This document shows positions 1 to 64,000 of a stretch of DNA of 64,000 nt, one piece after another. The stretch is taken from assembly GCA_903832325.1 (NCBI GenBank), contig CAILBC010000036.1, forward strand, positions 124,001-188,000, read 5' to 3'. The notes beneath the pieces were generated by a model, which was not told where the DNA came from, made no database searches, and was given only the letters and a program-made list of their open reading frames with translations. Origin of the DNA: an uncultured Sphingomonadales bacterium. GTDB taxonomy: Bacteria > Pseudomonadota > Alphaproteobacteria > Sphingomonadales > Sphingomonadaceae. Within the stretch, counting starts at the first letter, position 1. The number at the start of each line of letters is the position of its first letter. The position numbers were made by a program, and so were the translations under genes.

Positions 1-446
1 AGGAACTGCTGAAGCTTCTGGCTTATTTCCTTGATGTTGACGCCGATCACGGAACTGATCGCGTCGATCGCAAGATTGAAAACGAACGCCTCTGCGCCGT
101 TGGCGACGGCTTTCATCATCGCGACGATCTGATCGGAGTTGATGTATGAAAAGGAGCCAGAGAAGATGTCGATGCCGCCGCAGCCGGCTTTGACGCTCGG
201 CATTTGCAGATTGCCCAGCGTGAACGTTTGCTGCGCGGGGAAGCGCACCCATAGATTGCCGCCGCTGTAATAGCCGCCCTGCTGACCGGAATAGGCGACC
301 GGGCCGGTGACGTTGGCCGAGCCACCCATGCTGGTGAAGAAGGAGTTGAGCTGGCCCGAGACATCGGCACTCGCGGTGTCGGCGCCAACCAATACGCAGC
401 TTGCAGCGAGGCAGATGCCGACTTTCCAGAGACGGGACTTGCGCAT
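1..446 (-). CDS. traH: Conjugal transfer protein TraH, N-terminal part (gene runs off the left edge)
   Basis: Minus-strand reading from ATG at 446: MRKSRLWKVGICLAASCVLVGADTASADVSGQLNSFFTSMGGSANVTGPVAYSGQQGGYYSGGNLWVRFP...; signal peptide and TraH-like start; overlaps traF stop; position in F-type tra order. Confidence 0.85.
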   Translation of the reverse strand, partial: MRKSRLWKVGICLAASCVLVGADTASADVSGQLNSFFTSMGGSANVTGPVAYSGQQGGYYSGGNLWVRFPAQQTFTLGNLQMPSVKAGCGGIDIFSGSFSYINSDQIVAMMKAVANGAEAFVFNLAIDAISSVIGVNIKEISQKLQQF

Positions 447-1357
447 CAGAAGTCGCTCCCGGGCTTGACGCTGGTCAGGGTGAAAATGCGGCTCATCACT
501 TCGTCTTCAGCCATCACGCCGTAGCCGATCGGGATCGGCTTTTTGAGATACGTGTCGAACAGAACGAGTGCAGGCACCTGACCACCGGACAAGCCCATTT
601 TCTGGTATTGACCGTGGTTCACGACAAAGCGCGGAAAATTCGGGTTTGGCCCACCGTCCATCGACACCGCGAGCACGGAAATGTTGTATTTGTCGGCGAG
701 CGTGCGGACGATTGGCGAAAATACCTCGCAGGCGCCGCACGAGGCCGAATAGAACAGGAACAGCCCATACCGCTCCGAGAGCGAGGCCATGACCGCCTCC
801 TGATCGGTCTTGCGCTGAGCGAGCCATGCGGTCTTGCCCAGCGTGTCGACCGGGCGCTGAAGCGTGTAGTCGAGGTCGGAATGCTGCCAGATTGCGCGCT
901 CCCACACATCGGTGAAAGTTGAGGCGCGATCGAGCTGTTCGCGCTGATAGCGGACGTAGGCGATGACGTTGTCGGGCGTGGGCTCGAGGATCGCCTTGGC
1001 CTTCAGTTCCTCAAGCTGCGCGCCGATCTGGTCCAATTGCTTGCGGAAGGGGACTGCGGCCGCTGCCGACGCGCTGGTTTTGTCGACCGCCTTGGGCCGC
1101 TCGCAATAAAACCAGGTGCCGAGCTTGCGCTCGCCGCAATAAAACGGGTCCTGTCCCGGTAACACGGTGGTGCCGTCGGTTGGCTCGGCGGTCTCGGTAG
1201 CCGTGGCGTTTGCGGCTGCCACAGACGCCGCAACAGTCTGGTCAGGTTCCGACACGGGCGGCGCAGCGAGCGCAGGTGTCGCAGTGCCTGCGACCACCAG
1301 AGCGGCCCCCAAAAATGCGCGCATGTGAACATGTGGGCGTGTGGACGTGTGGATCAT
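446..1357 (-). CDS. traF: Conjugal transfer protein TraF (thioredoxin-like, CGAC motif)
   Basis: Within ORF 446..1882; likely start MIHTSTRPHVHMRAFLGAALVVAG at 1357, overlapping the traN stop; DPFYCGERKLGTWFYCERP and YSASCGACEVFSPIVRTLADKY are TraF/thioredoxin-like. Confidence 0.88.
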   Translation of the reverse strand: MIHTSTRPHVHMRAFLGAALVVAGTATPALAAPPVSEPDQTVAASVAAANATATETAEPTDGTTVLPGQDPFYCGERKLGTWFYCERPKAVDKTSASAAAAVPFRKQLDQIGAQLEELKAKAILEPTPDNVIAYVRYQREQLDRASTFTDVWERAIWQHSDLDYTLQRPVDTLGKTAWLAQRKTDQEAVMASLSERYGLFLFYSASCGACEVFSPIVRTLADKYNISVLAVSMDGGPNPNFPRFVVNHGQYQKMGLSGGQVPALVLFDTYLKKPIPIGYGVMAEDEVMSRIFTLTSVKPGSDF

Positions 1358-3294
1358 GGCGTGGACCCTGTTTTGGTGCCGGTGGCACCGGCGTTCTGAT
1401 AAAATTGCTGGACCTGGGCCTGGATTTGCGCGGAGGTCTGGAGCGAGCTTGGCAGCGAGACAGCGCTGGTGAAGTTCGCGTAGACCTCGGAGAAATCCAT
1501 CTTGGAGAGGTCGAGCTGCGAGAACTGGGCGACGGTAAAGCCGCCACAGCTTGGATTTTTGGGAGTGCCAAAATCCATCCCTAGCTGCGCGCGGCCCTGT
1601 TCCTGGATTACGCGAGCAAGCTCCGACTGGTAGCAGCAGTAGCTCAGGCGCTCGTTGGTGCAGACGAAGAGAGCCTTCTGGGAGCAATATTCTCCGACAT
1701 AGTGGCAGAGCCCCATTCGGTCCTGAACATCGAGCAGCATCTCCTGCTGGGAGCACAGGAACGTGACCAGGAACTGGGTGACCATCGACAGCAGAAACCC
1801 ATAGCCGCCAGTGAGAATGCCTGCGAGCGCGGTCGCGCTCGAAGCGGCGGTCAGCATGCCGGACACCTTGCCGGCGCAGCAATTGACGAGCCCAAACAGC
1901 GGCTTGTGGCAGCCTGCTGAATTGCCGTTGAAGATCGTCAGGGCATTGGGATCGAACTGGCCTTTGGCATCGCCCATGGCATTGATGGCGACCAGTGCTT
2001 TGCCGAGGTCAGGGATGGGTGACGTCGGCAACGTCGTGCAACTGCCATCGAGGCAATAGACGCTGCCATTGCAGGCATAGCTGCCCGGCGCTTCGGTCGG
2101 ATTGGGCGTGGTGCATTTGTAGACCTGGCTGGTTACCTGGCAGGCACCCACCTGCGGGTCGTCGAGGCAAACTGTATGGTCGAAGCTGCAATTGGTTTTG
2201 GCCGCGAGCGTCGCGCAATTGTTGGCCGACGTCAGTGCGCCGCATTGGTACGTGGCCTGCCATTGCCAGCAATCGTGTGTGACAGAAACGCCACCAACCG
2301 TGCGCGTGGCGGGCGATGTATCGGTACATATCTGTGTCGGGGGCAGGCATGTGGCACCACTTCCCGTGGCCGCAGCGAGCTTGGACTGACAATCGCTGTT
2401 GTCGATCTGGGAGCCACCCGTCGTTTCAATCGGGCCGAGATAAGTCGAGCCCGCGGCACCCGATGCGGTGATGAGAGCAGGAGGCACAAAGCAGGCCGAA
2501 TCGTTTCTCAGGCAGGAGCTTCCCCAGGGGCCGGTTCCGTAATTTTTTTGGTCCGAGCACGTATAAATTCTCTCGGTCTCGGTCAGGGCGAGATTGGCGC
2601 TTGACCCGGCGACAGAAAAGTTCGGCAGCCGCTTGGTCTGGGTGCTTGCCAATGAGCAGGTCGGCTCGCTTTCGAAGCTGCCACAGTCGGTTACCACCCC
2701 CGTATCAGTGGCATCGGGCAGGCCGCGTGTGAGGCTGTACCAATTCGTCAGATGGCAGGCATAGCGATAGCCGGTGACGACCGGCGCGGCCCAGGCGATG
2801 GTGCAGGTGAAATTCGAATCGCTCTCGACGGATCCGACCTGGCAGGAATCGAAGTAGGTGCTGCTCCCGCCTGAACTCGCGGGCAAAGGCTTGCAGGAGC
2901 TGGCGGTGCTGCTCGTGCTGACGCCTGTATAGCTGTTGGGACTGGCCTCGACACCTTGCGCGCTCGCAAGACCGAGCGTCGAGGGATCGAAAGACCCACG
3001 GTTTGGATTGGTGATGATGGCGTAAGGCTGGCTGGTGACGGTTGCGACCGCACCGTCACCGCTCATCTGGCTGGGATTTTTGAGATAGCTCGATTGCGGC
3101 AGATCGGCGCCGCCATAGCCGGGCACGGAGCTTGGGGCATTGGTGTTGGTGACTGTGCTGGTTACCTGACCCTGCAAACTTTGGGCGACCTGGCTGGCAG
3201 CCGCTTTCGGGTCCAAGGTCTGTGCTTGGAGCGCAGTCGAAGCGAGAAGCGCGATCATCGCGCTTGTGTGCCCAAGGGTGCGGCGCCGGATCAT
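1354..3294 (-). CDS. traN: Conjugal transfer mating-pair stabilization protein TraN (cysteine-rich)
   Basis: ORF 1354..3447, likely start MIRRRTLGHTSAMIALLAS at 3294; very Cys-rich; C-terminal NCCAGKVSG...CYYCCYQSELARVIQEQGRAQLG typical of TraN. Confidence 0.88.
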   Translation of the reverse strand: MIRRRTLGHTSAMIALLASTALQAQTLDPKAAASQVAQSLQGQVTSTVTNTNAPSSVPGYGGADLPQSSYLKNPSQMSGDGAVATVTSQPYAIITNPNRGSFDPSTLGLASAQGVEASPNSYTGVSTSSTASSCKPLPASSGGSSTYFDSCQVGSVESDSNFTCTIAWAAPVVTGYRYACHLTNWYSLTRGLPDATDTGVVTDCGSFESEPTCSLASTQTKRLPNFSVAGSSANLALTETERIYTCSDQKNYGTGPWGSSCLRNDSACFVPPALITASGAAGSTYLGPIETTGGSQIDNSDCQSKLAAATGSGATCLPPTQICTDTSPATRTVGGVSVTHDCWQWQATYQCGALTSANNCATLAAKTNCSFDHTVCLDDPQVGACQVTSQVYKCTTPNPTEAPGSYACNGSVYCLDGSCTTLPTSPIPDLGKALVAINAMGDAKGQFDPNALTIFNGNSAGCHKPLFGLVNCCAGKVSGMLTAASSATALAGILTGGYGFLLSMVTQFLVTFLCSQQEMLLDVQDRMGLCHYVGEYCSQKALFVCTNERLSYCCYQSELARVIQEQGRAQLGMDFGTPKNPSCGGFTVAQFSQLDLSKMDFSEVYANFTSAVSLPSSLQTSAQIQAQVQQFYQNAGATGTKTGSTP

Positions 3295-4049
3295 GGTGCC
3301 CCCTTCAGCGCCGCGAAGGCGCCGCGAGCAACCGACGCTCCCGGGCCATTTCCATCGGCGATGGTTTCGGCGGCGAAGGCTGTGGTTACATTGCCGGATA
3401 ACCTGTCGAAAACCTGTGGATTGGCGGTGCACATGTCGCCAGAGCACGGCACGAACCCGTCTGCCAGGGCGATGTATGTGGGCACCGATTCAACATGGAA
3501 TGCCTTGAACAGGCGCGGGTCGATGCTGATGCGGGGCTTGGTTCCGGGCGGGATCGCCTTCGACAATCCCTTCATGAAAGCGCCAGCGCCCTGCGGTGAA
3601 AACCCTCGGAACACGACTGTCCCGCCGGCGCGCGATACATCGCCAATCATCTGGCGCAGCGAATCCTCTGGCATCGCAAGGCTGGCAAAGGCCAGAAACT
3701 GCGGTGCGGGACGTGGGCTCGGCGCCGTGACCTTGGCCACATCAGCGATCATGGTGTCGAGATCGATGCTGCTGGGTGACGTCGGGCCCGGGGTGATCTT
3801 GGCGGCCGCATCGCCAAGTCGGGCCTTGGCTAGATCGACCGTATCATGTGCTGCCTTCTCGGTGTCTTTGGCGGTTGCTTGCCGGGCAATGGCGCTACTG
3901 ATGAGCGCTGATAGTGCGGCCGCTTCCTTTTGCGCGCGCGATTGGATCGCTTCGAGGTCAAGGTCTCCCACGCTGGTCTGGGCGAGGACCGTGCTGATAC
4001 CGGCGACGGTGAGGGCAACGCCCACAAGGAGGATGAAGCGTTTGCGCAT
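3291..4049 (-). CDS. trbC: Type-F conjugative transfer system pilin assembly protein TrbC
   Basis: MRKRFILLVGVALTVAG start; FLAFASLAMPEDSLRQMIGDVSRAGGTVVFRGF is the TrbC-type motif. Confidence 0.85.
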   Translation of the reverse strand: MRKRFILLVGVALTVAGISTVLAQTSVGDLDLEAIQSRAQKEAAALSALISSAIARQATAKDTEKAAHDTVDLAKARLGDAAAKITPGPTSPSSIDLDTMIADVAKVTAPSPRPAPQFLAFASLAMPEDSLRQMIGDVSRAGGTVVFRGFSPQGAGAFMKGLSKAIPPGTKPRISIDPRLFKAFHVESVPTYIALADGFVPCSGDMCTANPQVFDRLSGNVTTAFAAETIADGNGPGASVARGAFAALKGAP

Positions 4050-4059
4050 CGGTGCCACC

Positions 4060-5067
4060 TCAGAACGCGCAGCAATTGCGTTTGCGCCACAGCAAGTAGC
4101 CGACGTCTTCGCCAATCACCGGATAGACGTGCGAGGTAGCCTGGACGACGGTCGAGCCCCCGGGCGGCTCGCACGCATAGCGGCCTGATGTCGCCGCAAC
4201 CGGATTGACCATCTGCAGCCGGTATTGCGACTTCTTCAGGATCGGCATCAGGTATTTGCCACACAGACCCTGGTCGCCCATTGTGCCCCAGGCGAGCGCA
4301 GTGCGGTGCATCTTGAACAGCATGCGTTCGGCGACGAGCCGCATCGACTGGTCGACGGTCGTGTTGTTCCCGACATGACCGGTCATCGGGTACATGCTGC
4401 CATTGCAGCCTGCGCACCAGAACAGCGGGTCGAGCGGCAGGCTGGCGGTTGCGGCGACGCAATCCGCTGCGCACGCCGCTTGAGCCAGTGGAAAATCGAA
4501 CACAACGGTCTCGGGGTAGACTTCGGCAGCGAGCGTATCGTCAGCCCAGGTCGGGTCGAGCTCGGTCATATAGGCCAGATCGAACGAAGCCTGCTCGAAG
4601 CAGATGAAATCCCCCAGCAGCTCGAGCAGGTAGAACAACGGGTAGATGTAATAGTGCGCCTGATAATGCGCGGTCATCTCGCCCGCGCCGCCGGTCTGCT
4701 GCGAATACGACATGTGACCTGTGCCCAGATGCAAGCCCGGGTTGAGCGTGATCCCGCCAAGATTGGGAAAGCAGAACGGTTTTGTCGTCACATCGATCAG
4801 CCGTACGGGTTCCCAGAACCCGAACGACAAACCGAGCCGCAAACCGCACAGGCACACCGGCAGCGACGGGTTGGGTGGGTCGGGATATTGGCTTGGCCAC
4901 AGCTCCGCCGGGCCGATCGACAGCGGGAAGAAGCAATCCCAGCACACATCGGTTAACGGATTGGGGAAATGCCCATGGCACGTCGTCGCGATTTGGGCCT
5001 CGGCCACAGGTGCTGCAGCCAGCAATCCAAGCGCGACCAGCGCGGGCAGGGCGAGGGCGCGAATCAT
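4060..5067 (-). CDS. traU: Conjugal transfer protein TraU
   Basis: 335 aa; CHGHFPNPLTDVCWDCFFPLSIG and LFWCAGCNGSMYPMTGHV are TraU signatures. Confidence 0.92.
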   Translation of the reverse strand: MIRALALPALVALGLLAAAPVAEAQIATTCHGHFPNPLTDVCWDCFFPLSIGPAELWPSQYPDPPNPSLPVCLCGLRLGLSFGFWEPVRLIDVTTKPFCFPNLGGITLNPGLHLGTGHMSYSQQTGGAGEMTAHYQAHYYIYPLFYLLELLGDFICFEQASFDLAYMTELDPTWADDTLAAEVYPETVVFDFPLAQAACAADCVAATASLPLDPLFWCAGCNGSMYPMTGHVGNNTTVDQSMRLVAERMLFKMHRTALAWGTMGDQGLCGKYLMPILKKSQYRLQMVNPVAATSGRYACEPPGGSTVVQATSHVYPVIGEDVGYLLWRKRNCCAF

Positions 5068-5369
5068 GGCTCGCGGTCCCTGGCGAGCTGCTCGTCAAGC
5101 CACGCCGCATCGGTACGCAGTTTTATGGTGAGCCATGTCGCGCCCTGAATAAGCGTTCCAAGCACAAGGCCAAGCCAGAGCAGCGCAGTGCCGCATCGTG
5201 AAATCATGATCAGGCTCGGCGCGAACAAGGTCACCACAGCCATCGCAGTGAGCATGCCAATCAGCCGCCAACGTCGATGGCGTTGCTCCAACGTTTCCGG
5301 CGCGGCCATCGGCGCCGGGATTCGGTCAGCGATCCATTCGCCAGCTCTCTTGATTAGCTCGCGGATCAC
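5064..5369 (-). CDS. Small membrane protein within tra operon, unknown function
   Basis: 101 aa, two hydrophobic segments, 4-nt overlaps with traU and traW. Confidence 0.7.
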   Translation of the reverse strand: MIRELIKRAGEWIADRIPAPMAAPETLEQRHRRWRLIGMLTAMAVVTLFAPSLIMISRCGTALLWLGLVLGTLIQGATWLTIKLRTDAAWLDEQLARDREP

Positions 5370-6007
5370 TGCGGCGCCCCTTCATGCCGCAGCGCGACTT
5401 CTTGGAGCGCGATCAGATCATCCTTCTGGCTGATCAGCGCTGGCGTGTGCATGATACCGAAACGGTGCGTGATCACCCCGTCCTGGTCAAACCAGAACCG
5501 GCGTTTGAGCGCGGTCATGCGTTCTGTTGGCGAGCCCTTGACCAGCACAATCCACACTTTGTCGGGCGCGCCTTGCTTCATTGCCCAGGCGATCTCGTCG
5601 TTGCTGTCGCCATCGATCACGACGAAGGCATGCGCCATGGCGACAATGTGGAGCGGATTGAACCGCTGGCCCTTGGCGGCCAGCAAGTTGCCGCGCGCAT
5701 CGCGGATGTCGTCGGCCAGCGTCACTGTCGGATCGAACATCCATTGCCGGTCGGCGGTTGCCGGACTGATGCCCGCGACGGGATGAGGGTGCTCGATCGT
5801 GGCGCGCGCGGTTTCAACAAACCTGCGGTTGATCGCGGCCAGTTCACCGCTTTCCTCCAGCGTATGGAGACGCGCATGGATAACCTCGATCAGATCTGGT
5901 TCGGCAATCGCCCAGGTGGTTCCGAGCGTTCCATAGTCGCGTGCCAGAGCGGGCGTTGAGCTGACCAACACCGCGGCGAGGCTGACACGCAAAACGGCCC
6001 GCCTCAC
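5366..6007 (-). CDS. traW: Type-F conjugative transfer system protein TraW
   Basis: 213 aa; ARDYGTLGTTWAIAEPDLIEVIHARL ... FWFDQDGVITHRFGIMHTPALISQ, TraW-like. Confidence 0.88.
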   Translation of the reverse strand: MRRAVLRVSLAAVLVSSTPALARDYGTLGTTWAIAEPDLIEVIHARLHTLEESGELAAINRRFVETARATIEHPHPVAGISPATADRQWMFDPTVTLADDIRDARGNLLAAKGQRFNPLHIVAMAHAFVVIDGDSNDEIAWAMKQGAPDKVWIVLVKGSPTERMTALKRRFWFDQDGVITHRFGIMHTPALISQKDDLIALQEVALRHEGAPQ

Positions 6008-6549
6008 AGGATCGGCTCCCCGGTCCCAATCAACCGGTCACGGCACACGAAACCAATCGCGGCATAGCGGCTGTCAAAGCCATCTTTGTGCGGCGTGCCG
6101 GCATAGATGCACCCGGGCGGCACCCGACCGATCGGACCGGGGGCCAAGGCTTCACCCTGTCGGGTTGCTGGTTTGAGCCGCGAAATCTCGGCGCCGTTGA
6201 CCAACACCCTTGCGCCATCCCGTGCGACGATGTCGCCGGGTACGCCATAGGCGATCTTGGCAAACGGCTTGGGGTGCTCGCCAAAATGCTTCGCCACCAG
6301 CGGCTCGTGGCCAGGATCAAACACAACATAATCGCCCCGCGCCGGAAAGCGGCCGGTCTCGACTAGCAATGCCCAGGTCGGGAGGGACTCGCTGGCATTG
6401 ATCAGGATGGCATGCCTATCGTGCCAATCGTCGAGCGCCTCGAAGGCCATTGCTGCGATGCCGAGCAGCGCGACGGAGCGCAGCCGGTCAAGCCACGGGC
6501 GGCGCGTCGGGATCGATGCGCTGGTCGGAAGCTCAATGGCTTTGGCCAT
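6004..6549 (-). CDS. S26-family signal peptidase (TraF/TrhF type) of the conjugation system
   Basis: SLPTWALLVETGRFPARGDYVVFDP ... KIAYGVPGDIV ... GDGFDSRYAAIGFV-like architecture of conjugative S26 peptidases; start MAKAIEL with GAGG upstream. Confidence 0.8.
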   Translation of the reverse strand: MAKAIELPTSASIPTRRPWLDRLRSVALLGIAAMAFEALDDWHDRHAILINASESLPTWALLVETGRFPARGDYVVFDPGHEPLVAKHFGEHPKPFAKIAYGVPGDIVARDGARVLVNGAEISRLKPATRQGEALAPGPIGRVPPGCIYAGTPHKDGFDSRYAAIGFVCRDRLIGTGEPIL

Positions 6550-7064
6550 GGCCGACCTCGCTGACTTGCGGTTTTCCATCGTCAGACTTTTGACCGGCTT
6601 GCGCAGGCGCTGGCTCGGCAGCACGGGGCTGGTGCGCATAGACTTCGGCGCGCACGGTGGCGGTGATGTCGGGCATATCGCCGTCGACCACCGCATTGCC
6701 GAGCAGGACGATGTCTCCCTTGTGTGCATGGGCGCTGACCGCGCTGTTGAGCGCCTTCAGGAAATTGGCCGTGCGCGCGGTGAGTTCTTCGGGCGCTTCG
6801 CCCGAGCGCGCTTCACGCTGGACATATTCGCGCACGAGATCGGCCAGTTCGACTTTGACCAGGTGCGGCGATGTGCTGCGCAGTGTCAGGATTGTATGCG
6901 TTGCCCACACGCCCCACAGCAAAGCTCCGCTGGCCGCCATGACGAGGCCAACCTGGCGCATGACGCTGGGCAGGCGCGGCTCGATCGGGGTTCTGGCCGC
7001 CGCTATCGGCTCGGGTGCGCTTGGCAGCACATCGGGCTGCGGCGTGTGTTGATCACTCGACATG
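6533..7064 (-). CDS. trbI: Type-F conjugative transfer system protein TrbI
   Basis: Single N-terminal TM, VKVELADLVREYVQREARSG...TANFLKALNSAVSAHAHKGDIVLLGNAVVDGDMPDIT; TrbI_Ftype-like. Confidence 0.8.
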
Positions 7065-7373
7065 AAATGCGCTCCAAACGTCACGGACAAGGCTGCCAAG
7101 GCGGAAGACAGAGATGAGCAGGAACGCAGCCAGAAAGCCGATCACAACAATCTGGTCGAACTGGTCCCGACGCGCGATGTTCGCTGCGACATAGCGGTCG
7201 GCCAGGTTGGCCAATTGCAGCATCGTCAGCGGCAACGAAAAGCTGCCGATCGCAAAGGCAATCATCGCGATCAAACCGGCGGCGGCGAGCGCATTGAGCG
7301 CAAGCCATCCGCTGATATGAGCCGATGCGACGACCATGCTTGCCCAGAACACGACCTTTGTCGGCGCTGTCAT
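7053..7373 (-). CDS. Small membrane protein in tra operon, unknown function
   Basis: MTAPTKVVFWASMVVASAHISGWLALNALAAAGLIAMIAFAIGSF...; start overlaps traC stop. Confidence 0.65.
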   Translation of the reverse strand: MTAPTKVVFWASMVVASAHISGWLALNALAAAGLIAMIAFAIGSFSLPLTMLQLANLADRYVAANIARRDQFDQIVVIGFLAAFLLISVFRLGSLVRDVWSAFHVE

Positions 7374-9919
7374 GGCAGCACCTCGCCGGGGCGCTCGGCT
7401 TTGCCGGGAAAGGCGACCATCTCGATCGCTTCGGCCATCGTGCGACCTTCGGCGACTGCCGCTTCGATCTTGGCGAATGTTGCGGGGCTCGACGAATAGA
7501 GCGTCCCGGAAAACGGATCGAGCACCAGACGGCACACGCATTGCGTATCGGGTCCGCGGATCAATAGGTCCGAATAGTCGGTGCCATGCCGCTTCAACGA
7601 GCGGAGCAGGGCGTCGGTGTAATTGTCCATCTCGAAGCGGTCCGACTTGCGGAAATCCGCGATCGTCTCGGGCTTCTGTTGGAGCACCAACATCCAGTCG
7701 GAGTTTTCAAGCGCAGCCTTCGAGCCACCCGACTTGTAGAAATCGTTGATCGACTGGGTGGCGGTAATGAGCGAGGCGCCATATTTGCGGCAGGTGCGCG
7801 AATAGGTCTCGACAAAGTCGGCCATCGCGCCACCCTTCAACATCGACCAGGCTTCATCGATGATCAGCGCCTTGGGGATCTGCCGATCGAGCTTGCGCAT
7901 GGTCTGCGAGGCGACGAACATGATCGAGGTCAGCACCACACTGCGCAATTCCTCACGCGACGACAGGTCCGAAAGTTCGAACACGGTGAGATCGGCCGAG
8001 AGATCGAGATTGGTATCGCCGAGGAAAAACTGGCCGAACGTGCCGGCTTCCGAGAATGGGAGCATCGCGGTTGCCAGATCGTCGGCCATCGCGTGGCCCG
8101 CGCCGCGCAAGGCTTCCATAACGGCATCGATCGTCCCGTCACGGCCCTGGTCATTCCAAACCGCATTGACCGCGGCGTCGATCAGCCCACGCTCGGTATC
8201 GTTGAGCCGGTTCTCGAAGCGCGCCATCTGCGATACGATGGCCTTCAGCATTGCGAGGCAGTCGATCAGATAATCGGGATCGTCACCCGCCAGTGTTGGG
8301 TCGATCATACGAAACGGGTTGAGCGAAATTCCCGCCGCCTGCCGGAACTCGGTGAAGGTGCCACCCAAGGCCTTGGCCATGTGCTCGAACGAGCGGCCAT
8401 CGTCGATGACTATAACCCGCGCATGGACCCCGGCGAGACTGGCGGTTAGGTCTTGCAGCAGCACCGACTTGCCCGAACCGGACTTGCCGGCGATCGCGAC
8501 ATTGTGGTTGCCGGCGCCGTTCTGGAACGGCGACCAGAATTGCGGCTGTCCGCGTCGGCCGACGAACAGCAGGTGCGGGATTGCCCCGCCGTTGTACTCT
8601 CCCTGGAGGGGGCTGAGCGAAGCCACGTTGGCCGAGAGGACTGTCCGAAAGCGGCGCATGCGCTGCAAATCGGTAGACAGGCCATCGGCCAGTAGCAGCG
8701 GGAACGATGCGAGCAACCCGCCAAGTTGCAGATAAGTCTCGTCGATCAGATCCCACCCGGCGGCCTTGTAGATCGCCTTCAGGGTGCGCTCATTGAGATC
8801 GCCGCGGCCGAGCGGGGAAATGACCGTAACGCTGTAATAGATCTGGATCAGCTTTTGCCCGAGCCGCACCTGCTGCTGAACATGGGTCCATTCGGCCGAC
8901 TGGCTCTTGAGCGCGGGCACAAGCCGGGCCGCTTTGCCATCGGCCAGCGTGGTGGTGCGGGTGAACTTCCAGCTGGCTTTGGCCTCGGACATGTCGGTTG
9001 CCGGAATGATCCCGGCGATCGACTGGAGGACGGGGCAGGGCAGGCAGAGTTTGGGGTTGAACACATCACCGATGACTTTTTGCGTGTCCCAAGGCGCCCA
9101 GCGTTCAGGGAAATAGCGCACCGACATTGTGCGCACGTCGAAGGCGTGCGGGGTGACTTCGACGAGGTCCGGCGCACCATCGATCACTTTGCCGGACGGG
9201 CGCAGCGATGGCGCTTCGAGGATTAGCCGGTCCTTCTCGACCCGCGTCACCAGATCGCGGCGCAGGCACTGCTCGTTGATCGGATCGAACGGGCTATACT
9301 CCGGCGCATCGTCGCCGGCGCCTGTCGATGGGCACAGGACATCGTCGATAAAACGAATGAGGTCGGTCGGCCCCAGCACGCGCGTTGGCACATTGATCGA
9401 ATCGAAGGCGGCTACGATCCCGTCGCGCACCGACAACAGTTGTTCATTCGAAATCGGGCCGCCTTCGGTCACGCCAACGGCGAAGAGCACGCGGAATTGG
9501 CGCAAGTGGAACGGGCCGTCGCCTGCCAGCGATGTCCAGGCGCCATGCGTCAGAAGATCGAGCCGATAGCGCGCGAGCTTGTCGAACACGGCGCCAGCGC
9601 GCACACGCGGCAGGGCCCATTCCTGCAATTTCTCGACGACCCGTGGGCTGGCATAATTGATGATCTGGAACTGGCAGCCGGGCAGCAGCACATCAGCAAA
9701 CAGCGTGCCAAGGATATCGCTAATGCGTTCGTCGGCGCCAATCAGCGGGGCCAGTTCAAGCACGAAACCCTTCGAGCGAGTCAGGTGGAAAAGCTGCTCG
9801 GCAGGGCTGAAGGCGCGATAACCGAGATAAGCCGCGAGCATTGGCACGGACTGTGCGTCGGGGCGGTTCTCGGGTGCAGCGGTGTCACCGGTGACGAGTT
9901 CAACGAGGCGGGCGAGCAT
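7370..9919 (-). CDS. traC: Type IV secretion system ATPase TraC (VirB4-like)
   Basis: 849 aa; Walker A GKSGSGKSVLLQDL, ALIIDEAWSMLKGG Walker B; TraC_F family. Confidence 0.95.
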   Translation of the reverse strand: MLARLVELVTGDTAAPENRPDAQSVPMLAAYLGYRAFSPAEQLFHLTRSKGFVLELAPLIGADERISDILGTLFADVLLPGCQFQIINYASPRVVEKLQEWALPRVRAGAVFDKLARYRLDLLTHGAWTSLAGDGPFHLRQFRVLFAVGVTEGGPISNEQLLSVRDGIVAAFDSINVPTRVLGPTDLIRFIDDVLCPSTGAGDDAPEYSPFDPINEQCLRRDLVTRVEKDRLILEAPSLRPSGKVIDGAPDLVEVTPHAFDVRTMSVRYFPERWAPWDTQKVIGDVFNPKLCLPCPVLQSIAGIIPATDMSEAKASWKFTRTTTLADGKAARLVPALKSQSAEWTHVQQQVRLGQKLIQIYYSVTVISPLGRGDLNERTLKAIYKAAGWDLIDETYLQLGGLLASFPLLLADGLSTDLQRMRRFRTVLSANVASLSPLQGEYNGGAIPHLLFVGRRGQPQFWSPFQNGAGNHNVAIAGKSGSGKSVLLQDLTASLAGVHARVIVIDDGRSFEHMAKALGGTFTEFRQAAGISLNPFRMIDPTLAGDDPDYLIDCLAMLKAIVSQMARFENRLNDTERGLIDAAVNAVWNDQGRDGTIDAVMEALRGAGHAMADDLATAMLPFSEAGTFGQFFLGDTNLDLSADLTVFELSDLSSREELRSVVLTSIMFVASQTMRKLDRQIPKALIIDEAWSMLKGGAMADFVETYSRTCRKYGASLITATQSINDFYKSGGSKAALENSDWMLVLQQKPETIADFRKSDRFEMDNYTDALLRSLKRHGTDYSDLLIRGPDTQCVCRLVLDPFSGTLYSSSPATFAKIEAAVAEGRTMAEAIEMVAFPGKAERPGEVLP

Positions 9920-9925
9920 GACGCG

Positions 9926-10615
9926 TTACTCGCCCTGCGGCGGGAAAGTGCCGCCGGTCGTTGCGGGGATCGTCGGGGTTGGAGCGACCGGTATAGCTTG
10001 TGCAGGCGACGGCGAAGTTTGCGCGCTTGCCTTGATCGGCGGCTTGGGCGCTTTGGCGAGGATGTCGCGGACTTGCGCCTGGATTGTACCGAGTGGTGTT
10101 GCGGCGTTGATCGCAGCAGGACGTGGTTCAGCTAGCACTTCGGATGATGGTGCCACTGCGGGAGCAGGGCTGACCAAGACGAGATCGGGCGCGGACTCGG
10201 CAATTGTCAGGAGATTGGAGCCCGCCGGATTGTCTGAGTGAAGCGTCGCGCCATCGGCCGCGACCAAACCCGACGCATCGACGTTCACATATGCGACTGT
10301 GCGCTTGTGCACATGTCCACTGGAATCGTGCCAGGCGGGATAGACCACCTTGAGCGCGCCGCGCGCCGGGTCAGTATCTGGACCTGCCGAGGCAGCGCGG
10401 GGCATGGCATCTTCTACCGATGGTGCGGCAGACGCATTTGCAACCGGATCAGTCTTGTTGGTGTCGATCGCATGAAGCGCACCATCATCGATCACGGTCG
10501 AGGGCGCGCACGTGCCATGCGGGGCCGCGCAAGAGAAGCCGCCTTTGACGTTTGACTGGACCATCGAGCAGCCCGTCAGGCCGAGCGCGAGGAGCGGCAG
10601 GAAGAAATGTCGCAT
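9926..10615 (-). CDS. traV: Conjugal transfer lipoprotein TraV
   Basis: Lipobox LGLTGCSMVQSNVKGGFSCAAPHGTC; position after traC. Confidence 0.85.
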   Translation of the reverse strand: MRHFFLPLLALGLTGCSMVQSNVKGGFSCAAPHGTCAPSTVIDDGALHAIDTNKTDPVANASAAPSVEDAMPRAASAGPDTDPARGALKVVYPAWHDSSGHVHKRTVAYVNVDASGLVAADGATLHSDNPAGSNLLTIAESAPDLVLVSPAPAVAPSSEVLAEPRPAAINAATPLGTIQAQVRDILAKAPKPPIKASAQTSPSPAQAIPVAPTPTIPATTGGTFPPQGE

Positions 10616-10618
10616 GGC

Positions 10619-11440
10619 TCAGTTGCCTCCCTTGAGCCAGGCTTCGAGGAATTCGCGGGGGCGATAGCCAAGCACGACCGCACCATCGTCGCGCACCATG
10701 ACCGGCGTGCCGGAAAACCCGTGGGCGCGCGCAAAGGCCTCGTTGGCATCGAGTCCGCTGGTGTCGCAGGTGCCTTTGGGGATGGTCTCGCCGGCATAAG
10801 CCATGTCGATGGCACCCGCATGGCCGGGTGCGCAGAGCACGGCTTCAGAGATTGCGCGCGTTCCCAGAATAGAAATCGGCCGCTCGGTGACCCGCGCATC
10901 CATCGCTTTCAGATCCTGATGGAGCTGGCGACAGTAGCCACAGTGGAAGTCACTGAAGACGGTTACGTGAGGGCCTTTACCGCCCCATTCGATCGCGCCA
11001 TTGGCTGGCAGATCGGCAAGCGACACCTTCTGTGCCACATTGCCTGCCGCTGGGGCGGCGTCCGCTTTGCGCACCGAGCCATCGTTGCCAGCATGGGTTG
11101 CCGTTGGGGCCGGCACCATGCTGTCAGGATTGATCGCAAGCAGTTTTGCCGCCGTCAGATCCTGGTGTGTCTTTAGGTCATAGACATGGCCGACGACCAG
11201 GAAGCGCGCCTTGGGATCGGTGTAGAACAGCGTTGATCCAGCCTGGACTTCGCACAAGCCAGACAGCACGCCGCAATCGACGTGGGTCACCTTTGTGCGC
11301 GGCAAGCGCGCAGCAAGTGCCTTGGTCACAGACTGTTTGGATACCGCATCACGATGGGCCGGCTCGGCCACGGCAGTTTCGATATGTGCGGCGGGCAGGC
11401 ACGCGGTGCAGGCCATGAGCAAGGAGAGGGAATGTCGCAT
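10619..11440 (-). CDS. DsbC-family thiol:disulfide isomerase of the conjugation system
   Basis: TVFSDFHCGYCRQLHQDLKAMDARV (CGYC) with N-terminal DsbC-like domain; start MRHSLSLLMACTACLPAAH. Confidence 0.85.
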   Translation of the reverse strand: MRHSLSLLMACTACLPAAHIETAVAEPAHRDAVSKQSVTKALAARLPRTKVTHVDCGVLSGLCEVQAGSTLFYTDPKARFLVVGHVYDLKTHQDLTAAKLLAINPDSMVPAPTATHAGNDGSVRKADAAPAAGNVAQKVSLADLPANGAIEWGGKGPHVTVFSDFHCGYCRQLHQDLKAMDARVTERPISILGTRAISEAVLCAPGHAGAIDMAYAGETIPKGTCDTSGLDANEAFARAHGFSGTPVMVRDDGAVVLGYRPREFLEAWLKGGN

Positions 11441-11453
11441 GAGGATTCTTCCT

Positions 11454-12785
11454 TCAGTTGCGGATGAAGACGCCGTCGAGGAACACCACCTCGACATCGA
11501 GGCCGGTCGGCATCTCGACGACAGGCTGGTACTGCTCGGCGCGCTCGATCAGGTATTTGGAGACGGTGTCGGCTGACTGGGCTACACCCTGGCCAAGCCC
11601 GCCTTGAACGATCGACGACGGCGACAATGTGGTGGGCTGGCCGCTGGTATTGATCGAGGGTGCCGTCAGGAACGCCTGCGAGTTCGTGGAAAAACCGCGC
11701 CCGAAGCCGCCCAGAACGCCCGCAAGGAAGGCCTGGCCGACCAGATTGCCCGAACGGTTGACCACGCGCCCGCGCACGCCGGTCTTACCGCCGAACGCGA
11801 TGAAACCTTTGACATCGCTCACTGCGACGCGCCCGCCCGGTTGTGGGCAAGTCATGCGCTGCAATTTGACGTACACTTTTTCGGACGAGAGATCGGCCAT
11901 CGCCGCGCCGTTGACCATGCACCCGCTGAGGTTGGTCTTCAGCAATTTGCCAGCCACATAGACCGAGCGCGCGGGGCCGGTAATGCGCAACACCACAGGC
12001 AGAGGATCGGTCTGGCTCTTGGTGTTGGTTGTCGCATCGACCCCGACCACCACGCGCGCCGTCGCGATCGAGTTGGGCGGCAGGTAGTTTTCGCTGTCTG
12101 TGAACTGGGTGGTCTTGGTCGGGACAATGCGCGCAGCAGTGCCGGTGGCGTCGCTGTTGAACGCCATCAGCTTCACTTCGCTGGAGCGTGGTGCCGCGAC
12201 AGGTGGTGTTCCGGCCGCGCTGCTGGCGCCAGGCGTCGGCGCGGTGCCAGCACGCTGATAGGTGGCAGGCGCACCAGGTCCATACATCGCGGTTGGCCCG
12301 GCGGTTGCGCGCTGAACTTGCGTCGACAGCGCCGACACCTGGCTGCGCAGCTGCTCATTCTCGGTCTGGTAAGCCGACAGCACTTTTGACCCATCGGTCT
12401 TGAGTGCCTGATTCTGACCCTGCAAGGCATCGATCTGCTTTTGCAGCTGGTCCATCCGCCCGCTGTCGCCTTGCAGCGTCTTGATCGCGGTTCCTTGGGT
12501 GGTCAGCTGGTTCTCGGACAGCGCCATCCATTCCTTGTCGGCCATCGAGCGGTTGACCATGTCATCCGTCGAAATCCGCACCGTCGCAGGATCGCTTGCC
12601 TTCGCCTCGGGTGAGGTAGCGGGAGTGCCCGAGCCGATGATCCACCAGCCACCCCCTGCCAGCAGCAGGGCGCCGATCGCGTAAAGCGCGATATGCTGGC
12701 GTCGCCGAACGGCTGCGTTGTGGGCGAGATCTCCGCCTGCAGTTGCAGCGGCGGTCGGCGAGGCGGCCGTATCCTGCGCGCTCAC
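11454..12785 (-). CDS. traB: Conjugal transfer protein TraB (VirB10-like)
   Basis: 443 aa; TM, coiled coil, NYLPPNSIATARVVVGVDATT ... GRVVNRSGNLVGQAFLAGVLGGFGRGF. Confidence 0.92.
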   Translation of the reverse strand: MSAQDTAASPTAAATAGGDLAHNAAVRRRQHIALYAIGALLLAGGGWWIIGSGTPATSPEAKASDPATVRISTDDMVNRSMADKEWMALSENQLTTQGTAIKTLQGDSGRMDQLQKQIDALQGQNQALKTDGSKVLSAYQTENEQLRSQVSALSTQVQRATAGPTAMYGPGAPATYQRAGTAPTPGASSAAGTPPVAAPRSSEVKLMAFNSDATGTAARIVPTKTTQFTDSENYLPPNSIATARVVVGVDATTNTKSQTDPLPVVLRITGPARSVYVAGKLLKTNLSGCMVNGAAMADLSSEKVYVKLQRMTCPQPGGRVAVSDVKGFIAFGGKTGVRGRVVNRSGNLVGQAFLAGVLGGFGRGFSTNSQAFLTAPSINTSGQPTTLSPSSIVQGGLGQGVAQSADTVSKYLIERAEQYQPVVEMPTGLDVEVVFLDGVFIRN

Positions 12786-13570
12786 GGCCGATCCCCTTGC
12801 ACCTTGCGCGCGATCACAACGAACGCAGTGGTGGCTTCGCCGGGCTTGAGTTTGGGATTGGTCACGCTGATGGCGACGGCATCGGGCGGCCCGATATCAT
12901 CCTCGCGCAGAGCAAGCGGCTTGGTGCTGGTGTTGGTCAGCTTGAGAAGCGATGCGGTCAGCCGCGCGCCTTGATAGTGGCCGATGCGTTGGACGGTGAC
13001 GTCGCCTGTTGCGACCGGGGCGAGGGGGCGCCAGTCGATGTCGTATCCTGCCACCGAGCGCTGCGCATAGAGTGCGGCAATCAGCCGGGTTGCCTCGTCC
13101 TGTGGCGACAAATCTGCAGGAAGTTCCTCACCGACGGCGTGTGGCGCGGCCATATCGGCGTTGGCGACGAATACCTGTTTTGCGTCAGTGCCGCCAACCG
13201 CGCAAAGGAACTTGTAGACATAGCCCTTGCGGGTGGTCGCAAAGAACGAGATCGCCGGCTTCGAGAACCCCTGGCCGACCGAGATATAGATATCTCCCCG
13301 GAGCGGTTCGTTGACGACATCGAAGTCCTCAGCAGGATTGGCGGCCTGCACTTTGGAGATCGACGCGAATTGGTCGTTCGCCAGCGTGATCCGGGTCAGA
13401 TCTTTGAGCGAGGCTTCGCAGCGGACCGTGCCGTTGTCGGACGCCAACAAGTTCTGGTCGGCGAACGCAGGGTTGGCGAGGCCAAGCAGCCCAACGCTGA
13501 ACAGCGCGGTGTGCGCCGACAATTTCAAGGAAGCCATCAGACAACGATCCTGTGGGGGAAGGGCTTTCAT
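12782..13570 (-). CDS. traK: Conjugal transfer secretin-like protein TraK
   Basis: Order traE-traK-traB; signal peptide; VRCEASLKDLTRITLANDQFASISKVQAANPAEDFDVVNEPLRGDIYIS. Confidence 0.85.
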   Translation of the reverse strand: MKALPPQDRCLMASLKLSAHTALFSVGLLGLANPAFADQNLLASDNGTVRCEASLKDLTRITLANDQFASISKVQAANPAEDFDVVNEPLRGDIYISVGQGFSKPAISFFATTRKGYVYKFLCAVGGTDAKQVFVANADMAAPHAVGEELPADLSPQDEATRLIAALYAQRSVAGYDIDWRPLAPVATGDVTVQRIGHYQGARLTASLLKLTNTSTKPLALREDDIGPPDAVAISVTNPKLKPGEATTAFVVIARKVQGDRP

Positions 13571-14142
13571 TGCGTCGCTCCAGGCGCCGTGGCGTCGTGC
13601 GTCACCATCCCGAAACCAGCGAGTTTCAGCGACACGCCGTTGTAGCGCCACCGAAAGCGGAAGGTCCGGTGCTCGCTCGTCACATCCTTTGAGGCGACGA
13701 CGGTGTGCAGCGTGCCACCAACTTCGCTGGTCAGCTTGCCCGGATCGACGGTCATCATGTCGGGCGTGAAAAATTGCGAAATCTGCGAGCCTTGCTGCTC
13801 GGTGACGATCTTCATCAGGCCTTTCTTGACCTCGCCGCGATCCCGCTCGTCGGTCAATTCAAGGATGGTGGTCATCCACCAGGTCAGCGTCTCGGGCGAC
13901 CGGTTGAGCGTAAGCGCCGCCACATCGCGGGTGACCATCTCGAGGTATTCCCGCGAAACCGACGAACTCGAGAGCGTCATCGGCGAACGCAGTGTCGGCA
14001 CCAGCACGACTTCGCGGTCTTTGCTCTGTGCGGCGGCGAAAGTCAGGGCAAGCCCGATCGCAAGCACCAACACTACACCTGCCAGCACATTGCGCTGGCG
14101 CAGCACACGCTGTGAGCGGTCATGGGCGAGATCGATGTCCAT
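13567..14142 (-). CDS. traE: Conjugal transfer protein TraE (VirB5/8-like)
   Basis: 191 aa, N-terminal TM, VLVPTLRSPMTLSSSSVSREYLEMVTRDVAALTLNRSPE. Confidence 0.88.
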   Translation of the reverse strand: MDIDLAHDRSQRVLRQRNVLAGVVLVLAIGLALTFAAAQSKDREVVLVPTLRSPMTLSSSSVSREYLEMVTRDVAALTLNRSPETLTWWMTTILELTDERDRGEVKKGLMKIVTEQQGSQISQFFTPDMMTVDPGKLTSEVGGTLHTVVASKDVTSEHRTFRFRWRYNGVSLKLAGFGMVTHDATAPGATQ

Positions 14143-14148
14143 GCGCGA

Positions 14149-14433
14149 TCAGCCCGCCAGGACACGAAGATGTGACGGCGGAAAGCTCTTCAGCGCGAAG
14201 AACTCCCCCGGAAGATGCCAGTACCCAAAGTGAAGGAGCCAGGACATCGACCGGCCAGCTCGAACTTTGCGATAACCGAACCAGGCCAGGGTTGAGAATA
14301 CGAGCCCAAGAACGATATGCCCGGCAACAATTCCCCAAAAAAAGGGGATGAGCATCACCAGGAATTCATCAAGCGTCCAGAACCCGATCAGCTCGGGATC
14401 ATCGAGGTGCTTGGGAATGGCATAACGTTCCAT
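14149..14433 (-). CDS. traL: Conjugal transfer protein TraL
   Basis: YAIPKHLDDPELIGFWTLDEFLVMLIPFFWGIVAGHIVLG; TraL family. Confidence 0.92.
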   Translation of the reverse strand: MERYAIPKHLDDPELIGFWTLDEFLVMLIPFFWGIVAGHIVLGLVFSTLAWFGYRKVRAGRSMSWLLHFGYWHLPGEFFALKSFPPSHLRVLAG

Positions 14434-14523
14434 CGCTGCCCGCCGTCACATGAGGTTGTTGGATGGAAGGATGGGCCGGTCCGGCATCGCCGGGGGGGAA
14501 AGCGGTGCCGGCCGGCCTTCTGT

Positions 14524-14880
14524 TCAGATCGTTGCGGTGACCATCGCGGTGACGATGGGCACGCCCGTACCGGCGGCAACGCCGGTGCCGACCGGCACGG
14601 CAACCTGGCCGAGCGAGAAGCGGCCCGAAGCCAGGCCGACCACACCACCGGCGAGGCTGAGCACGGTGATCACCTTGCCGCCCGAACCGGACAGGAAATT
14701 GGTGAACTGGGCGAGCGCGGTGTTGAAGGTGGTGTCGGTCCCGGCATAGGCGGCCGGCGCGATGATCGCGGCGGCAACAACCGCGGGGATCAGGTAGGCC
14801 AGCGGGCGCAAGTTTGGCCGCTGGCGCGCCAAGGTCAACACGCGGGAACGCGGCAAGGCAAGTGGAGATGCAAGTGACAT
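14524..14880 (-). CDS. traA: Putative F-type pilin TraA
   Basis: Long leader with signal peptide (AAIIAPAAYAGTD) and two hydrophobic helices; first gene of the tra operon. Confidence 0.75.
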   Translation of the reverse strand: MSLASPLALPRSRVLTLARQRPNLRPLAYLIPAVVAAAIIAPAAYAGTDTTFNTALAQFTNFLSGSGGKVITVLSLAGGVVGLASGRFSLGQVAVPVGTGVAAGTGVPIVTAMVTATI

Positions 14881-15101
14881 GGGGGGATGCCCTTCTTTTT
14901 GAGAGACGGCGCTAGTAATTGTGTTCAACGCCGGGACCAAAGCTTCCCCCGATTGACCCGCGCATCAACAAACGGCCGCTGGTTTGGCCTCGATCTTGGC
15001 AAAAATGCTGTTGCGCTGGCGCCGTAAGTACTGATTCGGCCCAGCTATGGGCGCGTCAGGCCCAGCGACGCGCATTTCCTGCACGCCGGGTTGTCATAAA
15101 G

Positions 15102-15140
15102 TGCGCAAAGGTGGGCAGTTTGTGCCCTTTTGTGTGCGCA
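15102..15140. promoter_or_regulatory. Imperfect inverted repeat (candidate operator) between tra operon and divergent regulators
   Basis: TGCGCA-aaggt-GGGCA-gtttg-TGCCC-ttttgtg-TGCGCA in the divergent intergenic region. Confidence 0.5.
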
Positions 15141-15179
15141 ATGCGCCCATGCGTGTTAGAATTGCTTCACGGCACAACA

Positions 15180-15575
15180 ATGGTGATCGCGACGGTGGCG
15201 CACGAGACCCAGAGAGAGCCCCAGGCTACGCATCGGCTCCATATCAGCGAGGCAGCGTTCAGGTCGCTGGTGCTTGCAATCTATCATGTGTCCGTTCGCG
15301 AACGCGACATCTGTTCGCCGCGTCGACTTCTGACAGTCGTACTCAATGCGCCGGAAAACCCGATTTTTCAACTTGAAGGCACCCTGCTGAGCCGTCTGTG
15401 CGACAGCAATATTGTGGCGGGCAGATTGCAGATCAGTGTCCGGATCGATTCCGCCGTGAACGACCAGTTGCGCCTGTTTCGCGAGCATGCCGAACGCCGG
15501 CTCAGTCGGCCAGTCAGTGTCGCAGAGGCAGTTTATGCCTGCAGTTATGTCGCCAATTTGGAGCGATTGACCTGA
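15180..15575 (+). CDS. Hypothetical protein, possible tra-region regulator
   Basis: MVIATVAHETQREPQATHRLHISEAAFRSLVLAIYHVSVRERDICSPRRLL...; divergent from traA. Confidence 0.55.
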   Translation: MVIATVAHETQREPQATHRLHISEAAFRSLVLAIYHVSVRERDICSPRRLLTVVLNAPENPIFQLEGTLLSRLCDSNIVAGRLQISVRIDSAVNDQLRLFREHAERRLSRPVSVAEAVYACSYVANLERLT

Positions 15576-15665
15576 TTGCACTTTTGCCCGGTTGTTCTTG
15601 ACGCCAGCATCGCCAGCTTGGTGAATGGATTGCTAACCCAGGTGCGGAAGGGGCAAAGACGAAAG

Positions 15666-16199
15666 ATGGAAAAAGACGGGGAATTTACGAACCAAATCCA
15701 TACTAAAGTATGTGATCTCTCCGATGCAATAAAGCCCGCAGCGAAGATCGAAGACGCCTATCGCGCCCTGATAAACCATCATATTCAGCTACAAGCACGT
15801 CCCCGGGCCTGTCTTGCCAACGATATCGGCATCGACCGCCGGCGATTGGGGCGCATCCTCTCGGGCGAGAAGCCATTCCGTTTGGAAGAGCTCATTGCGT
15901 TGATCGCTGTCCTCGGCATCGATCCCCCGCGTGCCATGATCGCGATCGGGTTGCTCGACGACTGGCAACGGTATTCCGATGTCAATCTCGGTGTTGTCCT
16001 GCAATTGCTCCAGCCCGTGCTCGACAAGCTGGAGGCGCAATCCGAATTTTCGATCGAGCCATTGACCGAGCCCGCAGTGGCGCGCTTTTCGGACTGGCTG
16101 GCCGAAGCCATCATCGCCAACGAAGAGCAGATCCGCCTCCGACGTGACAGCTTCCACGACTTGCCCGAAGTGCGTCGGCCAGCGCGGCGATTGCCCTAA
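15666..16199 (+). CDS. HTH (XRE-like) domain protein, putative regulator
   Basis: LANDIGIDRRRLGRILSGEKPFRLEELIALIAVLGIDPPRAMIAIGLL helix-turn-helix pattern. Confidence 0.65.
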   Translation: MEKDGEFTNQIHTKVCDLSDAIKPAAKIEDAYRALINHHIQLQARPRACLANDIGIDRRRLGRILSGEKPFRLEELIALIAVLGIDPPRAMIAIGLLDDWQRYSDVNLGVVLQLLQPVLDKLEAQSEFSIEPLTEPAVARFSDWLAEAIIANEEQIRLRRDSFHDLPEVRRPARRLP

Positions 16200-16229
16200 A
16201 GCGCATCGGGGCCGCGACCTCGAGCAACT

Positions 16230-17006
16230 CTATCGGGACTCGTGCGTGTTGCGCAGGAACTGATCGCGCATAGTAACGAGGATCCCCGAGACATATCGCA
16301 CCGTTTCCGGGATTTTAGGCACTTGTCCGGTCGCGCGGATGCGCCCGGCACCAGCGTTATAGGCGGCGAGCGCCAGGTCGAACCGGCCGAACTCATCGAG
16401 GAGGGTGCGCAGAAGGCGGGCGCCGCCCCGCAGGTTGGCATTCGGGTCCCAGACGTTGCTCACGCCCATGCGCCGGGCGGTGTCAGGCATAAGTTGCGCA
16501 AGCCCCGCCGCCCCCTTGGGGCTCAGCGCGGCAGGATTGTAGCGGCTCTCTGCGATCACCAGCGCGTCGAGCAGGTTTACTGGGACGCCAGCCTCGCAAG
16601 CGGCCTCGGCCATGCTGGCATACCATGTGGCCCGCCGCCGTTCGGCCATTGCTGGCAGTGTCGGGTTCGGGCGAAAAGCATCTGCCGAACAGCCAAAACG
16701 AGACGCCGAGAGCCACCGGTGATTGCGATGGGATCGTGCCGAAGGCTCAGGTTGGGTTAGCCGGTTGGTTGGTCGCGACAGTGACTGATCAGTGTCCGCA
16801 CCAATGTCAGCGAAGTCAGCGGCCAAATTTTTGGAATCTGCAACTTCGCTGACCTGCTGCTGCTGCCTCGCGGGTGCCAGAACGAAATCTTTGGACTTGC
16901 TGCTCTGCTGCGTGAATTCTTGCAGTACGACGCCCCGGGCAAAAACAGCCTGGGACGCGACCAGGACTGCGGCCACAAGTGTCAACTTGATGGGTTTTGT
17001 AAGCAC
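16230..17006 (-). CDS. Lytic transglycosylase (SLT/VirB1-like)
   Basis: EAACEAGVPVNLLDALVIAESRYNPAALSPKGAAGLAQLMPDTARRMGVSNVWDPNANLRGGARLLRTLLDEF...ALAAYNAGAGRI. Confidence 0.92.
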   Translation of the reverse strand: MLTKPIKLTLVAAVLVASQAVFARGVVLQEFTQQSSKSKDFVLAPARQQQQVSEVADSKNLAADFADIGADTDQSLSRPTNRLTQPEPSARSHRNHRWLSASRFGCSADAFRPNPTLPAMAERRRATWYASMAEAACEAGVPVNLLDALVIAESRYNPAALSPKGAAGLAQLMPDTARRMGVSNVWDPNANLRGGARLLRTLLDEFGRFDLALAAYNAGAGRIRATGQVPKIPETVRYVSGILVTMRDQFLRNTHESR

Positions 17007-17119
17007 GAGGCCTCACTTTTCGTGGGGCCCGGTTCGGATATCGCGATCGCACGTTGCCGGATTATGGCTGGATCGCAAGCTTGAAATTGATCAAGGTTGG
17101 CTAGGACACCCCAGTGCGA

Positions 17120-18553
17120 TCAGGCGCTCCAGAAGCCGCTCCTGCGCCCGTGAAGCTGTCGGAGATGTGCGACATAGGCGGCATGGTCCCTGCGATCCCC
17201 AAAATTCTCGACGCGTTTAGCGAGATGTTCGCAGGTCTGAAGATGGCGGGCGGCATGCCCATAACGCTTGGACCGGCTGTGAATGAGTGAATAGTCGATC
17301 ATCGAACGGAGCATCAATGTCGCGGCCAAGGGATGCCGGTCTTCCAGCGCCTCGGCCGCCGGGGTCAGCAATTCATAGTGGTTGCCGTCCAGCTCGCCCT
17401 GACGGGCCAGGACAAGTTTGGCGGCGAGGTCATGCGCCGGCCAATCGATCAAAAAGCCCAGCGCCTGATTGAAGTTATGGTGCGCCGCAACAAAGGCCAA
17501 CGCCCGGATTTCCGCCTCTTCGTCATCAAAATCCGGCAGTCGTTTGATGTAGGCCCGCAGGTATGTTGCGTTCAAACTGCTTTCAAAGATAGTCCAGCGC
17601 TCGCTTTGCGCCTCATCCGATCGCCCCAAAGCCTCAAGCGTATCAATCCGAACCCGCCGCCACTCCGACCAGTTCCCGCCCTTGGCGAATTGATCTTTGG
17701 CAGCGGTCAGTGCCGCCATGGCCTCAGCAGCGCGACCAGCCACCAAAAGCCGTTCCGCGATCCGCGCGGCGATCGTCGGGTTGGCGCGTTCCACCTTTGA
17801 AAAGCAAGCGGCGTATCCATCAACGTCGCCAAGCGCATCAGCGATATCGGTCAGGGCAGACTTGATCGTCCGTGCCCGATTCCTGTTCTCATATTCGTCC
17901 TCGAAAATGGGGCCGGCGCCGCCATACCCGATAACGCGGCGTTCATCCTGCCTCGACCGTACTTGGGGCTCTACCGGCGGTTCACCGAATTTGGCCTTGA
18001 GCAGTTCCAGCCCGTCCCGGCCAAGTGGCTTTGCCATCAGGGCGATCAAACCATCAAACTGTCCATAGTCGTTGGCGCAAACACCTTGAAGCACCCGATC
18101 GGCGAGCGATGCTGGTGCCAGCGCCTTTGCCTCGGCCACCACGCCAAGGTCGGCTCGTGCAGAGCTGATGACACTGCTGATCGTGCCGTTGCTATCGTCA
18201 CACCGCTCGTAGATCGAAGGCGCCATCTCCAGCATCCGCCAGAGCAGATCAAACGCTTCGGCGGGCTTTGTTTGCGCGACATGATCCATGATCGCTGCGC
18301 GCTGCATTTCGAGATCCTGCGCGAGCGGCTTGATTTTTCGCCAGTCCACGAACGACTTCGACCGGGCAATCGATACGAGCCGTTTCCGGATTTCTGCGGC
18401 GACATCACTGCCGCCACTGCGGCTGGCCAGTTCAAGCCGCAGGCGACGCTTCGCGGCCGCATCCCCCGTCGCCAGTTCCAGCAACAATTCCGCGAGGCGC
18501 TCGGCGCCAAGCGCAGCAAGGTTCTTGGCGTTCAGGGTCTTTTCGGAGGCCAT
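17120..18553 (-). CDS. DUF6880-like protein of unknown function
   Basis: MASEKTLNAKNLAALGAERLAELLLELATGDAAAKRRLRLELASR...; helical repeat-like. Confidence 0.6.
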   Translation of the reverse strand: MASEKTLNAKNLAALGAERLAELLLELATGDAAAKRRLRLELASRSGGSDVAAEIRKRLVSIARSKSFVDWRKIKPLAQDLEMQRAAIMDHVAQTKPAEAFDLLWRMLEMAPSIYERCDDSNGTISSVISSARADLGVVAEAKALAPASLADRVLQGVCANDYGQFDGLIALMAKPLGRDGLELLKAKFGEPPVEPQVRSRQDERRVIGYGGAGPIFEDEYENRNRARTIKSALTDIADALGDVDGYAACFSKVERANPTIAARIAERLLVAGRAAEAMAALTAAKDQFAKGGNWSEWRRVRIDTLEALGRSDEAQSERWTIFESSLNATYLRAYIKRLPDFDDEEAEIRALAFVAAHHNFNQALGFLIDWPAHDLAAKLVLARQGELDGNHYELLTPAAEALEDRHPLAATLMLRSMIDYSLIHSRSKRYGHAARHLQTCEHLAKRVENFGDRRDHAAYVAHLRQLHGRRSGFWSA

Positions 18554-18674
18554 ATTTCCCTTTTGCAAGGCAAGCTTCGTCGGTCAAGAACGTCGCATTT
18601 GTCCCATTGTATTTGATTGGCCGGCTTCTGTTTTGCTGTACAAAATACCGCGACGGATCATGGGATCAGATGGC

Positions 18675-18998
18675 ATGTCTGTGAATTGGCAGGAAATACG
18701 GGATAGGCCAGATTGCTATCACATCATCGTTCGTGACAATTATCACTATCAGGATCCCGACGAAGAATTCGCCATCATCGGGTTCGCGACCGAGGCCGAT
18801 GCCTTAGCAAAATGTCGGAAAATCGTCGAAAAGAGCCTTCAGTCTGTGGCTGAGCCCGGGCAAAGCGCCGAGGTGATTTTTTCGCGCTACCAGATGTTTG
18901 GCGATGATCCTTCCGTTGTAAATGGAAAGGACATGCCGCCCGTTCCATTCTCGGGATGGGACTATGCGAAAGGCCAAGCGCACAAATTCGTGTGCTGA
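18675..18998 (+). CDS. Hypothetical protein
   Basis: MSVNWQEIRDRPDCYHIIVRDNYHYQDPDEEFAIIGFATEADALAKCRKIVEKSL...; coherent compact ORF. Confidence 0.55.
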   Translation: MSVNWQEIRDRPDCYHIIVRDNYHYQDPDEEFAIIGFATEADALAKCRKIVEKSLQSVAEPGQSAEVIFSRYQMFGDDPSVVNGKDMPPVPFSGWDYAKGQAHKFVC

Positions 18999-19105
18999 CA
19001 CGCCATGTCTCTTGGCAGCCAAGGCGATCGAACCCAATGAAATGTGATAATTATATCGGTTTGGCGCTTCGGACAGTGGCCGACAGGAATGAAGAGGACT
19101 GATTT

Positions 19106-20074
19106 TTGGCTTACGATCTGATCGGTGATATTCACGGCCACGCAGATAAGCTTACGGCGCTGCTGGGCAAGCTGGGGTATGAGTCCAGGGCCGGAACATG
19201 GCGCCATCCAGACCGCACCGCGATCTTCGTCGGAGACTTCATCGATCGCGGCGTGCAGCAACTCGAAACGCTGGAAATCGTTCGCGCCATGATCGATGGC
19301 GGGCACGCGCGCGCCGTGATGGGCAATCACGAGTTCAACGCGATTGCATGGTCCCAGATCGATCCAGCTAATCCGGGCCAGCATTTGCGTCGTAGGAACG
19401 ACAAGAACCGCCGACAACACGCAGCCTTCCTCGCGGCGGTAGGGGAGGACAGCGAACTGCACACCGAATGGACCGAATGGTTCCTGACACTGCCCCTATG
19501 GCTCGATCTGGGCGGGCTGCGCGTGGTCCATGCCTGCTGGGATTCGGCCGCCGTTGCTACGGTGCGCAACATTCTGGGCGGCGCGTTGCTCAATCGAGAT
19601 GTCATGCCGGATGCTTGCCGCATTGGTGCTGCTGGAACGTCGAGCTTCGCCCCGGATGGCACACGCTCCGAAGCTGGAAGCGATCTTTTTCTCGGCATTG
19701 AAACGCTGCTCAAGGGAATCGAAGTCGACCTGCCGCACGGCCGCAGCTTTTTCGACAAGGACGGGCACGAACGCAGCAGCGTGCGAACTTGCTGGTGGCA
19801 ACAGTCGCCAGTCAGCTATCGCGACGGCGCCATGCTTCCTGCAAGTGATCGGCACATTTTGCCAGATGTGCCCATGCCGAAACAAGCGGTGCCCGGTCAC
19901 GATGGGGGCAGCCCGGTGTTTGTTGGCCACTATTGGATGACAGGGCTGCAGACGCCGATCGAACCTCGCGTTGCGTGTGTCGATTATAGCGCAGGCAGGG
20001 GCGGCCCGCTGGTTGCCTACCGCTGGACCGGGGAGGCTGAACTTGCTGCCAGGAATTTCGTCGCCTCACATTGA
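19106..20074 (+). CDS. Metallophosphoesterase (PrpE/ApaH-like)
   Basis: YDLIGDIHGHADKL, FVGDFIDRG, VMGNHEFNAI motifs; TTG start. Confidence 0.88.
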   Translation: MAYDLIGDIHGHADKLTALLGKLGYESRAGTWRHPDRTAIFVGDFIDRGVQQLETLEIVRAMIDGGHARAVMGNHEFNAIAWSQIDPANPGQHLRRRNDKNRRQHAAFLAAVGEDSELHTEWTEWFLTLPLWLDLGGLRVVHACWDSAAVATVRNILGGALLNRDVMPDACRIGAAGTSSFAPDGTRSEAGSDLFLGIETLLKGIEVDLPHGRSFFDKDGHERSSVRTCWWQQSPVSYRDGAMLPASDRHILPDVPMPKQAVPGHDGGSPVFVGHYWMTGLQTPIEPRVACVDYSAGRGGPLVAYRWTGEAELAARNFVASH

Positions 20075-20255
20075 CACCGCGCGTGCGGCTATCGTCTGAT
20101 CCACAACTGGTGTGTCCTTATCGTTCGCCCACGCACACGGACTGCTAACGTGCTCCATCACAGCGATTGCCGCTCCGATACGATCGATTGCCTTTCCCAC
20201 ACCTGTTGCCCCTGAGCCTTCATTCGGGCAATGTTGACGGCGGGGGACCAACACA

Positions 20256-22076
20256 TTGAACCATCAAACTCTTTCGAACTTCATCTGGTCGGTCGCCGAT
20301 CTGCTGCGCGGCGATTACAAGCAGTCGGAATATGGGCGGGTCATCCTGCCCTTCACCGTGCTGCGGCGGCTGGACAGCGTCCTGGCGCCGACCAAGGCCG
20401 CTGTGCTGAAAGAGGCTGAGGCTGGTCGGGCTGATCCATTCCTGATCCGCGCTGCAGGGCAGGGCTTTTTCAACTGCAGTCCGCTCGATCTGGGCAAACT
20501 TATTGGCGATCAGGACAACATCGGCACCAATCTGCTGTCGTATATCCAGGGCTTTTCGCCCGAGGTGCGCGACATTTTCGAACAGTTCGAATTCGCTGCG
20601 CAGATCGATCGCCTTGCCAAGAACGGCTTGCTCTATCAGGTGACGGAACGGTTCGCCGGGATCGACCTCCATCCCGACCGGGTCGACAACACCCAGATGG
20701 GCCTGGCGTTTGAGGAGCTGATCCGCAAATTTGCGGAAATCAGCAACGAAACCGCCGGGGAACACTTCACCCCGCGCGAAGTGATCCGCCTGATGGTCAA
20801 TCTGCTGTTTGTCGAAGATGATGACGTACTGTCAAAGCCCGGCGTGGTCCGTTCGATCTATGATCCTACAGCGGGCACCGGCGGCATGCTGTCGGTCGCC
20901 GAAGAATACCTGCGCGAACACAACCCCCATGCACAACTGACCATGTCGGGGCAGGAACTGAACCCCGAATCCTATGCCATCTGCAAGGCCGACATGCTGA
21001 TCAAGGGGCAAGACATCGCACGCATCGTGCAGGGCAACACCCTGTCCGACGATGGCCATCCGGCGCAGACCTTTGACTATATGCTGTCCAACCCACCGTT
21101 CGGCGTGGAATGGAAAAAGGTCGAAAAGGCGGTGCGTGGCGAACATGAACGCCAGGGCTTCAACGGTCGTTTTGGCCCCGGTCTTCCGCGCGTGTCCGAT
21201 GGATCGCTGCTGTTCCTGATGCACCTGCTGGCCAAGATGCGCCCATGGACAGAGGGCGGCTGCCGGTTCGGCATCGTGCTCAACGGGTCGCCGCTGTTCA
21301 CCGGCGGCGCGGGCAGCGGGGAGAGCGAAATCCGCCGCTATGTGCTGGAAAACGATCTGGTGGAGGCGATCATCGCGCTGCCCACCGACATGTTCTACAA
21401 CACCGGCATATCCACCTATGTGTGGATCCTGTCGAACAAGAAACCGCAGGCACGCACCGGCAAAGTGCAACTGATCGACGCCAGCAGCTTTTGGCAAAAG
21501 ATGCGCAAATCGCTGGGCAGCAAACGCAAACAGATGCGCGATGACCATATCGCCGATGTGACCCAGCTGTTCGGGGAATTTGTCGAGGCGCAATTGGCCA
21601 CCGTGCTGGATGCTGCCGGCAAGGACGTGTCGCGCGTGATCGTCCGTGCGGGCGAAGCCCCGCCCTCCGCGCCAGATGGCGGCAAGGTCAAGCTAGCCCC
21701 GCTGTCGCGCATCTTTGCCAACGAAGCGTTTGGCTATCGCACCATCACTGTGGAGCGCCCGGTAGTGGATGACCATGGCAAGCCGGTGTTGGGCCAAAAG
21801 GGCAAGGCCAAGGGCAAACCTCAGGCCGACAGCGCCTTGCGCGATACCGAAAATGTGCCGCTGGCCGAAGATGTGGATGCCTATTTCGCGCGCGAGTTGC
21901 TGCCCCACGCCGCCGATGCGTGGATCGACCATGACAAGACCAAAGTCGGCTATGAAATCCCCTTCAACCGCCATTTCTATGTGTTCGAGCCGCCCCGGCC
22001 GCTGGCCGAGATCGATGCCGAACTGGCGGGCGTGACGGCGCGGATTCAGAAAATGCTGACGGAGTTGGCTGCGTGA
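20256..22076 (+). CDS. hsdM: Type I restriction-modification methyltransferase subunit HsdM
   Basis: [33 protein letters not shown] (N6-adenine MTase motifs). Confidence 0.96.
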
Positions 22077-23359
22077 GCGTGCCTGCTTACCCTGCGTATA
22101 AGGAAAGTGGGGTTCCGTGGCTGGGCGCGGTGCCGAGCCATTGGTCAATCTGCTCTCTCAAGCGAGTTGTGTCTCTACGTAGCGGCGAAGCGATAACCTC
22201 GGATTCAATCGAAGTTGATGGCGATTATCCGGTCTTTGGCGGGAATGGTCACAGAGGCTATGCCTCGTCATACACCCATGAGGGTGACTTTGCCCTGATC
22301 GGCCGTCAGGGTGCCCTTTGCGGGAATGTCAATTACGCCAATGGCCAGTTTTGGGCATCAGAACATGCGATTGTCGTCGCGCCGATCAAACCTCTGGAAA
22401 CGAGATGGCTGGGCGAACTTCTCCGATCCATGAATCTCAATCAGTATTCTGTCGCGGCAGCTCAGCCTGGACTATCCGCCGACGCACTTGGTAATTTGCG
22501 TATCCCATTCCCACCATCAGACGAACAGACTGCCATAGCCACCTTCCTCGACCGGGAGACGGCGAAGATTGATGGGTTGGTGGCAGAGCAGGAGCGGTTG
22601 ATCGGGCTGCTGAAGGAAAAGCGGCAGGCGGTCATCTCCCACGCCGTCACCAAGGGCCTGAACCCCAACGCCCCCATGAAAGACAGCGGCATCGAGTGGC
22701 TTGGGGCAGTACCTGCTCATTGGGAGATAAAGCCGCTCAAAAATCTGACGAAATCAAACACGACAATCACGTACGGCATTGTGCAAGCCGGGCCCGATAT
22801 TGAAGGAGGCATACCGTACATTCGCACTTCAGATATGAGTGGCGATGAACTTCCTGAGCATGGTTATCTTCGAACTTCAGTTGAAATTGATGAATCTTAC
22901 GCTCGCTCTAGGGTGTTCCCAGGCGATCTCGTCATCGCGATACGCGCGACAATCGGTAAGCCATTGATCGTACCGACTTTCCTGTCGGGAGCCAACCTAA
23001 CCCAAGGAACGGCGAAATTTAGCCCCTCAGATGCCGTCGGTGTCCGATTTGCCCAACTTGTTTTGGGCAGTGCGGGTGCAACCACTGAGTTTGATCGTAT
23101 TTCAAAAGGTTCGACCTTCAAGGAAATAACCTTGGAGATGCTAAGGAATTTTCGTATTCCCGTGCCGCCGGTTGACGAGCAGGCAGCAATAGCCGCACAA
23201 TCGGATCAGTTTATCAGCACCTTCAATGCTCTCAGCGCGGCGGCTGTTGAGGCCAAAGAACTCTTGAAAGAACGCCGCGCTGCGCTGATATCTGCGGCTG
23301 TCACCGGCAAGATCGATGTGCGCGCCGCTGTTTCCGCGTCCGAACTGGAAACCGCATGA
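22073..23359 (+). CDS. hsdS: Type I restriction-modification specificity subunit HsdS
   Basis: Two TRD half-repeats each starting GV/GIxWLGAVPxHW and ending PPxDEQxAIAxxxD; overlaps hsdM. Confidence 0.95.
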
Positions 23360-23886
23360 ACATCGAGAAAATCCTTGCCTCGATCCCTTCCGCCAGCCGG
23401 GATCAGCGCAACCAGATGCGCCGCAATGCGCTGGAAAAGCTCGATGGCGCGGATGTGGCCTGGCATGAACCGGCGCAAAGGCTGCTCACCACGCTGGCTG
23501 CACAGGAAAGCGCCGAACATGCCGAGCTGGTGGCAGAGGTGGCAGGGCTGGAACCCGCCGAACGCGTCATCCGCGCCTTTACCGCCGAATCGATGACCGC
23601 CACGGAGGAAAAGCTGATCCGTGTGCTGCTGGATCATCCCGACTCCACCTCTGCCGAACTGACCGAAAAGATGGGGTGGAAGGCGCAAAGCTGGCACCTG
23701 CATTTTGGCACCATGTGCGCCAACCGCGGCGTCTATCTTGGCCCGCCGCCCTATGCCGGGCAGGCCACCGGCCAATTCTACACCGGCATCCTGGCGCAGT
23801 TTGGCGAAAACACCAGCCGCTTCACCATGAAACCCGACGTCGCCGCCGCCTTCGCCCAACTTGGCATGAAGCCGAGGACCGCATGA
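23356..23886 (+). CDS. Hypothetical protein (orfA) inside hsd operon, paralogous to following gene
   Basis: 4-nt overlap with hsdS; shares TEEKLIRVLLDHPxSTxxxLTxxxGWxxxxWxLxxGxMCAxRxxYL with orfB. Confidence 0.8.
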   Translation: MNIEKILASIPSASRDQRNQMRRNALEKLDGADVAWHEPAQRLLTTLAAQESAEHAELVAEVAGLEPAERVIRAFTAESMTATEEKLIRVLLDHPDSTSAELTEKMGWKAQSWHLHFGTMCANRGVYLGPPPYAGQATGQFYTGILAQFGENTSRFTMKPDVAAAFAQLGMKPRTA

Positions 23887-24440
23887 GCATCGAGCCAACC
23901 CTCGCCAAGATTCCCACCATGACAGCGGATCAGCGCAAGGTCTTGCGCACGAATGCCGAGGCCAAACTGGCCTCAGGCGACCCCAAGTGGGCTGCCGATG
24001 CACCCAGGGTACTGGCAGCGCTCGATGTCTTTGACGAGGAACAGGGGCACGTGGCCAGCCAACAGCGCGCCATCAAGGTCGCCGATCTGAAAGACGCGAC
24101 GGCAGTTGAGCGCATTGTCCTGGCCTTTGAGATCGAACCGGCCACGCAGGCCGAGGAAAAGATGATTCAAATCCTGCTGGATCACCCCGGCAGCACGGCC
24201 ACCCAACTGACCGACCTGCATGGCTGGGTGGGTGATGCATGGGACCTGCAATATGGCGGAATGTGCGCGCGGCGGCAGGAATATCTCTGGCCGCTGGAAC
24301 CATCTGTGCGAACCGAAGAGGCGCCTAACATCGATATGCTGACGATCAAGACGCGCGGAGAAGATGGCGTGCTGCGATACGCCAACCGACCAGAGGCCGT
24401 AGAAGCGTTCAAACTGCTTGGCTTTCGGGTAAGGTCATAA
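23883..24440 (+). CDS. Hypothetical protein (orfB), paralogue of orfA
   Basis: ATGA overlap with orfA and TAATG overlap with the next gene; similarity to orfA across most of its length. Confidence 0.8.
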   Translation: MSIEPTLAKIPTMTADQRKVLRTNAEAKLASGDPKWAADAPRVLAALDVFDEEQGHVASQQRAIKVADLKDATAVERIVLAFEIEPATQAEEKMIQILLDHPGSTATQLTDLHGWVGDAWDLQYGGMCARRQEYLWPLEPSVRTEEAPNIDMLTIKTRGEDGVLRYANRPEAVEAFKLLGFRVRS

Positions 24441-25369
24441 TGACCAAAACGGCGGGACGCAGCCTCGAACTTCTCTACATCGATGGCCATGCCAATGGCA
24501 TGCTGACGGCCGAACTCGATAACTGGACCGGCCATGTGCTGATGGCGCCCCGCATACAATTGAGCGAGGCGCTGAAACGGGCCGAGCCGAAATGTACCGG
24601 CGTTTACCTGCTGCTGGGCGAACATGATTGCGAGCCGCTAGCGTATATCGGTGAGGGCGACGACATAAGCAAGCGGCTGAAAAGTCATGACTTGACCAAG
24701 GATTGGTGGACCAGCGTGGTGTTCATCACCACCGCCGGCAACAAGCTGAACAAGGCCCATGTCCGCTATCTGGAAGCGCGCCTGTACGCCAAAGCAAAGC
24801 AGATTGCGCGCGTGCCGCTGGCCAACGGGGCCGCGCCGTCGGTTCCTTCGCTGAGCGAAGTCGATATCGCCAAGATGGAATCATTCCTGGACAATCTGCT
24901 GATTGTCCTGCCCGCGCTGCGTGTCGACATGTTTATTGAGTGGGCCCGAAAAGCGATTTCACCTGTCACCGCCATCACAGGGAGCGTGTCGGCAACCGAA
25001 TTACCCAGCGCAAATTTCGTATTGGAAAGCAAGAAGCACGGATTGCTTGCGCAAGCGATCCTCCAGATTGGTGAATTTATTGTCGAGGCTGGTTCAACAG
25101 CGCGCCTGAACTGGGAAAGTAAGGTTATGGCCCACAGCTATAGCTCCCTTCACGCCGAGCTGAAGCGGTCGGGTGTGCTACAGATTGAGGGTGATCACTG
25201 CGTTTTCGCCGAGAATTATGCTTTTCAGAGTCCGAGCGCAGCCGCTGCTGTGGTCACTGGTCGCCCCGCCGCAGGAACGATCGAGTGGAAACTGAAAAGC
25301 ACTGGCGAAACCTATAAACAGTGGGAGATAAAGCGCGTCTTGGACGAAGGTCACGAGCTTACCGGGTAG
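24440..25369 (+). CDS. GIY-YIG nuclease domain protein with C-terminal DUF4357-like region
   Basis: GVYLLLGEHDCEPLAYIGEGDDISKRLKSHD...NKLNKAHVRYLEARLY (GIY-YIG core) and C-terminal GRPAAGTIEWKLKSTGETYKQWE. Confidence 0.82.
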   Translation: MTKTAGRSLELLYIDGHANGMLTAELDNWTGHVLMAPRIQLSEALKRAEPKCTGVYLLLGEHDCEPLAYIGEGDDISKRLKSHDLTKDWWTSVVFITTAGNKLNKAHVRYLEARLYAKAKQIARVPLANGAAPSVPSLSEVDIAKMESFLDNLLIVLPALRVDMFIEWARKAISPVTAITGSVSATELPSANFVLESKKHGLLAQAILQIGEFIVEAGSTARLNWESKVMAHSYSSLHAELKRSGVLQIEGDHCVFAENYAFQSPSAAAAVVTGRPAAGTIEWKLKSTGETYKQWEIKRVLDEGHELTG

Positions 25370-25427
25370 GATTTGTCGAAGGTGAACCATTCCAGCAATC
25401 CCGAACGAGCAAGGGGGCGATTGAGCA

Positions 25428-26513
25428 ATGCCGGTCTATGAATTGCTCGATGGCAAGCTTTCCGCTGCCAATCCCACGCACTTTCACGCCGAGGGCCTGA
25501 GGGAGCGCCAGGATATCCAGCGCATGCTGCGCGAACAAATCTCTGTGCTCGGCGATGACCTGTTTGTGCTGGCCGAGGAATATGGCGGCTGGGTCGACAG
25601 CAATCGTCGCATTGACCTGTTGTGCATCGACAGCGACGCCAATCTGGTGGTGGTCGAATTGAAGCGTGACGACTCTGCTCACATGGAGCTTCAGGCGCTG
25701 CGCTATGCCGCTATGGTAGCACGGATGACATTCAGCGAGGCGGTTGTCGCGCATGCCGAATTTCGCCGAAGGTGCGGTTTAGATGGCGACGAGGCGGAAG
25801 CTGCTATACTTGCATTCCTGCGTTGGGATGAAGCTGTTGAGGATGATTTCGCAAAGGCAGTTCGGGTTGTCTTAGCTTCCGCAGAATTTGGCAAAGAATT
25901 GACGACAGCTGTCCTTTGGCTGCGCGATCAAGGTATTGATATCGTTTGTATTCGTTTAAGCCCAAGTAAGCTGTCAGACGGGCGAATGCTGCTAGATGTA
26001 CAACAGATTATCCCTTTGCCAGAAGCTGCTGAATTCCAGACTCAGATAGGTTTTAAGCGGCAAGCTGAAATAAAGGGGCGCGTAGAGCGGCACGAGCTGC
26101 GATACCTATTTTGGCAAAGTCTTCTCAAACGCGCTGCTGAAAAAACAACTCTTCACGCGCACATCATGCCCAGAGAATCAACATGGCTTAGTGTCAGACT
26201 TGGCAGGGATGGAATGCAACTGGGATATTCATTGAGGGCGTTCGACAATAATGTCAGCCTTTGGATGACCAATAAGAAGCATTATTTTGACGCACTTTTT
26301 GTAAAAAAGGACGAAATAGAGCGCGAGTTTGGAGAGAGTTTGGGGTGGAGTGAAAATGTGGGGAAAAACGGGGCAGCCATATATTACGAGATGCCAGGAG
26401 GTTATAAGTCTTCTGCAGATCAATTTGACGGTATTCAAAATGAGATGGTCGATCGAATGATCCGACTCGATCAGGTATTGCGGTCGCGCATCATGGCATT
26501 GCCGCAATCTTGA
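25428..26513 (+). CDS. NucS/DUF91-like PD-(D/E)XK endonuclease with C-terminal DUF4268-like domain
   Basis: RRIDLLCIDSDANLVVVELKRDDSAHMELQALRYAAMVARM (nuclease D..ELK core) and FGESLGWSENVGKNGAAIYYEMPG tail. Confidence 0.75.
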   Translation: MPVYELLDGKLSAANPTHFHAEGLRERQDIQRMLREQISVLGDDLFVLAEEYGGWVDSNRRIDLLCIDSDANLVVVELKRDDSAHMELQALRYAAMVARMTFSEAVVAHAEFRRRCGLDGDEAEAAILAFLRWDEAVEDDFAKAVRVVLASAEFGKELTTAVLWLRDQGIDIVCIRLSPSKLSDGRMLLDVQQIIPLPEAAEFQTQIGFKRQAEIKGRVERHELRYLFWQSLLKRAAEKTTLHAHIMPRESTWLSVRLGRDGMQLGYSLRAFDNNVSLWMTNKKHYFDALFVKKDEIEREFGESLGWSENVGKNGAAIYYEMPGGYKSSADQFDGIQNEMVDRMIRLDQVLRSRIMALPQS

Positions 26514-26521
26514 GGTCTTAC

Positions 26522-29500
26522 ATGAGCCTGCACAAGGAAATCAGCTTCGAGGACGAAATCTGCGACGATCTGGCCGCAGGAGGCTGGCTTTATGAAGCAG
26601 GCTCTGCCGCGCGTTACGATCGCGCACGGGCGTTGTTCATCGAGGATTTGCAGACCTGGCTGGAAACAACCCAACCGCAGACATGGGAAGCCCTGACCAA
26701 ATCGCACGGCGGAGCCGCCATCGAAGTCTTGGCCGATCGCATTCGCAAATCGCTGGATGATCGCGGAACGCTCGATGTGCTGCGCTATGGTGTCGAACTG
26801 ATCGGGGTGAGGGGCCTGGTCAGCCTGGCCCAGTTTGCGCCGGCATCTGGCATGAACCCTCAGATTGTCGCACGTTATGAAGCAAATCGGCTGCGTGTGG
26901 TGCGCCAGGTCCGATATTCCCGTGCCAATGAGAACTGCATCGACATCGTCCTGTTCCTCAACGGCATTCCTGTCGCCACCGTCGAACTGAAAACCAATTT
27001 CACCCAGACGGTTGGCGATGCGGTTGACCAGTACCGGTTTGACCGCAATCCGAAGGGGGAGCCGCTGCTGACTTTTGCCACCGGCGCGCTGGTCCACTTC
27101 GCGGTGAGCAACCGCGACGTGATGATGACCGCAAAGTTGGAGGGTGGCGCGACACGTTTCCTGCCGTTCAATCGCGGCAACCACGGCGGGGCGGGAAATG
27201 CTGCCGATGGGTCAGGGCATCCGACCGCCTATCTGTGGCAGGAAATCTGGCAGCGTGACAGCTGGCTGGAAATCATCGGCCGATACATGATCGCCAAGCG
27301 GGACAAGAAGAAACAGATCAGCGGGGTGATCTTCCCTCGATATCATCAGCTTGATGCCACGCGAAAGCTGCGAGCGCAGGTCAAGGCCGAAGGGGCCGGC
27401 GGGCGTTTTTTGATCCAGCACAGCGCCGGGTCTGGCAAAACCAACAGCATCGCATGGACCGCGCATTTTCTGGCCGATCTGCATGATGCAACCGACGCCA
27501 AGATTTTTTCCAGCGTGATCGTCGTGTCCGACCGCAACGTGATTGATGCCCAGTTGCAGGAAGCGCTGTTCGAGTTTGAACGCACCAAGGGCGTGGTCGC
27601 GACCATCACCAGCGAAAGCGGCAGCAAAAGCGCCGCGCTGGCTGAGGCGCTGGATGGCGGTAAGAAGATCATTGTCTGCACCATGCAGACTTTTCCCTTT
27701 GCGCTGGAGGCCGTGCGCGATCGTGCCGCGGCGCAGGACAAGCGCTTTGCGGTGATTGCTGATGAGGCGCACAGCAGCCAGGCAGGCGCCACCGCCGCCC
27801 ATCTGAAAGCCGTACTGACGCCTGAAGAAATTGCAGAAATCAGCGATGGTGGTGAAATCAGCAGCGAAGACTTGCTGGCTGCGCAGATGGCTGCCCGCGC
27901 GGCCAAGGATGGCGTGACCTATGTGGCATTCACCGCCACGCCCAAAACGAAGACGATGGAGCTCTTCGGGCGCCGACCCAATCCCGACCTGCCGGCGAGC
28001 GACACGAATAAGCCCGCCCCGTTCCATGTCTATTCCATGCGGCAGGCGATCGAAGAGGGTTTCATCCTCGACGTTCTGAAGAATTACACGCCCTACAAAC
28101 TGGCGTTCAAGCTGGCCAATGACGGCGAGGAATGGGACGAGCTGGAGGTCGAAAAAAGCGCTGCCATGAAGGGCATCATGCGCTGGGTCCGGCTGCACCC
28201 CTATAACATCTCGCAAAAGGTGCAGATCGTCGTCGAGCATTTCCGTGAAAACGTGGCGCCGTTGCTGAATGGTCAGGCCAAGGCAATGGTGGTGCTGGGC
28301 AGTCGGATTGAGGCGGTGCGCTGGCAATTGGCGATTGACCGATACATCAAATCGCAGGGCTATCGCATGGCGACCATGGTGGCCTTTTCCGGTGAGGTGA
28401 ATGACCCCGATAGCGATGGCGAGGCGTTCACCGAAACCAGCGCAAGGCTGAACCCGACACTCAAGGGCCGGGACATTCGCGAAGCCTTCACCGACGATGA
28501 CGCCAAGCTGTTGCTGGTGGCCAACAAGTTCCAGACCGGCTTCGACCAGCCGTTGCTGTGCGGCATGTATGTCGATCGGCGCCTCGCTGGCATTCAGGCC
28601 GTGCAGACGCTGTCACGGCTCAACCGTGCCCATCCCGGCAAAGACACGACTTATGTCCTCGATTTCGTGAACAGCTCTGAAGACGTGCTGGAGGCGTTCC
28701 GCACCTATTACGAGACTGCGGAAATCGAGGCCGCGACCAACCCCGATATGATCTTTGACATGCGCGCCAAGCTCGACGCATCGGGACACTATGACACGTT
28801 CGAGGTAGAGCGGCTGGTGCGGGTCGAGCTAGACCCCCATGCGACCCAGGGGCAGCTGATCGGGGCTCTGGAGCCAGTCGCGCAGCGGTTGCTGGTGCAA
28901 TACCGAGACGCAAGCAACCGGTTGCGCGATGCCCTGGCACGCAACGATAAGAAGGCAACCGATGATGCGCGGGAAGAGGTCAACGCCCTGCTGCTGTTCA
29001 AGGGCGATATGCAGGCGTTCGTGCGTTTGTACACCTTCCTGTCGCAGATTTTTGACTACGGCAGCACCGATATCGAAAAGCGGTTCATGTTTTACAAGCG
29101 CTTGGTACCCTTGCTGGAATTCGGCCGGGAACGCGAAACCGTTGATCTGTCGGGCGTGCGGCTGACCCATCACAACCTGAAGGATGAAGGGAAGCGCGAT
29201 CTGCAAGTTGGGGCTGACCGTGGCACGCTGGCCCCGATCAGCGACGTGGGCACCGGGGGCGTGCAGGACAAGCAAAAGGCTCTGCTGGCCGAGATCATCG
29301 CGAAAGTGAACGAGCTGTTCGACGGCGACCTGACCGACGACGACCAGCTGATTTATGTGAACAACGTTCTGAAGGGCAAGCTGCTGGAATCAGAGGTCCT
29401 GCGGGTTCAGGCCCAGAACAATTCCAAGGCCCAGTTCGCGTCATCGCCGGCACTGGCCAACGAAATCCTGAACGCGATCATGGACGCCCTGACAGCCCAC

Positions 29501-29608
29501 GAAACGATGAGCAGCCAGGCGCTCAACAGCCAGAAGGTACGCGAGGGGTTGAAAGACATCCTGCTTGGGCCAGGGCAGCTTTATGAGGCGTTGCGGAGTG
29601 AAGCGTAG
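26522..29608 (+). CDS. hsdR: Type I restriction endonuclease subunit HsdR
   Basis: VATVELKTNFTQ nuclease motif, QHSAGSGKTNSIAWTAHFLADL Walker A, VIADEAHSSQ, FTATPKTKTMELFG. Confidence 0.96.
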   Translation: MSLHKEISFEDEICDDLAAGGWLYEAGSAARYDRARALFIEDLQTWLETTQPQTWEALTKSHGGAAIEVLADRIRKSLDDRGTLDVLRYGVELIGVRGLVSLAQFAPASGMNPQIVARYEANRLRVVRQVRYSRANENCIDIVLFLNGIPVATVELKTNFTQTVGDAVDQYRFDRNPKGEPLLTFATGALVHFAVSNRDVMMTAKLEGGATRFLPFNRGNHGGAGNAADGSGHPTAYLWQEIWQRDSWLEIIGRYMIAKRDKKKQISGVIFPRYHQLDATRKLRAQVKAEGAGGRFLIQHSAGSGKTNSIAWTAHFLADLHDATDAKIFSSVIVVSDRNVIDAQLQEALFEFERTKGVVATITSESGSKSAALAEALDGGKKIIVCTMQTFPFALEAVRDRAAAQDKRFAVIADEAHSSQAGATAAHLKAVLTPEEIAEISDGGEISSEDLLAAQMAARAAKDGVTYVAFTATPKTKTMELFGRRPNPDLPASDTNKPAPFHVYSMRQAIEEGFILDVLKNYTPYKLAFKLANDGEEWDELEVEKSAAMKGIMRWVRLHPYNISQKVQIVVEHFRENVAPLLNGQAKAMVVLGSRIEAVRWQLAIDRYIKSQGYRMATMVAFSGEVNDPDSDGEAFTETSARLNPTLKGRDIREAFTDDDAKLLLVANKFQTGFDQPLLCGMYVDRRLAGIQAVQTLSRLNRAHPGKDTTYVLDFVNSSEDVLEAFRTYYETAEIEAATNPDMIFDMRAKLDASGHYDTFEVERLVRVELDPHATQGQLIGALEPVAQRLLVQYRDASNRLRDALARNDKKATDDAREEVNALLLFKGDMQAFVRLYTFLSQIFDYGSTDIEKRFMFYKRLVPLLEFGRERETVDLSGVRLTHHNLKDEGKRDLQVGADRGTLAPISDVGTGGVQDKQKALLAEIIAKVNELFDGDLTDDDQLIYVNNVLKGKLLESEVLRVQAQNNSKAQFASSPALANEILNAIMDALTAHETMSSQALNSQKVREGLKDILLGPGQLYEALRSEA

Positions 29609-29702
29609 GGCGGCCGTTGGACTGCGGTCTCCGGACAAACGCTTCGTCAAACGTCCTACATGCGGCCTAAATGCCGTCGCAATTTCGGGTTGGGAGTGAA
29701 AA

Positions 29703-30965
29703 ATGAAGGAAACGCTCTTCTGTTCACTCAATTTCGCCTCCATCGCTGCACACATTCGAGAGGCACAATATTCGGTATGCTATGCTGCGCCAGGCATTCA
29801 GACCGAGCTTGCGAATGCCATGGCAGAGGTTGCCGCGCGGAAAGCGCCCCCGCCGATCGCAGTCTGCCTTGATTTTGATGAGCACGTCATGCGGATGGGT
29901 TTTGGCGAACTCGGTGCTGTCAAGACACTACGGGATGCCGGGATTGTCGTGACCTCGACGCCGGGTTTGCGAACTGGTCTGCTGATCGTCGACCACCAAG
30001 GCTACATTTTCACACCAACCGCACTTTACCTTGAGCCTGATGGGCGCGCAACGGACGCACCAAACGCCATGCGTCTGTCAAAGGATCAGGTATCCGAGGC
30101 TCTGGCTCGGCTTTCCCCGGCGGCGAACGCAATGGCTCTTATCATGGCCAAAACAGAAAAAGAGCGAGATCGCATTCGTGACCAGGCCCCTGAAATGGCC
30201 TCAGAGCCCGTCGAAGATGAAGCGTTTCAGAATGTTGAGCGCCGGTTGGCCGAAGCGCCTCCCGCACGATTTGACGTCACCAGGCAGGTCAATGTGTTCA
30301 GCGCTTATCTGCAATACGTTGAACTCAGCTTGACCGGTGCGGCGATCCAGCGTCAGCGCATTGTAATCCCGCCAGTGATTCAACAGCTCGGTGCTGGCAA
30401 AGACATTGAAAAGCGGCTGCGGACCACTTTCGATTTGATCGAAAAGGACGGGAATCTCTCGTCCAAGAAGCTCGATGACAGGCTCCAACAGATTAGGAGG
30501 GATTTCACGCCATCTCTTGGAAAGGGCCACGGCCGTGTCGTGCTCAAGGCAAAGAAGCTTATATTGGAACAGCGGCTTGATGCATTTAGAGAAGAGTTGA
30601 AAGCGCATCTGGAAAATGTGAAGCATGAATTGCAGAAAGCACTGGATACCTCAAGAGAGCAGATAATCAATTATTATATCCCATTCATCCTGGCCAATCC
30701 GCCAGACAGGATGCATGGGCAATTCTTGAAAATTGACGAGCATGGGGCTGGCATATTTCTTGGTATGGAACTCGACCGTGTTTTTCCAACGGTGGAAAGT
30801 CTCGTTCAAAAGATGCAACTTGAGGTCCTTTACAAAGACCTGACCTATGAAACCCTCACGGGCAATGGATTCCTTGCAGAGGTCAAAAAGGCTTTTCCGC
30901 AAATTGAATGGGACAAACCTTACCATGACTTCAAGGCTGCAGGTGAAACATTGCACCAACCTTGA
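29703..30965 (+). CDS. Uncharacterised protein, possible degenerate phospholipase D-like domain
   Basis: AAHIREAQYSVCYAAPGIQTELANAMAEVAARK...LDFDEHVMRMGFGELGAVKTLRDAGIVVTSTPGLRTGLLIVDHQGYIFTPTALYLE; PLD-like fold guess, no intact HKD motif. Confidence 0.6.
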   Translation: MKETLFCSLNFASIAAHIREAQYSVCYAAPGIQTELANAMAEVAARKAPPPIAVCLDFDEHVMRMGFGELGAVKTLRDAGIVVTSTPGLRTGLLIVDHQGYIFTPTALYLEPDGRATDAPNAMRLSKDQVSEALARLSPAANAMALIMAKTEKERDRIRDQAPEMASEPVEDEAFQNVERRLAEAPPARFDVTRQVNVFSAYLQYVELSLTGAAIQRQRIVIPPVIQQLGAGKDIEKRLRTTFDLIEKDGNLSSKKLDDRLQQIRRDFTPSLGKGHGRVVLKAKKLILEQRLDAFREELKAHLENVKHELQKALDTSREQIINYYIPFILANPPDRMHGQFLKIDEHGAGIFLGMELDRVFPTVESLVQKMQLEVLYKDLTYETLTGNGFLAEVKKAFPQIEWDKPYHDFKAAGETLHQP

Positions 30966-31082
30966 TGCAAACAAGTCATTTCCTACAAAAATCGGATACA
31001 AATTTCCTCAGTTGTCGTTCTCTCTCCTGGCCAACTCGTGTCCGAACTTGGCATCGCCAATCAGTCACTTTATCTCTGATAT

Positions 31083-34000
31083 CTATTTCTCAACAGGCGG
31101 GACATAGGTGATGGTACAGCCCCGGCGCAGATCAAATAGTGCCTCCAGCCCTCGTCCCAGCATCAGTATATGCTGGACGGTGGTGTCATCCTGTCGGTTC
31201 TCATCGATCTCAACAGAGCGATCATGGAAATCGTCCGTGCGATCGGTTCGGTGATGGCGCCGAACCAGGTGAAGGCGGGTCTGTTGTCCCTGGAACGATC
31301 GGGCGAATAGCTCCCCGATCTGTCGGCGGCAGTGCATGTCGTCACCATCGCCGTCGACATCCGCGGAATATTCAATGACCAATTGCTCCAATGAATTTGC
31401 GGCCTTGGCCAGCAGAGACGCAAATTGGATTTGCGCACCACGCGCATTGTGCGAGCCCAGGCTGTAGGGATCGATCACCCTAACGCACTGGATGGCTTTA
31501 CCCTTGAACAGCCCAAGAATTTCTGTGGTTGGGCGTTGCTCACCAGTACCCCTGCGCCAAATCTTTACACCTGCATCTTGCGCGATTTTTGGAAGGCTGA
31601 GTGTTGACCGTAGCTGCGGCACGACCGGCTCAGTCGCCGGCACGGTGAGCGTAGGCGCAGAGCTTTCATCTTTTGTTGGCTCTTGATCCTCCGCCTGATC
31701 TGGGCCGTCGACACCAAAGGCCACGTGACGGAACAGATCGTTGAGATCGCCTTCATTCGCATCCGGCGGGAAAAACAGGTCTTGGCTGAGTTGGCGCTTG
31801 CGTTCGATCAAAGCGTCAAGCTGGAGGTCGAAGCTGGATGGGCCGATGACATGATCAGGATGCACCGCCATCGGCAGGTAGACGAACACTTCCTTTTTCT
31901 GCCCGATCCGGAAGACCCGGTCTGTGGCCTGATCTTCGACGGCGGGGTTCCACCATCTGGACAAGTGGATGACGTGGTTCGCGGCCGTCAGGGTCAGGCC
32001 AACCCCACCCGCCTTGGGCGACAGGATCATGACGTCGAATTGCCCTGGCCGCGATTGGAACGCATTCACAATCTGCTGCCGCTTTACCCCTGGAACCTCC
32101 CCGCTGATGCGGGCTGGCACGTTGGGCAAATTAAACCGGCTCTGGATGAGGGTCGCCAACTTGTCCTGCATGGCCAGGTCTTCAACGAAGATCAGCGCCT
32201 TTTCGCCCTTATCTGCAATCTTTTTAATGACTTCCAGCAGGCATGACAGGCGCGCCGAGTCTTGTGCGTAAGCGTCCAAATCAGCGGGCGCTGTCCTTGG
32301 ATCGAGGGGATGCAACGATATGCCGCGCATTTTGGAGAGTGTGGACAAGATGCCACCTTTGCCGATTGTACCGCTACTGCTCGCAGCTGCAGCTTGGACG
32401 ACGACTTCGCGGTAGGCCCTTGCCTGCAGCGGGGGCATCTCGATCTTGAAGGGGACGATCGTCTTGGTCGGCAGGTCTGTCAGAATGTCCTTTTTCATCC
32501 GGCGCAGAAGCATCGGCGGAACTGCGCCTTGAGGACTGCTGAGTCGCTCCTTGAGGCGTTCCAGCGCATCGCGGTCGCCTGGAGGGTGCCGACGCTCAAA
32601 CTCCCGGCTCGAACCAAGCGTGCCGGGCGCGATGACGTCCATGATCGACCACAAGTCCTGCAATCGGTTTTCGACAGGGGTGCCGGTCATGCCCAAAACG
32701 AAACGACCGTTGAGCGCCTGCGCCGCGCGCGTTACCTGGCTTGCCGGGTTCTTCAGCTTCTGGATTTCGTCGTAAATGACTGCCCCGAAACGAGTCTTGG
32801 CAAAGCTGAAATGGTAGTCCCGCATCGTCTCGTACGTGGTGAGCACAATGCCGGCATCCCGCCACGAGTCAGCGTTTAGCGCAGCGCGACCTGTCTCGAT
32901 GTCGCGCGCGGACAGACTATCCTGCTCTCGTAACTGTTTCAGCGATCCACCAAAGGCAAGGGCGATTCTGCCAAGCCGAGGCGCATTCAAATGCAACTCA
33001 ATCTCTTGCTGCCAGTTCCCAAGCAGACCAGTCGGCGCAACGATCAAGACGGGAGCCTGCGCAGTTTGCTGAGCATCCGCCTTGTCCTGCAACCACGCGA
33101 GGAATGCGATAGCCTGCAATGTTTTACCAAGGCCCATGTCATCGGCGAGCAGAACGCCTGGCAATCCACGTTGATAGGCCGATACCAACCAGTTCACGCC
33201 ATCGATCTGATGTGCCTTGAGTGTAGACTTTAGGCGGCCGGGGAGCGCGATCGGGCCGTTCTCAGCTCCCGGTTCCAATTCCGCTTCAGCAGAGTAGGCA
33301 ACCTCCTCAAAATTGTCCTTGACCACCAAGAAGAGTTTGCCGGCGGAAGGGAGTGGCGCCTCTGGCTCTGGCCCGCTTTGGGTTTCGTCCCGGGTCTGCG
33401 GCGCAGCATACGGCCGCAGGGCATCAATTGCCGCGATCGTCTGATCGTTCACGGGAATGAAGTGCGGCGGAGGCGCCTGATCCTCTTTGACCCGATTGGC
33501 TATGCCGTCGATATTGACTGTCGAAACACCGGATGAGTGCGCCTTATCCACTCGATCGATGAGATCATGCAGCGCCTCGGGACTTACGACGTAGTACTCA
33601 TCACCGACCCGGAGGCCGAATTTTTCAGGGAGCCAACGGTTCGTGACGCTGGGCACGAGCCATGGCAAAACAGGTGTGCGCCAGACATCGACGCCGGAAA
33701 CCCGAGCCGAAAATTGCTCAGTTTCCACAAACAGACGATCGAGCCCGATGGCCTCAGCCTGATCGTGTCCAAGCCGCTCTCGCAAGACACGACGGGGGTT
33801 AAGCACAAAGGCCCGGCGCTCTGTCTCCGGTGCATCCTGCAGCTTGCGGACAGCGTCCAGTGCTGGCCGCAAATTGGGGTCTACAAAGACGTACTCTCCA
33901 TTCTGAAGCACGTAGACGGGCCGGACGCCAGCCTCTCGGCGGAAGCGGTCATTGGCAAATAGCTTCTGGGAAGCCGGCGAGAGGATGCTGTCTGCATCTT

Positions 34001-34727
34001 CGTCGAGCACGCTGTCATCGCCCGAGAGCGAATTTGCGCCGAACAAGACGGGATCGAACTCGGTTGCCTCAGGCGTCAGGCTCCGCAGCTTCAACGATAG
34101 TCCGGAGGCGTAGTGAACCCGCATGTCGCGGAGATAGCCATCGGCTTCGACTTGCAACTCGGCGTCCGACGGCCATGCACGCTGCAATTCCGCCAACGCC
34201 TGAAAGCGTTCTGCTTTGGGCAGCGGGCTATCGAGCTGTCCCGCCGTGTTGTAGAGCGACCAAAGCGGTTCTGGTATTCTCCTCGGTCCGGCCTCTGTCT
34301 GGATGATTGCCCCCACGGGCTCAACTAAAGCTGCGTAACCACCAGGCTGGACCCATTTGCGCGCAATCCTGAATCTATCTTCATCGATGCGATGAATAGG
34401 CTTCAAGTCCAACGCGAGACGCGTTGGCGGCGGCATTCCAAGTTTCTCGGCGCACTGTGAGTCGATCCTGGCGATCGCAGACGGTGTAAGTGCGACATAG
34501 TCATGTGACAGACTTACAGCCGGTTCACCGCCTAGTGCGTCTGGCTCGGCAAGCAGGCGTAGTTCGGCCATTGCGTTGGCAATATCGGGGACGATGGATA
34601 ACCACTCGGCGACCGGGATAGCCTTGCCACCGTCAATGAGTTCGATTTTTCCGTTTTCACCGTCAAGTTCAAAACGGAACTGAGGGCCATGACTCGATCG
34701 CTGTTTGCGCCAGTTGAAGATAGCCAT
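31083..34727 (-). CDS. zorD: Zorya type I protein ZorD (SNF2-family helicase) with C-terminal extension
   Basis: LLADDMGLGKTLQAIAFLAWL, VIYDEIQKLKN, LGMTGTPVENRLQDLWSIMD, HLSRWWNPAVEDQATDRVFRIGQ; last gene of zorABCD. Confidence 0.93.
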   Translation of the reverse strand: MAIFNWRKQRSSHGPQFRFELDGENGKIELIDGGKAIPVAEWLSIVPDIANAMAELRLLAEPDALGGEPAVSLSHDYVALTPSAIARIDSQCAEKLGMPPPTRLALDLKPIHRIDEDRFRIARKWVQPGGYAALVEPVGAIIQTEAGPRRIPEPLWSLYNTAGQLDSPLPKAERFQALAELQRAWPSDAELQVEADGYLRDMRVHYASGLSLKLRSLTPEATEFDPVLFGANSLSGDDSVLDEDADSILSPASQKLFANDRFRREAGVRPVYVLQNGEYVFVDPNLRPALDAVRKLQDAPETERRAFVLNPRRVLRERLGHDQAEAIGLDRLFVETEQFSARVSGVDVWRTPVLPWLVPSVTNRWLPEKFGLRVGDEYYVVSPEALHDLIDRVDKAHSSGVSTVNIDGIANRVKEDQAPPPHFIPVNDQTIAAIDALRPYAAPQTRDETQSGPEPEAPLPSAGKLFLVVKDNFEEVAYSAEAELEPGAENGPIALPGRLKSTLKAHQIDGVNWLVSAYQRGLPGVLLADDMGLGKTLQAIAFLAWLQDKADAQQTAQAPVLIVAPTGLLGNWQQEIELHLNAPRLGRIALAFGGSLKQLREQDSLSARDIETGRAALNADSWRDAGIVLTTYETMRDYHFSFAKTRFGAVIYDEIQKLKNPASQVTRAAQALNGRFVLGMTGTPVENRLQDLWSIMDVIAPGTLGSSREFERRHPPGDRDALERLKERLSSPQGAVPPMLLRRMKKDILTDLPTKTIVPFKIEMPPLQARAYREVVVQAAAASSSGTIGKGGILSTLSKMRGISLHPLDPRTAPADLDAYAQDSARLSCLLEVIKKIADKGEKALIFVEDLAMQDKLATLIQSRFNLPNVPARISGEVPGVKRQQIVNAFQSRPGQFDVMILSPKAGGVGLTLTAANHVIHLSRWWNPAVEDQATDRVFRIGQKKEVFVYLPMAVHPDHVIGPSSFDLQLDALIERKRQLSQDLFFPPDANEGDLNDLFRHVAFGVDGPDQAEDQEPTKDESSAPTLTVPATEPVVPQLRSTLSLPKIAQDAGVKIWRRGTGEQRPTTEILGLFKGKAIQCVRVIDPYSLGSHNARGAQIQFASLLAKAANSLEQLVIEYSADVDGDGDDMHCRRQIGELFARSFQGQQTRLHLVRRHHRTDRTDDFHDRSVEIDENRQDDTTVQHILMLGRGLEALFDLRRGCTITYVPPVEK

Positions 34728-34741
34728 CCCTCGTTGGTCCT

Positions 34742-36130
34742 TCAGGAGAATTTTCGTCCAAACAAAATGTCATTGAATGGTTTTTGCCAATTTTTATGAT
34801 GTATTTTTTTCAATGGCGCTGAATAAAGGGTCCCACTTACATAAGGGGTAGTCTGAAATAATTTTTGGGAAAAGGAGCGTTTTTTCCAAAAATTGCACAT
34901 ACTGTCGTGACTCCATTCCACCACGACCAAATCTCCGATTTCCATGATGAGCGCCGAGTGCTGTCTGCCACGAGAAGTCTCACTGTGAGTACCAAAGTTT
35001 CCGAACGAGGGATCACGACTATTGCGCGCGACTTGACGTGCTTTCGCAGCGGCATCCCGACCAAACGCAACCCAAGCACGCTCAATTCGCGGTCCACTCT
35101 TGCGGTCGAGGAAACTGGTCCAGAAGGCCCTTCGCTCTCTCCACATCCTTTGGTCATCTTCATCGTGAAGGGACAACGCGACGATTTCGAGAAACTGCAC
35201 AACCGAGGCCCTAGTCAGCCAACGCATCAAGATCCCGTGCGCCACTTGTGCCTGATCCTCGACAATCGACCATCTTGGCTCACTCTCATTTACTCTAGGG
35301 TCACCGCCGCCCCAAGCCTGCAGCCTATCCAGTATCAATCGTTTGTGTTGCTCGCTGGGTTCACGATCTTTCCAAGGCTCCAAACATGAACGGCAAATAT
35401 CGACCCAGCCTTCAGGAAAGCGACCATTGGGTTTGCCGTTATCGTTCCAGGCAAGCACCGCAGCCTGTGCAGTCTCGACCCGGTCAGAGGGGAAAGTTGA
35501 GACCATTGCGCAAGCTGCCCTGAACGCGGCCAAGGCGAGCTTAGACTGGCTGTTGACGCCTCCATCAAGGCCGACATCACGAAGCAGCTGATGCAGCGTT
35601 GAAGGGTCGGCTAATATCGCCATGGCCAGACGCCGAGGTGCTTGATCGACGTCCAGCAGATCAAATTGCTTTATCCGTTTTTCCCAAGCGTCGTTATCTC
35701 GCCATTCCCAGCGCCCTGCTATCGCACGGAGCTTGGTTGCAAGCCACCTTGTTCCTGTATCCTGGGGGTCGAAAGAGGCCAGATATGCCCCAAGCAGTTG
35801 ATAAAAAGGGGTGCGTCTTCGCTTCGTGGCAACTTCGCGCAACAGCGCATCGCCAATTTGAACAAACTTTGCAGGAGGGAGAGGAGGGTGGTTGATCGTC
35901 GTACAAGACAGTTTCAGATCACGACGGCTTATTGCCGAAGTTTGGCCGGCCAGAACCATATCTGAGACACGCTTCTGTAATTCATATGTCGTTGCCTGGT
36001 CCGGCATCTGCACCACAGTCCCAGTCAGTTTGTCGGCCGCTTTGGTGAGCGCCGCAGGCCTTGGGCGTTCTGACAAGCTAACCTTGATCGTCGCCGACAG
36101 GTCTTGCAGGGCGGCTTGAAGCCGCGTCAT
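34742..36130 (-). CDS. zorC: Zorya type I protein ZorC (EH_Signature-like domain)
   Basis: MWRERRAFWTSFLDRKSGPRIERAWVAFG...HSALIMEIGDLVVVEWSHDSMCNFW; located between zorB and zorD; overlaps zorB by 4 nt. Confidence 0.9.
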   Translation of the reverse strand: MTRLQAALQDLSATIKVSLSERPRPAALTKAADKLTGTVVQMPDQATTYELQKRVSDMVLAGQTSAISRRDLKLSCTTINHPPLPPAKFVQIGDALLREVATKRRRTPFYQLLGAYLASFDPQDTGTRWLATKLRAIAGRWEWRDNDAWEKRIKQFDLLDVDQAPRRLAMAILADPSTLHQLLRDVGLDGGVNSQSKLALAAFRAACAMVSTFPSDRVETAQAAVLAWNDNGKPNGRFPEGWVDICRSCLEPWKDREPSEQHKRLILDRLQAWGGGDPRVNESEPRWSIVEDQAQVAHGILMRWLTRASVVQFLEIVALSLHDEDDQRMWRERRAFWTSFLDRKSGPRIERAWVAFGRDAAAKARQVARNSRDPSFGNFGTHSETSRGRQHSALIMEIGDLVVVEWSHDSMCNFWKKRSFSQKLFQTTPYVSGTLYSAPLKKIHHKNWQKPFNDILFGRKFS

Positions 36131-36891
36131 TTGTGCTCCAATCCCGCTTTGATAGCCTGACGCGCCTCTCCGGCATCCGGCGTCACCATCAAAATACGCA
36201 ACTCAATGCGCCGGTTACGACGCTTCCTGTCCTCCTCCGTGCCACTATTGTCAGGCACTGGTCGTTGGTCAGCATACCCACTCACGCTCAGCACAGGCTC
36301 ACAATCCACTGGGGTCTTGGCGCACAAAGATTGCAATTGCGGTGCTTGCGAAATCAAGGCGCGGTAGGTGTTCGTCGCCCGTTTGACTGACAGGTCCCAG
36401 TTGTCCTGAAACTGCAGCGTGGGGGCCAGCCGAACATTGTCAGTGTGCCCCTCGATGTACAACGAGTCGATCCGATGAGGTGAGGCGGGGCACGACCTGG
36501 GCCGTTTCCAATTCGGTTGGGAGCTATCTGTGTAGCAGGGCAAGACCTCACTCAAGGTTGAAGCCAGATGTCCCATGGCTTTGACGCCATCGGGCTTGAT
36601 GTCTGCTCTCGCACTGTCGAACAGAATAGCATCCGGTAATCTGAGAACACCGTTCTGCGTGTCTATGGTTACAGGAACACCCTTGTTTTGAAGCGAGGTC
36701 TTCATCTGCTGTAGAATACGAGCACGCGTTTCGTTAGCCCCGAGCAACTCTTCGCGAGTGTTTTTTATTTGGAGCGCATAGTACATCATCAAAATGATAA
36801 ATATAAACAATACACCAACCATCATGTCTGACATCGAGACAAAATAATTTTCCTGCTCGGCGGCATGGTCGGTGGGCTCATCGGCGATCAC
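36127..36891 (-). CDS. zorB: Zorya protein ZorB (MotB/OmpA-like)
   Basis: N-terminal TM with Asp (MSDMMVGVLFIFIILMMYYAL), OmpA domain YIEGHTDNV...SVSGYADQRPV...RRNRRIELRIL. Confidence 0.95.
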   Translation of the reverse strand: MIADEPTDHAAEQENYFVSMSDMMVGVLFIFIILMMYYALQIKNTREELLGANETRARILQQMKTSLQNKGVPVTIDTQNGVLRLPDAILFDSARADIKPDGVKAMGHLASTLSEVLPCYTDSSQPNWKRPRSCPASPHRIDSLYIEGHTDNVRLAPTLQFQDNWDLSVKRATNTYRALISQAPQLQSLCAKTPVDCEPVLSVSGYADQRPVPDNSGTEEDRKRRNRRIELRILMVTPDAGEARQAIKAGLEHK

Positions 36892-36896
36892 CTAAA

Positions 36897-38840
36897 TCAA
36901 CCCCTTTTCCGCATCTCGCCAACCATGTCGTCGAGACTCTCGGCATATTCCTGAATTGGATCAACGATTTGACCGAGCTTGGAAATCGCGGTGGCCAACT
37001 CGCTATCCGTATCCTGTGCGAATTTGCGGAACTCGTTCAAACAACTGGTAACGGTATCAACGGCCTTCCCCAGCATCTGGTCAACGCCTTCAAACCTTGC
37101 GCGGTAATCGCGCCATGCATTTTCTGCCGCGGAATGTGTTTGTCGAACGCCGCTCGCCAATTCCTTCATCTCGCCAAGTGCCTGGGCCTGGGCAGCATTA
37201 TAGGCATCAAGGCTCCCTGCAATTTTGCTGACAGAGCTGGCTGTGTCGCGCGCGGCAGACACCATCGGCTCAGATGCCTGCGCCAGCACATTGGAAGTGC
37301 CGTTCAGTGCCGCAGCAACGCGCTCGGCTTGGCTGGCAACGTTGCCCATGGCTGTCGCGCTGCGGCCAGCTCCATCAGCACTTTGGGCAAACTTTCCACC
37401 AGCACTGTCGACATCGCGAACCGCTGCCTGGATGGACGATGCGAAACTTGCGAGAGCATCGCTCATCCCTTGCGTCGCGCCGGCGATCGCGCCTTCGATA
37501 AGCGCACGATTTTTATCGGCCGCATCGGACAACCCCTTCGCAGCTCCTTTCTGAACATCTTCAGCGGCAGCTATGCTAGCGTCAGACAGCGCCTGTACTG
37601 CAGCGGCAATCGCTTCTGATGACTTTTCTTGCGCCTGCTGCAAGCCCGCCATCAACCTGGCCAAAGCTTCGTCTTGCGCCTTCGCCGCAGCATCGCCCTG
37701 CTCAGTCATGCGCGTGCCCAGATTGCCGACGTTGGTTGTCAACTTGTCGAACGCCGCCTGAATACCCAGCGCAGCTTCGGCGAAGCGATCACCCGCTTGC
37801 CTGATCTTATCCGCAGCGGCTTCCCCAGACTTGTCCACAGCGGTGCCGATGGCATCGAGCTTTTCGTTCAGGCGCGCGAGGGTCTCAGACAGGCCCCGCA
37901 GCTGATCGCCGCTCACCTTTTGTATGGCTTCCGCTGCGCCCGCCCCAATGCCCTGCGTCACAGAACTCATATTCTGATTGAGATCATCAAGTGACTGGGC
38001 CAGCGGCGTCATTGCGCGTTGGAATTCACCCCCAATCCTCTCGGAAAGTTGCAGAGCAAAGTCCGTGTTGAATGTCAGGAGTTGATCGCGCTGCTCCTTC
38101 ATCACTTCAAGCTGAAACTGAGCCAGCGTCTGGGGCGAGACATACTGGAGCCCGCGCTCAAGCAGGGAGCAGATTTGAAGGGTTGGAGCCGTGGCTTTGC
38201 GAGTCAAATCGTGCTCGACCGTTCGAAGCCAGATCGACGCGACCAAGCCAGCGATCGACGAAAAGAACTTGGCACCTGCTACAGCGAGCAACCCCTTGAG
38301 AGCTTCCTGCGCTGCTAAAGCAGAGCCGCTCATGCTCTGGGCGGCGGTGTTGAGAGCAACAATCAACCCCAAGAAAGTCAGGATGAGGCCCAAGCCAACA
38401 AAGATGTTTGACCAGAACGACAGCGATGTCTGTTTTGGAATTATACGCAGGAAAAAGGTGCTCGGCCGGCTGGTGTTTTGGATAACCGGGGCCGTTTCGT
38501 CGATCAGGGTCTCGCGAAATTCACGCCACGCTTCAGCGAGCTCCTTGATGTGGGGACCGGCAGCGGACATAATCCGTGAAATTTCGATGAACTTGCTCCT
38601 GAAGCCGACCCGATCGGCCTCGGCATTCGGCTCCTCACCCAGAACCTGGACCAAAAAGTCCACTCGTTCCTTCGCAGCAGCAATGAATGGCTTTGTGCGC
38701 GCGACGGCGATGAAGCGCACGACCGCTGCCCCGATCAGCATCGCGGGCATGATCACGAACGGGGGAAACCACTCGTGCGTGAACATCAGCCCGATTAAAT
38801 CAAGAAACCTGTAAAGCGCGGGATTTAGCAGACTGTCCAC
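36897..38840 (-). CDS. zorA: Zorya protein ZorA (MotA/TolQ/ExbB-like) with long C-terminal coiled-coil tail
   Basis: TM segments plus NIFVGLGLILTFLGLIVALNTAAQSMSG...FFSSIAGLVASIWLR; long Ala/Gln coiled tail; GTG start at 38840 with GAGG upstream (ORF track extends to 38936). Confidence 0.94.
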   Translation of the reverse strand: MDSLLNPALYRFLDLIGLMFTHEWFPPFVIMPAMLIGAAVVRFIAVARTKPFIAAAKERVDFLVQVLGEEPNAEADRVGFRSKFIEISRIMSAAGPHIKELAEAWREFRETLIDETAPVIQNTSRPSTFFLRIIPKQTSLSFWSNIFVGLGLILTFLGLIVALNTAAQSMSGSALAAQEALKGLLAVAGAKFFSSIAGLVASIWLRTVEHDLTRKATAPTLQICSLLERGLQYVSPQTLAQFQLEVMKEQRDQLLTFNTDFALQLSERIGGEFQRAMTPLAQSLDDLNQNMSSVTQGIGAGAAEAIQKVSGDQLRGLSETLARLNEKLDAIGTAVDKSGEAAADKIRQAGDRFAEAALGIQAAFDKLTTNVGNLGTRMTEQGDAAAKAQDEALARLMAGLQQAQEKSSEAIAAAVQALSDASIAAAEDVQKGAAKGLSDAADKNRALIEGAIAGATQGMSDALASFASSIQAAVRDVDSAGGKFAQSADGAGRSATAMGNVASQAERVAAALNGTSNVLAQASEPMVSAARDTASSVSKIAGSLDAYNAAQAQALGEMKELASGVRQTHSAAENAWRDYRARFEGVDQMLGKAVDTVTSCLNEFRKFAQDTDSELATAISKLGQIVDPIQEYAESLDDMVGEMRKRG

Positions 38841-39081
38841 GTTCAAGTCCTCATCGCTGCTTTGCAGGCTGAACGGGCACAAAAAACTGGACCATTGCCC
38901 CCGCCCTGGTCGCATCTGGTTATGGCTGGAAACCAATTAACGCAAGGTGTTAGAGTAAAGGCTAGGCGGTGATGTGGCTCGAAGCCTCAAACGGTTGATT
39001 TTCCGAGGGACGAGCGGCACAACCCAATCGCGTAATCCGGGCCCTGCCAAAGTTCCGTGACACATAATTTTTGAGGGTAAA

Positions 39082-39222
39082 ATGAAAACGCTGCATGGTC
39101 AGGTCCTCGCGCAGTTTCCGGATTTGCGGCCTACCACCCCAAAAATGTTCCAACGTTTGTGCAACGTGATTCTGGAATCCATAAAAATCGTCCTGGCGCT
39201 GCCTGCCCTGGATATCGGGTGA
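39082..39222 (+). CDS. Putative small protein (46 aa) upstream of helicase gene; not in supplied ORF track
   Basis: GAGGGTAAAATG SD/start; MKTLHGQVLAQFPDLRPTTPKMFQRLCNVILESIKIVLALPALDIG*; ends 11 nt before helicase ATG. Confidence 0.5.
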   Translation: MKTLHGQVLAQFPDLRPTTPKMFQRLCNVILESIKIVLALPALDIG

Positions 39223-39233
39223 GCCCGGCTCCG

Positions 39234-42200
39234 ATGTCGTTGCTCAAAGATCAGATTGTCGCTGCGCTCAAGGCCAAGCCGAACCAAAAAGCTGACGCCT
39301 TGGCACGCGCACTTGGAGTTGAACGGGCGGAGGTCAACAAAGTCCTCTATGGCGCCTTGAGGGGTCAGGTTTCGCAAGATCGCGCTTACCGCTGGTCCCT
39401 TGTCGCGGCGGCCCCACATGTTGCCACGTCTGGCGCAGAGAATGGCGACGACACAGGGTTTGCAAATACCGACCTTGCGAAACTATGCCGATATTACCTC
39501 GCCTGTCTCGGCTATGACGACACTGGCGTTTCAACCTTTCTGACCTCCAAGTTTGGCGACCCGGATTATCTTGAAGTTCACACTTTGCCCCAGTCGCCTG
39601 ATGATCTGGCAGAAAGCGAGGCTGCCCGCCGCATGCTGGGCCGCAAGCGTGCGGAACAAGGGCGATATGGCCTGTATTTCGGCTATCCGACCAACGTTTC
39701 CCATATCCGGTCCCGGAAATCCGACTGGCAGGGGTTTTTGGTAGAGCCCATCCTGCTTTTCCCAATTGAGCAGGAGACCGGTGGGCGGCTGACGGTCGAT
39801 CTTGCATATCCTATCATCAACCAGAAGCCGTTCCAGGCCTTCACGAATGTTGAACGGGACGGGCTCATGAATGAGCTCGTGCAACTGGAGCAGGAGCTGG
39901 GGATTGGTGGCCCAGACGGGCGAATTGATGTCGATGAAATCGCCATGCGCCTGCAAGCCGTGCGTCCCGAATGGCCATGGCGCGAAGAGATTGACCCAGG
40001 CGAACTGGACACCGCGCGCCAGCCTATGGCCGAAATCAGTGAGCCGGGCATCTACAATCGCGCCGTCATTCTCATGGCCGAAAAGTCGCCATTCACCCAG
40101 GGGCTGGAAAAGGAACTGCGTGACCTCGCCAGTCTGCCCGAGAGCAAATACGCCAACACGGCGCTGGGCCGCTGGATAAAGAGCCAGAACCCCGAAAATC
40201 CCGAGACCGCTGCCGCGCTGCCACTGCTGCAAGTTTTGCCGATGAATTCGGAACAGCGGCAGGCTGTGGCCGATGCCATCAACAACCCCGTGACCATCAT
40301 CACCGGACCGCCCGGCACTGGCAAATCGCAGGTTGTGACCAATCTGCTGATCAATGCGGCCTGGTCCGGTAAGCGCGTCCTGTTTGCCAGCAAAAACAAC
40401 AAGGCTGTTGATGTTGTCGAGACCCGCGTAAACGCTCTCGGCTCGCGCCCTATCCTGCTTCGCGTGGGCGCGCAGGCCTACCAGGCCCGCTTGGCTGAGT
40501 ATGTCCTCGCCCTCTTGTCATCATCCACCAGCCGCTCTGAGCAGGAGGAATTTGCCGAGGCCAAGACTATCCACGAGCGGCTGTTGGCGGAATACAAACG
40601 GCTGGCGGACGAGACGGGCCACCTGATCGCACTCCGGAACAAGATCGACCAAACCGAACAATTGGCCGAAATCGGCCGCCAGCGCCTTGGCGCTGACTTG
40701 TTCGCCGCCAGCCCACTTATTGACCGGGCCGCCCTGCAATCGCTGCTGGCCGATTTCTCAACGGTGGTGGGCAAGGCTGATCGACGCGGCGCGCCTGCGC
40801 TTGTCAGGATACTCTGGCCACTATTCCGCTCCGCCAGGTTTCGGGAATTGGCCACGAGTTCGGCAACGGTCGCGCCCCAGTTTGGCGCAATCGGCGTTCC
40901 CATGCCAGCCGCCCCGAAATCAGACGCGGACATTGCCCAATTCTACAGCGCGATTGAGACCATCGGCCAGCGCCTGGATGATCTGGACAAGGCCACCGAC
41001 TACCTTGGAATGTTGAGGTCGCTCCAATCCAGCCGGTCATTGGAGGATATTGCCAAGAATGAGCGGACGGTCCTGGACCGCATCGCGCGCCAATCGCAAA
41101 CGCTATGGCAGCTCTGGCTTCGCTTGCAACCCTCCAAGCTCTCGGCCGCCGACCGGGAGAGCCTTGGCAAATACACCACCGTGCTCAAGATGGTCATGGA
41201 AGCCGGAGACCAGGGGCAGCTCTCCAAGCAGGTCTACGCGAAATACAGCGAAATGCTCCGGAAGGTATCGCACCTCTTGCCTTGCTGGGCCGTGACCTCG
41301 CTCTCGGCCAGGGGCCGCATTCCGCTGGAGCCGGGTAATTTTGACATCGTGGTGTTTGATGAAGCCAGCCAGTGCGACATCGCCTCCGCCCTGCCCCTCC
41401 TATACCGCGCCAAGTCCGTGGTCATCATTGGTGACCCCAAGCAGCTCTCGCATATCAGCGGCCTCCAGAGGGGCCAGGACCAAGCCCTTTTGGAGAAATA
41501 CGACCTGCTGGATACCTTCCCGCACTGGGCCTATTCGCATCAGTCCCTGTTTGGCCTTGGCGCCACCCAAGTCTCCGGCGCCGGTGTGGTCAGCCTGGTG
41601 GACCACCACCGCTCGCACGCGGACATCATCTCGTTTTCAAACAAGGAATTTTACGAGGAGCGCCTCCGCGTTGCGACCCGGTATGATGATCTGAAATCCC
41701 CCAACCGCGCGGAGCCGGGCATCCGGTGGGTTGACGTAAAGGGCCTGGTAGCCCGCCCCGGCGGCGGCGGCGCGATCAACCAGACCGAGGCGCGCGCGGT
41801 CGTCCAAACGCTCCGAGACCTCGTTTTGCGCAACAGCTATCGTGGCAGTGTTGGGGTTGTGACCCCGTTTCGCGCGCAAGCCAACGCCATTAGCCAGCTC
41901 GTCAACCAGGACAAGGAGCTCCTGGCGGAAGTCGTCACAAGAGGATTTCTGGCGGATACCGTCGATAAGTTTCAGGGCGACGAACGCGATGTAATGCTGT
42001 TTTCGCCGGTTGTGTCCTCCGGCTTGCCACCCGGTGCGCTAAACTTTCTTCGTTCAAGCGGCAACAGATTTAACGTGGCCATCACCCGCGCCCGTGCCCA
42101 GTTGATTGTTGTGGGCGATCTAGCTGCGTGCGCTTCAAGCGAAATCGGTTCCCTATCCAGATTTGCCGCCTACACCTCGTCTCTTGAGCTGCAAAAGGCC

Positions 42201-42581
42201 GAAGCGATTGACCAAAAGGGTGCCACTCTTGGGCCAACCTACCCGCCGGTTGCGCGCCCTGAGATGGTCTCCGACTGGGAACGGGAGTTCTATGTTGCGG
42301 CATACGCGGCTGGTATCTCGCTCATTCCGCAGTACCCCATCGAAAAGTACGTGGTCGATTTCCTATTGACCTCTGGCGACCGGTCCCTGGCGGTCGAAGT
42401 CGATGGCGAACGCTATCACCGGAACTGGACCGGAGAGCTGTGCCGCCGTGACCAAATCCGCAACCAGCGCCTCATTGAGCTCGGCTACGATGTCATGCGC
42501 TTCTGGGTCTATGAGGTGCGTGACGATATGGCTGGATGCCTCGAAAGGCTGAAACACTGGACTAACGGACGAGCAAATTAA
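39234..42581 (+). CDS. SF1 (Upf1-like) helicase with N-terminal Z-alpha-like winged helix and C-terminal Vsr/DUF559-like nuclease domain
   Basis: GPPGTGKSQVVTNLL, VVFDEASQCDIASALP, GDPKQL; N-term LKAKPNQKADALARALGVERAEVNKVLYGALRGQVSQDRAYRWSL; C-term VDFLLTSGDRSLAVEVDGERYH...RDQIRNQRLIELGYDVMRFWVYEV. Confidence 0.88.
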   Translation: MSLLKDQIVAALKAKPNQKADALARALGVERAEVNKVLYGALRGQVSQDRAYRWSLVAAAPHVATSGAENGDDTGFANTDLAKLCRYYLACLGYDDTGVSTFLTSKFGDPDYLEVHTLPQSPDDLAESEAARRMLGRKRAEQGRYGLYFGYPTNVSHIRSRKSDWQGFLVEPILLFPIEQETGGRLTVDLAYPIINQKPFQAFTNVERDGLMNELVQLEQELGIGGPDGRIDVDEIAMRLQAVRPEWPWREEIDPGELDTARQPMAEISEPGIYNRAVILMAEKSPFTQGLEKELRDLASLPESKYANTALGRWIKSQNPENPETAAALPLLQVLPMNSEQRQAVADAINNPVTIITGPPGTGKSQVVTNLLINAAWSGKRVLFASKNNKAVDVVETRVNALGSRPILLRVGAQAYQARLAEYVLALLSSSTSRSEQEEFAEAKTIHERLLAEYKRLADETGHLIALRNKIDQTEQLAEIGRQRLGADLFAASPLIDRAALQSLLADFSTVVGKADRRGAPALVRILWPLFRSARFRELATSSATVAPQFGAIGVPMPAAPKSDADIAQFYSAIETIGQRLDDLDKATDYLGMLRSLQSSRSLEDIAKNERTVLDRIARQSQTLWQLWLRLQPSKLSAADRESLGKYTTVLKMVMEAGDQGQLSKQVYAKYSEMLRKVSHLLPCWAVTSLSARGRIPLEPGNFDIVVFDEASQCDIASALPLLYRAKSVVIIGDPKQLSHISGLQRGQDQALLEKYDLLDTFPHWAYSHQSLFGLGATQVSGAGVVSLVDHHRSHADIISFSNKEFYEERLRVATRYDDLKSPNRAEPGIRWVDVKGLVARPGGGGAINQTEARAVVQTLRDLVLRNSYRGSVGVVTPFRAQANAISQLVNQDKELLAEVVTRGFLADTVDKFQGDERDVMLFSPVVSSGLPPGALNFLRSSGNRFNVAITRARAQLIVVGDLAACASSEIGSLSRFAAYTSSLELQKAEAIDQKGATLGPTYPPVARPEMVSDWEREFYVAAYAAGISLIPQYPIEKYVVDFLLTSGDRSLAVEVDGERYHRNWTGELCRRDQIRNQRLIELGYDVMRFWVYEVRDDMAGCLERLKHWTNGRAN

Positions 42582-42634
42582 ACTGCGGCCTGTTTTCGAT
42601 GCTCAACCGGTTCCAGAGAATGGCAAAGGCCCTG

Positions 42635-43057
42635 CTACCCGTCGGATCTAATGAAGTTTGCGCGCGCTCCGACGTGTACTTGCCAGCGACCGAAATGTTG
42701 TTCCGCGTGGTCTACCAGCCACAGGGGTAGCAGGAGAGAGGCAAAGAGGGGGGCGGTTACCTTGATCTCGATGAGGCTGGTGAAGAGCGAAAGTGAGAGG
42801 GCGATCAGCGCGGCAATCGTTGCAGCAAGCGTGACAGCCTTTGCGATCCCGATGTAACGGGGAATGCGAACGTCGCGAACACGTTGAAGGGCAGTGATCT
42901 GGGCTTCCGTTTCGGCGAGGGCCGCTTGTGACGCCCGGATTTGTTGCCGCAAATCTAGCCGTTCGGCCATCAGTTTCTCAAGGGATGGACTGACCGCCCG
43001 CATTGTCGCAAGCAGATGGTCAGTTGCTTCGTTCCGCCGGTTCGTCATTTCACGCAC
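42635..43057 (-). CDS. Hypothetical coiled-coil membrane protein
   Basis: Coiled coil followed by two hydrophobic segments; overlaps the upstream XRE gene by 8 nt (GTG start) or starts at ATG 43048. Confidence 0.6.
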   Translation of the reverse strand: MREMTNRRNEATDHLLATMRAVSPSLEKLMAERLDLRQQIRASQAALAETEAQITALQRVRDVRIPRYIGIAKAVTLAATIAALIALSLSLFTSLIEIKVTAPLFASLLLPLWLVDHAEQHFGRWQVHVGARANFIRSDG

Positions 43058-43442
43058 TCAATGATAGCAGTTTTTCCGACATTGTGTCGCTGATGGTGCC
43101 GTGTTCAAGAAGGTACTGGAACAGCGCGCTGCCTAGCTTCAGCAGCGACTCCTTCTCGACAGGATCACCGCCTCGGGCGAGGTATTGCCAAGCTGTGTCG
43201 ATCGAGATTTCGTAGGTTTCATCCAGGCTTGTTGGATCGGGCCGGCCTTCGCCGGTGAGCAGCCAGGCCGGGTTTACGTTGTACGCCCGGGCGAAGGCCA
43301 GGATGGTGCTTGCAGGTGGGTCTCGCGTACCCTTTTCGTAATTCACCAAAGCACCGTGTGAGACGTCAATCTCAGCGGCGACGTCGACCTGGTTCAAGCC
43401 GCGTGCCTTACGGATATCAAGGAAGCGTGCGCCAATGCTCAT
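43050..43442 (-). CDS. XRE-family transcriptional repressor
   Basis: MSIGARFLDIRKARGLNQVDVAAEIDVSHGALVNYEKGTRDPPASTILAFARAYNVNPAWLLTGEG. Confidence 0.92.
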   Translation of the reverse strand: MSIGARFLDIRKARGLNQVDVAAEIDVSHGALVNYEKGTRDPPASTILAFARAYNVNPAWLLTGEGRPDPTSLDETYEISIDTAWQYLARGGDPVEKESLLKLGSALFQYLLEHGTISDTMSEKLLSLSA

Positions 43443-43473
43443 GCGCCACCCGCGCAAGAATCCTGCTTGACTA

Positions 43474-43510
43474 AACTCACAAACATGAGTTACTCCAGAT
43501 ATCGTGAGTT
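43474..43510. promoter_or_regulatory. Candidate operator between divergent XRE repressor and AlpA-like gene
   Basis: AACTCA-CAAACA-TGAGTT perfect-arm inverted repeat (43474-43491) plus third half-site TGAGTT at 43505-43510. Confidence 0.6.
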
Positions 43511-43552
43511 ATTTACCAACTATGATTCCAAACTACTACAGAGGTGCAAGTC

Positions 43553-43771
43553 ATGCAATTGCTGACTCTCCCAAAACTCGCCGCGCAAAGCGGCTGGCCA
43601 GAATCGCGCATTCGCCGAATGGTTGCGCGCGGACAACTCTCCCACATTCGCGTGAACGGGCGTCTTCTGCTGCCGGTGACCGCAATCGACGAATATGTGG
43701 CGAACCATTTCGTGGCGCTGTCCGCTCCCGGTGGGTCTCGCGCAACCGATGAAATCCCGACTGGAGGTTAG
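43553..43771 (+). CDS. AlpA/excisionase-type helix-turn-helix protein
   Basis: MQLLTLPKLAAQSGWPESRIRRMVARGQLSHIRVNGRLLLPVTAIDEYVANHF; SD AGAGG. Confidence 0.75.
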   Translation: MQLLTLPKLAAQSGWPESRIRRMVARGQLSHIRVNGRLLLPVTAIDEYVANHFVALSAPGGSRATDEIPTGG

Positions 43772-43774
43772 CAC

Positions 43775-44107
43775 ATGAACGACATTTCGATGCTTGCCCG
43801 TCGCTGGCTCAGGCAGGCGGAACTGGGCCGAGGCATACGACTCTCTGCCGAAGAAACTGACCTTTTGAACGCGATCGGCATCGGCGAGTTGCTGACTGCC
43901 GAGGCTGCAAAGACAATGAGGGCCCAATGTCGACTGCGGACACTCAACTCTACACCCGGGGAAAATATAGGCTTGAATGGGACCGAAGCCGAGACGGAAC
44001 GCTCCGAACGCCGTACCTCCAGATCGTATGGTATGACGAATCTTCCGGACGTAACCGCTATCGCAGCACGGGCACTGCGGAGATCGGGCGCGCCGAGGAC
44101 GAGCTAG
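43775..44107 (+). CDS. Small hypothetical protein overlapping integrase start
   Basis: MNDISMLARRWLRQAELGRGIRLSAEETDLLNAIGIGELLTAEAAKTMRAQ...; overlaps the integrase ORF by about 180 nt. Confidence 0.4.
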   Translation: MNDISMLARRWLRQAELGRGIRLSAEETDLLNAIGIGELLTAEAAKTMRAQCRLRTLNSTPGENIGLNGTEAETERSERRTSRSYGMTNLPDVTAIAARALRRSGAPRTS

Positions 44108-45213
44108 ATCGCCTATATATGGAGCGCGAGCGCGGACAGACGATCTGCGCAGGTTGTGGGCGCCCGTATGATAGCAGCGCCGGTTGGCCGGTAGTCCAGG
44201 CGATTTCTGACTACCTGATCGCTCGCGAAAACCGGGCCAGCTTCGAGTCGATCGGTCCTCGTCTGCGTCATTTCCTGAAGTTCCTCGAGGACACCGATCG
44301 CCTCGCTTTGGTCTGTGACCAGGTCGACGAGACGCTGATTGAAACCTTCAGGGAATGGTCTGGTAAGCAGCCTGTCTATCTCGGAAATATCGGTACGCCT
44401 CATCAGCGCGCGCTTGGCACAACCGAGGCGAGTGTGCGCCAGCTTGCCGCAGCGATCAATTTTGCCCACGGCAGGAAAGACACGCTCTATCCTGCGGGCT
44501 TTACCGCGCTTCCTGCCAGCGCTGTGAGCCGGTCACCGGTCTATCGCTCGAATGTGGCTGAATTGGCTCGAATGTTCCGGTACTGTCTTGATCCGCAGGG
44601 ACCCGAGGGTGAGGTCTGGACTGAGAAAATGCGGGATCGCCAAAAGCTGCATCGCGCTGCGCTTCTGCGTTTCTTGCAGATCAGTGTGGCAACGTGGTGC
44701 CGGCCGGATGCTGCCTGCGACTTTTCCACCGATCCCAAGCGCGCGCAGTGGGTTTCAAATGCCCGTGTGATCTTTCTCAATCCCAAAGGCCGGGTACAGA
44801 CCAAGAAGTTTCGGCCCAGTCTGCCGGTTCCCGAGCGGTTTGCCCGCCTCCTGGACGCGCATCCCCCTGGATATTGGGTTGGTGTTGCGAGTGTGCGCAA
44901 GGCGTTCGAAGCCATGTTGAACGAGATGGGCCTTCCGCGCGACCGTGAGACGGGAACAAAACTCATCCGGCGCTCTGTTTCACAGATCGCCCGGCCGCGC
45001 ATCGGCGAAGAGCGGTGGCGCCAAGGCGAGATCATGCTTGGCCACCAAAAGGCCAGCACCAGCGACATTTATGCGCTGTTCGATCCGGCCAATTTGGGCC
45101 TCGCTTTGGCCGTTACGGAGCAGATTATCGAAGAGATCGAAACGCTCACGCCGGGCGCGTTCACCGGAACGACACCGGGCAAAAAATTGACTTCCCACGA
45201 AGGGAGAAGCTAA
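43927..45213 (+). CDS. Tyrosine-type site-specific integrase
   Basis: GKYRLEWDRSRDGTLRTPYLQIVWYD...TKLIRRSVSQIARPR...EIMLGHQKASTSDIYALFDPANLG (LGH..ST...Y catalytic end); abuts tRNA-Pro. Confidence 0.88.
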   Translation: MSTADTQLYTRGKYRLEWDRSRDGTLRTPYLQIVWYDESSGRNRYRSTGTAEIGRAEDELDRLYMERERGQTICAGCGRPYDSSAGWPVVQAISDYLIARENRASFESIGPRLRHFLKFLEDTDRLALVCDQVDETLIETFREWSGKQPVYLGNIGTPHQRALGTTEASVRQLAAAINFAHGRKDTLYPAGFTALPASAVSRSPVYRSNVAELARMFRYCLDPQGPEGEVWTEKMRDRQKLHRAALLRFLQISVATWCRPDAACDFSTDPKRAQWVSNARVIFLNPKGRVQTKKFRPSLPVPERFARLLDAHPPGYWVGVASVRKAFEAMLNEMGLPRDRETGTKLIRRSVSQIARPRIGEERWRQGEIMLGHQKASTSDIYALFDPANLGLALAVTEQIIEEIETLTPGAFTGTTPGKKLTSHEGRS

Positions 45214-45239
45214 ATGTGCAGCAAAAACAATCAGATGTT

Positions 45240-45316
45240 TGGTCGGGGAGAGAGGATTCGAACCTCCGGCCCCTGCCTCCCGAAGACAGTGCTCTACCAG
45301 GCTGAGCTACTCCCCG
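45240..45316 (-). tRNA. tRNA-Pro (anticodon CGG), CCA encoded
   Basis: Minus: CGGGGAGTAGCTCAGCCTGGTAGAGCACTGTCTTCGGGAGGCAGGGGCCGGAGGTTCGAATCCTCTCTCCCCGACCA; cloverleaf pairs. Confidence 0.95.
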
Positions 45317-45510
45317 ACCGATCGGCAAACCGTGTGGCGCAAGGCCACCCGGATGCGAGGCAGGCGCGCCCTATAGGCAGCGGTTCGGGGCGTGGCAAGC
45401 GGGGAAAAAGGTTGCGGCGCGAAAAAGTCGGGCGGGGTTGCGGGCGCGTTCCACAGAAAAGCGATCCGGCCGGCTTGGGCCCCGGGCCGCAGGCGGGCTA
45501 GGATCGTGCA

Positions 45511-46440
45511 ATGGCCGAACCGCATTACGAACAGCAATACCTCGATCTCATGCGGCGCATCTGGCGCGATGGCGATGCACGGGTCGATCGCACCGGGGTG
45601 GGCACGCGATCGGTGTTTGGCGCGACGCTGCGGTTCGATCTGGCGGGCGGCCACATGCCGTTGCTGACCACCAAGCGGGTGTTCTGGAAAACCGCCACGC
45701 GCGAATTCCTGTGGTTTTTGACAGGCGATACCAATATCCGGGCGCTTTGTGCGCAAGGGGTGGAAATCTGGACCGACTGGCCGCACGCGCGATATCAGCG
45801 TGAAACCGGGGAGGTGATCGATCGCGCCGCGTTTTCGCGCCGGATCGTCGACGATGCCGCCTTTGCCGCGCGCTGGGGCGATCTGGGGCCGGTCTATGGC
45901 AAGCAATGGGTCGACTGGCCGGTCTATGAACCCGCCGGTGACGCGCTGTTTCGCCGGCGCGCGCAGGGGGTGAACCAGGTGGCCGACCTGGTTCAGGGCT
46001 TGCGCACCAATCCGGGCAGCCGGCGGCATATTGTCGAAGGCTGGAACGTGGCCGAGCTTGATGCCATGGCCTTGCCTCCGTGCCACAAGACGTATCAGTT
46101 TCATGTCGCCGATGGGCGCCTGTCGGGGCTGCTGTATCAGCGCAGTTGCGATGTGGCGCTGGGGCTGCCGTTCAATCTGTGGGGGGCGGCGCTGTTTATC
46201 CGCATGCTGGCGCAGCAATGCGATCTGCAACCGGGCGAGCTGGTGTGGATGGGCGGTGATACGCACCTTTATCTCAACCATGCCGATCTGGTGGAGGCGC
46301 AACTGGCACGCAGGCCTGCAGGCGCGCCCAGGCTGGACATCGTGCGCCGGCCCGACAGCATGTTTGGCTATGCGATAGAGGATTTCGTGGTGTACGATTA
46401 CCATCCGCAGGGGCAACTGTCCGCGCCCGTGGCGGTGTGA
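45511..46440 (+). CDS. thyA: Thymidylate synthase
   Basis: YLDLMRRIWRDGDARVDRTGVGTRSVFGATLRFDL...ALPPCHKTYQFHV...RSCDVALGLPFNLW. Confidence 0.95.
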   Translation: MAEPHYEQQYLDLMRRIWRDGDARVDRTGVGTRSVFGATLRFDLAGGHMPLLTTKRVFWKTATREFLWFLTGDTNIRALCAQGVEIWTDWPHARYQRETGEVIDRAAFSRRIVDDAAFAARWGDLGPVYGKQWVDWPVYEPAGDALFRRRAQGVNQVADLVQGLRTNPGSRRHIVEGWNVAELDAMALPPCHKTYQFHVADGRLSGLLYQRSCDVALGLPFNLWGAALFIRMLAQQCDLQPGELVWMGGDTHLYLNHADLVEAQLARRPAGAPRLDIVRRPDSMFGYAIEDFVVYDYHPQGQLSAPVAV

Positions 46441-46546
46441 TCGCCCGATTGACGGCATGGCGCCCATGTAATATAATTACGCCAACGTAAAATATTCCGT
46501 CTCTCGCCGAGTCCCGGCCCGGGCGGTCACGGGTAAGGAGCGCCGG

Positions 46547-47842
46547 ATGACTGCGGGCAACCTTCCAGGGCTGAGGCTGCATGTGCCAGAGCCGCGATTC
46601 CGGCCGGGCGATGCGGTTGATTACAGCACGCTGGTGATTCCACCCGCCGGCGCGCAACCGCGCCCCGATGAAGTCTGTGCTGCGTCCGAAACCCATCCGC
46701 TGTGCCTTGATCTGGTGCGCGTACTGGGTGACGATGATCGCGCGCACGGGCCGTGGAACCCGGCGCTCGATGTGGCAACACTGCTGCGCATGCTGCGGCT
46801 GATGGCGCTGACCCGCGCGTTTGATGCGCGGATGGTGCGCGCGCAACGGCAGGGCAAAACCAGTTTCTACATGAAATCGACCGGCGAGGAGGCAACGTCG
46901 GTGGCCACGGCGATGGCGCTTGCCGAAGACGACATGGTCTTTCCCAGCTATCGCCAGCAGGGGGTGTTTCTCACCCGCGGCTATCCGCTGGTCGACATGA
47001 TCAACCAGATCCTGTCGAACCGCGCGGACAAGCTGAAGGGTCGCCAGCTGCCGATCATGTATTCGGCGCGCGAGTGCGCGATCTTTTCGATTTCCGGGAA
47101 CCTTGCCACGCAATACCCGCAGGCGGTGGGCTGGGCGATGGCCAGCGCAATCCGCGGCGACACGCGCATTGCCACCGCGTTCATCGGCGAAGGATCGAGC
47201 GCAGAAGGCGATTTCCATTCGGCGCTGACGTTTGCTGCGGTCTACAACGCGCCGGTGGTGTTCCATGTGGTCAACAACCAGTGGGCAATTTCCAGCTTTT
47301 CGGGGTTTGCCGGGGCCGAACGCACCACGTTTGCCGCGCGCGCGATCGGCTATGGCATTGCCGGGCTGCGCATCGATGGCAATGATCCGCTGGCCGTTTA
47401 TGCCGCGGTGCGCTGGGCGGCCGACCGCGCGCGTGCCAATGCCGGGCCCACGCTGATCGAACATTTCACCTATCGCGCAGAGGGGCATTCGACTTCGGAC
47501 GATCCGGGGCAGTACCGCTCTGCCGCCGAACGCGCCGAATGGCCGCTGGGCGATCCGGTTGACCGGTTGATGCGGCACCTGATGGCGCTGGGGGAATGGG
47601 ATGCCGAACGGCAGGCGGCGATGGATGCCGCCGTCGATGGCGAAGTGCGCGCCGCGATGCGCGCGGCCGAAGCCAATGGCGTTCTGGGCCACGGGCTGCA
47701 CCATCCGTTTCGCACGCTGTTCGAAGACGTGTTTGAAACGCTGCCCTGGCACCTGGCCGAACAGAACGCGCAGGCGCTGCACGAACGCCAGGTCAAATGG
47801 CCCGACTGGAGCGATGATGCAGACCTGGGGGACGCACCATGA
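46547..47842 (+). CDS. Branched-chain 2-oxoacid dehydrogenase E1 alpha subunit
   Basis: TPP-dependent E1 alpha; FIGEGSSAEGDFHSALTFAAVYNAPVVFHVVNNQWAIS; RAEGHSTSDDPGQYR. Confidence 0.93.
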   Translation: MTAGNLPGLRLHVPEPRFRPGDAVDYSTLVIPPAGAQPRPDEVCAASETHPLCLDLVRVLGDDDRAHGPWNPALDVATLLRMLRLMALTRAFDARMVRAQRQGKTSFYMKSTGEEATSVATAMALAEDDMVFPSYRQQGVFLTRGYPLVDMINQILSNRADKLKGRQLPIMYSARECAIFSISGNLATQYPQAVGWAMASAIRGDTRIATAFIGEGSSAEGDFHSALTFAAVYNAPVVFHVVNNQWAISSFSGFAGAERTTFAARAIGYGIAGLRIDGNDPLAVYAAVRWAADRARANAGPTLIEHFTYRAEGHSTSDDPGQYRSAAERAEWPLGDPVDRLMRHLMALGEWDAERQAAMDAAVDGEVRAAMRAAEANGVLGHGLHHPFRTLFEDVFETLPWHLAEQNAQALHERQVKWPDWSDDADLGDAP

Positions 47843-48876
47843 CCGGTGCGGACGCTGCGCCCGGCCGGCGCATGACCATGATCGAGGCGATCAACGACGC
47901 GCTCGACGTGATGCTGGCGCGCGATCCGATGGTGGTCGTGCTGGGCGAAGATGTGGGCTATTTCGGCGGGGTGTTTCGCGCGACGGCGGGGCTTCAGGCG
48001 AAACACGGCAGGACGCGCGTGTTTGACACGCCGATTTCGGAATGCGGCATTATCGGCGTGGCAGTGGGCATGGGCGCCTATGGCCTGCGGCCCGTGCCCG
48101 AAATCCAGTTTGCCGATTATATCTATCCGGGCCTTGATCAGCTCGTGTCCGAGGCGGCGCGGCTGCGCTATCGCTCGGCTGGGGAATTCACTGCGCCGAT
48201 GACGGTGCGATCGCCGTTTGGTGGCGGCATTTTCGGCGGCCAGACTCACAGCCAAAGCCCCGAAGCGCTGTTTACCCATGTTGCCGGGATCAAGACCGTG
48301 GTGCCCAGCACCCCCCATGATGCCAAGGGCCTGCTGATCGCGGCGATCGAAGACAACGATCCGGTGATCTTCTTCGAGCCCAAGCGGCTGTATAATGGCC
48401 CATTCAACGGCCATTACGACGAACCGGCAGTGCCCTGGTCGCGCCATCCGGACAGCCACGTGCCCGAAGGGCATTATCGCATCGATCTGGGCACCGCGCG
48501 GGTAGTGCGCGCGGGCGAGGCGGTCACGGTGCTGGCCTATGGCACGATGGTCCATGTCGCGCGCGAAGTGGCCGAGCGTCAGGGGATCGATGCCGAAGTG
48601 ATCGACTTGCGCACGCTCGTCCCGCTCGACATCGCGGCGATCGAACGCTCGGTGCGCAAGACCGGGCGCTGCATGGTGGTGCACGAGGCGACACGCACCG
48701 GCGGGTTTGGCGCCGAACTGGCCGCATTGGTGCAGGAACGCTGCTTTTACGCGCTCGAGGCGCCGGTAGAGCGCGTGACAGGGTTCGACACGCCTTATCC
48801 GCACAGCCTGGAATGGGCCTATTTCCCCGGGCCGGTGCGGATTGGTGAAGCCTTTGACCGCCTGATTGCTGCCTGA
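47839..48876 (+). CDS. Branched-chain 2-oxoacid dehydrogenase E1 beta subunit
   Basis: TMIEAINDALDVMLARDPMVVVLGEDVGYFGGVFRATAGL...PISECGIIGVAVGMGAYGLRPVPEIQFADYI. Confidence 0.94.
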   Translation: MTGADAAPGRRMTMIEAINDALDVMLARDPMVVVLGEDVGYFGGVFRATAGLQAKHGRTRVFDTPISECGIIGVAVGMGAYGLRPVPEIQFADYIYPGLDQLVSEAARLRYRSAGEFTAPMTVRSPFGGGIFGGQTHSQSPEALFTHVAGIKTVVPSTPHDAKGLLIAAIEDNDPVIFFEPKRLYNGPFNGHYDEPAVPWSRHPDSHVPEGHYRIDLGTARVVRAGEAVTVLAYGTMVHVAREVAERQGIDAEVIDLRTLVPLDIAAIERSVRKTGRCMVVHEATRTGGFGAELAALVQERCFYALEAPVERVTGFDTPYPHSLEWAYFPGPVRIGEAFDRLIAA

Positions 48877-48903
48877 ACCACCTGCCAAACGGATGATCGC
48901 GCC

Positions 48904-50214
48904 ATGAGCCGCCACACTTTCCGCCTTCCCGATATCGGCGAAGGCATTGCCGAAGCCGAAATCGTTGCCTGGCACGTGGCCGTGGGCGACGTGGTGGCCG
49001 AAGACAGCCCGCTGGCCGATGTGATGACCGACAAGGCGACCGTGGAAATGGAAAGCCCGGTCGCCGGCCGCGTGGTCGAAGTGGCGGGCGAAGTGGGTGA
49101 CAGGATCGCGATCGGATCGCCGCTGGTGGTGATCGAGACCGGGGATGGGGACGGTGAGGGGGACCGTGAGGGGGAGGGGGCTGCGCGCATCCTTCGACAG
49201 GCTCAGGATGAGCGGGTGTTGGAACACCGTGCTCCGGCCGTCACTCCGGAACCTTCGGTTACCCCAAACCCCGGCCCCGTTCGGGCCGAGCCCATCGAAT
49301 TACGCGCACCAACCCCGCATCAGTCACCCCCGGCCCAGGTGACACGCGTTCTCGCCAGCCCCGCTGTGCGCGCCCGCGCAATGGATCTGGGCATCGATCT
49401 GGCGCGGGTGCGCCCGGGCGAAGACGGCCGCGTGCGCCATGGCGATCTGGACCGGTTCATCGCCTATAACGCTGGCGGCGGCTTTGCCCCGGCGGGCGGG
49501 CGCCGCGCCGATGAAACGGTGCGCGTGATCGGCCTGCGCCGGCGGATTGCCGAAAACATGGCCGCGTCCAAACGGCACATCCCGCACTTTTCCTATGTCG
49601 AGGAAATCGACGTGACCGCGCTGGAGGCGATGCGCGGTGAACTCAACGCCGCGCATGCCACCCGCGGGCGGCTGACTCTGCTGCCGTTCCTGATCACCGC
49701 GATCTGCCGGGTGGTGCCCGATTTTCCGATGATCAACGCGCGCTATGATGATGAAGCCGGCGTGGTCACACGTCACGGCGCGGTGCACCTGGGCCTGGCC
49801 ACGCAAACCCCGGGCGGGCTGATGGTGCCGGTGATCCGCGATGCGCAAAGCCGCAACTTGTGGCAACTGGCGCAGGATATCACCCGGCTGGCCGATGCGG
49901 CGCGGGGCGGCACGATCGCGGCCGCCGACATGACGGGTTCGACGCTGACCGTAACCAGCCTGGGGCCGCTGGGCGGGGTGGCGACCACCCCGGTGATCAA
50001 TCGGCCCGAAGTCGCGATCATCGGGCCCAACCGGATCATCGAGCGCCCGATGTTCGTGCCCGACGGGCTGGGCGGTGAACGCCTGGCCAAACGCAAGCTG
50101 ATGAACCTGTCGATCAGTTGCGACCACCGCGTGGTCGATGGCTGGGATGCGGCCAGCTTTGTCCAGGCTGTGCGGCGCCTGATCGAAACGCCCAGCCTGC
50201 TGCTGGTTGGCTGA
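48904..50214 (+). CDS. Branched-chain 2-oxoacid dehydrogenase E2 (dihydrolipoyl acyltransferase)
   Basis: Lipoyl domain VMTDKATVEMESPVAG, E3-binding domain VLASPAVRARAMDLGIDLARVRPG, catalytic SCDHRVVDGWDAA. Confidence 0.94.
   Translation: MSRHTFRLPDIGEGIAEAEIVAWHVAVGDVVAEDSPLADVMTDKATVEMESPVAGRVVEVAGEVGDRIAIGSPLVVIETGDGDGEGDREGEGAARILRQAQDERVLEHRAPAVTPEPSVTPNPGPVRAEPIELRAPTPHQSPPAQVTRVLASPAVRARAMDLGIDLARVRPGEDGRVRHGDLDRFIAYNAGGGFAPAGGRRADETVRVIGLRRRIAENMAASKRHIPHFSYVEEIDVTALEAMRGELNAAHATRGRLTLLPFLITAICRVVPDFPMINARYDDEAGVVTRHGAVHLGLATQTPGGLMVPVIRDAQSRNLWQLAQDITRLADAARGGTIAAADMTGSTLTVTSLGPLGGVATTPVINRPEVAIIGPNRIIERPMFVPDGLGGERLAKRKLMNLSISCDHRVVDGWDAASFVQAVRRLIETPSLLLVG
49141..49180 (+). other. 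G-quadruplex-prone G-run array inside E2 linker coding sequence
   Basis: GGGGATGGGGACGGTGAGGGGGACCGTGAGGGGGAGGGGG. Confidence 0.6.
49189..49217. repeat. Sphingomonad-type dispersed palindromic repeat (TCCTTCGACAGGCTCAGGATGAGCGG) inside CDS
   Basis: Exact match to the remembered consensus; translates in frame to ILRQAQDER; antisense frame reads LILSLSKD. Confidence 0.75.
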
Positions 50215-50226
50215 ACCCGCGGGGCC

Positions 50227-50721
50227 TTACCGCACGATCCCGCGATAGGTGATCTGCCCCGCGCCGCCGGGCACGTGCCAGCGCACGTGGGTGACATCGG
50301 CGGGCAGGGCGCGGCGCCAGCCGGCGTCTTCATGGATGATCAGCGTTGAAAGCGGGCCCCAGGTGCGGCCGCCATCGATCGAAACGTCTTCGCTGCCATC
50401 ACCGGGTGCAGGCAGATAGGTGATGCTGCGTGGCACCGGGTTGGTGAGGGTCAGGCCGGTGGGAGCAGCGCCGCTCCAGCTTACCACAAACACCAGCCGG
50501 TCGCCGGAATGAAGGTCTTCGGCATGTTCCAGCACGCGTGCGGTGCGTCCGCCGGGCGCATGTTCAAGCCGTTCGACAAAGACATCGCCGGCCAGGCGCA
50601 CTTGGGCGGGATGGCGCGCGGCAGGCGCGGTGGGGTGCGGCTGCGGGGCGGCGGCAGCGAGCGCGGCAACCGGCAGCAGCGGCGCAGCGCAGGCGATGAC
50701 GGTCAGGCATTTGCGCAGCAT
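50227..50721 (-). CDS. Secreted hypothetical protein (DUF11-like)
   Basis: Signal peptide; LHSGDRLVFVVSWSGAAPTGLTLTNPVPRSITYLPAPGDGSEDVSIDGGRTWG. Confidence 0.75.
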   Translation of the reverse strand: MLRKCLTVIACAAPLLPVAALAAAAPQPHPTAPAARHPAQVRLAGDVFVERLEHAPGGRTARVLEHAEDLHSGDRLVFVVSWSGAAPTGLTLTNPVPRSITYLPAPGDGSEDVSIDGGRTWGPLSTLIIHEDAGWRRALPADVTHVRWHVPGGAGQITYRGIVR

Positions 50722-50959
50722 TGGCCGTGGCCCCCCAAAGCGCCCGGAAAGGTGATTGTCCGGCGCCCGGCCTAGCGCGACATGGCGAATATCCGGTTAA
50801 TGCGGGGGTTCGCTTTGGGCCATGGCGGTGGCGGGCAGGGGCCGGACCAAAACCTGGGCCAAAAAACCCGAGGCAAAATCCCTGGGCCAAAAAATCTTTG
50901 CCGTGCTTTGTTGACAGCCACAATTGCGTGCCATAGAGGCGCTGCTCCCAAGCGGGAAC

Positions 50960-51036
50960 GCGGGTGTAGCTCAGTTGGTTAGAGTGCCGGCCTGTCACGC
51001 CGGAGGTCGCGGGTTCAAGTCCCGTCACTCGCGCCA
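50960..51036 (+). tRNA. tRNA-Asp (GTC)
   Basis: GCGGGTGTAGCTCAGTTGGTTAGAGTGCCGGCCTGTCACGCCGGAGGTCGCGGGTTCAAGTCCCGTCACTCGCGCCA. Confidence 0.97.
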
Positions 51037-51065
51037 TTCACCGCTTCGGGTCCGACCATGCGCAC

Positions 51066-51142
51066 GCGGGTGTAGCTCAGTTGGTTAGAGTGCCGGCCTG
51101 TCACGCCGGAGGTCGCGGGTTCAAGTCCCGTCACTCGCGCCA
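51066..51142 (+). tRNA. tRNA-Asp (GTC), second copy
   Basis: Identical 77-nt sequence to 50960-51036. Confidence 0.97.
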
Positions 51143-51238
51143 TGGTCTGTCGATGTGCCGTCTTTTGATGTGGCCCTCTTAGGATATGGCCGCCTCTCTA
51201 TTTGTCTGGCATCGCGTCTGATGGTTTCCGGGGGTGGT

Positions 51239-51469
51239 TCAACCCCAGCGGCCGGTTTCCATCCAGATGAGAAACCGGCGCAGCGGCAACAGCCAGATCG
51301 TACCGAGCACGACATAGGCCAGCGCCTGCACCAGCACCGGCAGGCGGCCGATCGGTTCTGCCAGTTCCGCCACCAGCCCGGCATAGACCGCCAGCGCCAC
51401 CAGCAGCGCCAGAATGCCCGCCGGTTTGCGCCAGGTCGGGCGCAGGCGTTCGATATCGGGCTCAATCAT
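51239..51469 (-). CDS. DUF2842-like small membrane protein
   Basis: MIEPDIERLRPTWRKPAGILALLVALAVYAGLVAELAEPIGRLPVLVQALAYVVLGTIWLLPLRRFLIWMETGRWG. Confidence 0.8.
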   Translation of the reverse strand: MIEPDIERLRPTWRKPAGILALLVALAVYAGLVAELAEPIGRLPVLVQALAYVVLGTIWLLPLRRFLIWMETGRWG

Positions 51470-52073
51470 TGGCAGCTCCTGCAAAAGGTCCATAGAGCCG
51501 GGTCGGGGTGACCACGGCGGCCAGCGGGCGATCATGCGCTTCGCGCGGCAGACGTTCGACCAGCTGGCAATCCCATGCCAGCCCGATTGCCACCGTGCCC
51601 GGATGCGCCGCCAGCCAGCGATCATAATGCCCGCCGCCCTGGCCCAGCCGATCCCCCTGCGCGGTAAACCCGACCAGCGGTACAAACAGCACCTGGGGCA
51701 CGATCACATCGGTACTGGCAGCCGGCTGGGGCATGCCAAAGGGGCCGGGTTCGAGCAATTCATCAAGATGGGGCGAAGCCCAGCGGCGAAACTGCATCGC
51801 GCCTGCGCGATCGGCAAACCACGGCAGCGCCACGGTGTGCCCGGCTTCATGAAAATGGCGGGCATAGCCCAGCGCGGGCGCTTCGCCCGGCGCTGCGGCA
51901 TAAAGCCCCACGGTCGCGCCTGCGGGCACAAGATCGGCCAGCGCGGCCGGCGGGCGCATCAGCACCAGCGCGCGCACCCGCGGATCGAGATCGGCGGCAT
52001 GGGCGCGCCGGGCCGCGCGCAAGGACCGGCGCAGGGCATCCTTGGTCCGGATATGGTCAGTGCTGTCGTTCAA
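51462..52073 (-). CDS. 5-formyltetrahydrofolate cyclo-ligase
   Basis: TDVIVPQVLFVPLVGFTAQGDRLGQGGGHYDRWLAAHP motif. Confidence 0.93.
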   Translation of the reverse strand: MNDSTDHIRTKDALRRSLRAARRAHAADLDPRVRALVLMRPPAALADLVPAGATVGLYAAAPGEAPALGYARHFHEAGHTVALPWFADRAGAMQFRRWASPHLDELLEPGPFGMPQPAASTDVIVPQVLFVPLVGFTAQGDRLGQGGGHYDRWLAAHPGTVAIGLAWDCQLVERLPREAHDRPLAAVVTPTRLYGPFAGAAND

Positions 52074-52114
52074 CCGAAACAGGTCCCGGATCGGCCGGCA
52101 CCGGGTGCGGGCGT

Positions 52115-52310
52115 GATGGCAATTTTGGGGGGTGACGGGCCCACCATGGGTCGTTTGCTCGGAAAATCCTCTGACGCGTTTACGTCAGGTGGAGACCATG
52201 TGCCCGGAACCCCAATGGAATCAGAGTGGTCCTGGGCAGGGACAGCCCCCATAGGATTGCTTATAGCCTCAGGGATGTTCATGCGGCTCGTGCCGGGCAG
52301 AACCCGTCAT
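52115..52310 (-). ncRNA. ssrS: 6S RNA (approximate bounds)
   Basis: Conserved synteny zapA-6S-fau; region can fold as a long interrupted hairpin, e.g. CCTGAGGCTATAAGCA...CTATGGGGGCTGTCCCTG...; no ORF fits. Confidence 0.65.
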
Positions 52311-52317
52311 CCCCTAT

Positions 52318-52713
52318 TTAGGGATGATCGGCCGAATGCTCAAGCCGTGCGGCAAGCTTTTCCACCCGATCAGCGAGCGCGGCCACCCGGATAAGCAAAT
52401 CCGGGGTGATTTCGCCCTCGTTGCCAGAAGATTCCGGAGCGGCAGGTGCGGGGGCAGCAGGTTCCGGAGCAGCAGCTTGGGGCGCAGGGGCCGGTGGCCC
52501 CTTTTGCAGGGTGTGCAGCTCGTCCGCCAGCATCAGCGCGGCGATTACCAGCATGCGCGCCTCGGTCTGGCCCTGGCCCACGCCCAGCATGCGCACGCGA
52601 TCGTCGATCATCTGCGCCAGCATGGTCACATGATCGGCCTCTTCGGGCGCGATCGCGATGATATGGCTGCGCCCGCCGATGGTCAGCGTGATGTTGCGGT
52701 TTTGCGCGGTCAT
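52318..52713 (-). CDS. zapA: Cell division protein ZapA
   Basis: ITLTIGGRSHIIAIAPEEADHVTMLAQMIDDRVRML...EARMLVIAALMLADELH. Confidence 0.9.
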   Translation of the reverse strand: MTAQNRNITLTIGGRSHIIAIAPEEADHVTMLAQMIDDRVRMLGVGQGQTEARMLVIAALMLADELHTLQKGPPAPAPQAAAPEPAAPAPAAPESSGNEGEITPDLLIRVAALADRVEKLAARLEHSADHP

Positions 52714-52946
52714 GGCTTGTCCGATGCGGCGGGTGCTTCGGGCAGGTTGGCCAGCAACAGGTCAAGCTGGTGCAGTTCCTTGCTCACCGTGTCTTTCAGC
52801 CGGCGATGGCGCGCCTTCAGCGCGACCATTTCGGCCATTTCGGCCTCTCGCGCCGCCGCGGCGCGTTCCAGCCGGTCGAGCGCATGCGCGATCCGGTCAA
52901 GGTCCTGATCCAGACTTGCGGTTGGTTCGGGGCTTGGGGTGGTCAT
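52710..52946 (-). CDS. Small coiled-coil hypothetical protein upstream of zapA
   Basis: MTTPSPEPTASLDQDLDRIAHALDRLERAAAAREAEMAEMVALKARHRRLKDTV...; overlaps zapA start. Confidence 0.7.
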   Translation of the reverse strand: MTTPSPEPTASLDQDLDRIAHALDRLERAAAAREAEMAEMVALKARHRRLKDTVSKELHQLDLLLANLPEAPAASDKP

Positions 52947-53274
52947 GCCGTTCTCGCTAGCACAACGCCGCGCACAGGCAAGCGTGCGCGCGCGCCGTTG
53001 CGCCGCTGCCGCCGATTGCCGCGGCCCGGGTAATTTTGCGGTGCAGACGGATTGACTCAAGCCACGGTTTTCCGCCAATGCATAGGAATGCGCCAAACCG
53101 CCGGCACGCCTCTGCACGTCATCGCCCGGACATGGCGAGACAGCCAGGTCCGGGCGCAGGCCACAGCCTTGACGGGGGGGATGGGCTGTCCCAAGAGGCC
53201 GCAACCGAAGACCGAAACCGAATCAGTGTCATCCGCGTGGGGGGCCCCGCGCTCCAACAAGGGGGCAACCAGGA

Positions 53275-55242
53275 ATGACCCGTGAATCCGAAATGCTGGT
53301 GCCCATGGCCAATGCCATCCGCGCGCTGGCAATGGATGCCGTGCAGGCTGCCAATTCCGGCCACCCGGGCATGCCGATGGGCATGGCCGACGTTGCCACG
53401 GTGCTGTGGTCGGATTTTCTGAAATTCGATCCCGATGCGCCGCGCTGGGCCGATCGTGACCGGTTCGTGCTGTCGGCCGGGCATGGTTCGATGCTGATTT
53501 ATGCGCTGCTCCACCTGTCGGGCTATGCCTCGCCCACGATTGGCGACATCCGCAATTTCCGCCAGATGAACAGCGTGTGCGCCGGGCATCCGGAAAACTT
53601 CCTGATCCCCGGGGTGGAATGCACCACCGGCCCGCTGGGGCAGGGGTTTGCCATGGCGGTGGGCATGGCCATGGCCGAACGCCACATGAATGCCGTGTTT
53701 GGCGATGTGCTGGTTGATCATCGCACCTGGGTGATCGCGGGTGACGGCTGCCTGATGGAAGGCATCAACCACGAAGCGGTGGGCCTTGCCGGAACGCTCG
53801 GGCTGGGGCGGCTCAACGTGCTGTGGGATGATAACCGCATCACCATCGATGGCGATGCCAGCCTGTCGACCAGCGAGGATGTGCTGGGCCGCTATCGCGC
53901 CAGCGGCTGGCATGTCGCATCGTGCGACGGGCACGATCATGCCGATATCGCCCGCGCCCTGGCCGAAGCTGCCGCCGACCCGCGCCCCTCGCTGGTCGCC
54001 TGCCGCACGCTCATCGGCAAAGGCGCGCCCAACAAGGAAGGCGGCCACAATGTCCACGGCAGCCCGCTGGGCGCCGACGAGATTGCGGCAACCCGCGCCA
54101 ATCTGGGCTGGACGGCAGAACCCTTCGACATTCCCGCCGATATCCTGGCCGCCTGGCGCGCCACGGGCACGCGCGGCCGCGCCGCGCACCAGGCATGGCA
54201 GGCGGCAACCGCCGCGCACCCCGATCGCGCCGAATTCGACCGGCGCATGGCCGGCGAATTGCCGCCGATGGCCGATGCCGAGGCCGCCTTTGCCGGCTGG
54301 CTGGGCAATCCGCGCAAAGTTGCCACGCGCAAGGCATCGGAACTGGCGCTTGATGTGCTGGCCCCGGCCGTGCCCGAACTGTTTGGCGGCTCGGCCGATC
54401 TGACCGGATCGAACCTGACCAAAGTGAAGGCCACGCCCTCGTTCGGGCAGCAGGCCTATGCCGGGCGCCATGTCCATTACGGCATCCGCGAATTCGGCAT
54501 GGCCGCGGCGATGAACGGTGCGGCGCTGCACGGCGGGGTGATCCCTTATGGCGGCACGTTCCTGGTCTTTTCCGATTATTGCCGCAACGCGATCCGCCTT
54601 TCGGCGCTCCAGCACGTGCGCGCGGTCTATGTGATGACGCACGATTCGATCGGCCTGGGTGAAGATGGCCCGACTCACCAGCCGGTGGAGCACGTGATGA
54701 GCCTGCGGCTGATCCCCAATCTGCACGTGTTCCGCCCCGCCGATATCATCGAGACGGCGGAATGCTGGCAGATCGCCCTGGCCAGTGCGGCAACCCCTTC
54801 GGTGCTCGCGCTGTCGCGCCAGAATCTGCCGCAATTGCGCCAGACCGGCGGCAATCTCAGCGCGAAGGGCGCCTATCGCCTGATCGCCGCGACCGCACCG
54901 CGCAAAGTCGTGCTGATCGCCACCGGATCGGAAGTGGAAATCGCCGTGGCCACTGCCGCCGCGCTCGAAGCGCGCGGGCTGGGCGCCGATGTCGTATCGA
55001 TGCCGTGCTGGAGCCTGTTCGACATGCAGGACGCCGCCTATCGCGCCGATGTGCTGCCGGCGGACGTGCTGAAAGTTTCGATCGAGGCCGGCGTGACCAC
55101 CGGCTGGCAGAAATACGTCTGCGATGGCCTGACCATCGGCATCGACACGTTTGGCGCATCGGCCCCTGCCGATGTACTCTATGACCACTTCGGCCTTACC
55201 GCGGACAAGATCGTTCCGCGGATTCTCGACCGGATCATCTGA
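53275..55242 (+). CDS. tkt: Transketolase
   Basis: NAIRALAMDAVQAANSGHPGMPMGMADVATVLW; GDGCLMEGINHEA; HDSIGLGEDGPTHQPVEH. Confidence 0.97.
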   Translation: MTRESEMLVPMANAIRALAMDAVQAANSGHPGMPMGMADVATVLWSDFLKFDPDAPRWADRDRFVLSAGHGSMLIYALLHLSGYASPTIGDIRNFRQMNSVCAGHPENFLIPGVECTTGPLGQGFAMAVGMAMAERHMNAVFGDVLVDHRTWVIAGDGCLMEGINHEAVGLAGTLGLGRLNVLWDDNRITIDGDASLSTSEDVLGRYRASGWHVASCDGHDHADIARALAEAAADPRPSLVACRTLIGKGAPNKEGGHNVHGSPLGADEIAATRANLGWTAEPFDIPADILAAWRATGTRGRAAHQAWQAATAAHPDRAEFDRRMAGELPPMADAEAAFAGWLGNPRKVATRKASELALDVLAPAVPELFGGSADLTGSNLTKVKATPSFGQQAYAGRHVHYGIREFGMAAAMNGAALHGGVIPYGGTFLVFSDYCRNAIRLSALQHVRAVYVMTHDSIGLGEDGPTHQPVEHVMSLRLIPNLHVFRPADIIETAECWQIALASAATPSVLALSRQNLPQLRQTGGNLSAKGAYRLIAATAPRKVVLIATGSEVEIAVATAAALEARGLGADVVSMPCWSLFDMQDAAYRADVLPADVLKVSIEAGVTTGWQKYVCDGLTIGIDTFGASAPADVLYDHFGLTADKIVPRILDRII

Positions 55243-55260
55243 CCCTTCAGGAGACGTGAC

Positions 55261-56268
55261 ATGGCGGCAAAAGTCGCAATCAATGGTTTCGGACGCATCG
55301 GCCGCAATGTGGCGCGCGCCATCCTCGAACGCCCCGATTGCGGGCTGGAACTGGTCGCGATCAACGATCTGGCCAGCACGCTGGCCAATGCCCGCCTGTT
55401 CAAGCGTGACAGCGTGCACGGCGCCTATCACGGCACGGTCGAAGTGGACGGCACCGACCTGATCATCGACGGCAAGCGCATCAAGGTGACGGCCGAGCGT
55501 GATCCGGCCAAGCTGCCCCATGCGGCCGACGGCATCGACATCGCGCTGGAATGCACCGGGTTCTTCACCGATCGCGAAGGCGCGCAAAAGCACCTGGATG
55601 CCGGCGCCAAGCGCGTGCTGATTTCGGCGCCTGCGAAAAATGTCGATCTGACGGTGGTCTATGGCGTGAACCATGACAAGCTGACCGCCGCGCACACGAT
55701 CGTTTCGAACGCATCGTGCACCACCAATTGCCTGGCGCCCTTTGCCAAAGTCCTGCACGAAGCGATCGGCATCGAGCGTGGCCTGATGACCACGATCCAC
55801 AGCTATACCAACGATCAGAAGATCCTCGACCAGATCCATTCGGACCCGCGCCGCGCCCGCGCCGCAGCGATGAACATGATCCCCACCACCACCGGCGCCG
55901 CGCGCGCAGTGGGCGAAGTGCTGCCCGATCTGAAGGGAAAGCTCGACGGTTCGGCGATCCGCGTGCCCACACCCAATGTCTCGGTGGTCGATCTGACGTT
56001 CACGCCGATGCGCGACACCACGCGCGATGAAGTCAACGCGCTGTTGAAGGCTGCGGCCGAGGGCCCGCTGAAGGGTGTGCTGGCCTATACCGACGAACCG
56101 CTGGTTTCGATCGATTTCAACCACGATCCGGCCTCGTCGACGATTGACAGCCTGGAAACCGCAGTGATCGATGGCAAACTGGTGCGCGTGCTGTCGTGGT
56201 ATGATAACGAATGGGGTTTTTCGAACCGCATGGTCGATACCGCCGGCGTGATCGCCAATCTGATCTGA
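55261..56268 (+). CDS. gap: Glyceraldehyde-3-phosphate dehydrogenase, type I
   Basis: [30 protein letters not shown]. Confidence 0.97.
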
Positions 56269-56270
56269 CC

Positions 56271-56425
56271 CGAAATCCTCCCCGAACCGGGGAGGGGGAC
56301 CACCCGCAGGGTGGTGGAGGGGGATCGGCCCCACCCACCACCCCGCGCAAGACCTTGCACCCAGCCGCACAACCCCTCCACCGCCTTTCAGGCGGTCCCC
56401 CTCCCCGGGGCGGGGAGGAATCAAG
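56271..56425. repeat. Intergenic REP/BIME-like palindromic element between gap and pgk
   Basis: ATCCTCCCCGaaccGGGGAGGGGG ... CCCCCTCCCCGGGGCGGGGAGGAAT inverted ends plus inner GGTGGTGGAGGGGG/CCCTCCACC arms. Confidence 0.7.
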
Positions 56426-56434
56426 GATGCCACG

Positions 56435-57631
56435 ATGCCTTTCAAGACGTTGGACGACATTGGCGAAGTGGCCGGCAAGGCCGTGCTGGTGCGCGAAGAT
56501 CTGAACGTGCCGATGGCCGATGGCCGGGTTTCCGATGATACGCGCCTGCGCGCCACCGTGGCGACGCTGGCGGAACTGGCCGACCGGGGTGCGCGGGTGC
56601 TGGTGCTGGCCCATTTCGGCCGGCCCAAGGGCGAACGCGTCGAAGCCGATTCGCTGATCCACGTGGTGCCCGCGCTGCAGGCGGTGCTGGGTCGTTCGGT
56701 GGGTTTCATTGCCGATTGCACCGGCGATGCGGCCGAGGCGGCGGTGGCGGCGCTTTCCCCCGGATCGATAACCGTGCTGGAAAACACGCGGTTTCACAAA
56801 GGCGAGGAAAAGAACGACCCGGCCTTTGTCGCGGCATTGGCGCGGCTGGGTGATCTTTATGTCAACGATGCCTTTTCCGCCGCGCATCGCGCGCATGCCT
56901 CTACCGAGGGGCTGGCGCATGCACTGCCCGCTTATGCCGGGCGCGCCATGCAGGCCGAGCTTGAGGCGCTGGAAAAGGCGCTGGGCAAGCCCGAACATCC
57001 GGTGGCCGCAGTGGTCGGCGGGGCCAAAGTTTCGACCAAGCTGGCGGTGCTGACCCACCTGGTGACCAAAGTCGATCATCTGATCATCGGTGGCGGCATG
57101 GCCAACACGTTTCTCGCCGCGCGCGGGGTCGATGTGGGCAAATCGCTGTGCGAACACGATCTGAAGTCCACCGCCGAGGCCATTCTCGATGCCGCCGATG
57201 CAGCGGGTTGCACCGTGCATTTGCCCTATGATGCGCTGGTGGCCAGGGAATTTGCCGCCAATCCGCCATCGCTGCGCGTGACCAACGTGCACGAAGTCGC
57301 CGCCGACGAGATGATCCTCGATGTCGGCCCGCAGGCGACCGAGGCGCTGGCCGATGTGCTCAAGACCTGCCGCACGCTGGTGTGGAACGGGCCGCTGGGC
57401 GCGTTCGAAATTGCGCCTTTCGATACTGCCACGGTGGCGCTGGCGCGATCGGCGGCGGCACTGACCAGCGAAGGCGCGCTGGTTTCGGTGGCTGGCGGCG
57501 GTGATACCGTGGCCGCGCTCAACCACGCCGGGGTGGCGGGCGATTTTTCCTATGTGTCAACCGCGGGCGGCGCCTTCCTCGAATGGATGGAAGGCAAGGA
57601 TTTGCCCGGAGTCAGCGCGCTGAACGGTTGA
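56435..57631 (+). CDS. pgk: Phosphoglycerate kinase
   Basis: [58 protein letters not shown]. Confidence 0.97.
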
Positions 57632-57649
57632 GCCTTTGCGGCAGGGGCG

Positions 57650-57692
57650 CCAGACCATGACGACGTTTCATGGAAACGCCATCATGGTCTGG
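57650..57692. terminator. Long near-perfect hairpin between convergent pgk and thioredoxin-like gene (bidirectional terminator?)
   Basis: CCAGACCATGA-CGACGTTTC-ATG-GAAACGCCA-TCATGGTCTGG. Confidence 0.6.
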
Positions 57693-57694
57693 AT

Positions 57695-58279
57695 TTATGT
57701 TTTCGCGTGATTTTTGCCAAAAACCGGTGCCCACTTTTTGTCATCACGCTCCAGGGCGATTCCCCCCCGTTGCCATGGACCCCCCGGTGCCATGGCTCCG
57801 CCGGTGCCCAGCAGCGGCCCGATCAGATCGTCCAGCACATCAGCCGTGAATGCGCCGGCCCCGGCATGGCGCACCACGCCGGTGGCATCGATGACGAAAT
57901 TGGTCGGCACGCCCTCCATCGGTGCATAGGGCCCGTGCAACCGGTGCAGCGGGGGGATGGCCAGCGCGGCAAACAGTTTGCGCAGCTGGTATTCGGGCAC
58001 CGAATCCTCGGTCGTCGCTGCCAGCACGACCAGGCCCTTGTTGCGGTGCGCCCGGTAATAGGCATCGAGCAGCGGCAGTTCCTGCCGGCAGGGCACGCAC
58101 CAGGTTGCCCAGAAATTGATCACCACGACTTTGCCGCGCAGCGAAGCAAGATCAAAGCGTTCGCCGGTCACGGTTTCAAACCGCGCATTGGGGGCGACTT
58201 GCCCGATTCGGATCGGCGCGGCCGCAGCCGGCTGCGAAAGGCAAACCAGGGCGATGAAGGCAAGGGCAATGGCGCGCAA
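57695..58279 (-). CDS. TlpA-family thioredoxin-like secreted protein
   Basis: VVVINFWATWCVPCRQELPLLDAYYRAH; TTG start at 58279 places signal peptide at N-terminus (ORF extends to 58408). Confidence 0.88.
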   Translation of the reverse strand: MRAIALAFIALVCLSQPAAAAPIRIGQVAPNARFETVTGERFDLASLRGKVVVINFWATWCVPCRQELPLLDAYYRAHRNKGLVVLAATTEDSVPEYQLRKLFAALAIPPLHRLHGPYAPMEGVPTNFVIDATGVVRHAGAGAFTADVLDDLIGPLLGTGGAMAPGGPWQRGGIALERDDKKWAPVFGKNHAKT

Positions 58280-58562
58280 AGTGGTCTGGTCCCGGTTGTG
58301 CGGAAAAGGTCCGCACCCCTTACGGCCCCATTTTTGCGGTGCGTCAAGCCGGCCGGCCGGGCCACGGTCACAGCTTTTTGCGGCAACCGGAATCCGCTTT
58401 TGCGGCATGGAAAATTAAACGCCGGGACAGGTCCGGCGCATGTTGCGCTGCACCCGACATCGCGCTAAAGGGCGTGCGTGCATAGGTATGCGGACCGGCA
58501 GGTCGCAGCGCCGGACAGGCGGCCTTTTGCGTCTTTGATCACATGCAGGGAACGACCGCGCC

Positions 58563-59471
58563 ATGAATCACGCCGAACAGACGAACAAGATCGCCACCGG
58601 CAAGGGGTTCATTGCGGCGCTTGACCAGTCGGGCGGATCGACGCCCAAGGCGCTGAAAGGCTATGGCATCGAAGCCGGCGCCTGGGCCACCGATGACGAG
58701 ATGTTCGGACTGATCCACGCCATGCGCGCGCGGATCATGTCGTCGCCGGTCTTTACCGGAGACAAAGTGCTGGGCGCGATCCTGTTTGAACGCACCATGG
58801 ACGGGCTGGTCGGCGGTCAGCCGGTGCCGGCCGCGCTGAATGCGCGCGGCGTCGTGCCGTTCATCAAGATCGACAAGGGCCTGGAGGACGAAGCCGACGG
58901 CGTTCAGCTGATGAAGCCGATCAGCGGGCTGGGCGATCTGCTGGCGCGTGCGCGCGGGCTGGGCGTGTTTGGCACCAAGGAACGCTCGGTGATCCATTCG
59001 GCCCATGCAGGCGGGATTGATGCGATTGTCGCGCAGCAGTTTGCGCTTGCCAACGACGTGCTGGCCGCCGGGCTGATGCCGATCATCGAACCCGAAGTGA
59101 ATATCAAGAGCGACTCGCGCGGAGCCTGCGATGCGCTGCTGCTCGATGCGCTGTTGCGCGCGCTCGATGCCCTGCCGCAGGGTGTGAAAGTCATGCTGAA
59201 GCTCTCGCTGCCGCATGTGCCGGGCACGTTTGCGCCGCTGGTGGGCCATCGCGGCGTGCTGCGCGTGGTCGCGCTGTCGGGCGGATACAGCCGCCCCGAA
59301 GCCTGTGTTGAACTGGCCAAAAACGCCGGGATCATTGCCAGCTTCAGCCGCGCGCTGCTCGAAGATCTGCGCGCGCAGATGACCGATGCCGAATTCGATG
59401 CCGCGCTGGGCGCCGCGATCGATGAAATCTACACCGGGTCCACGGTCAAGACGGTGCCGGTTGCTGCCTGA
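58563..59471 (+). CDS. Fructose-bisphosphate aldolase class I
   Basis: NKIATGKGFIAALDQSGGSTPKALKGYGI...VMLKLSLPHVPGTFAPLVGH. Confidence 0.93.
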   Translation: MNHAEQTNKIATGKGFIAALDQSGGSTPKALKGYGIEAGAWATDDEMFGLIHAMRARIMSSPVFTGDKVLGAILFERTMDGLVGGQPVPAALNARGVVPFIKIDKGLEDEADGVQLMKPISGLGDLLARARGLGVFGTKERSVIHSAHAGGIDAIVAQQFALANDVLAAGLMPIIEPEVNIKSDSRGACDALLLDALLRALDALPQGVKVMLKLSLPHVPGTFAPLVGHRGVLRVVALSGGYSRPEACVELAKNAGIIASFSRALLEDLRAQMTDAEFDAALGAAIDEIYTGSTVKTVPVAA

Positions 59472-59515
59472 AAGTTTTGAGACCTGAACGATTTGTGACG
59501 AGGATGGGAAAAGGC

Positions 59516-59553
59516 ACGCCCCTTACCCCGGTAAACCGGGGAAGGGGCGTTTT
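59516..59553 (+). terminator. Rho-independent terminator after fba
   Basis: cGCCCCTTACCCCGG-taaa-CCGGGGAAGGGGCgTTTT. Confidence 0.85.
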
Positions 59554-59605
59554 CCTGTGTGGTGCGCGCGCGGGGATTTGCAAAGCCGCGCGTTTGTTCT
59601 AGCGC

Positions 59606-60265
59606 ATGGGCATGACCGCACCCGATTGCCAGCTCTATCTGATTTCGCCGCTCGATGTATCGGGTGAATTTCCCGCCCGTCTGGCGCGCGCGATCGATGC
59701 CGGGCCGGTGGCGGCGTTCCAGTTCCGCGTAAAGGGCATCGATGACCATGCCGCCGCCTTGCTGGCCGCGCCGCTGATGGAAATCTGCGCCGGCCGCGAT
59801 GTGGCGTTCATTGTCAACGATTCCATCGGCCTGGCCAAACGGCTGGGCGCAGACGGGGTCCATCTGGGGCAGGATGATGGCGCCGTGGCCGATGCGCGCC
59901 AGCGGCTGGGGCGTGAGGCGCAGATCGGCGTGACCTGCCACGATAGCCGCCATCTGGCGATGGAAGCGGGCGAGGCGGGCGCCGACTATATCGCGTTCGG
60001 CGCGTTTTTCCCGTCACAGACCAAGGAAACGCGCCACCAGGCCGATCTTGATCTGCTGCATTGGTGGTCCAGCCTGTTCGAATTGCCGGTGGTGGCGATC
60101 GGCGGGATCACGCCCGATAATTGCGTGCCGCTGGTGGCCGCCGGCGCCGATTTTCTTGCGGTGAGCAATGCCGTGTGGGCCGGGGACGAGGTGCAGGCGG
60201 TGCAGGATTTTGCGCGCGCCATGGCCTTGGGCATGGATCTGCGCGCGGCCGCCGCGAAGGGCTGA
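59606..60265 (+). CDS. thiE: Thiamine phosphate synthase
   Basis: FIVNDSIGLAKRLGADGVHLGQDDGAVADAR; VVAIGGITPDNCVPLVAAGADFLAVSNAVW. Confidence 0.93.
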   Translation: MGMTAPDCQLYLISPLDVSGEFPARLARAIDAGPVAAFQFRVKGIDDHAAALLAAPLMEICAGRDVAFIVNDSIGLAKRLGADGVHLGQDDGAVADARQRLGREAQIGVTCHDSRHLAMEAGEAGADYIAFGAFFPSQTKETRHQADLDLLHWWSSLFELPVVAIGGITPDNCVPLVAAGADFLAVSNAVWAGDEVQAVQDFARAMALGMDLRAAAAKG

Positions 60266-60275
60266 AACGCGCGCG

Positions 60276-60734
60276 TCAGCTTTCGCCGCCGGTGTCATCC
60301 CCGATGGCGCTGGCGCTGCGCTGGCGCACGCAACGATCGGTGCTGCGTTGCCCGGCGGCATCGACCGGATGCAGGATGCCCTGGCCCACCAGAATATAGC
60401 TGCGCCCGCGGAACGGGCCCGATGTCATCGTCATGGTTTCGCCCAGCAGCAGATAGCTGCCCGCTTCGCCCTGCGCGGTGCGATAGCTGGAATCGGCAAT
60501 CACGTCGAAACTGTTCTGCGGCTGCGGCTTTGGCGGGGCGGTGGCATCGCCCATCGCCTCGCACGCCCAATAGCCTTTCAGCAGGACCTTGAGCTGCCCG
60601 CCCGGTGCCGCCGTGGCCGGGCCGGAAGCCGCAAGCACGGCTGCGGCAAGAAAGGCCATGGCGGCCACTGCGACCGACAGGCCGCGGGGAAGCGGGCGCA
60701 GCGCGCGGTTGCGCAAAAAGGACAGGCAGTGCAT
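60276..60734 (-). CDS. Hypothetical secreted protein
   Basis: MHCLSFLRNRALRPLPRGLSVAVAAMAFLAAAVLAASGPATAAPGGQLKVLLKGYWACEAMG. Confidence 0.65.
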   Translation of the reverse strand: MHCLSFLRNRALRPLPRGLSVAVAAMAFLAAAVLAASGPATAAPGGQLKVLLKGYWACEAMGDATAPPKPQPQNSFDVIADSSYRTAQGEAGSYLLLGETMTMTSGPFRGRSYILVGQGILHPVDAAGQRSTDRCVRQRSASAIGDDTGGES

Positions 60735-60853
60735 CACGCCTGCGCGGTACCACACGCCAGTCACTTGAAGCAATCGGCGGCAGCGGCTAAGGGCCGGCAT
60801 CGTTTCCCATTCGGCCTGCCCCGGGCAGGCCATCAGTCAGGGCTCTTTCCATC

Positions 60854-61417
60854 ATGAAGATCAGCGGCGTGGACATCCGTCCGGGCAATATCCTGGAATA
60901 CGAAAAGGGCATCTGGAAAGTTGCCAAGACCCAGCACACCCAGCCCGGCAAGGGTGGCGCGTTCATGCAGGTCGAAATGAAGAACCTGATCGACGGGCGC
61001 AAGACCAACGTCCGCTTCCGTTCGGCCGATACGGTCGAGCGCGTCCGGCTTGATACCAAGGATTTCCAGTTCCTGTTCGCCGAAGGCGATGATCTGGTGT
61101 TCATGGATGTTGAAAACTATGACCAGATCACGCTGCCGTCGGACCTTTTGGGCGATGCCGCCGCGTTTTTGCAGGATGGCATGACCGTGCTGCTGGAAAT
61201 GTATGACGAGCGCCCGATTTCGGTGCAATTGCCCGACCAGGTGGAGGCCACGATTGTCGAAGCCGACGCCGTGGTGAAGGGCCAGACCGCGTCTTCCAGC
61301 TATAAGCCGGCGATCCTCGACAACGGCGTGCGCGTGATGGTGCCGCCGCACATCGGCAGCGGCACTCGGATCATCGTCGACGTGTACGAGCGTTCGTATG
61401 TCGGCAAGGTAGGCTGA
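60854..61417 (+). CDS. efp: Translation elongation factor P
   Basis: [45 protein letters not shown]. Confidence 0.96.
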
Positions 61418-61421
61418 TCGG

Positions 61422-62261
61422 ATGGCCGCCATTTCCGGTCTGATTCGCGTGATGGAACGTGCCGCCCGCAAGGCCGGCACGCGTCTGCGCCGCGATTTCG
61501 GCGAAGTCGAACATCTCCAGGTCAGCCGCAAGGGCCCTTCGGACTTTGTGTCAAAGGCCGATCAGCACGCCGAACGCACGATCTACGACGAATTGCTGGC
61601 GGCGCGGCCCGACTGGGGCTTTGTCATGGAAGAAGGCGGCGTGATCGCCGGCGATCCGACAAAGCCGCGCTGGATTGTCGATCCGCTGGATGGCACGACC
61701 AATTTCCTGCACGGCATTCCGCATTTCGCGATCTCGATTGCGGCGCAGGAGCCGGCGCTCGATGGCAAAGGGCCCGACGGATCGGGCTGGGGCGACGTGA
61801 TTGCGGGGATCGTCTATCAGCCGATCACCGATGAAAGCTTCTGGGCGGAAAAATCGCGCGGTGCCTGGCTGCAGGATCGGCGCCTGCGCGTGTCTGCCCG
61901 CCGCGGGCTGGATGAGGCGCTGATCGGCACCGGCATTCCCTTTGCCAACCGGGGCGATGCGCACCAGTGGATGCGGATCTATCAGGAACTGGGCCCGCGC
62001 GTGGCCGGCATCCGCCGCAACGGTGCCGCCGCGCTCGATCTTGCCTGGGTTGCCGCAGGGCGGTTCGACGGGTTCTGGGAAACCGATCTGGCGATCTGGG
62101 ATTCGGCCGCAGGCTGCCTGCTGGTGCGCGAAGCGGGCGGGTTCGTCACCGATTTCCGCGGACGATCGCCGGCGATCTGCGCCGAAACCGTGCTGGCGTC
62201 GAACGATTCGATGCACCCGAAACTGCTCAAACTTCTCGCCGGCGCCAACAAGGCCGGTTGA
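61422..62261 (+). CDS. suhB: Inositol monophosphatase family protein
   Basis: WIVDPLDGTTNFLHGIPHFAISIA; FWETDLAIWDSAAGCLLVREAGG. Confidence 0.94.
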   Translation: MAAISGLIRVMERAARKAGTRLRRDFGEVEHLQVSRKGPSDFVSKADQHAERTIYDELLAARPDWGFVMEEGGVIAGDPTKPRWIVDPLDGTTNFLHGIPHFAISIAAQEPALDGKGPDGSGWGDVIAGIVYQPITDESFWAEKSRGAWLQDRRLRVSARRGLDEALIGTGIPFANRGDAHQWMRIYQELGPRVAGIRRNGAAALDLAWVAAGRFDGFWETDLAIWDSAAGCLLVREAGGFVTDFRGRSPAICAETVLASNDSMHPKLLKLLAGANKAG

Positions 62262-62299
62262 TCGGCGCGAAAAGACCCGCTAGCGACAGTTTTGGTTTA

Positions 62300-62383
62300 G
62301 CCCCTGTGGTGGAATGGTAGACGCGTCCGACTCAAAATCGGATGGAGAGATCCGTGCCCGTTCGAGTCGGGCCAGGGGCACCA
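62300..62383 (+). tRNA. tRNA-Leu (CAA)
   Basis: GCCCCTGTGGTGGAATGGTAGACGCGTCCGACTCAAAATCGGATGGAGAGATCCGTGCCCGTTCGAGTCGGGCCAGGGGCACCA. Confidence 0.95.
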
Positions 62384-62432
62384 CTTTTTCCGGCATCGCT
62401 GCATGCGTGCCCTGGCACACGGGATGTCGGCG

Positions 62433-62960
62433 ATGAACCAGGCGACGTATACGCTATCGCCTGATGATGTGGTTGCGGCCTATCGCGCGCATTATTTCGC
62501 CCTGTGGCGCAAACCGCGGCAATGGATCACCATCCTGATCCTTTGCGCGATTCTTTCGGCCTTGCCGGTCGCGACCATGTGGGGGCAGGACCCGATCGAC
62601 ATCGCCATTCAGATCGGATTTGTCATCGCGTACTGGCTGGTGTTTTACGGGCTGATCGTCACGATCAACGTCGTGTTCGCGCTGCCGCGAAAGGCGCGGC
62701 GGATTCACCAGCAGACCAGAATGCTGCGCGAAGGCGCCGAGGCGCAGTGGTCTGATGCGGGGATCACCTTTGCATCCCCCAGCGGCAGCATGACTTATAC
62801 TTGGGCGGATTTCTTCAATGTGAAGCGCAATGCACGGTTTGTGATGCTCTATCAGAGCGAGGCCATGTTTCACCCACTGCCGATGCGTGCGCTGACCGCC
62901 GAGCAGGCAGACGACATCGTGGACAGAGTGAAGCGGGCAAAATCGGCGGCGCAGGCATAG
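62433..62960 (+). CDS. YcxB-like membrane protein
   Basis: Two TM segments then EAQWSDAGITFASPSGSMTYTWADFFNVKRNARFVMLYQSEAMFHPLPMRALT. Confidence 0.75.
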   Translation: MNQATYTLSPDDVVAAYRAHYFALWRKPRQWITILILCAILSALPVATMWGQDPIDIAIQIGFVIAYWLVFYGLIVTINVVFALPRKARRIHQQTRMLREGAEAQWSDAGITFASPSGSMTYTWADFFNVKRNARFVMLYQSEAMFHPLPMRALTAEQADDIVDRVKRAKSAAQA

Positions 62961-63121
62961 TCCGGCAGGTTTCGATTGGCCCCGGGGCTTGCCTGATCGG
63001 GCAAGGCGGCGGCAAAATCACGGTTTTTTTGGCTTCGGTGAAACCGATGGCCTATGTCTTGCGAATAGACTGCTGACGAGGCCGTCCGGCTTCGCCTGTC
63101 AGACATGCAAGGATCATTGCC

Positions 63122-63607
63122 ATGCCGATCGATCGACGTTCCCTGGCCGCGCTGTTGCTGGCGGGCACGGTTGCGGGGATTGCGGGCCTGTCGCGCGCCG
63201 CAACGGCCACGAATGCCGCGTTCAATCTTACCGATGCGCAATGGCGCCAAAAACTGAACCCGGCCGCCTATAACGTGCTGCGCCATGCCGGTACCGAGCG
63301 CCCGTTTACCAGCCCGCTGCTCAATGAACACCGCAAGGGTCGCTTTGCCTGTGCCGGGTGCGACCTGCCGTTGTTTGATGCCAGCACCAAATACGACAGC
63401 GGCACCGGCTGGCCCAGCTTCTGGCAGCCGCTGCCGGGCGGAGTGGCCACGCACACCGATTTTGAAATCGGCTATCCGCGCACCGAAGTGCACTGCACGC
63501 GCTGCCAGGGCCATCTCGGCCATGTGTTTGATGATGGCCCGCGCCCGACGGGAAAGCGCTATTGCATGAATGGCGTCGCCCTTGTGTTTCACGAAAGGAC
63601 TGCATGA
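63122..63607 (+). CDS. msrB: Peptide-methionine (R)-S-oxide reductase
   Basis: GRFACAGCDLPLFDASTKYDSGTGWPSFWQPL...VHCTRCQGHLGHVFDDGPRPTGKRYCMNGVAL. Confidence 0.96.
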   Translation: MPIDRRSLAALLLAGTVAGIAGLSRAATATNAAFNLTDAQWRQKLNPAAYNVLRHAGTERPFTSPLLNEHRKGRFACAGCDLPLFDASTKYDSGTGWPSFWQPLPGGVATHTDFEIGYPRTEVHCTRCQGHLGHVFDDGPRPTGKRYCMNGVALVFHERTA

Positions 63608-64000
63608 TGCGCCGCTTTGCCATTGCCGCCGTGCTCGCGCTGCTGGCCGCGTGCGACGGGCCTGCCACGGCGCAGGCCGGCCGCCAGCCCTTTCCCGAAC
63701 CCCCGGCGCAGGCCGGAAAGCCGGCGGGCAAAGAGACCGCCGTGTTCTCCGGCGGCTGTTTCTGGGGCATGGAGGGCGTGTTTGAACATGTGAAGGGCGT
63801 AAAGGCGGTGGTGGCGGGCTATGCCGGCGGCACCGCGGCGCAGGCCGATTATCAGACCGTTTCGACCGAAATGACCAACCACGCAGAAACCGTGCGCATC
63901 ACCTATGATCCGTCAGTGGTCAGCTATGGCCGCCTGCTGCAGATCTATTTCGCGGTGGCGCACGATCCCACGCAAGTGAACGGCCAATACCCCGATGAAG
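63604..64000 (+). CDS. msrA: Peptide-methionine (S)-S-oxide reductase, truncated by window end
   Basis: ETAVFSGGCFWGMEGVFEHVKGVKAVVAGYAGGTAAQADYQTVSTEMTNHAETVRITYDP. Confidence 0.95.
   Translation, partial: MMRRFAIAAVLALLAACDGPATAQAGRQPFPEPPAQAGKPAGKETAVFSGGCFWGMEGVFEHVKGVKAVVAGYAGGTAAQADYQTVSTEMTNHAETVRITYDPSVVSYGRLLQIYFAVAHDPTQVNGQYPDE

What the first reader, a model, noticed from the sequence alone, without database searches (positions are those of the whole stretch)
31083..38840. Complete Zorya type I anti-phage operon (zorA-zorB-zorC-zorD) on a conjugative element
Sequence shows four contiguous same-strand genes: MotA/ExbB-like channel with long coiled tail, OmpA/MotB-like partner with a TM aspartate, EH_Signature-like protein, and SNF2 helicase. 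This is the published Zorya type I gene set. Its placement between F-type transfer genes and a tRNA-proximal integrase suggests it moves horizontally (inference).
Basis: partly seen in the sequence, partly recalled or inferred. Interest (0 to 1): 0.7.

Follow-up and report, generated by a model that had tools for sequence, protein, structure and literature searches.

The report
Zorya type I with swapped module
This is a complete four-gene Zorya type I anti-phage system riding on a 144-kb integrated conjugative element, and its helicase carries, in place of the usual Mrr-like nuclease, a different module of phospholipase-D fold that is also found on proteins of other anti-phage systems.

Summary
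Four same-strand genes at 38840-31083 (-) match ZorA, ZorB, ZorC and ZorD type I models over full length, in the published order; relatives with the same order occur in other Sphingomonadales-type genomes. The ion-path aspartate and peptidoglycan-binding residues of ZorB are invariant. ZorD groups with ZorD, not other SNF2 proteins. The 'conjugative element' inference also holds: a 47-bp exact repeat of the tRNA-Pro 3' end bounds a 144,117-bp element of lower G+C with F-type tra genes, a TrwC relaxase and a tyrosine-recombinase-like integrase beside the tRNA. They form a PLD-fold domain (closest solved fold: MITD1) with signature DPY...HDR...GRG[ILV][DE], present in a single clade of alphaproteobacterial ZorDs (14 of 14 rows, support 100/99); other ZorDs carry Mrr or nothing. 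The same module ends a DruE-like helicase and resembles the C-terminus of the neighbouring BrxL; on BrxL it is published as an 'HRD' endonuclease. I read it as a swapped nuclease or DNA-end module; activity is untested. New variant of a known kind.

The parts
36897..38840 (-). zorA: MotA/ExbB-like, three TM segments and ~417-aa cytoplasmic tail (647 aa from GTG 38840)
   Evidence: PADLOC ZorA1 E=1e-108; NCBIfam ZorA_1 215 bits > 190; hydropathy; T155, S195, S202 invariant in 16 ZorA
36127..36891 (-). zorB: MotB/OmpA-like stator with TM aspartate D22 and peptidoglycan-binding domain
   Evidence: PADLOC ZorB1 2e-89; OmpA 1.7e-6; phmmer to 8vvn 1.2e-19; D22, H149, L167, R171, R227, R232 invariant in 16
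34742..36130 (-). zorC: EH_Signature protein
   Evidence: PADLOC ZorC1 1e-126; Pfam PF15611 1e-38; the only copy in the genome
31083..34727 (-). zorD: SNF2 helicase, 1214 aa (core ~490-1000; GLGKT 532, DEIQ 653)
   Evidence: PADLOC ZorD1 E=0 over 8-1210; best PDB match 8qy7 E=1.9e-86; tree
31083..31595 (-). ZorD C-terminal PLD/MITD1-like module, residues ~1045-1214 (DPY 1086, HDR 1168-1170, GRG 1191)
   Evidence: Absent from 8qy7, whose alignment ends at query residue 998; 13-row alignment with invariant DPY, HDR, G, C; Pfam MIT_C E=3.5e-4 on two relatives, below cut-off; model pLDDT 87.8; Foldseek top hit MITD1 2ymb E=2.9e-5
43927..45213 (+). integrase-like tyrosine recombinase next to tRNA-Pro
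   Evidence: Invariant R259, K294, R348, H373, Y382 in 12 aligned proteins; no Pfam, PHROGs or PDB match; structure job did not finish
45239..45285 (.). right att: 47-bp exact repeat of the tRNA-Pro 3' end; other copy at contig C36:25122-25168
45240..45316 (-). tRNA-Pro(CGG), insertion site
1354..12785 (-). F-type transfer genes traN, traU, traC, trbI/traB among others
   Evidence: Pfam; traG, traH and TrwC relaxase at or left of the window edge

Best explanation
A complete Zorya type I anti-phage operon carried as cargo at the integrase end of a 144-kb integrated conjugative element. ZorA and ZorB would form the 5:2 ion-driven, peptidoglycan-anchored sensor-motor; on phage injection the ZorA tail would recruit the DNA-acting effectors ZorC and ZorD (mechanism transferred from studied type I systems; not shown here). 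In this ZorD clade the SNF2 translocase carries a PLD-fold 'HxR' module, joined by a variable Pro/Glu-rich linker, where other ZorDs have an Mrr-like nuclease or nothing. I think it most likely serves as a replacement nuclease or DNA-end-processing module (about 0.55), otherwise as a non-catalytic DNA- or membrane-binding module (about 0.4). The confidence below is for the identity of the system and of the module's fold, not for the module's activity.
For: Full-length family matches for all four genes; matches to solved type I ZorB 8vvn and ZorD 8qy7; residues whose mutation abolishes defence in ZorB I, D24 and the peptidoglycan-binding H/L/R set (PMC11890865), map to invariant residues here; zorA-B-C-D order conserved in 12 relatives and most of about 30 others; ZorD tree. 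Element bounds, tra genes and relaxase. C-terminal module: conservation, fold, single clade 100/99, Mrr in other ZorDs confirmed by Pfam 2e-21 to 6e-19, same module on a DruE-like helicase (1e-16) and, more weakly, on the BrxL two genes upstream, whose tail matches MITD1 at 1e-37. The published BrxL C-terminal HKD domain has the same Lys-to-Arg change and is proposed to be an active endoDNase (PMC12839542).
Against: No experiment: expression, phage protection and nuclease activity are untested. NCBIfam equivalog cut-offs for ZorB1 and ZorD are not reached. For the module as nuclease: the catalytic Lys is Arg in 13 of 13, and the motif's Asp (+7) is present in only 4 of 13, though in the window's copy; MITD1, the closest solved fold, is reported as membrane-binding (title of Hadders 2012, cited in PMC9477494). 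The E. coli ZorD chain in the PDB has no C-terminal module, so the module need not be the nuclease.
Confidence: 0.9

Rival explanations
1. The ZorD C-terminal module is non-catalytic: like MITD1 it binds anionic membrane, or it binds DNA, and holds ZorD near the ZorAB injection site; DNA degradation is done by the core shared with E. coli ZorD.
For: HxK lysine replaced by Arg in all 13; Asp of the motif missing in 9 of 13; closest fold is MITD1; a basic stretch precedes HDR in most rows; E. coli ZorD has no such module.
Against: Invariant H, D, R and G are what an active site would keep; the module sits where Mrr nuclease sits in sister ZorDs; BrxL HRD variants are proposed to be active (PMC12839542).
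Confidence: 0.4
2. The locus is a decayed or silent Zorya remnant.
For: No promoter or terminator pattern above chance; single copy in this genome.
Against: All four frames are open, tightly packed and keep all tested functional residues; zorD E=0 full length.
Confidence: 0.04
3. Not Zorya but another MotAB/ExbBD-type motor beside an unrelated SNF2 helicase.
For: ZorB also matches flagellar MotB and related models.
Against: Zorya type I models outscore all others for every gene; ZorC EH_Signature present; tree places the helicase in ZorD.
Confidence: 0.02

Closest known systems
Zorya type I of E. coli, Serratia and Shewanella (PMC11890865; PDB 8vvn, 8qy7)
   Same: Gene set and order, ZorAB motor features, EH_Signature ZorC, SNF2 ZorD
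   Different: Divergent sequence; ZorD has an extra ~215-residue C-terminal extension ending in a PLD/MITD1-like module; the literature names an Mrr-like nuclease for ZorD
PADLOC ZorD1 model PDLC00634
   Same: Covers the whole protein including the extra module
   Different: The library describes it only as 'SWI2/SNF2 helicase, Mrr-like nuclease'; no Mrr domain is found here
BrxL with C-terminal HKD/HRD endoDNase (PMC12839542)
   Same: Lys-to-Arg change in the motif, C-terminal position on a DNA motor; the BrxL tail read here (L198) has the same DPY...HDR...GRG signature
   Different: Motor is MCM-type AAA+ and the system is BREX; that tail matches MITD1 strongly (1e-37), the ZorD one only by profile and fold
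MITD1 C-terminal PLD-like domain (PF16565; PDB 2ymb)
   Same: Fold (Foldseek E=2.9e-5) and signature residues
   Different: Eukaryotic ESCRT-III cofactor, membrane-binding; Pfam hits of ZorD relatives lie below the curated cut-off

Membership tests
Zorya type I | ZorA: MotA/ExbB-like with long cytoplasmic tail | tested here: met
   PDLC00604 1e-108; NF033914 over cut-off; tail 417 aa
Zorya type I | ZorB: TM Asp and peptidoglycan-binding OmpA domain | tested here: met
   but NF041788 ZorB1 equivalog cut-off not reached
Zorya type I | ZorC: EH_Signature | tested here: met
   PF15611 133.8 bits, cut-off 27.5
Zorya type I | ZorD: SNF2 helicase of the ZorD lineage | tested here: met
   NF041790 equivalog cut-off not reached
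Zorya type I | ZorD with Mrr-like nuclease (as described in some literature; not a strict requirement, since the E. coli ZorD chain 8qy7 and other zorABCD operons lack it) | tested here: not met
   No Mrr match in ZorD; PLD-fold module instead
Zorya type I | Gene order zorABCD in one operon | tested here: met
Zorya type I | Protection against phages | not testable with these tools
   needs plaque assays
PLD/HKD nuclease superfamily (ZorD module) | PLD fold | tested here: met
   Foldseek: MITD1, then Tdp1 and Streptomyces PLD
PLD/HKD nuclease superfamily (ZorD module) | Catalytic HxK(x4)D motif | tested here: not met
   HxR in 13 of 13; Asp in 4 of 13
Integrative and conjugative element | att direct repeats at a tRNA, integrase, T4SS and relaxase | tested here: met
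   the empty site could not be shown; integrase rests on conserved residues only

The most novel reading that the evidence does not exclude
A portable MITD1-like 'HxR' PLD module is a shared effector (nuclease or DNA-end processing) of several unrelated defence motors (ZorD, DruE-like, BrxL), and in one alphaproteobacterial Zorya clade it took the place of the Mrr nuclease in a single event, giving a natural module-swap of the Zorya effector.
Probability: 0.45. Interest if true: 0.55.

Novelty: new variant of a known kind. Interest (0 to 1): 0.4.

Why it matters
Which part of type I Zorya destroys phage DNA is not settled in the papers I could read: ZorD is said to carry an Mrr nuclease, yet the solved E. 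coli ZorD and many others lack it. A clade in which the Mrr position is held by another module makes the question testable by domain deletion and swap. The module also links Zorya to BREX (BrxL) and DruE-like helicases, and to the eukaryotic cytokinesis protein MITD1.

Tried and rejected
Literature search for ZorD with phospholipase D found no paper. hmmsearch of the module profile against PDB sequences found nothing even at E=10, nor did single relatives find MITD1: homology rests on profile, fold and the BrxL bridge. Empty-site test in 100 congeners: only tRNA and right-flank matches; the left flank is too diverged. The genome-contig scan used generic SNF2 motifs and returned mostly unrelated SNF2 proteins. 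Two full-length Druantia III DruE proteins do not carry the module detectably. Plasmid and phage collections hold no close copy of the operon, and no plasmid match to the module. Integrase structure job not finished. The Nature 2025 Zorya paper is not held. The label 'nonZorya' for L089 in the tree is doubtful: its contig starts just before the helicase.

Full report
OBSERVATION. The window holds four packed minus-strand genes, zorA 38840-36897, zorB 36891-36127, zorC 36130-34742 and zorD 34727-31083. Each matches a Zorya type I model of PADLOC over nearly its full length (E=1e-108, 2e-89, 1e-126, 0), with supporting Pfam and NCBIfam matches. ZorD's best solved relative is 8qy7 (E=1.9e-86, ending at query residue 998; that this chain is E. 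coli type I ZorD is my own knowledge), ZorB's is 8vvn, the Shewanella type I ZorB (identity of 8vvn from PMC11890865). NCBIfam equivalog cut-offs for ZorB1 and ZorD are not reached, so the member is divergent, but no other system scores better.

FUNCTIONAL RESIDUES. Across 16 operons, ZorB D22 (= D24 of ZorB I, required for defence), H149, L167, R171, R227 and R232 are invariant; these correspond in spacing and context to the peptidoglycan-binding residues H186, L199, R203, R254 and R259 that were shown to be needed (PMC11890865; the correspondence beyond D24 is my reading of motif context). ZorA has three hydrophobic segments, then 417 residues of tail. ZorC H444 is invariant.

RELATIVES. Of 401 genomes of the order, 14 have a ZorD match at E<=1e-150. 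All 12 alphaproteobacterial relatives examined have zorA-B-C-D in the same order, as do most of 31 further loci from other groups. A maximum-likelihood tree of the helicase core puts the window's ZorD among these, separate from six non-Zorya SNF2 proteins.

THE ZorD C-TERMINUS. ZorD has about 215 residues beyond the end of the 8qy7 match. The last ~170 form a conserved domain (13-row alignment, mean column identity 42%, invariant DPY, F, HDR, G, C). AlphaFold2 gives pLDDT 87.8; Foldseek's only PDB match below 0.001 is MITD1 (2ymb, E=2.9e-5, probability 1.00), followed by Tdp1 and Streptomyces phospholipase D. Pfam MIT_C matches two relatives at E=3.5e-4 and 4.5e-4, below its cut-off. In other ZorDs this position holds an Mrr nuclease (PF04471 E=2e-21 to 6e-19) or nothing. 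On the tree all 14 module-bearing ZorDs form one side of one branch (100/99), while Mrr needs 7 changes. The simplest reading is one acquisition in an alphaproteobacterial ancestor.

THE SAME MODULE ELSEWHERE. In a class-level search of 386 genomes the profile also found the C-terminus of a 2085-aa protein (E=1e-16) whose best models are DruE of Druantia. Two genes upstream lies BrxL, whose own tail matches MITD1 at 1e-37 and is found weakly by the ZorD profile with the same three motifs aligned. [quoted passage not shown] I infer that this is the same module; the survey's sequences were not compared here. Two Druantia III DruE proteins lack it.

MECHANISM. Shown: sequence, fold model, conservation, distribution. 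Inferred from published type I work: ZorAB senses injection and recruits ZorC/ZorD, which damage DNA (PMC11890865). Inferred here: the module is an effector or DNA-end module of ZorD. For: position of the Mrr nuclease, invariant His/Asp/Arg, BrxL precedent. Against: Arg for Lys in 13 of 13, Asp in 4 of 13, and MITD1's membrane binding.

ELEMENT. tRNA-Pro(CGG) lies at window 45240-45316. Its last 47 bp recur exactly at contig C36:25122-25168, 144,117 bp away; the chance expectation is about 1e-16. G+C is 59.7% inside, 65.1% outside; the zor genes are 56.7%. Inside are traN, traU, traC, trbI/traB, traG, traH, a TrwC relaxase and a RepC-like protein beside the left end. The tRNA-proximal ORF 43927-45213 has no library match but keeps R, K, R, H, Y of tyrosine recombinases in 12 aligned proteins. 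A second, 33-bp att copy lies at C36:25000, suggesting an earlier or tandem insertion.

VERDICT. The system is a divergent member of a known kind; the ZorD module makes it a variant that I found described in no paper searched, with the limit that the main Zorya paper of 2025 is not held.

Noticed in passing
window 20256-29608 (+): Type I restriction-modification set HsdM, HsdS, HsdR with two DUF genes (DUF4357, DUF4268) between hsdS and hsdR, convergent with the zor operon.
   Followed up: partly
window 39159-42581 (+): 1140-aa SF1 helicase with MTES_1575 endonuclease domain, divergent from zorA; resembles MkoA/MkoC, PDC-S37 and ProA proteins below their cut-offs. A distant homologue lies upstream of zorA in L176, and its N-terminus shares a short segment with a ZorC model.
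   Followed up: partly
C36:25372-26634 (L046:5372-6634): RepC-type replication protein just inside the left att, so the element may be an integrated RepABC-like conjugative plasmid.
   Followed up: no
C36:25000-25168 (L046): Two tandem copies of the tRNA-Pro 3' end (33 and 47 bp) in a 91% identical 82-bp repeat: sign of a second or older insertion.
   Followed up: partly
L198:6639-18367 (-): DruE-like helicase and BrxL, two genes apart, each ending in an MITD1-like module.
   Followed up: partly
C36:62453-71188 (L048): Three adjacent genes: McrB-like AAA, UvrD helicase with PD-(D/E)xK, and a second PD-(D/E)xK protein; possibly an AddAB-like or defence set inside the element.
   Followed up: no
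window 29703-30965 (+): 420-aa protein without any family match, between hsdR and zorD.
   Followed up: no
L199:5962-6231 (-) and L200:5578-6576 (+): Fragments of the same C-terminal module in short or broken reading frames, likely remnants.
   Followed up: no
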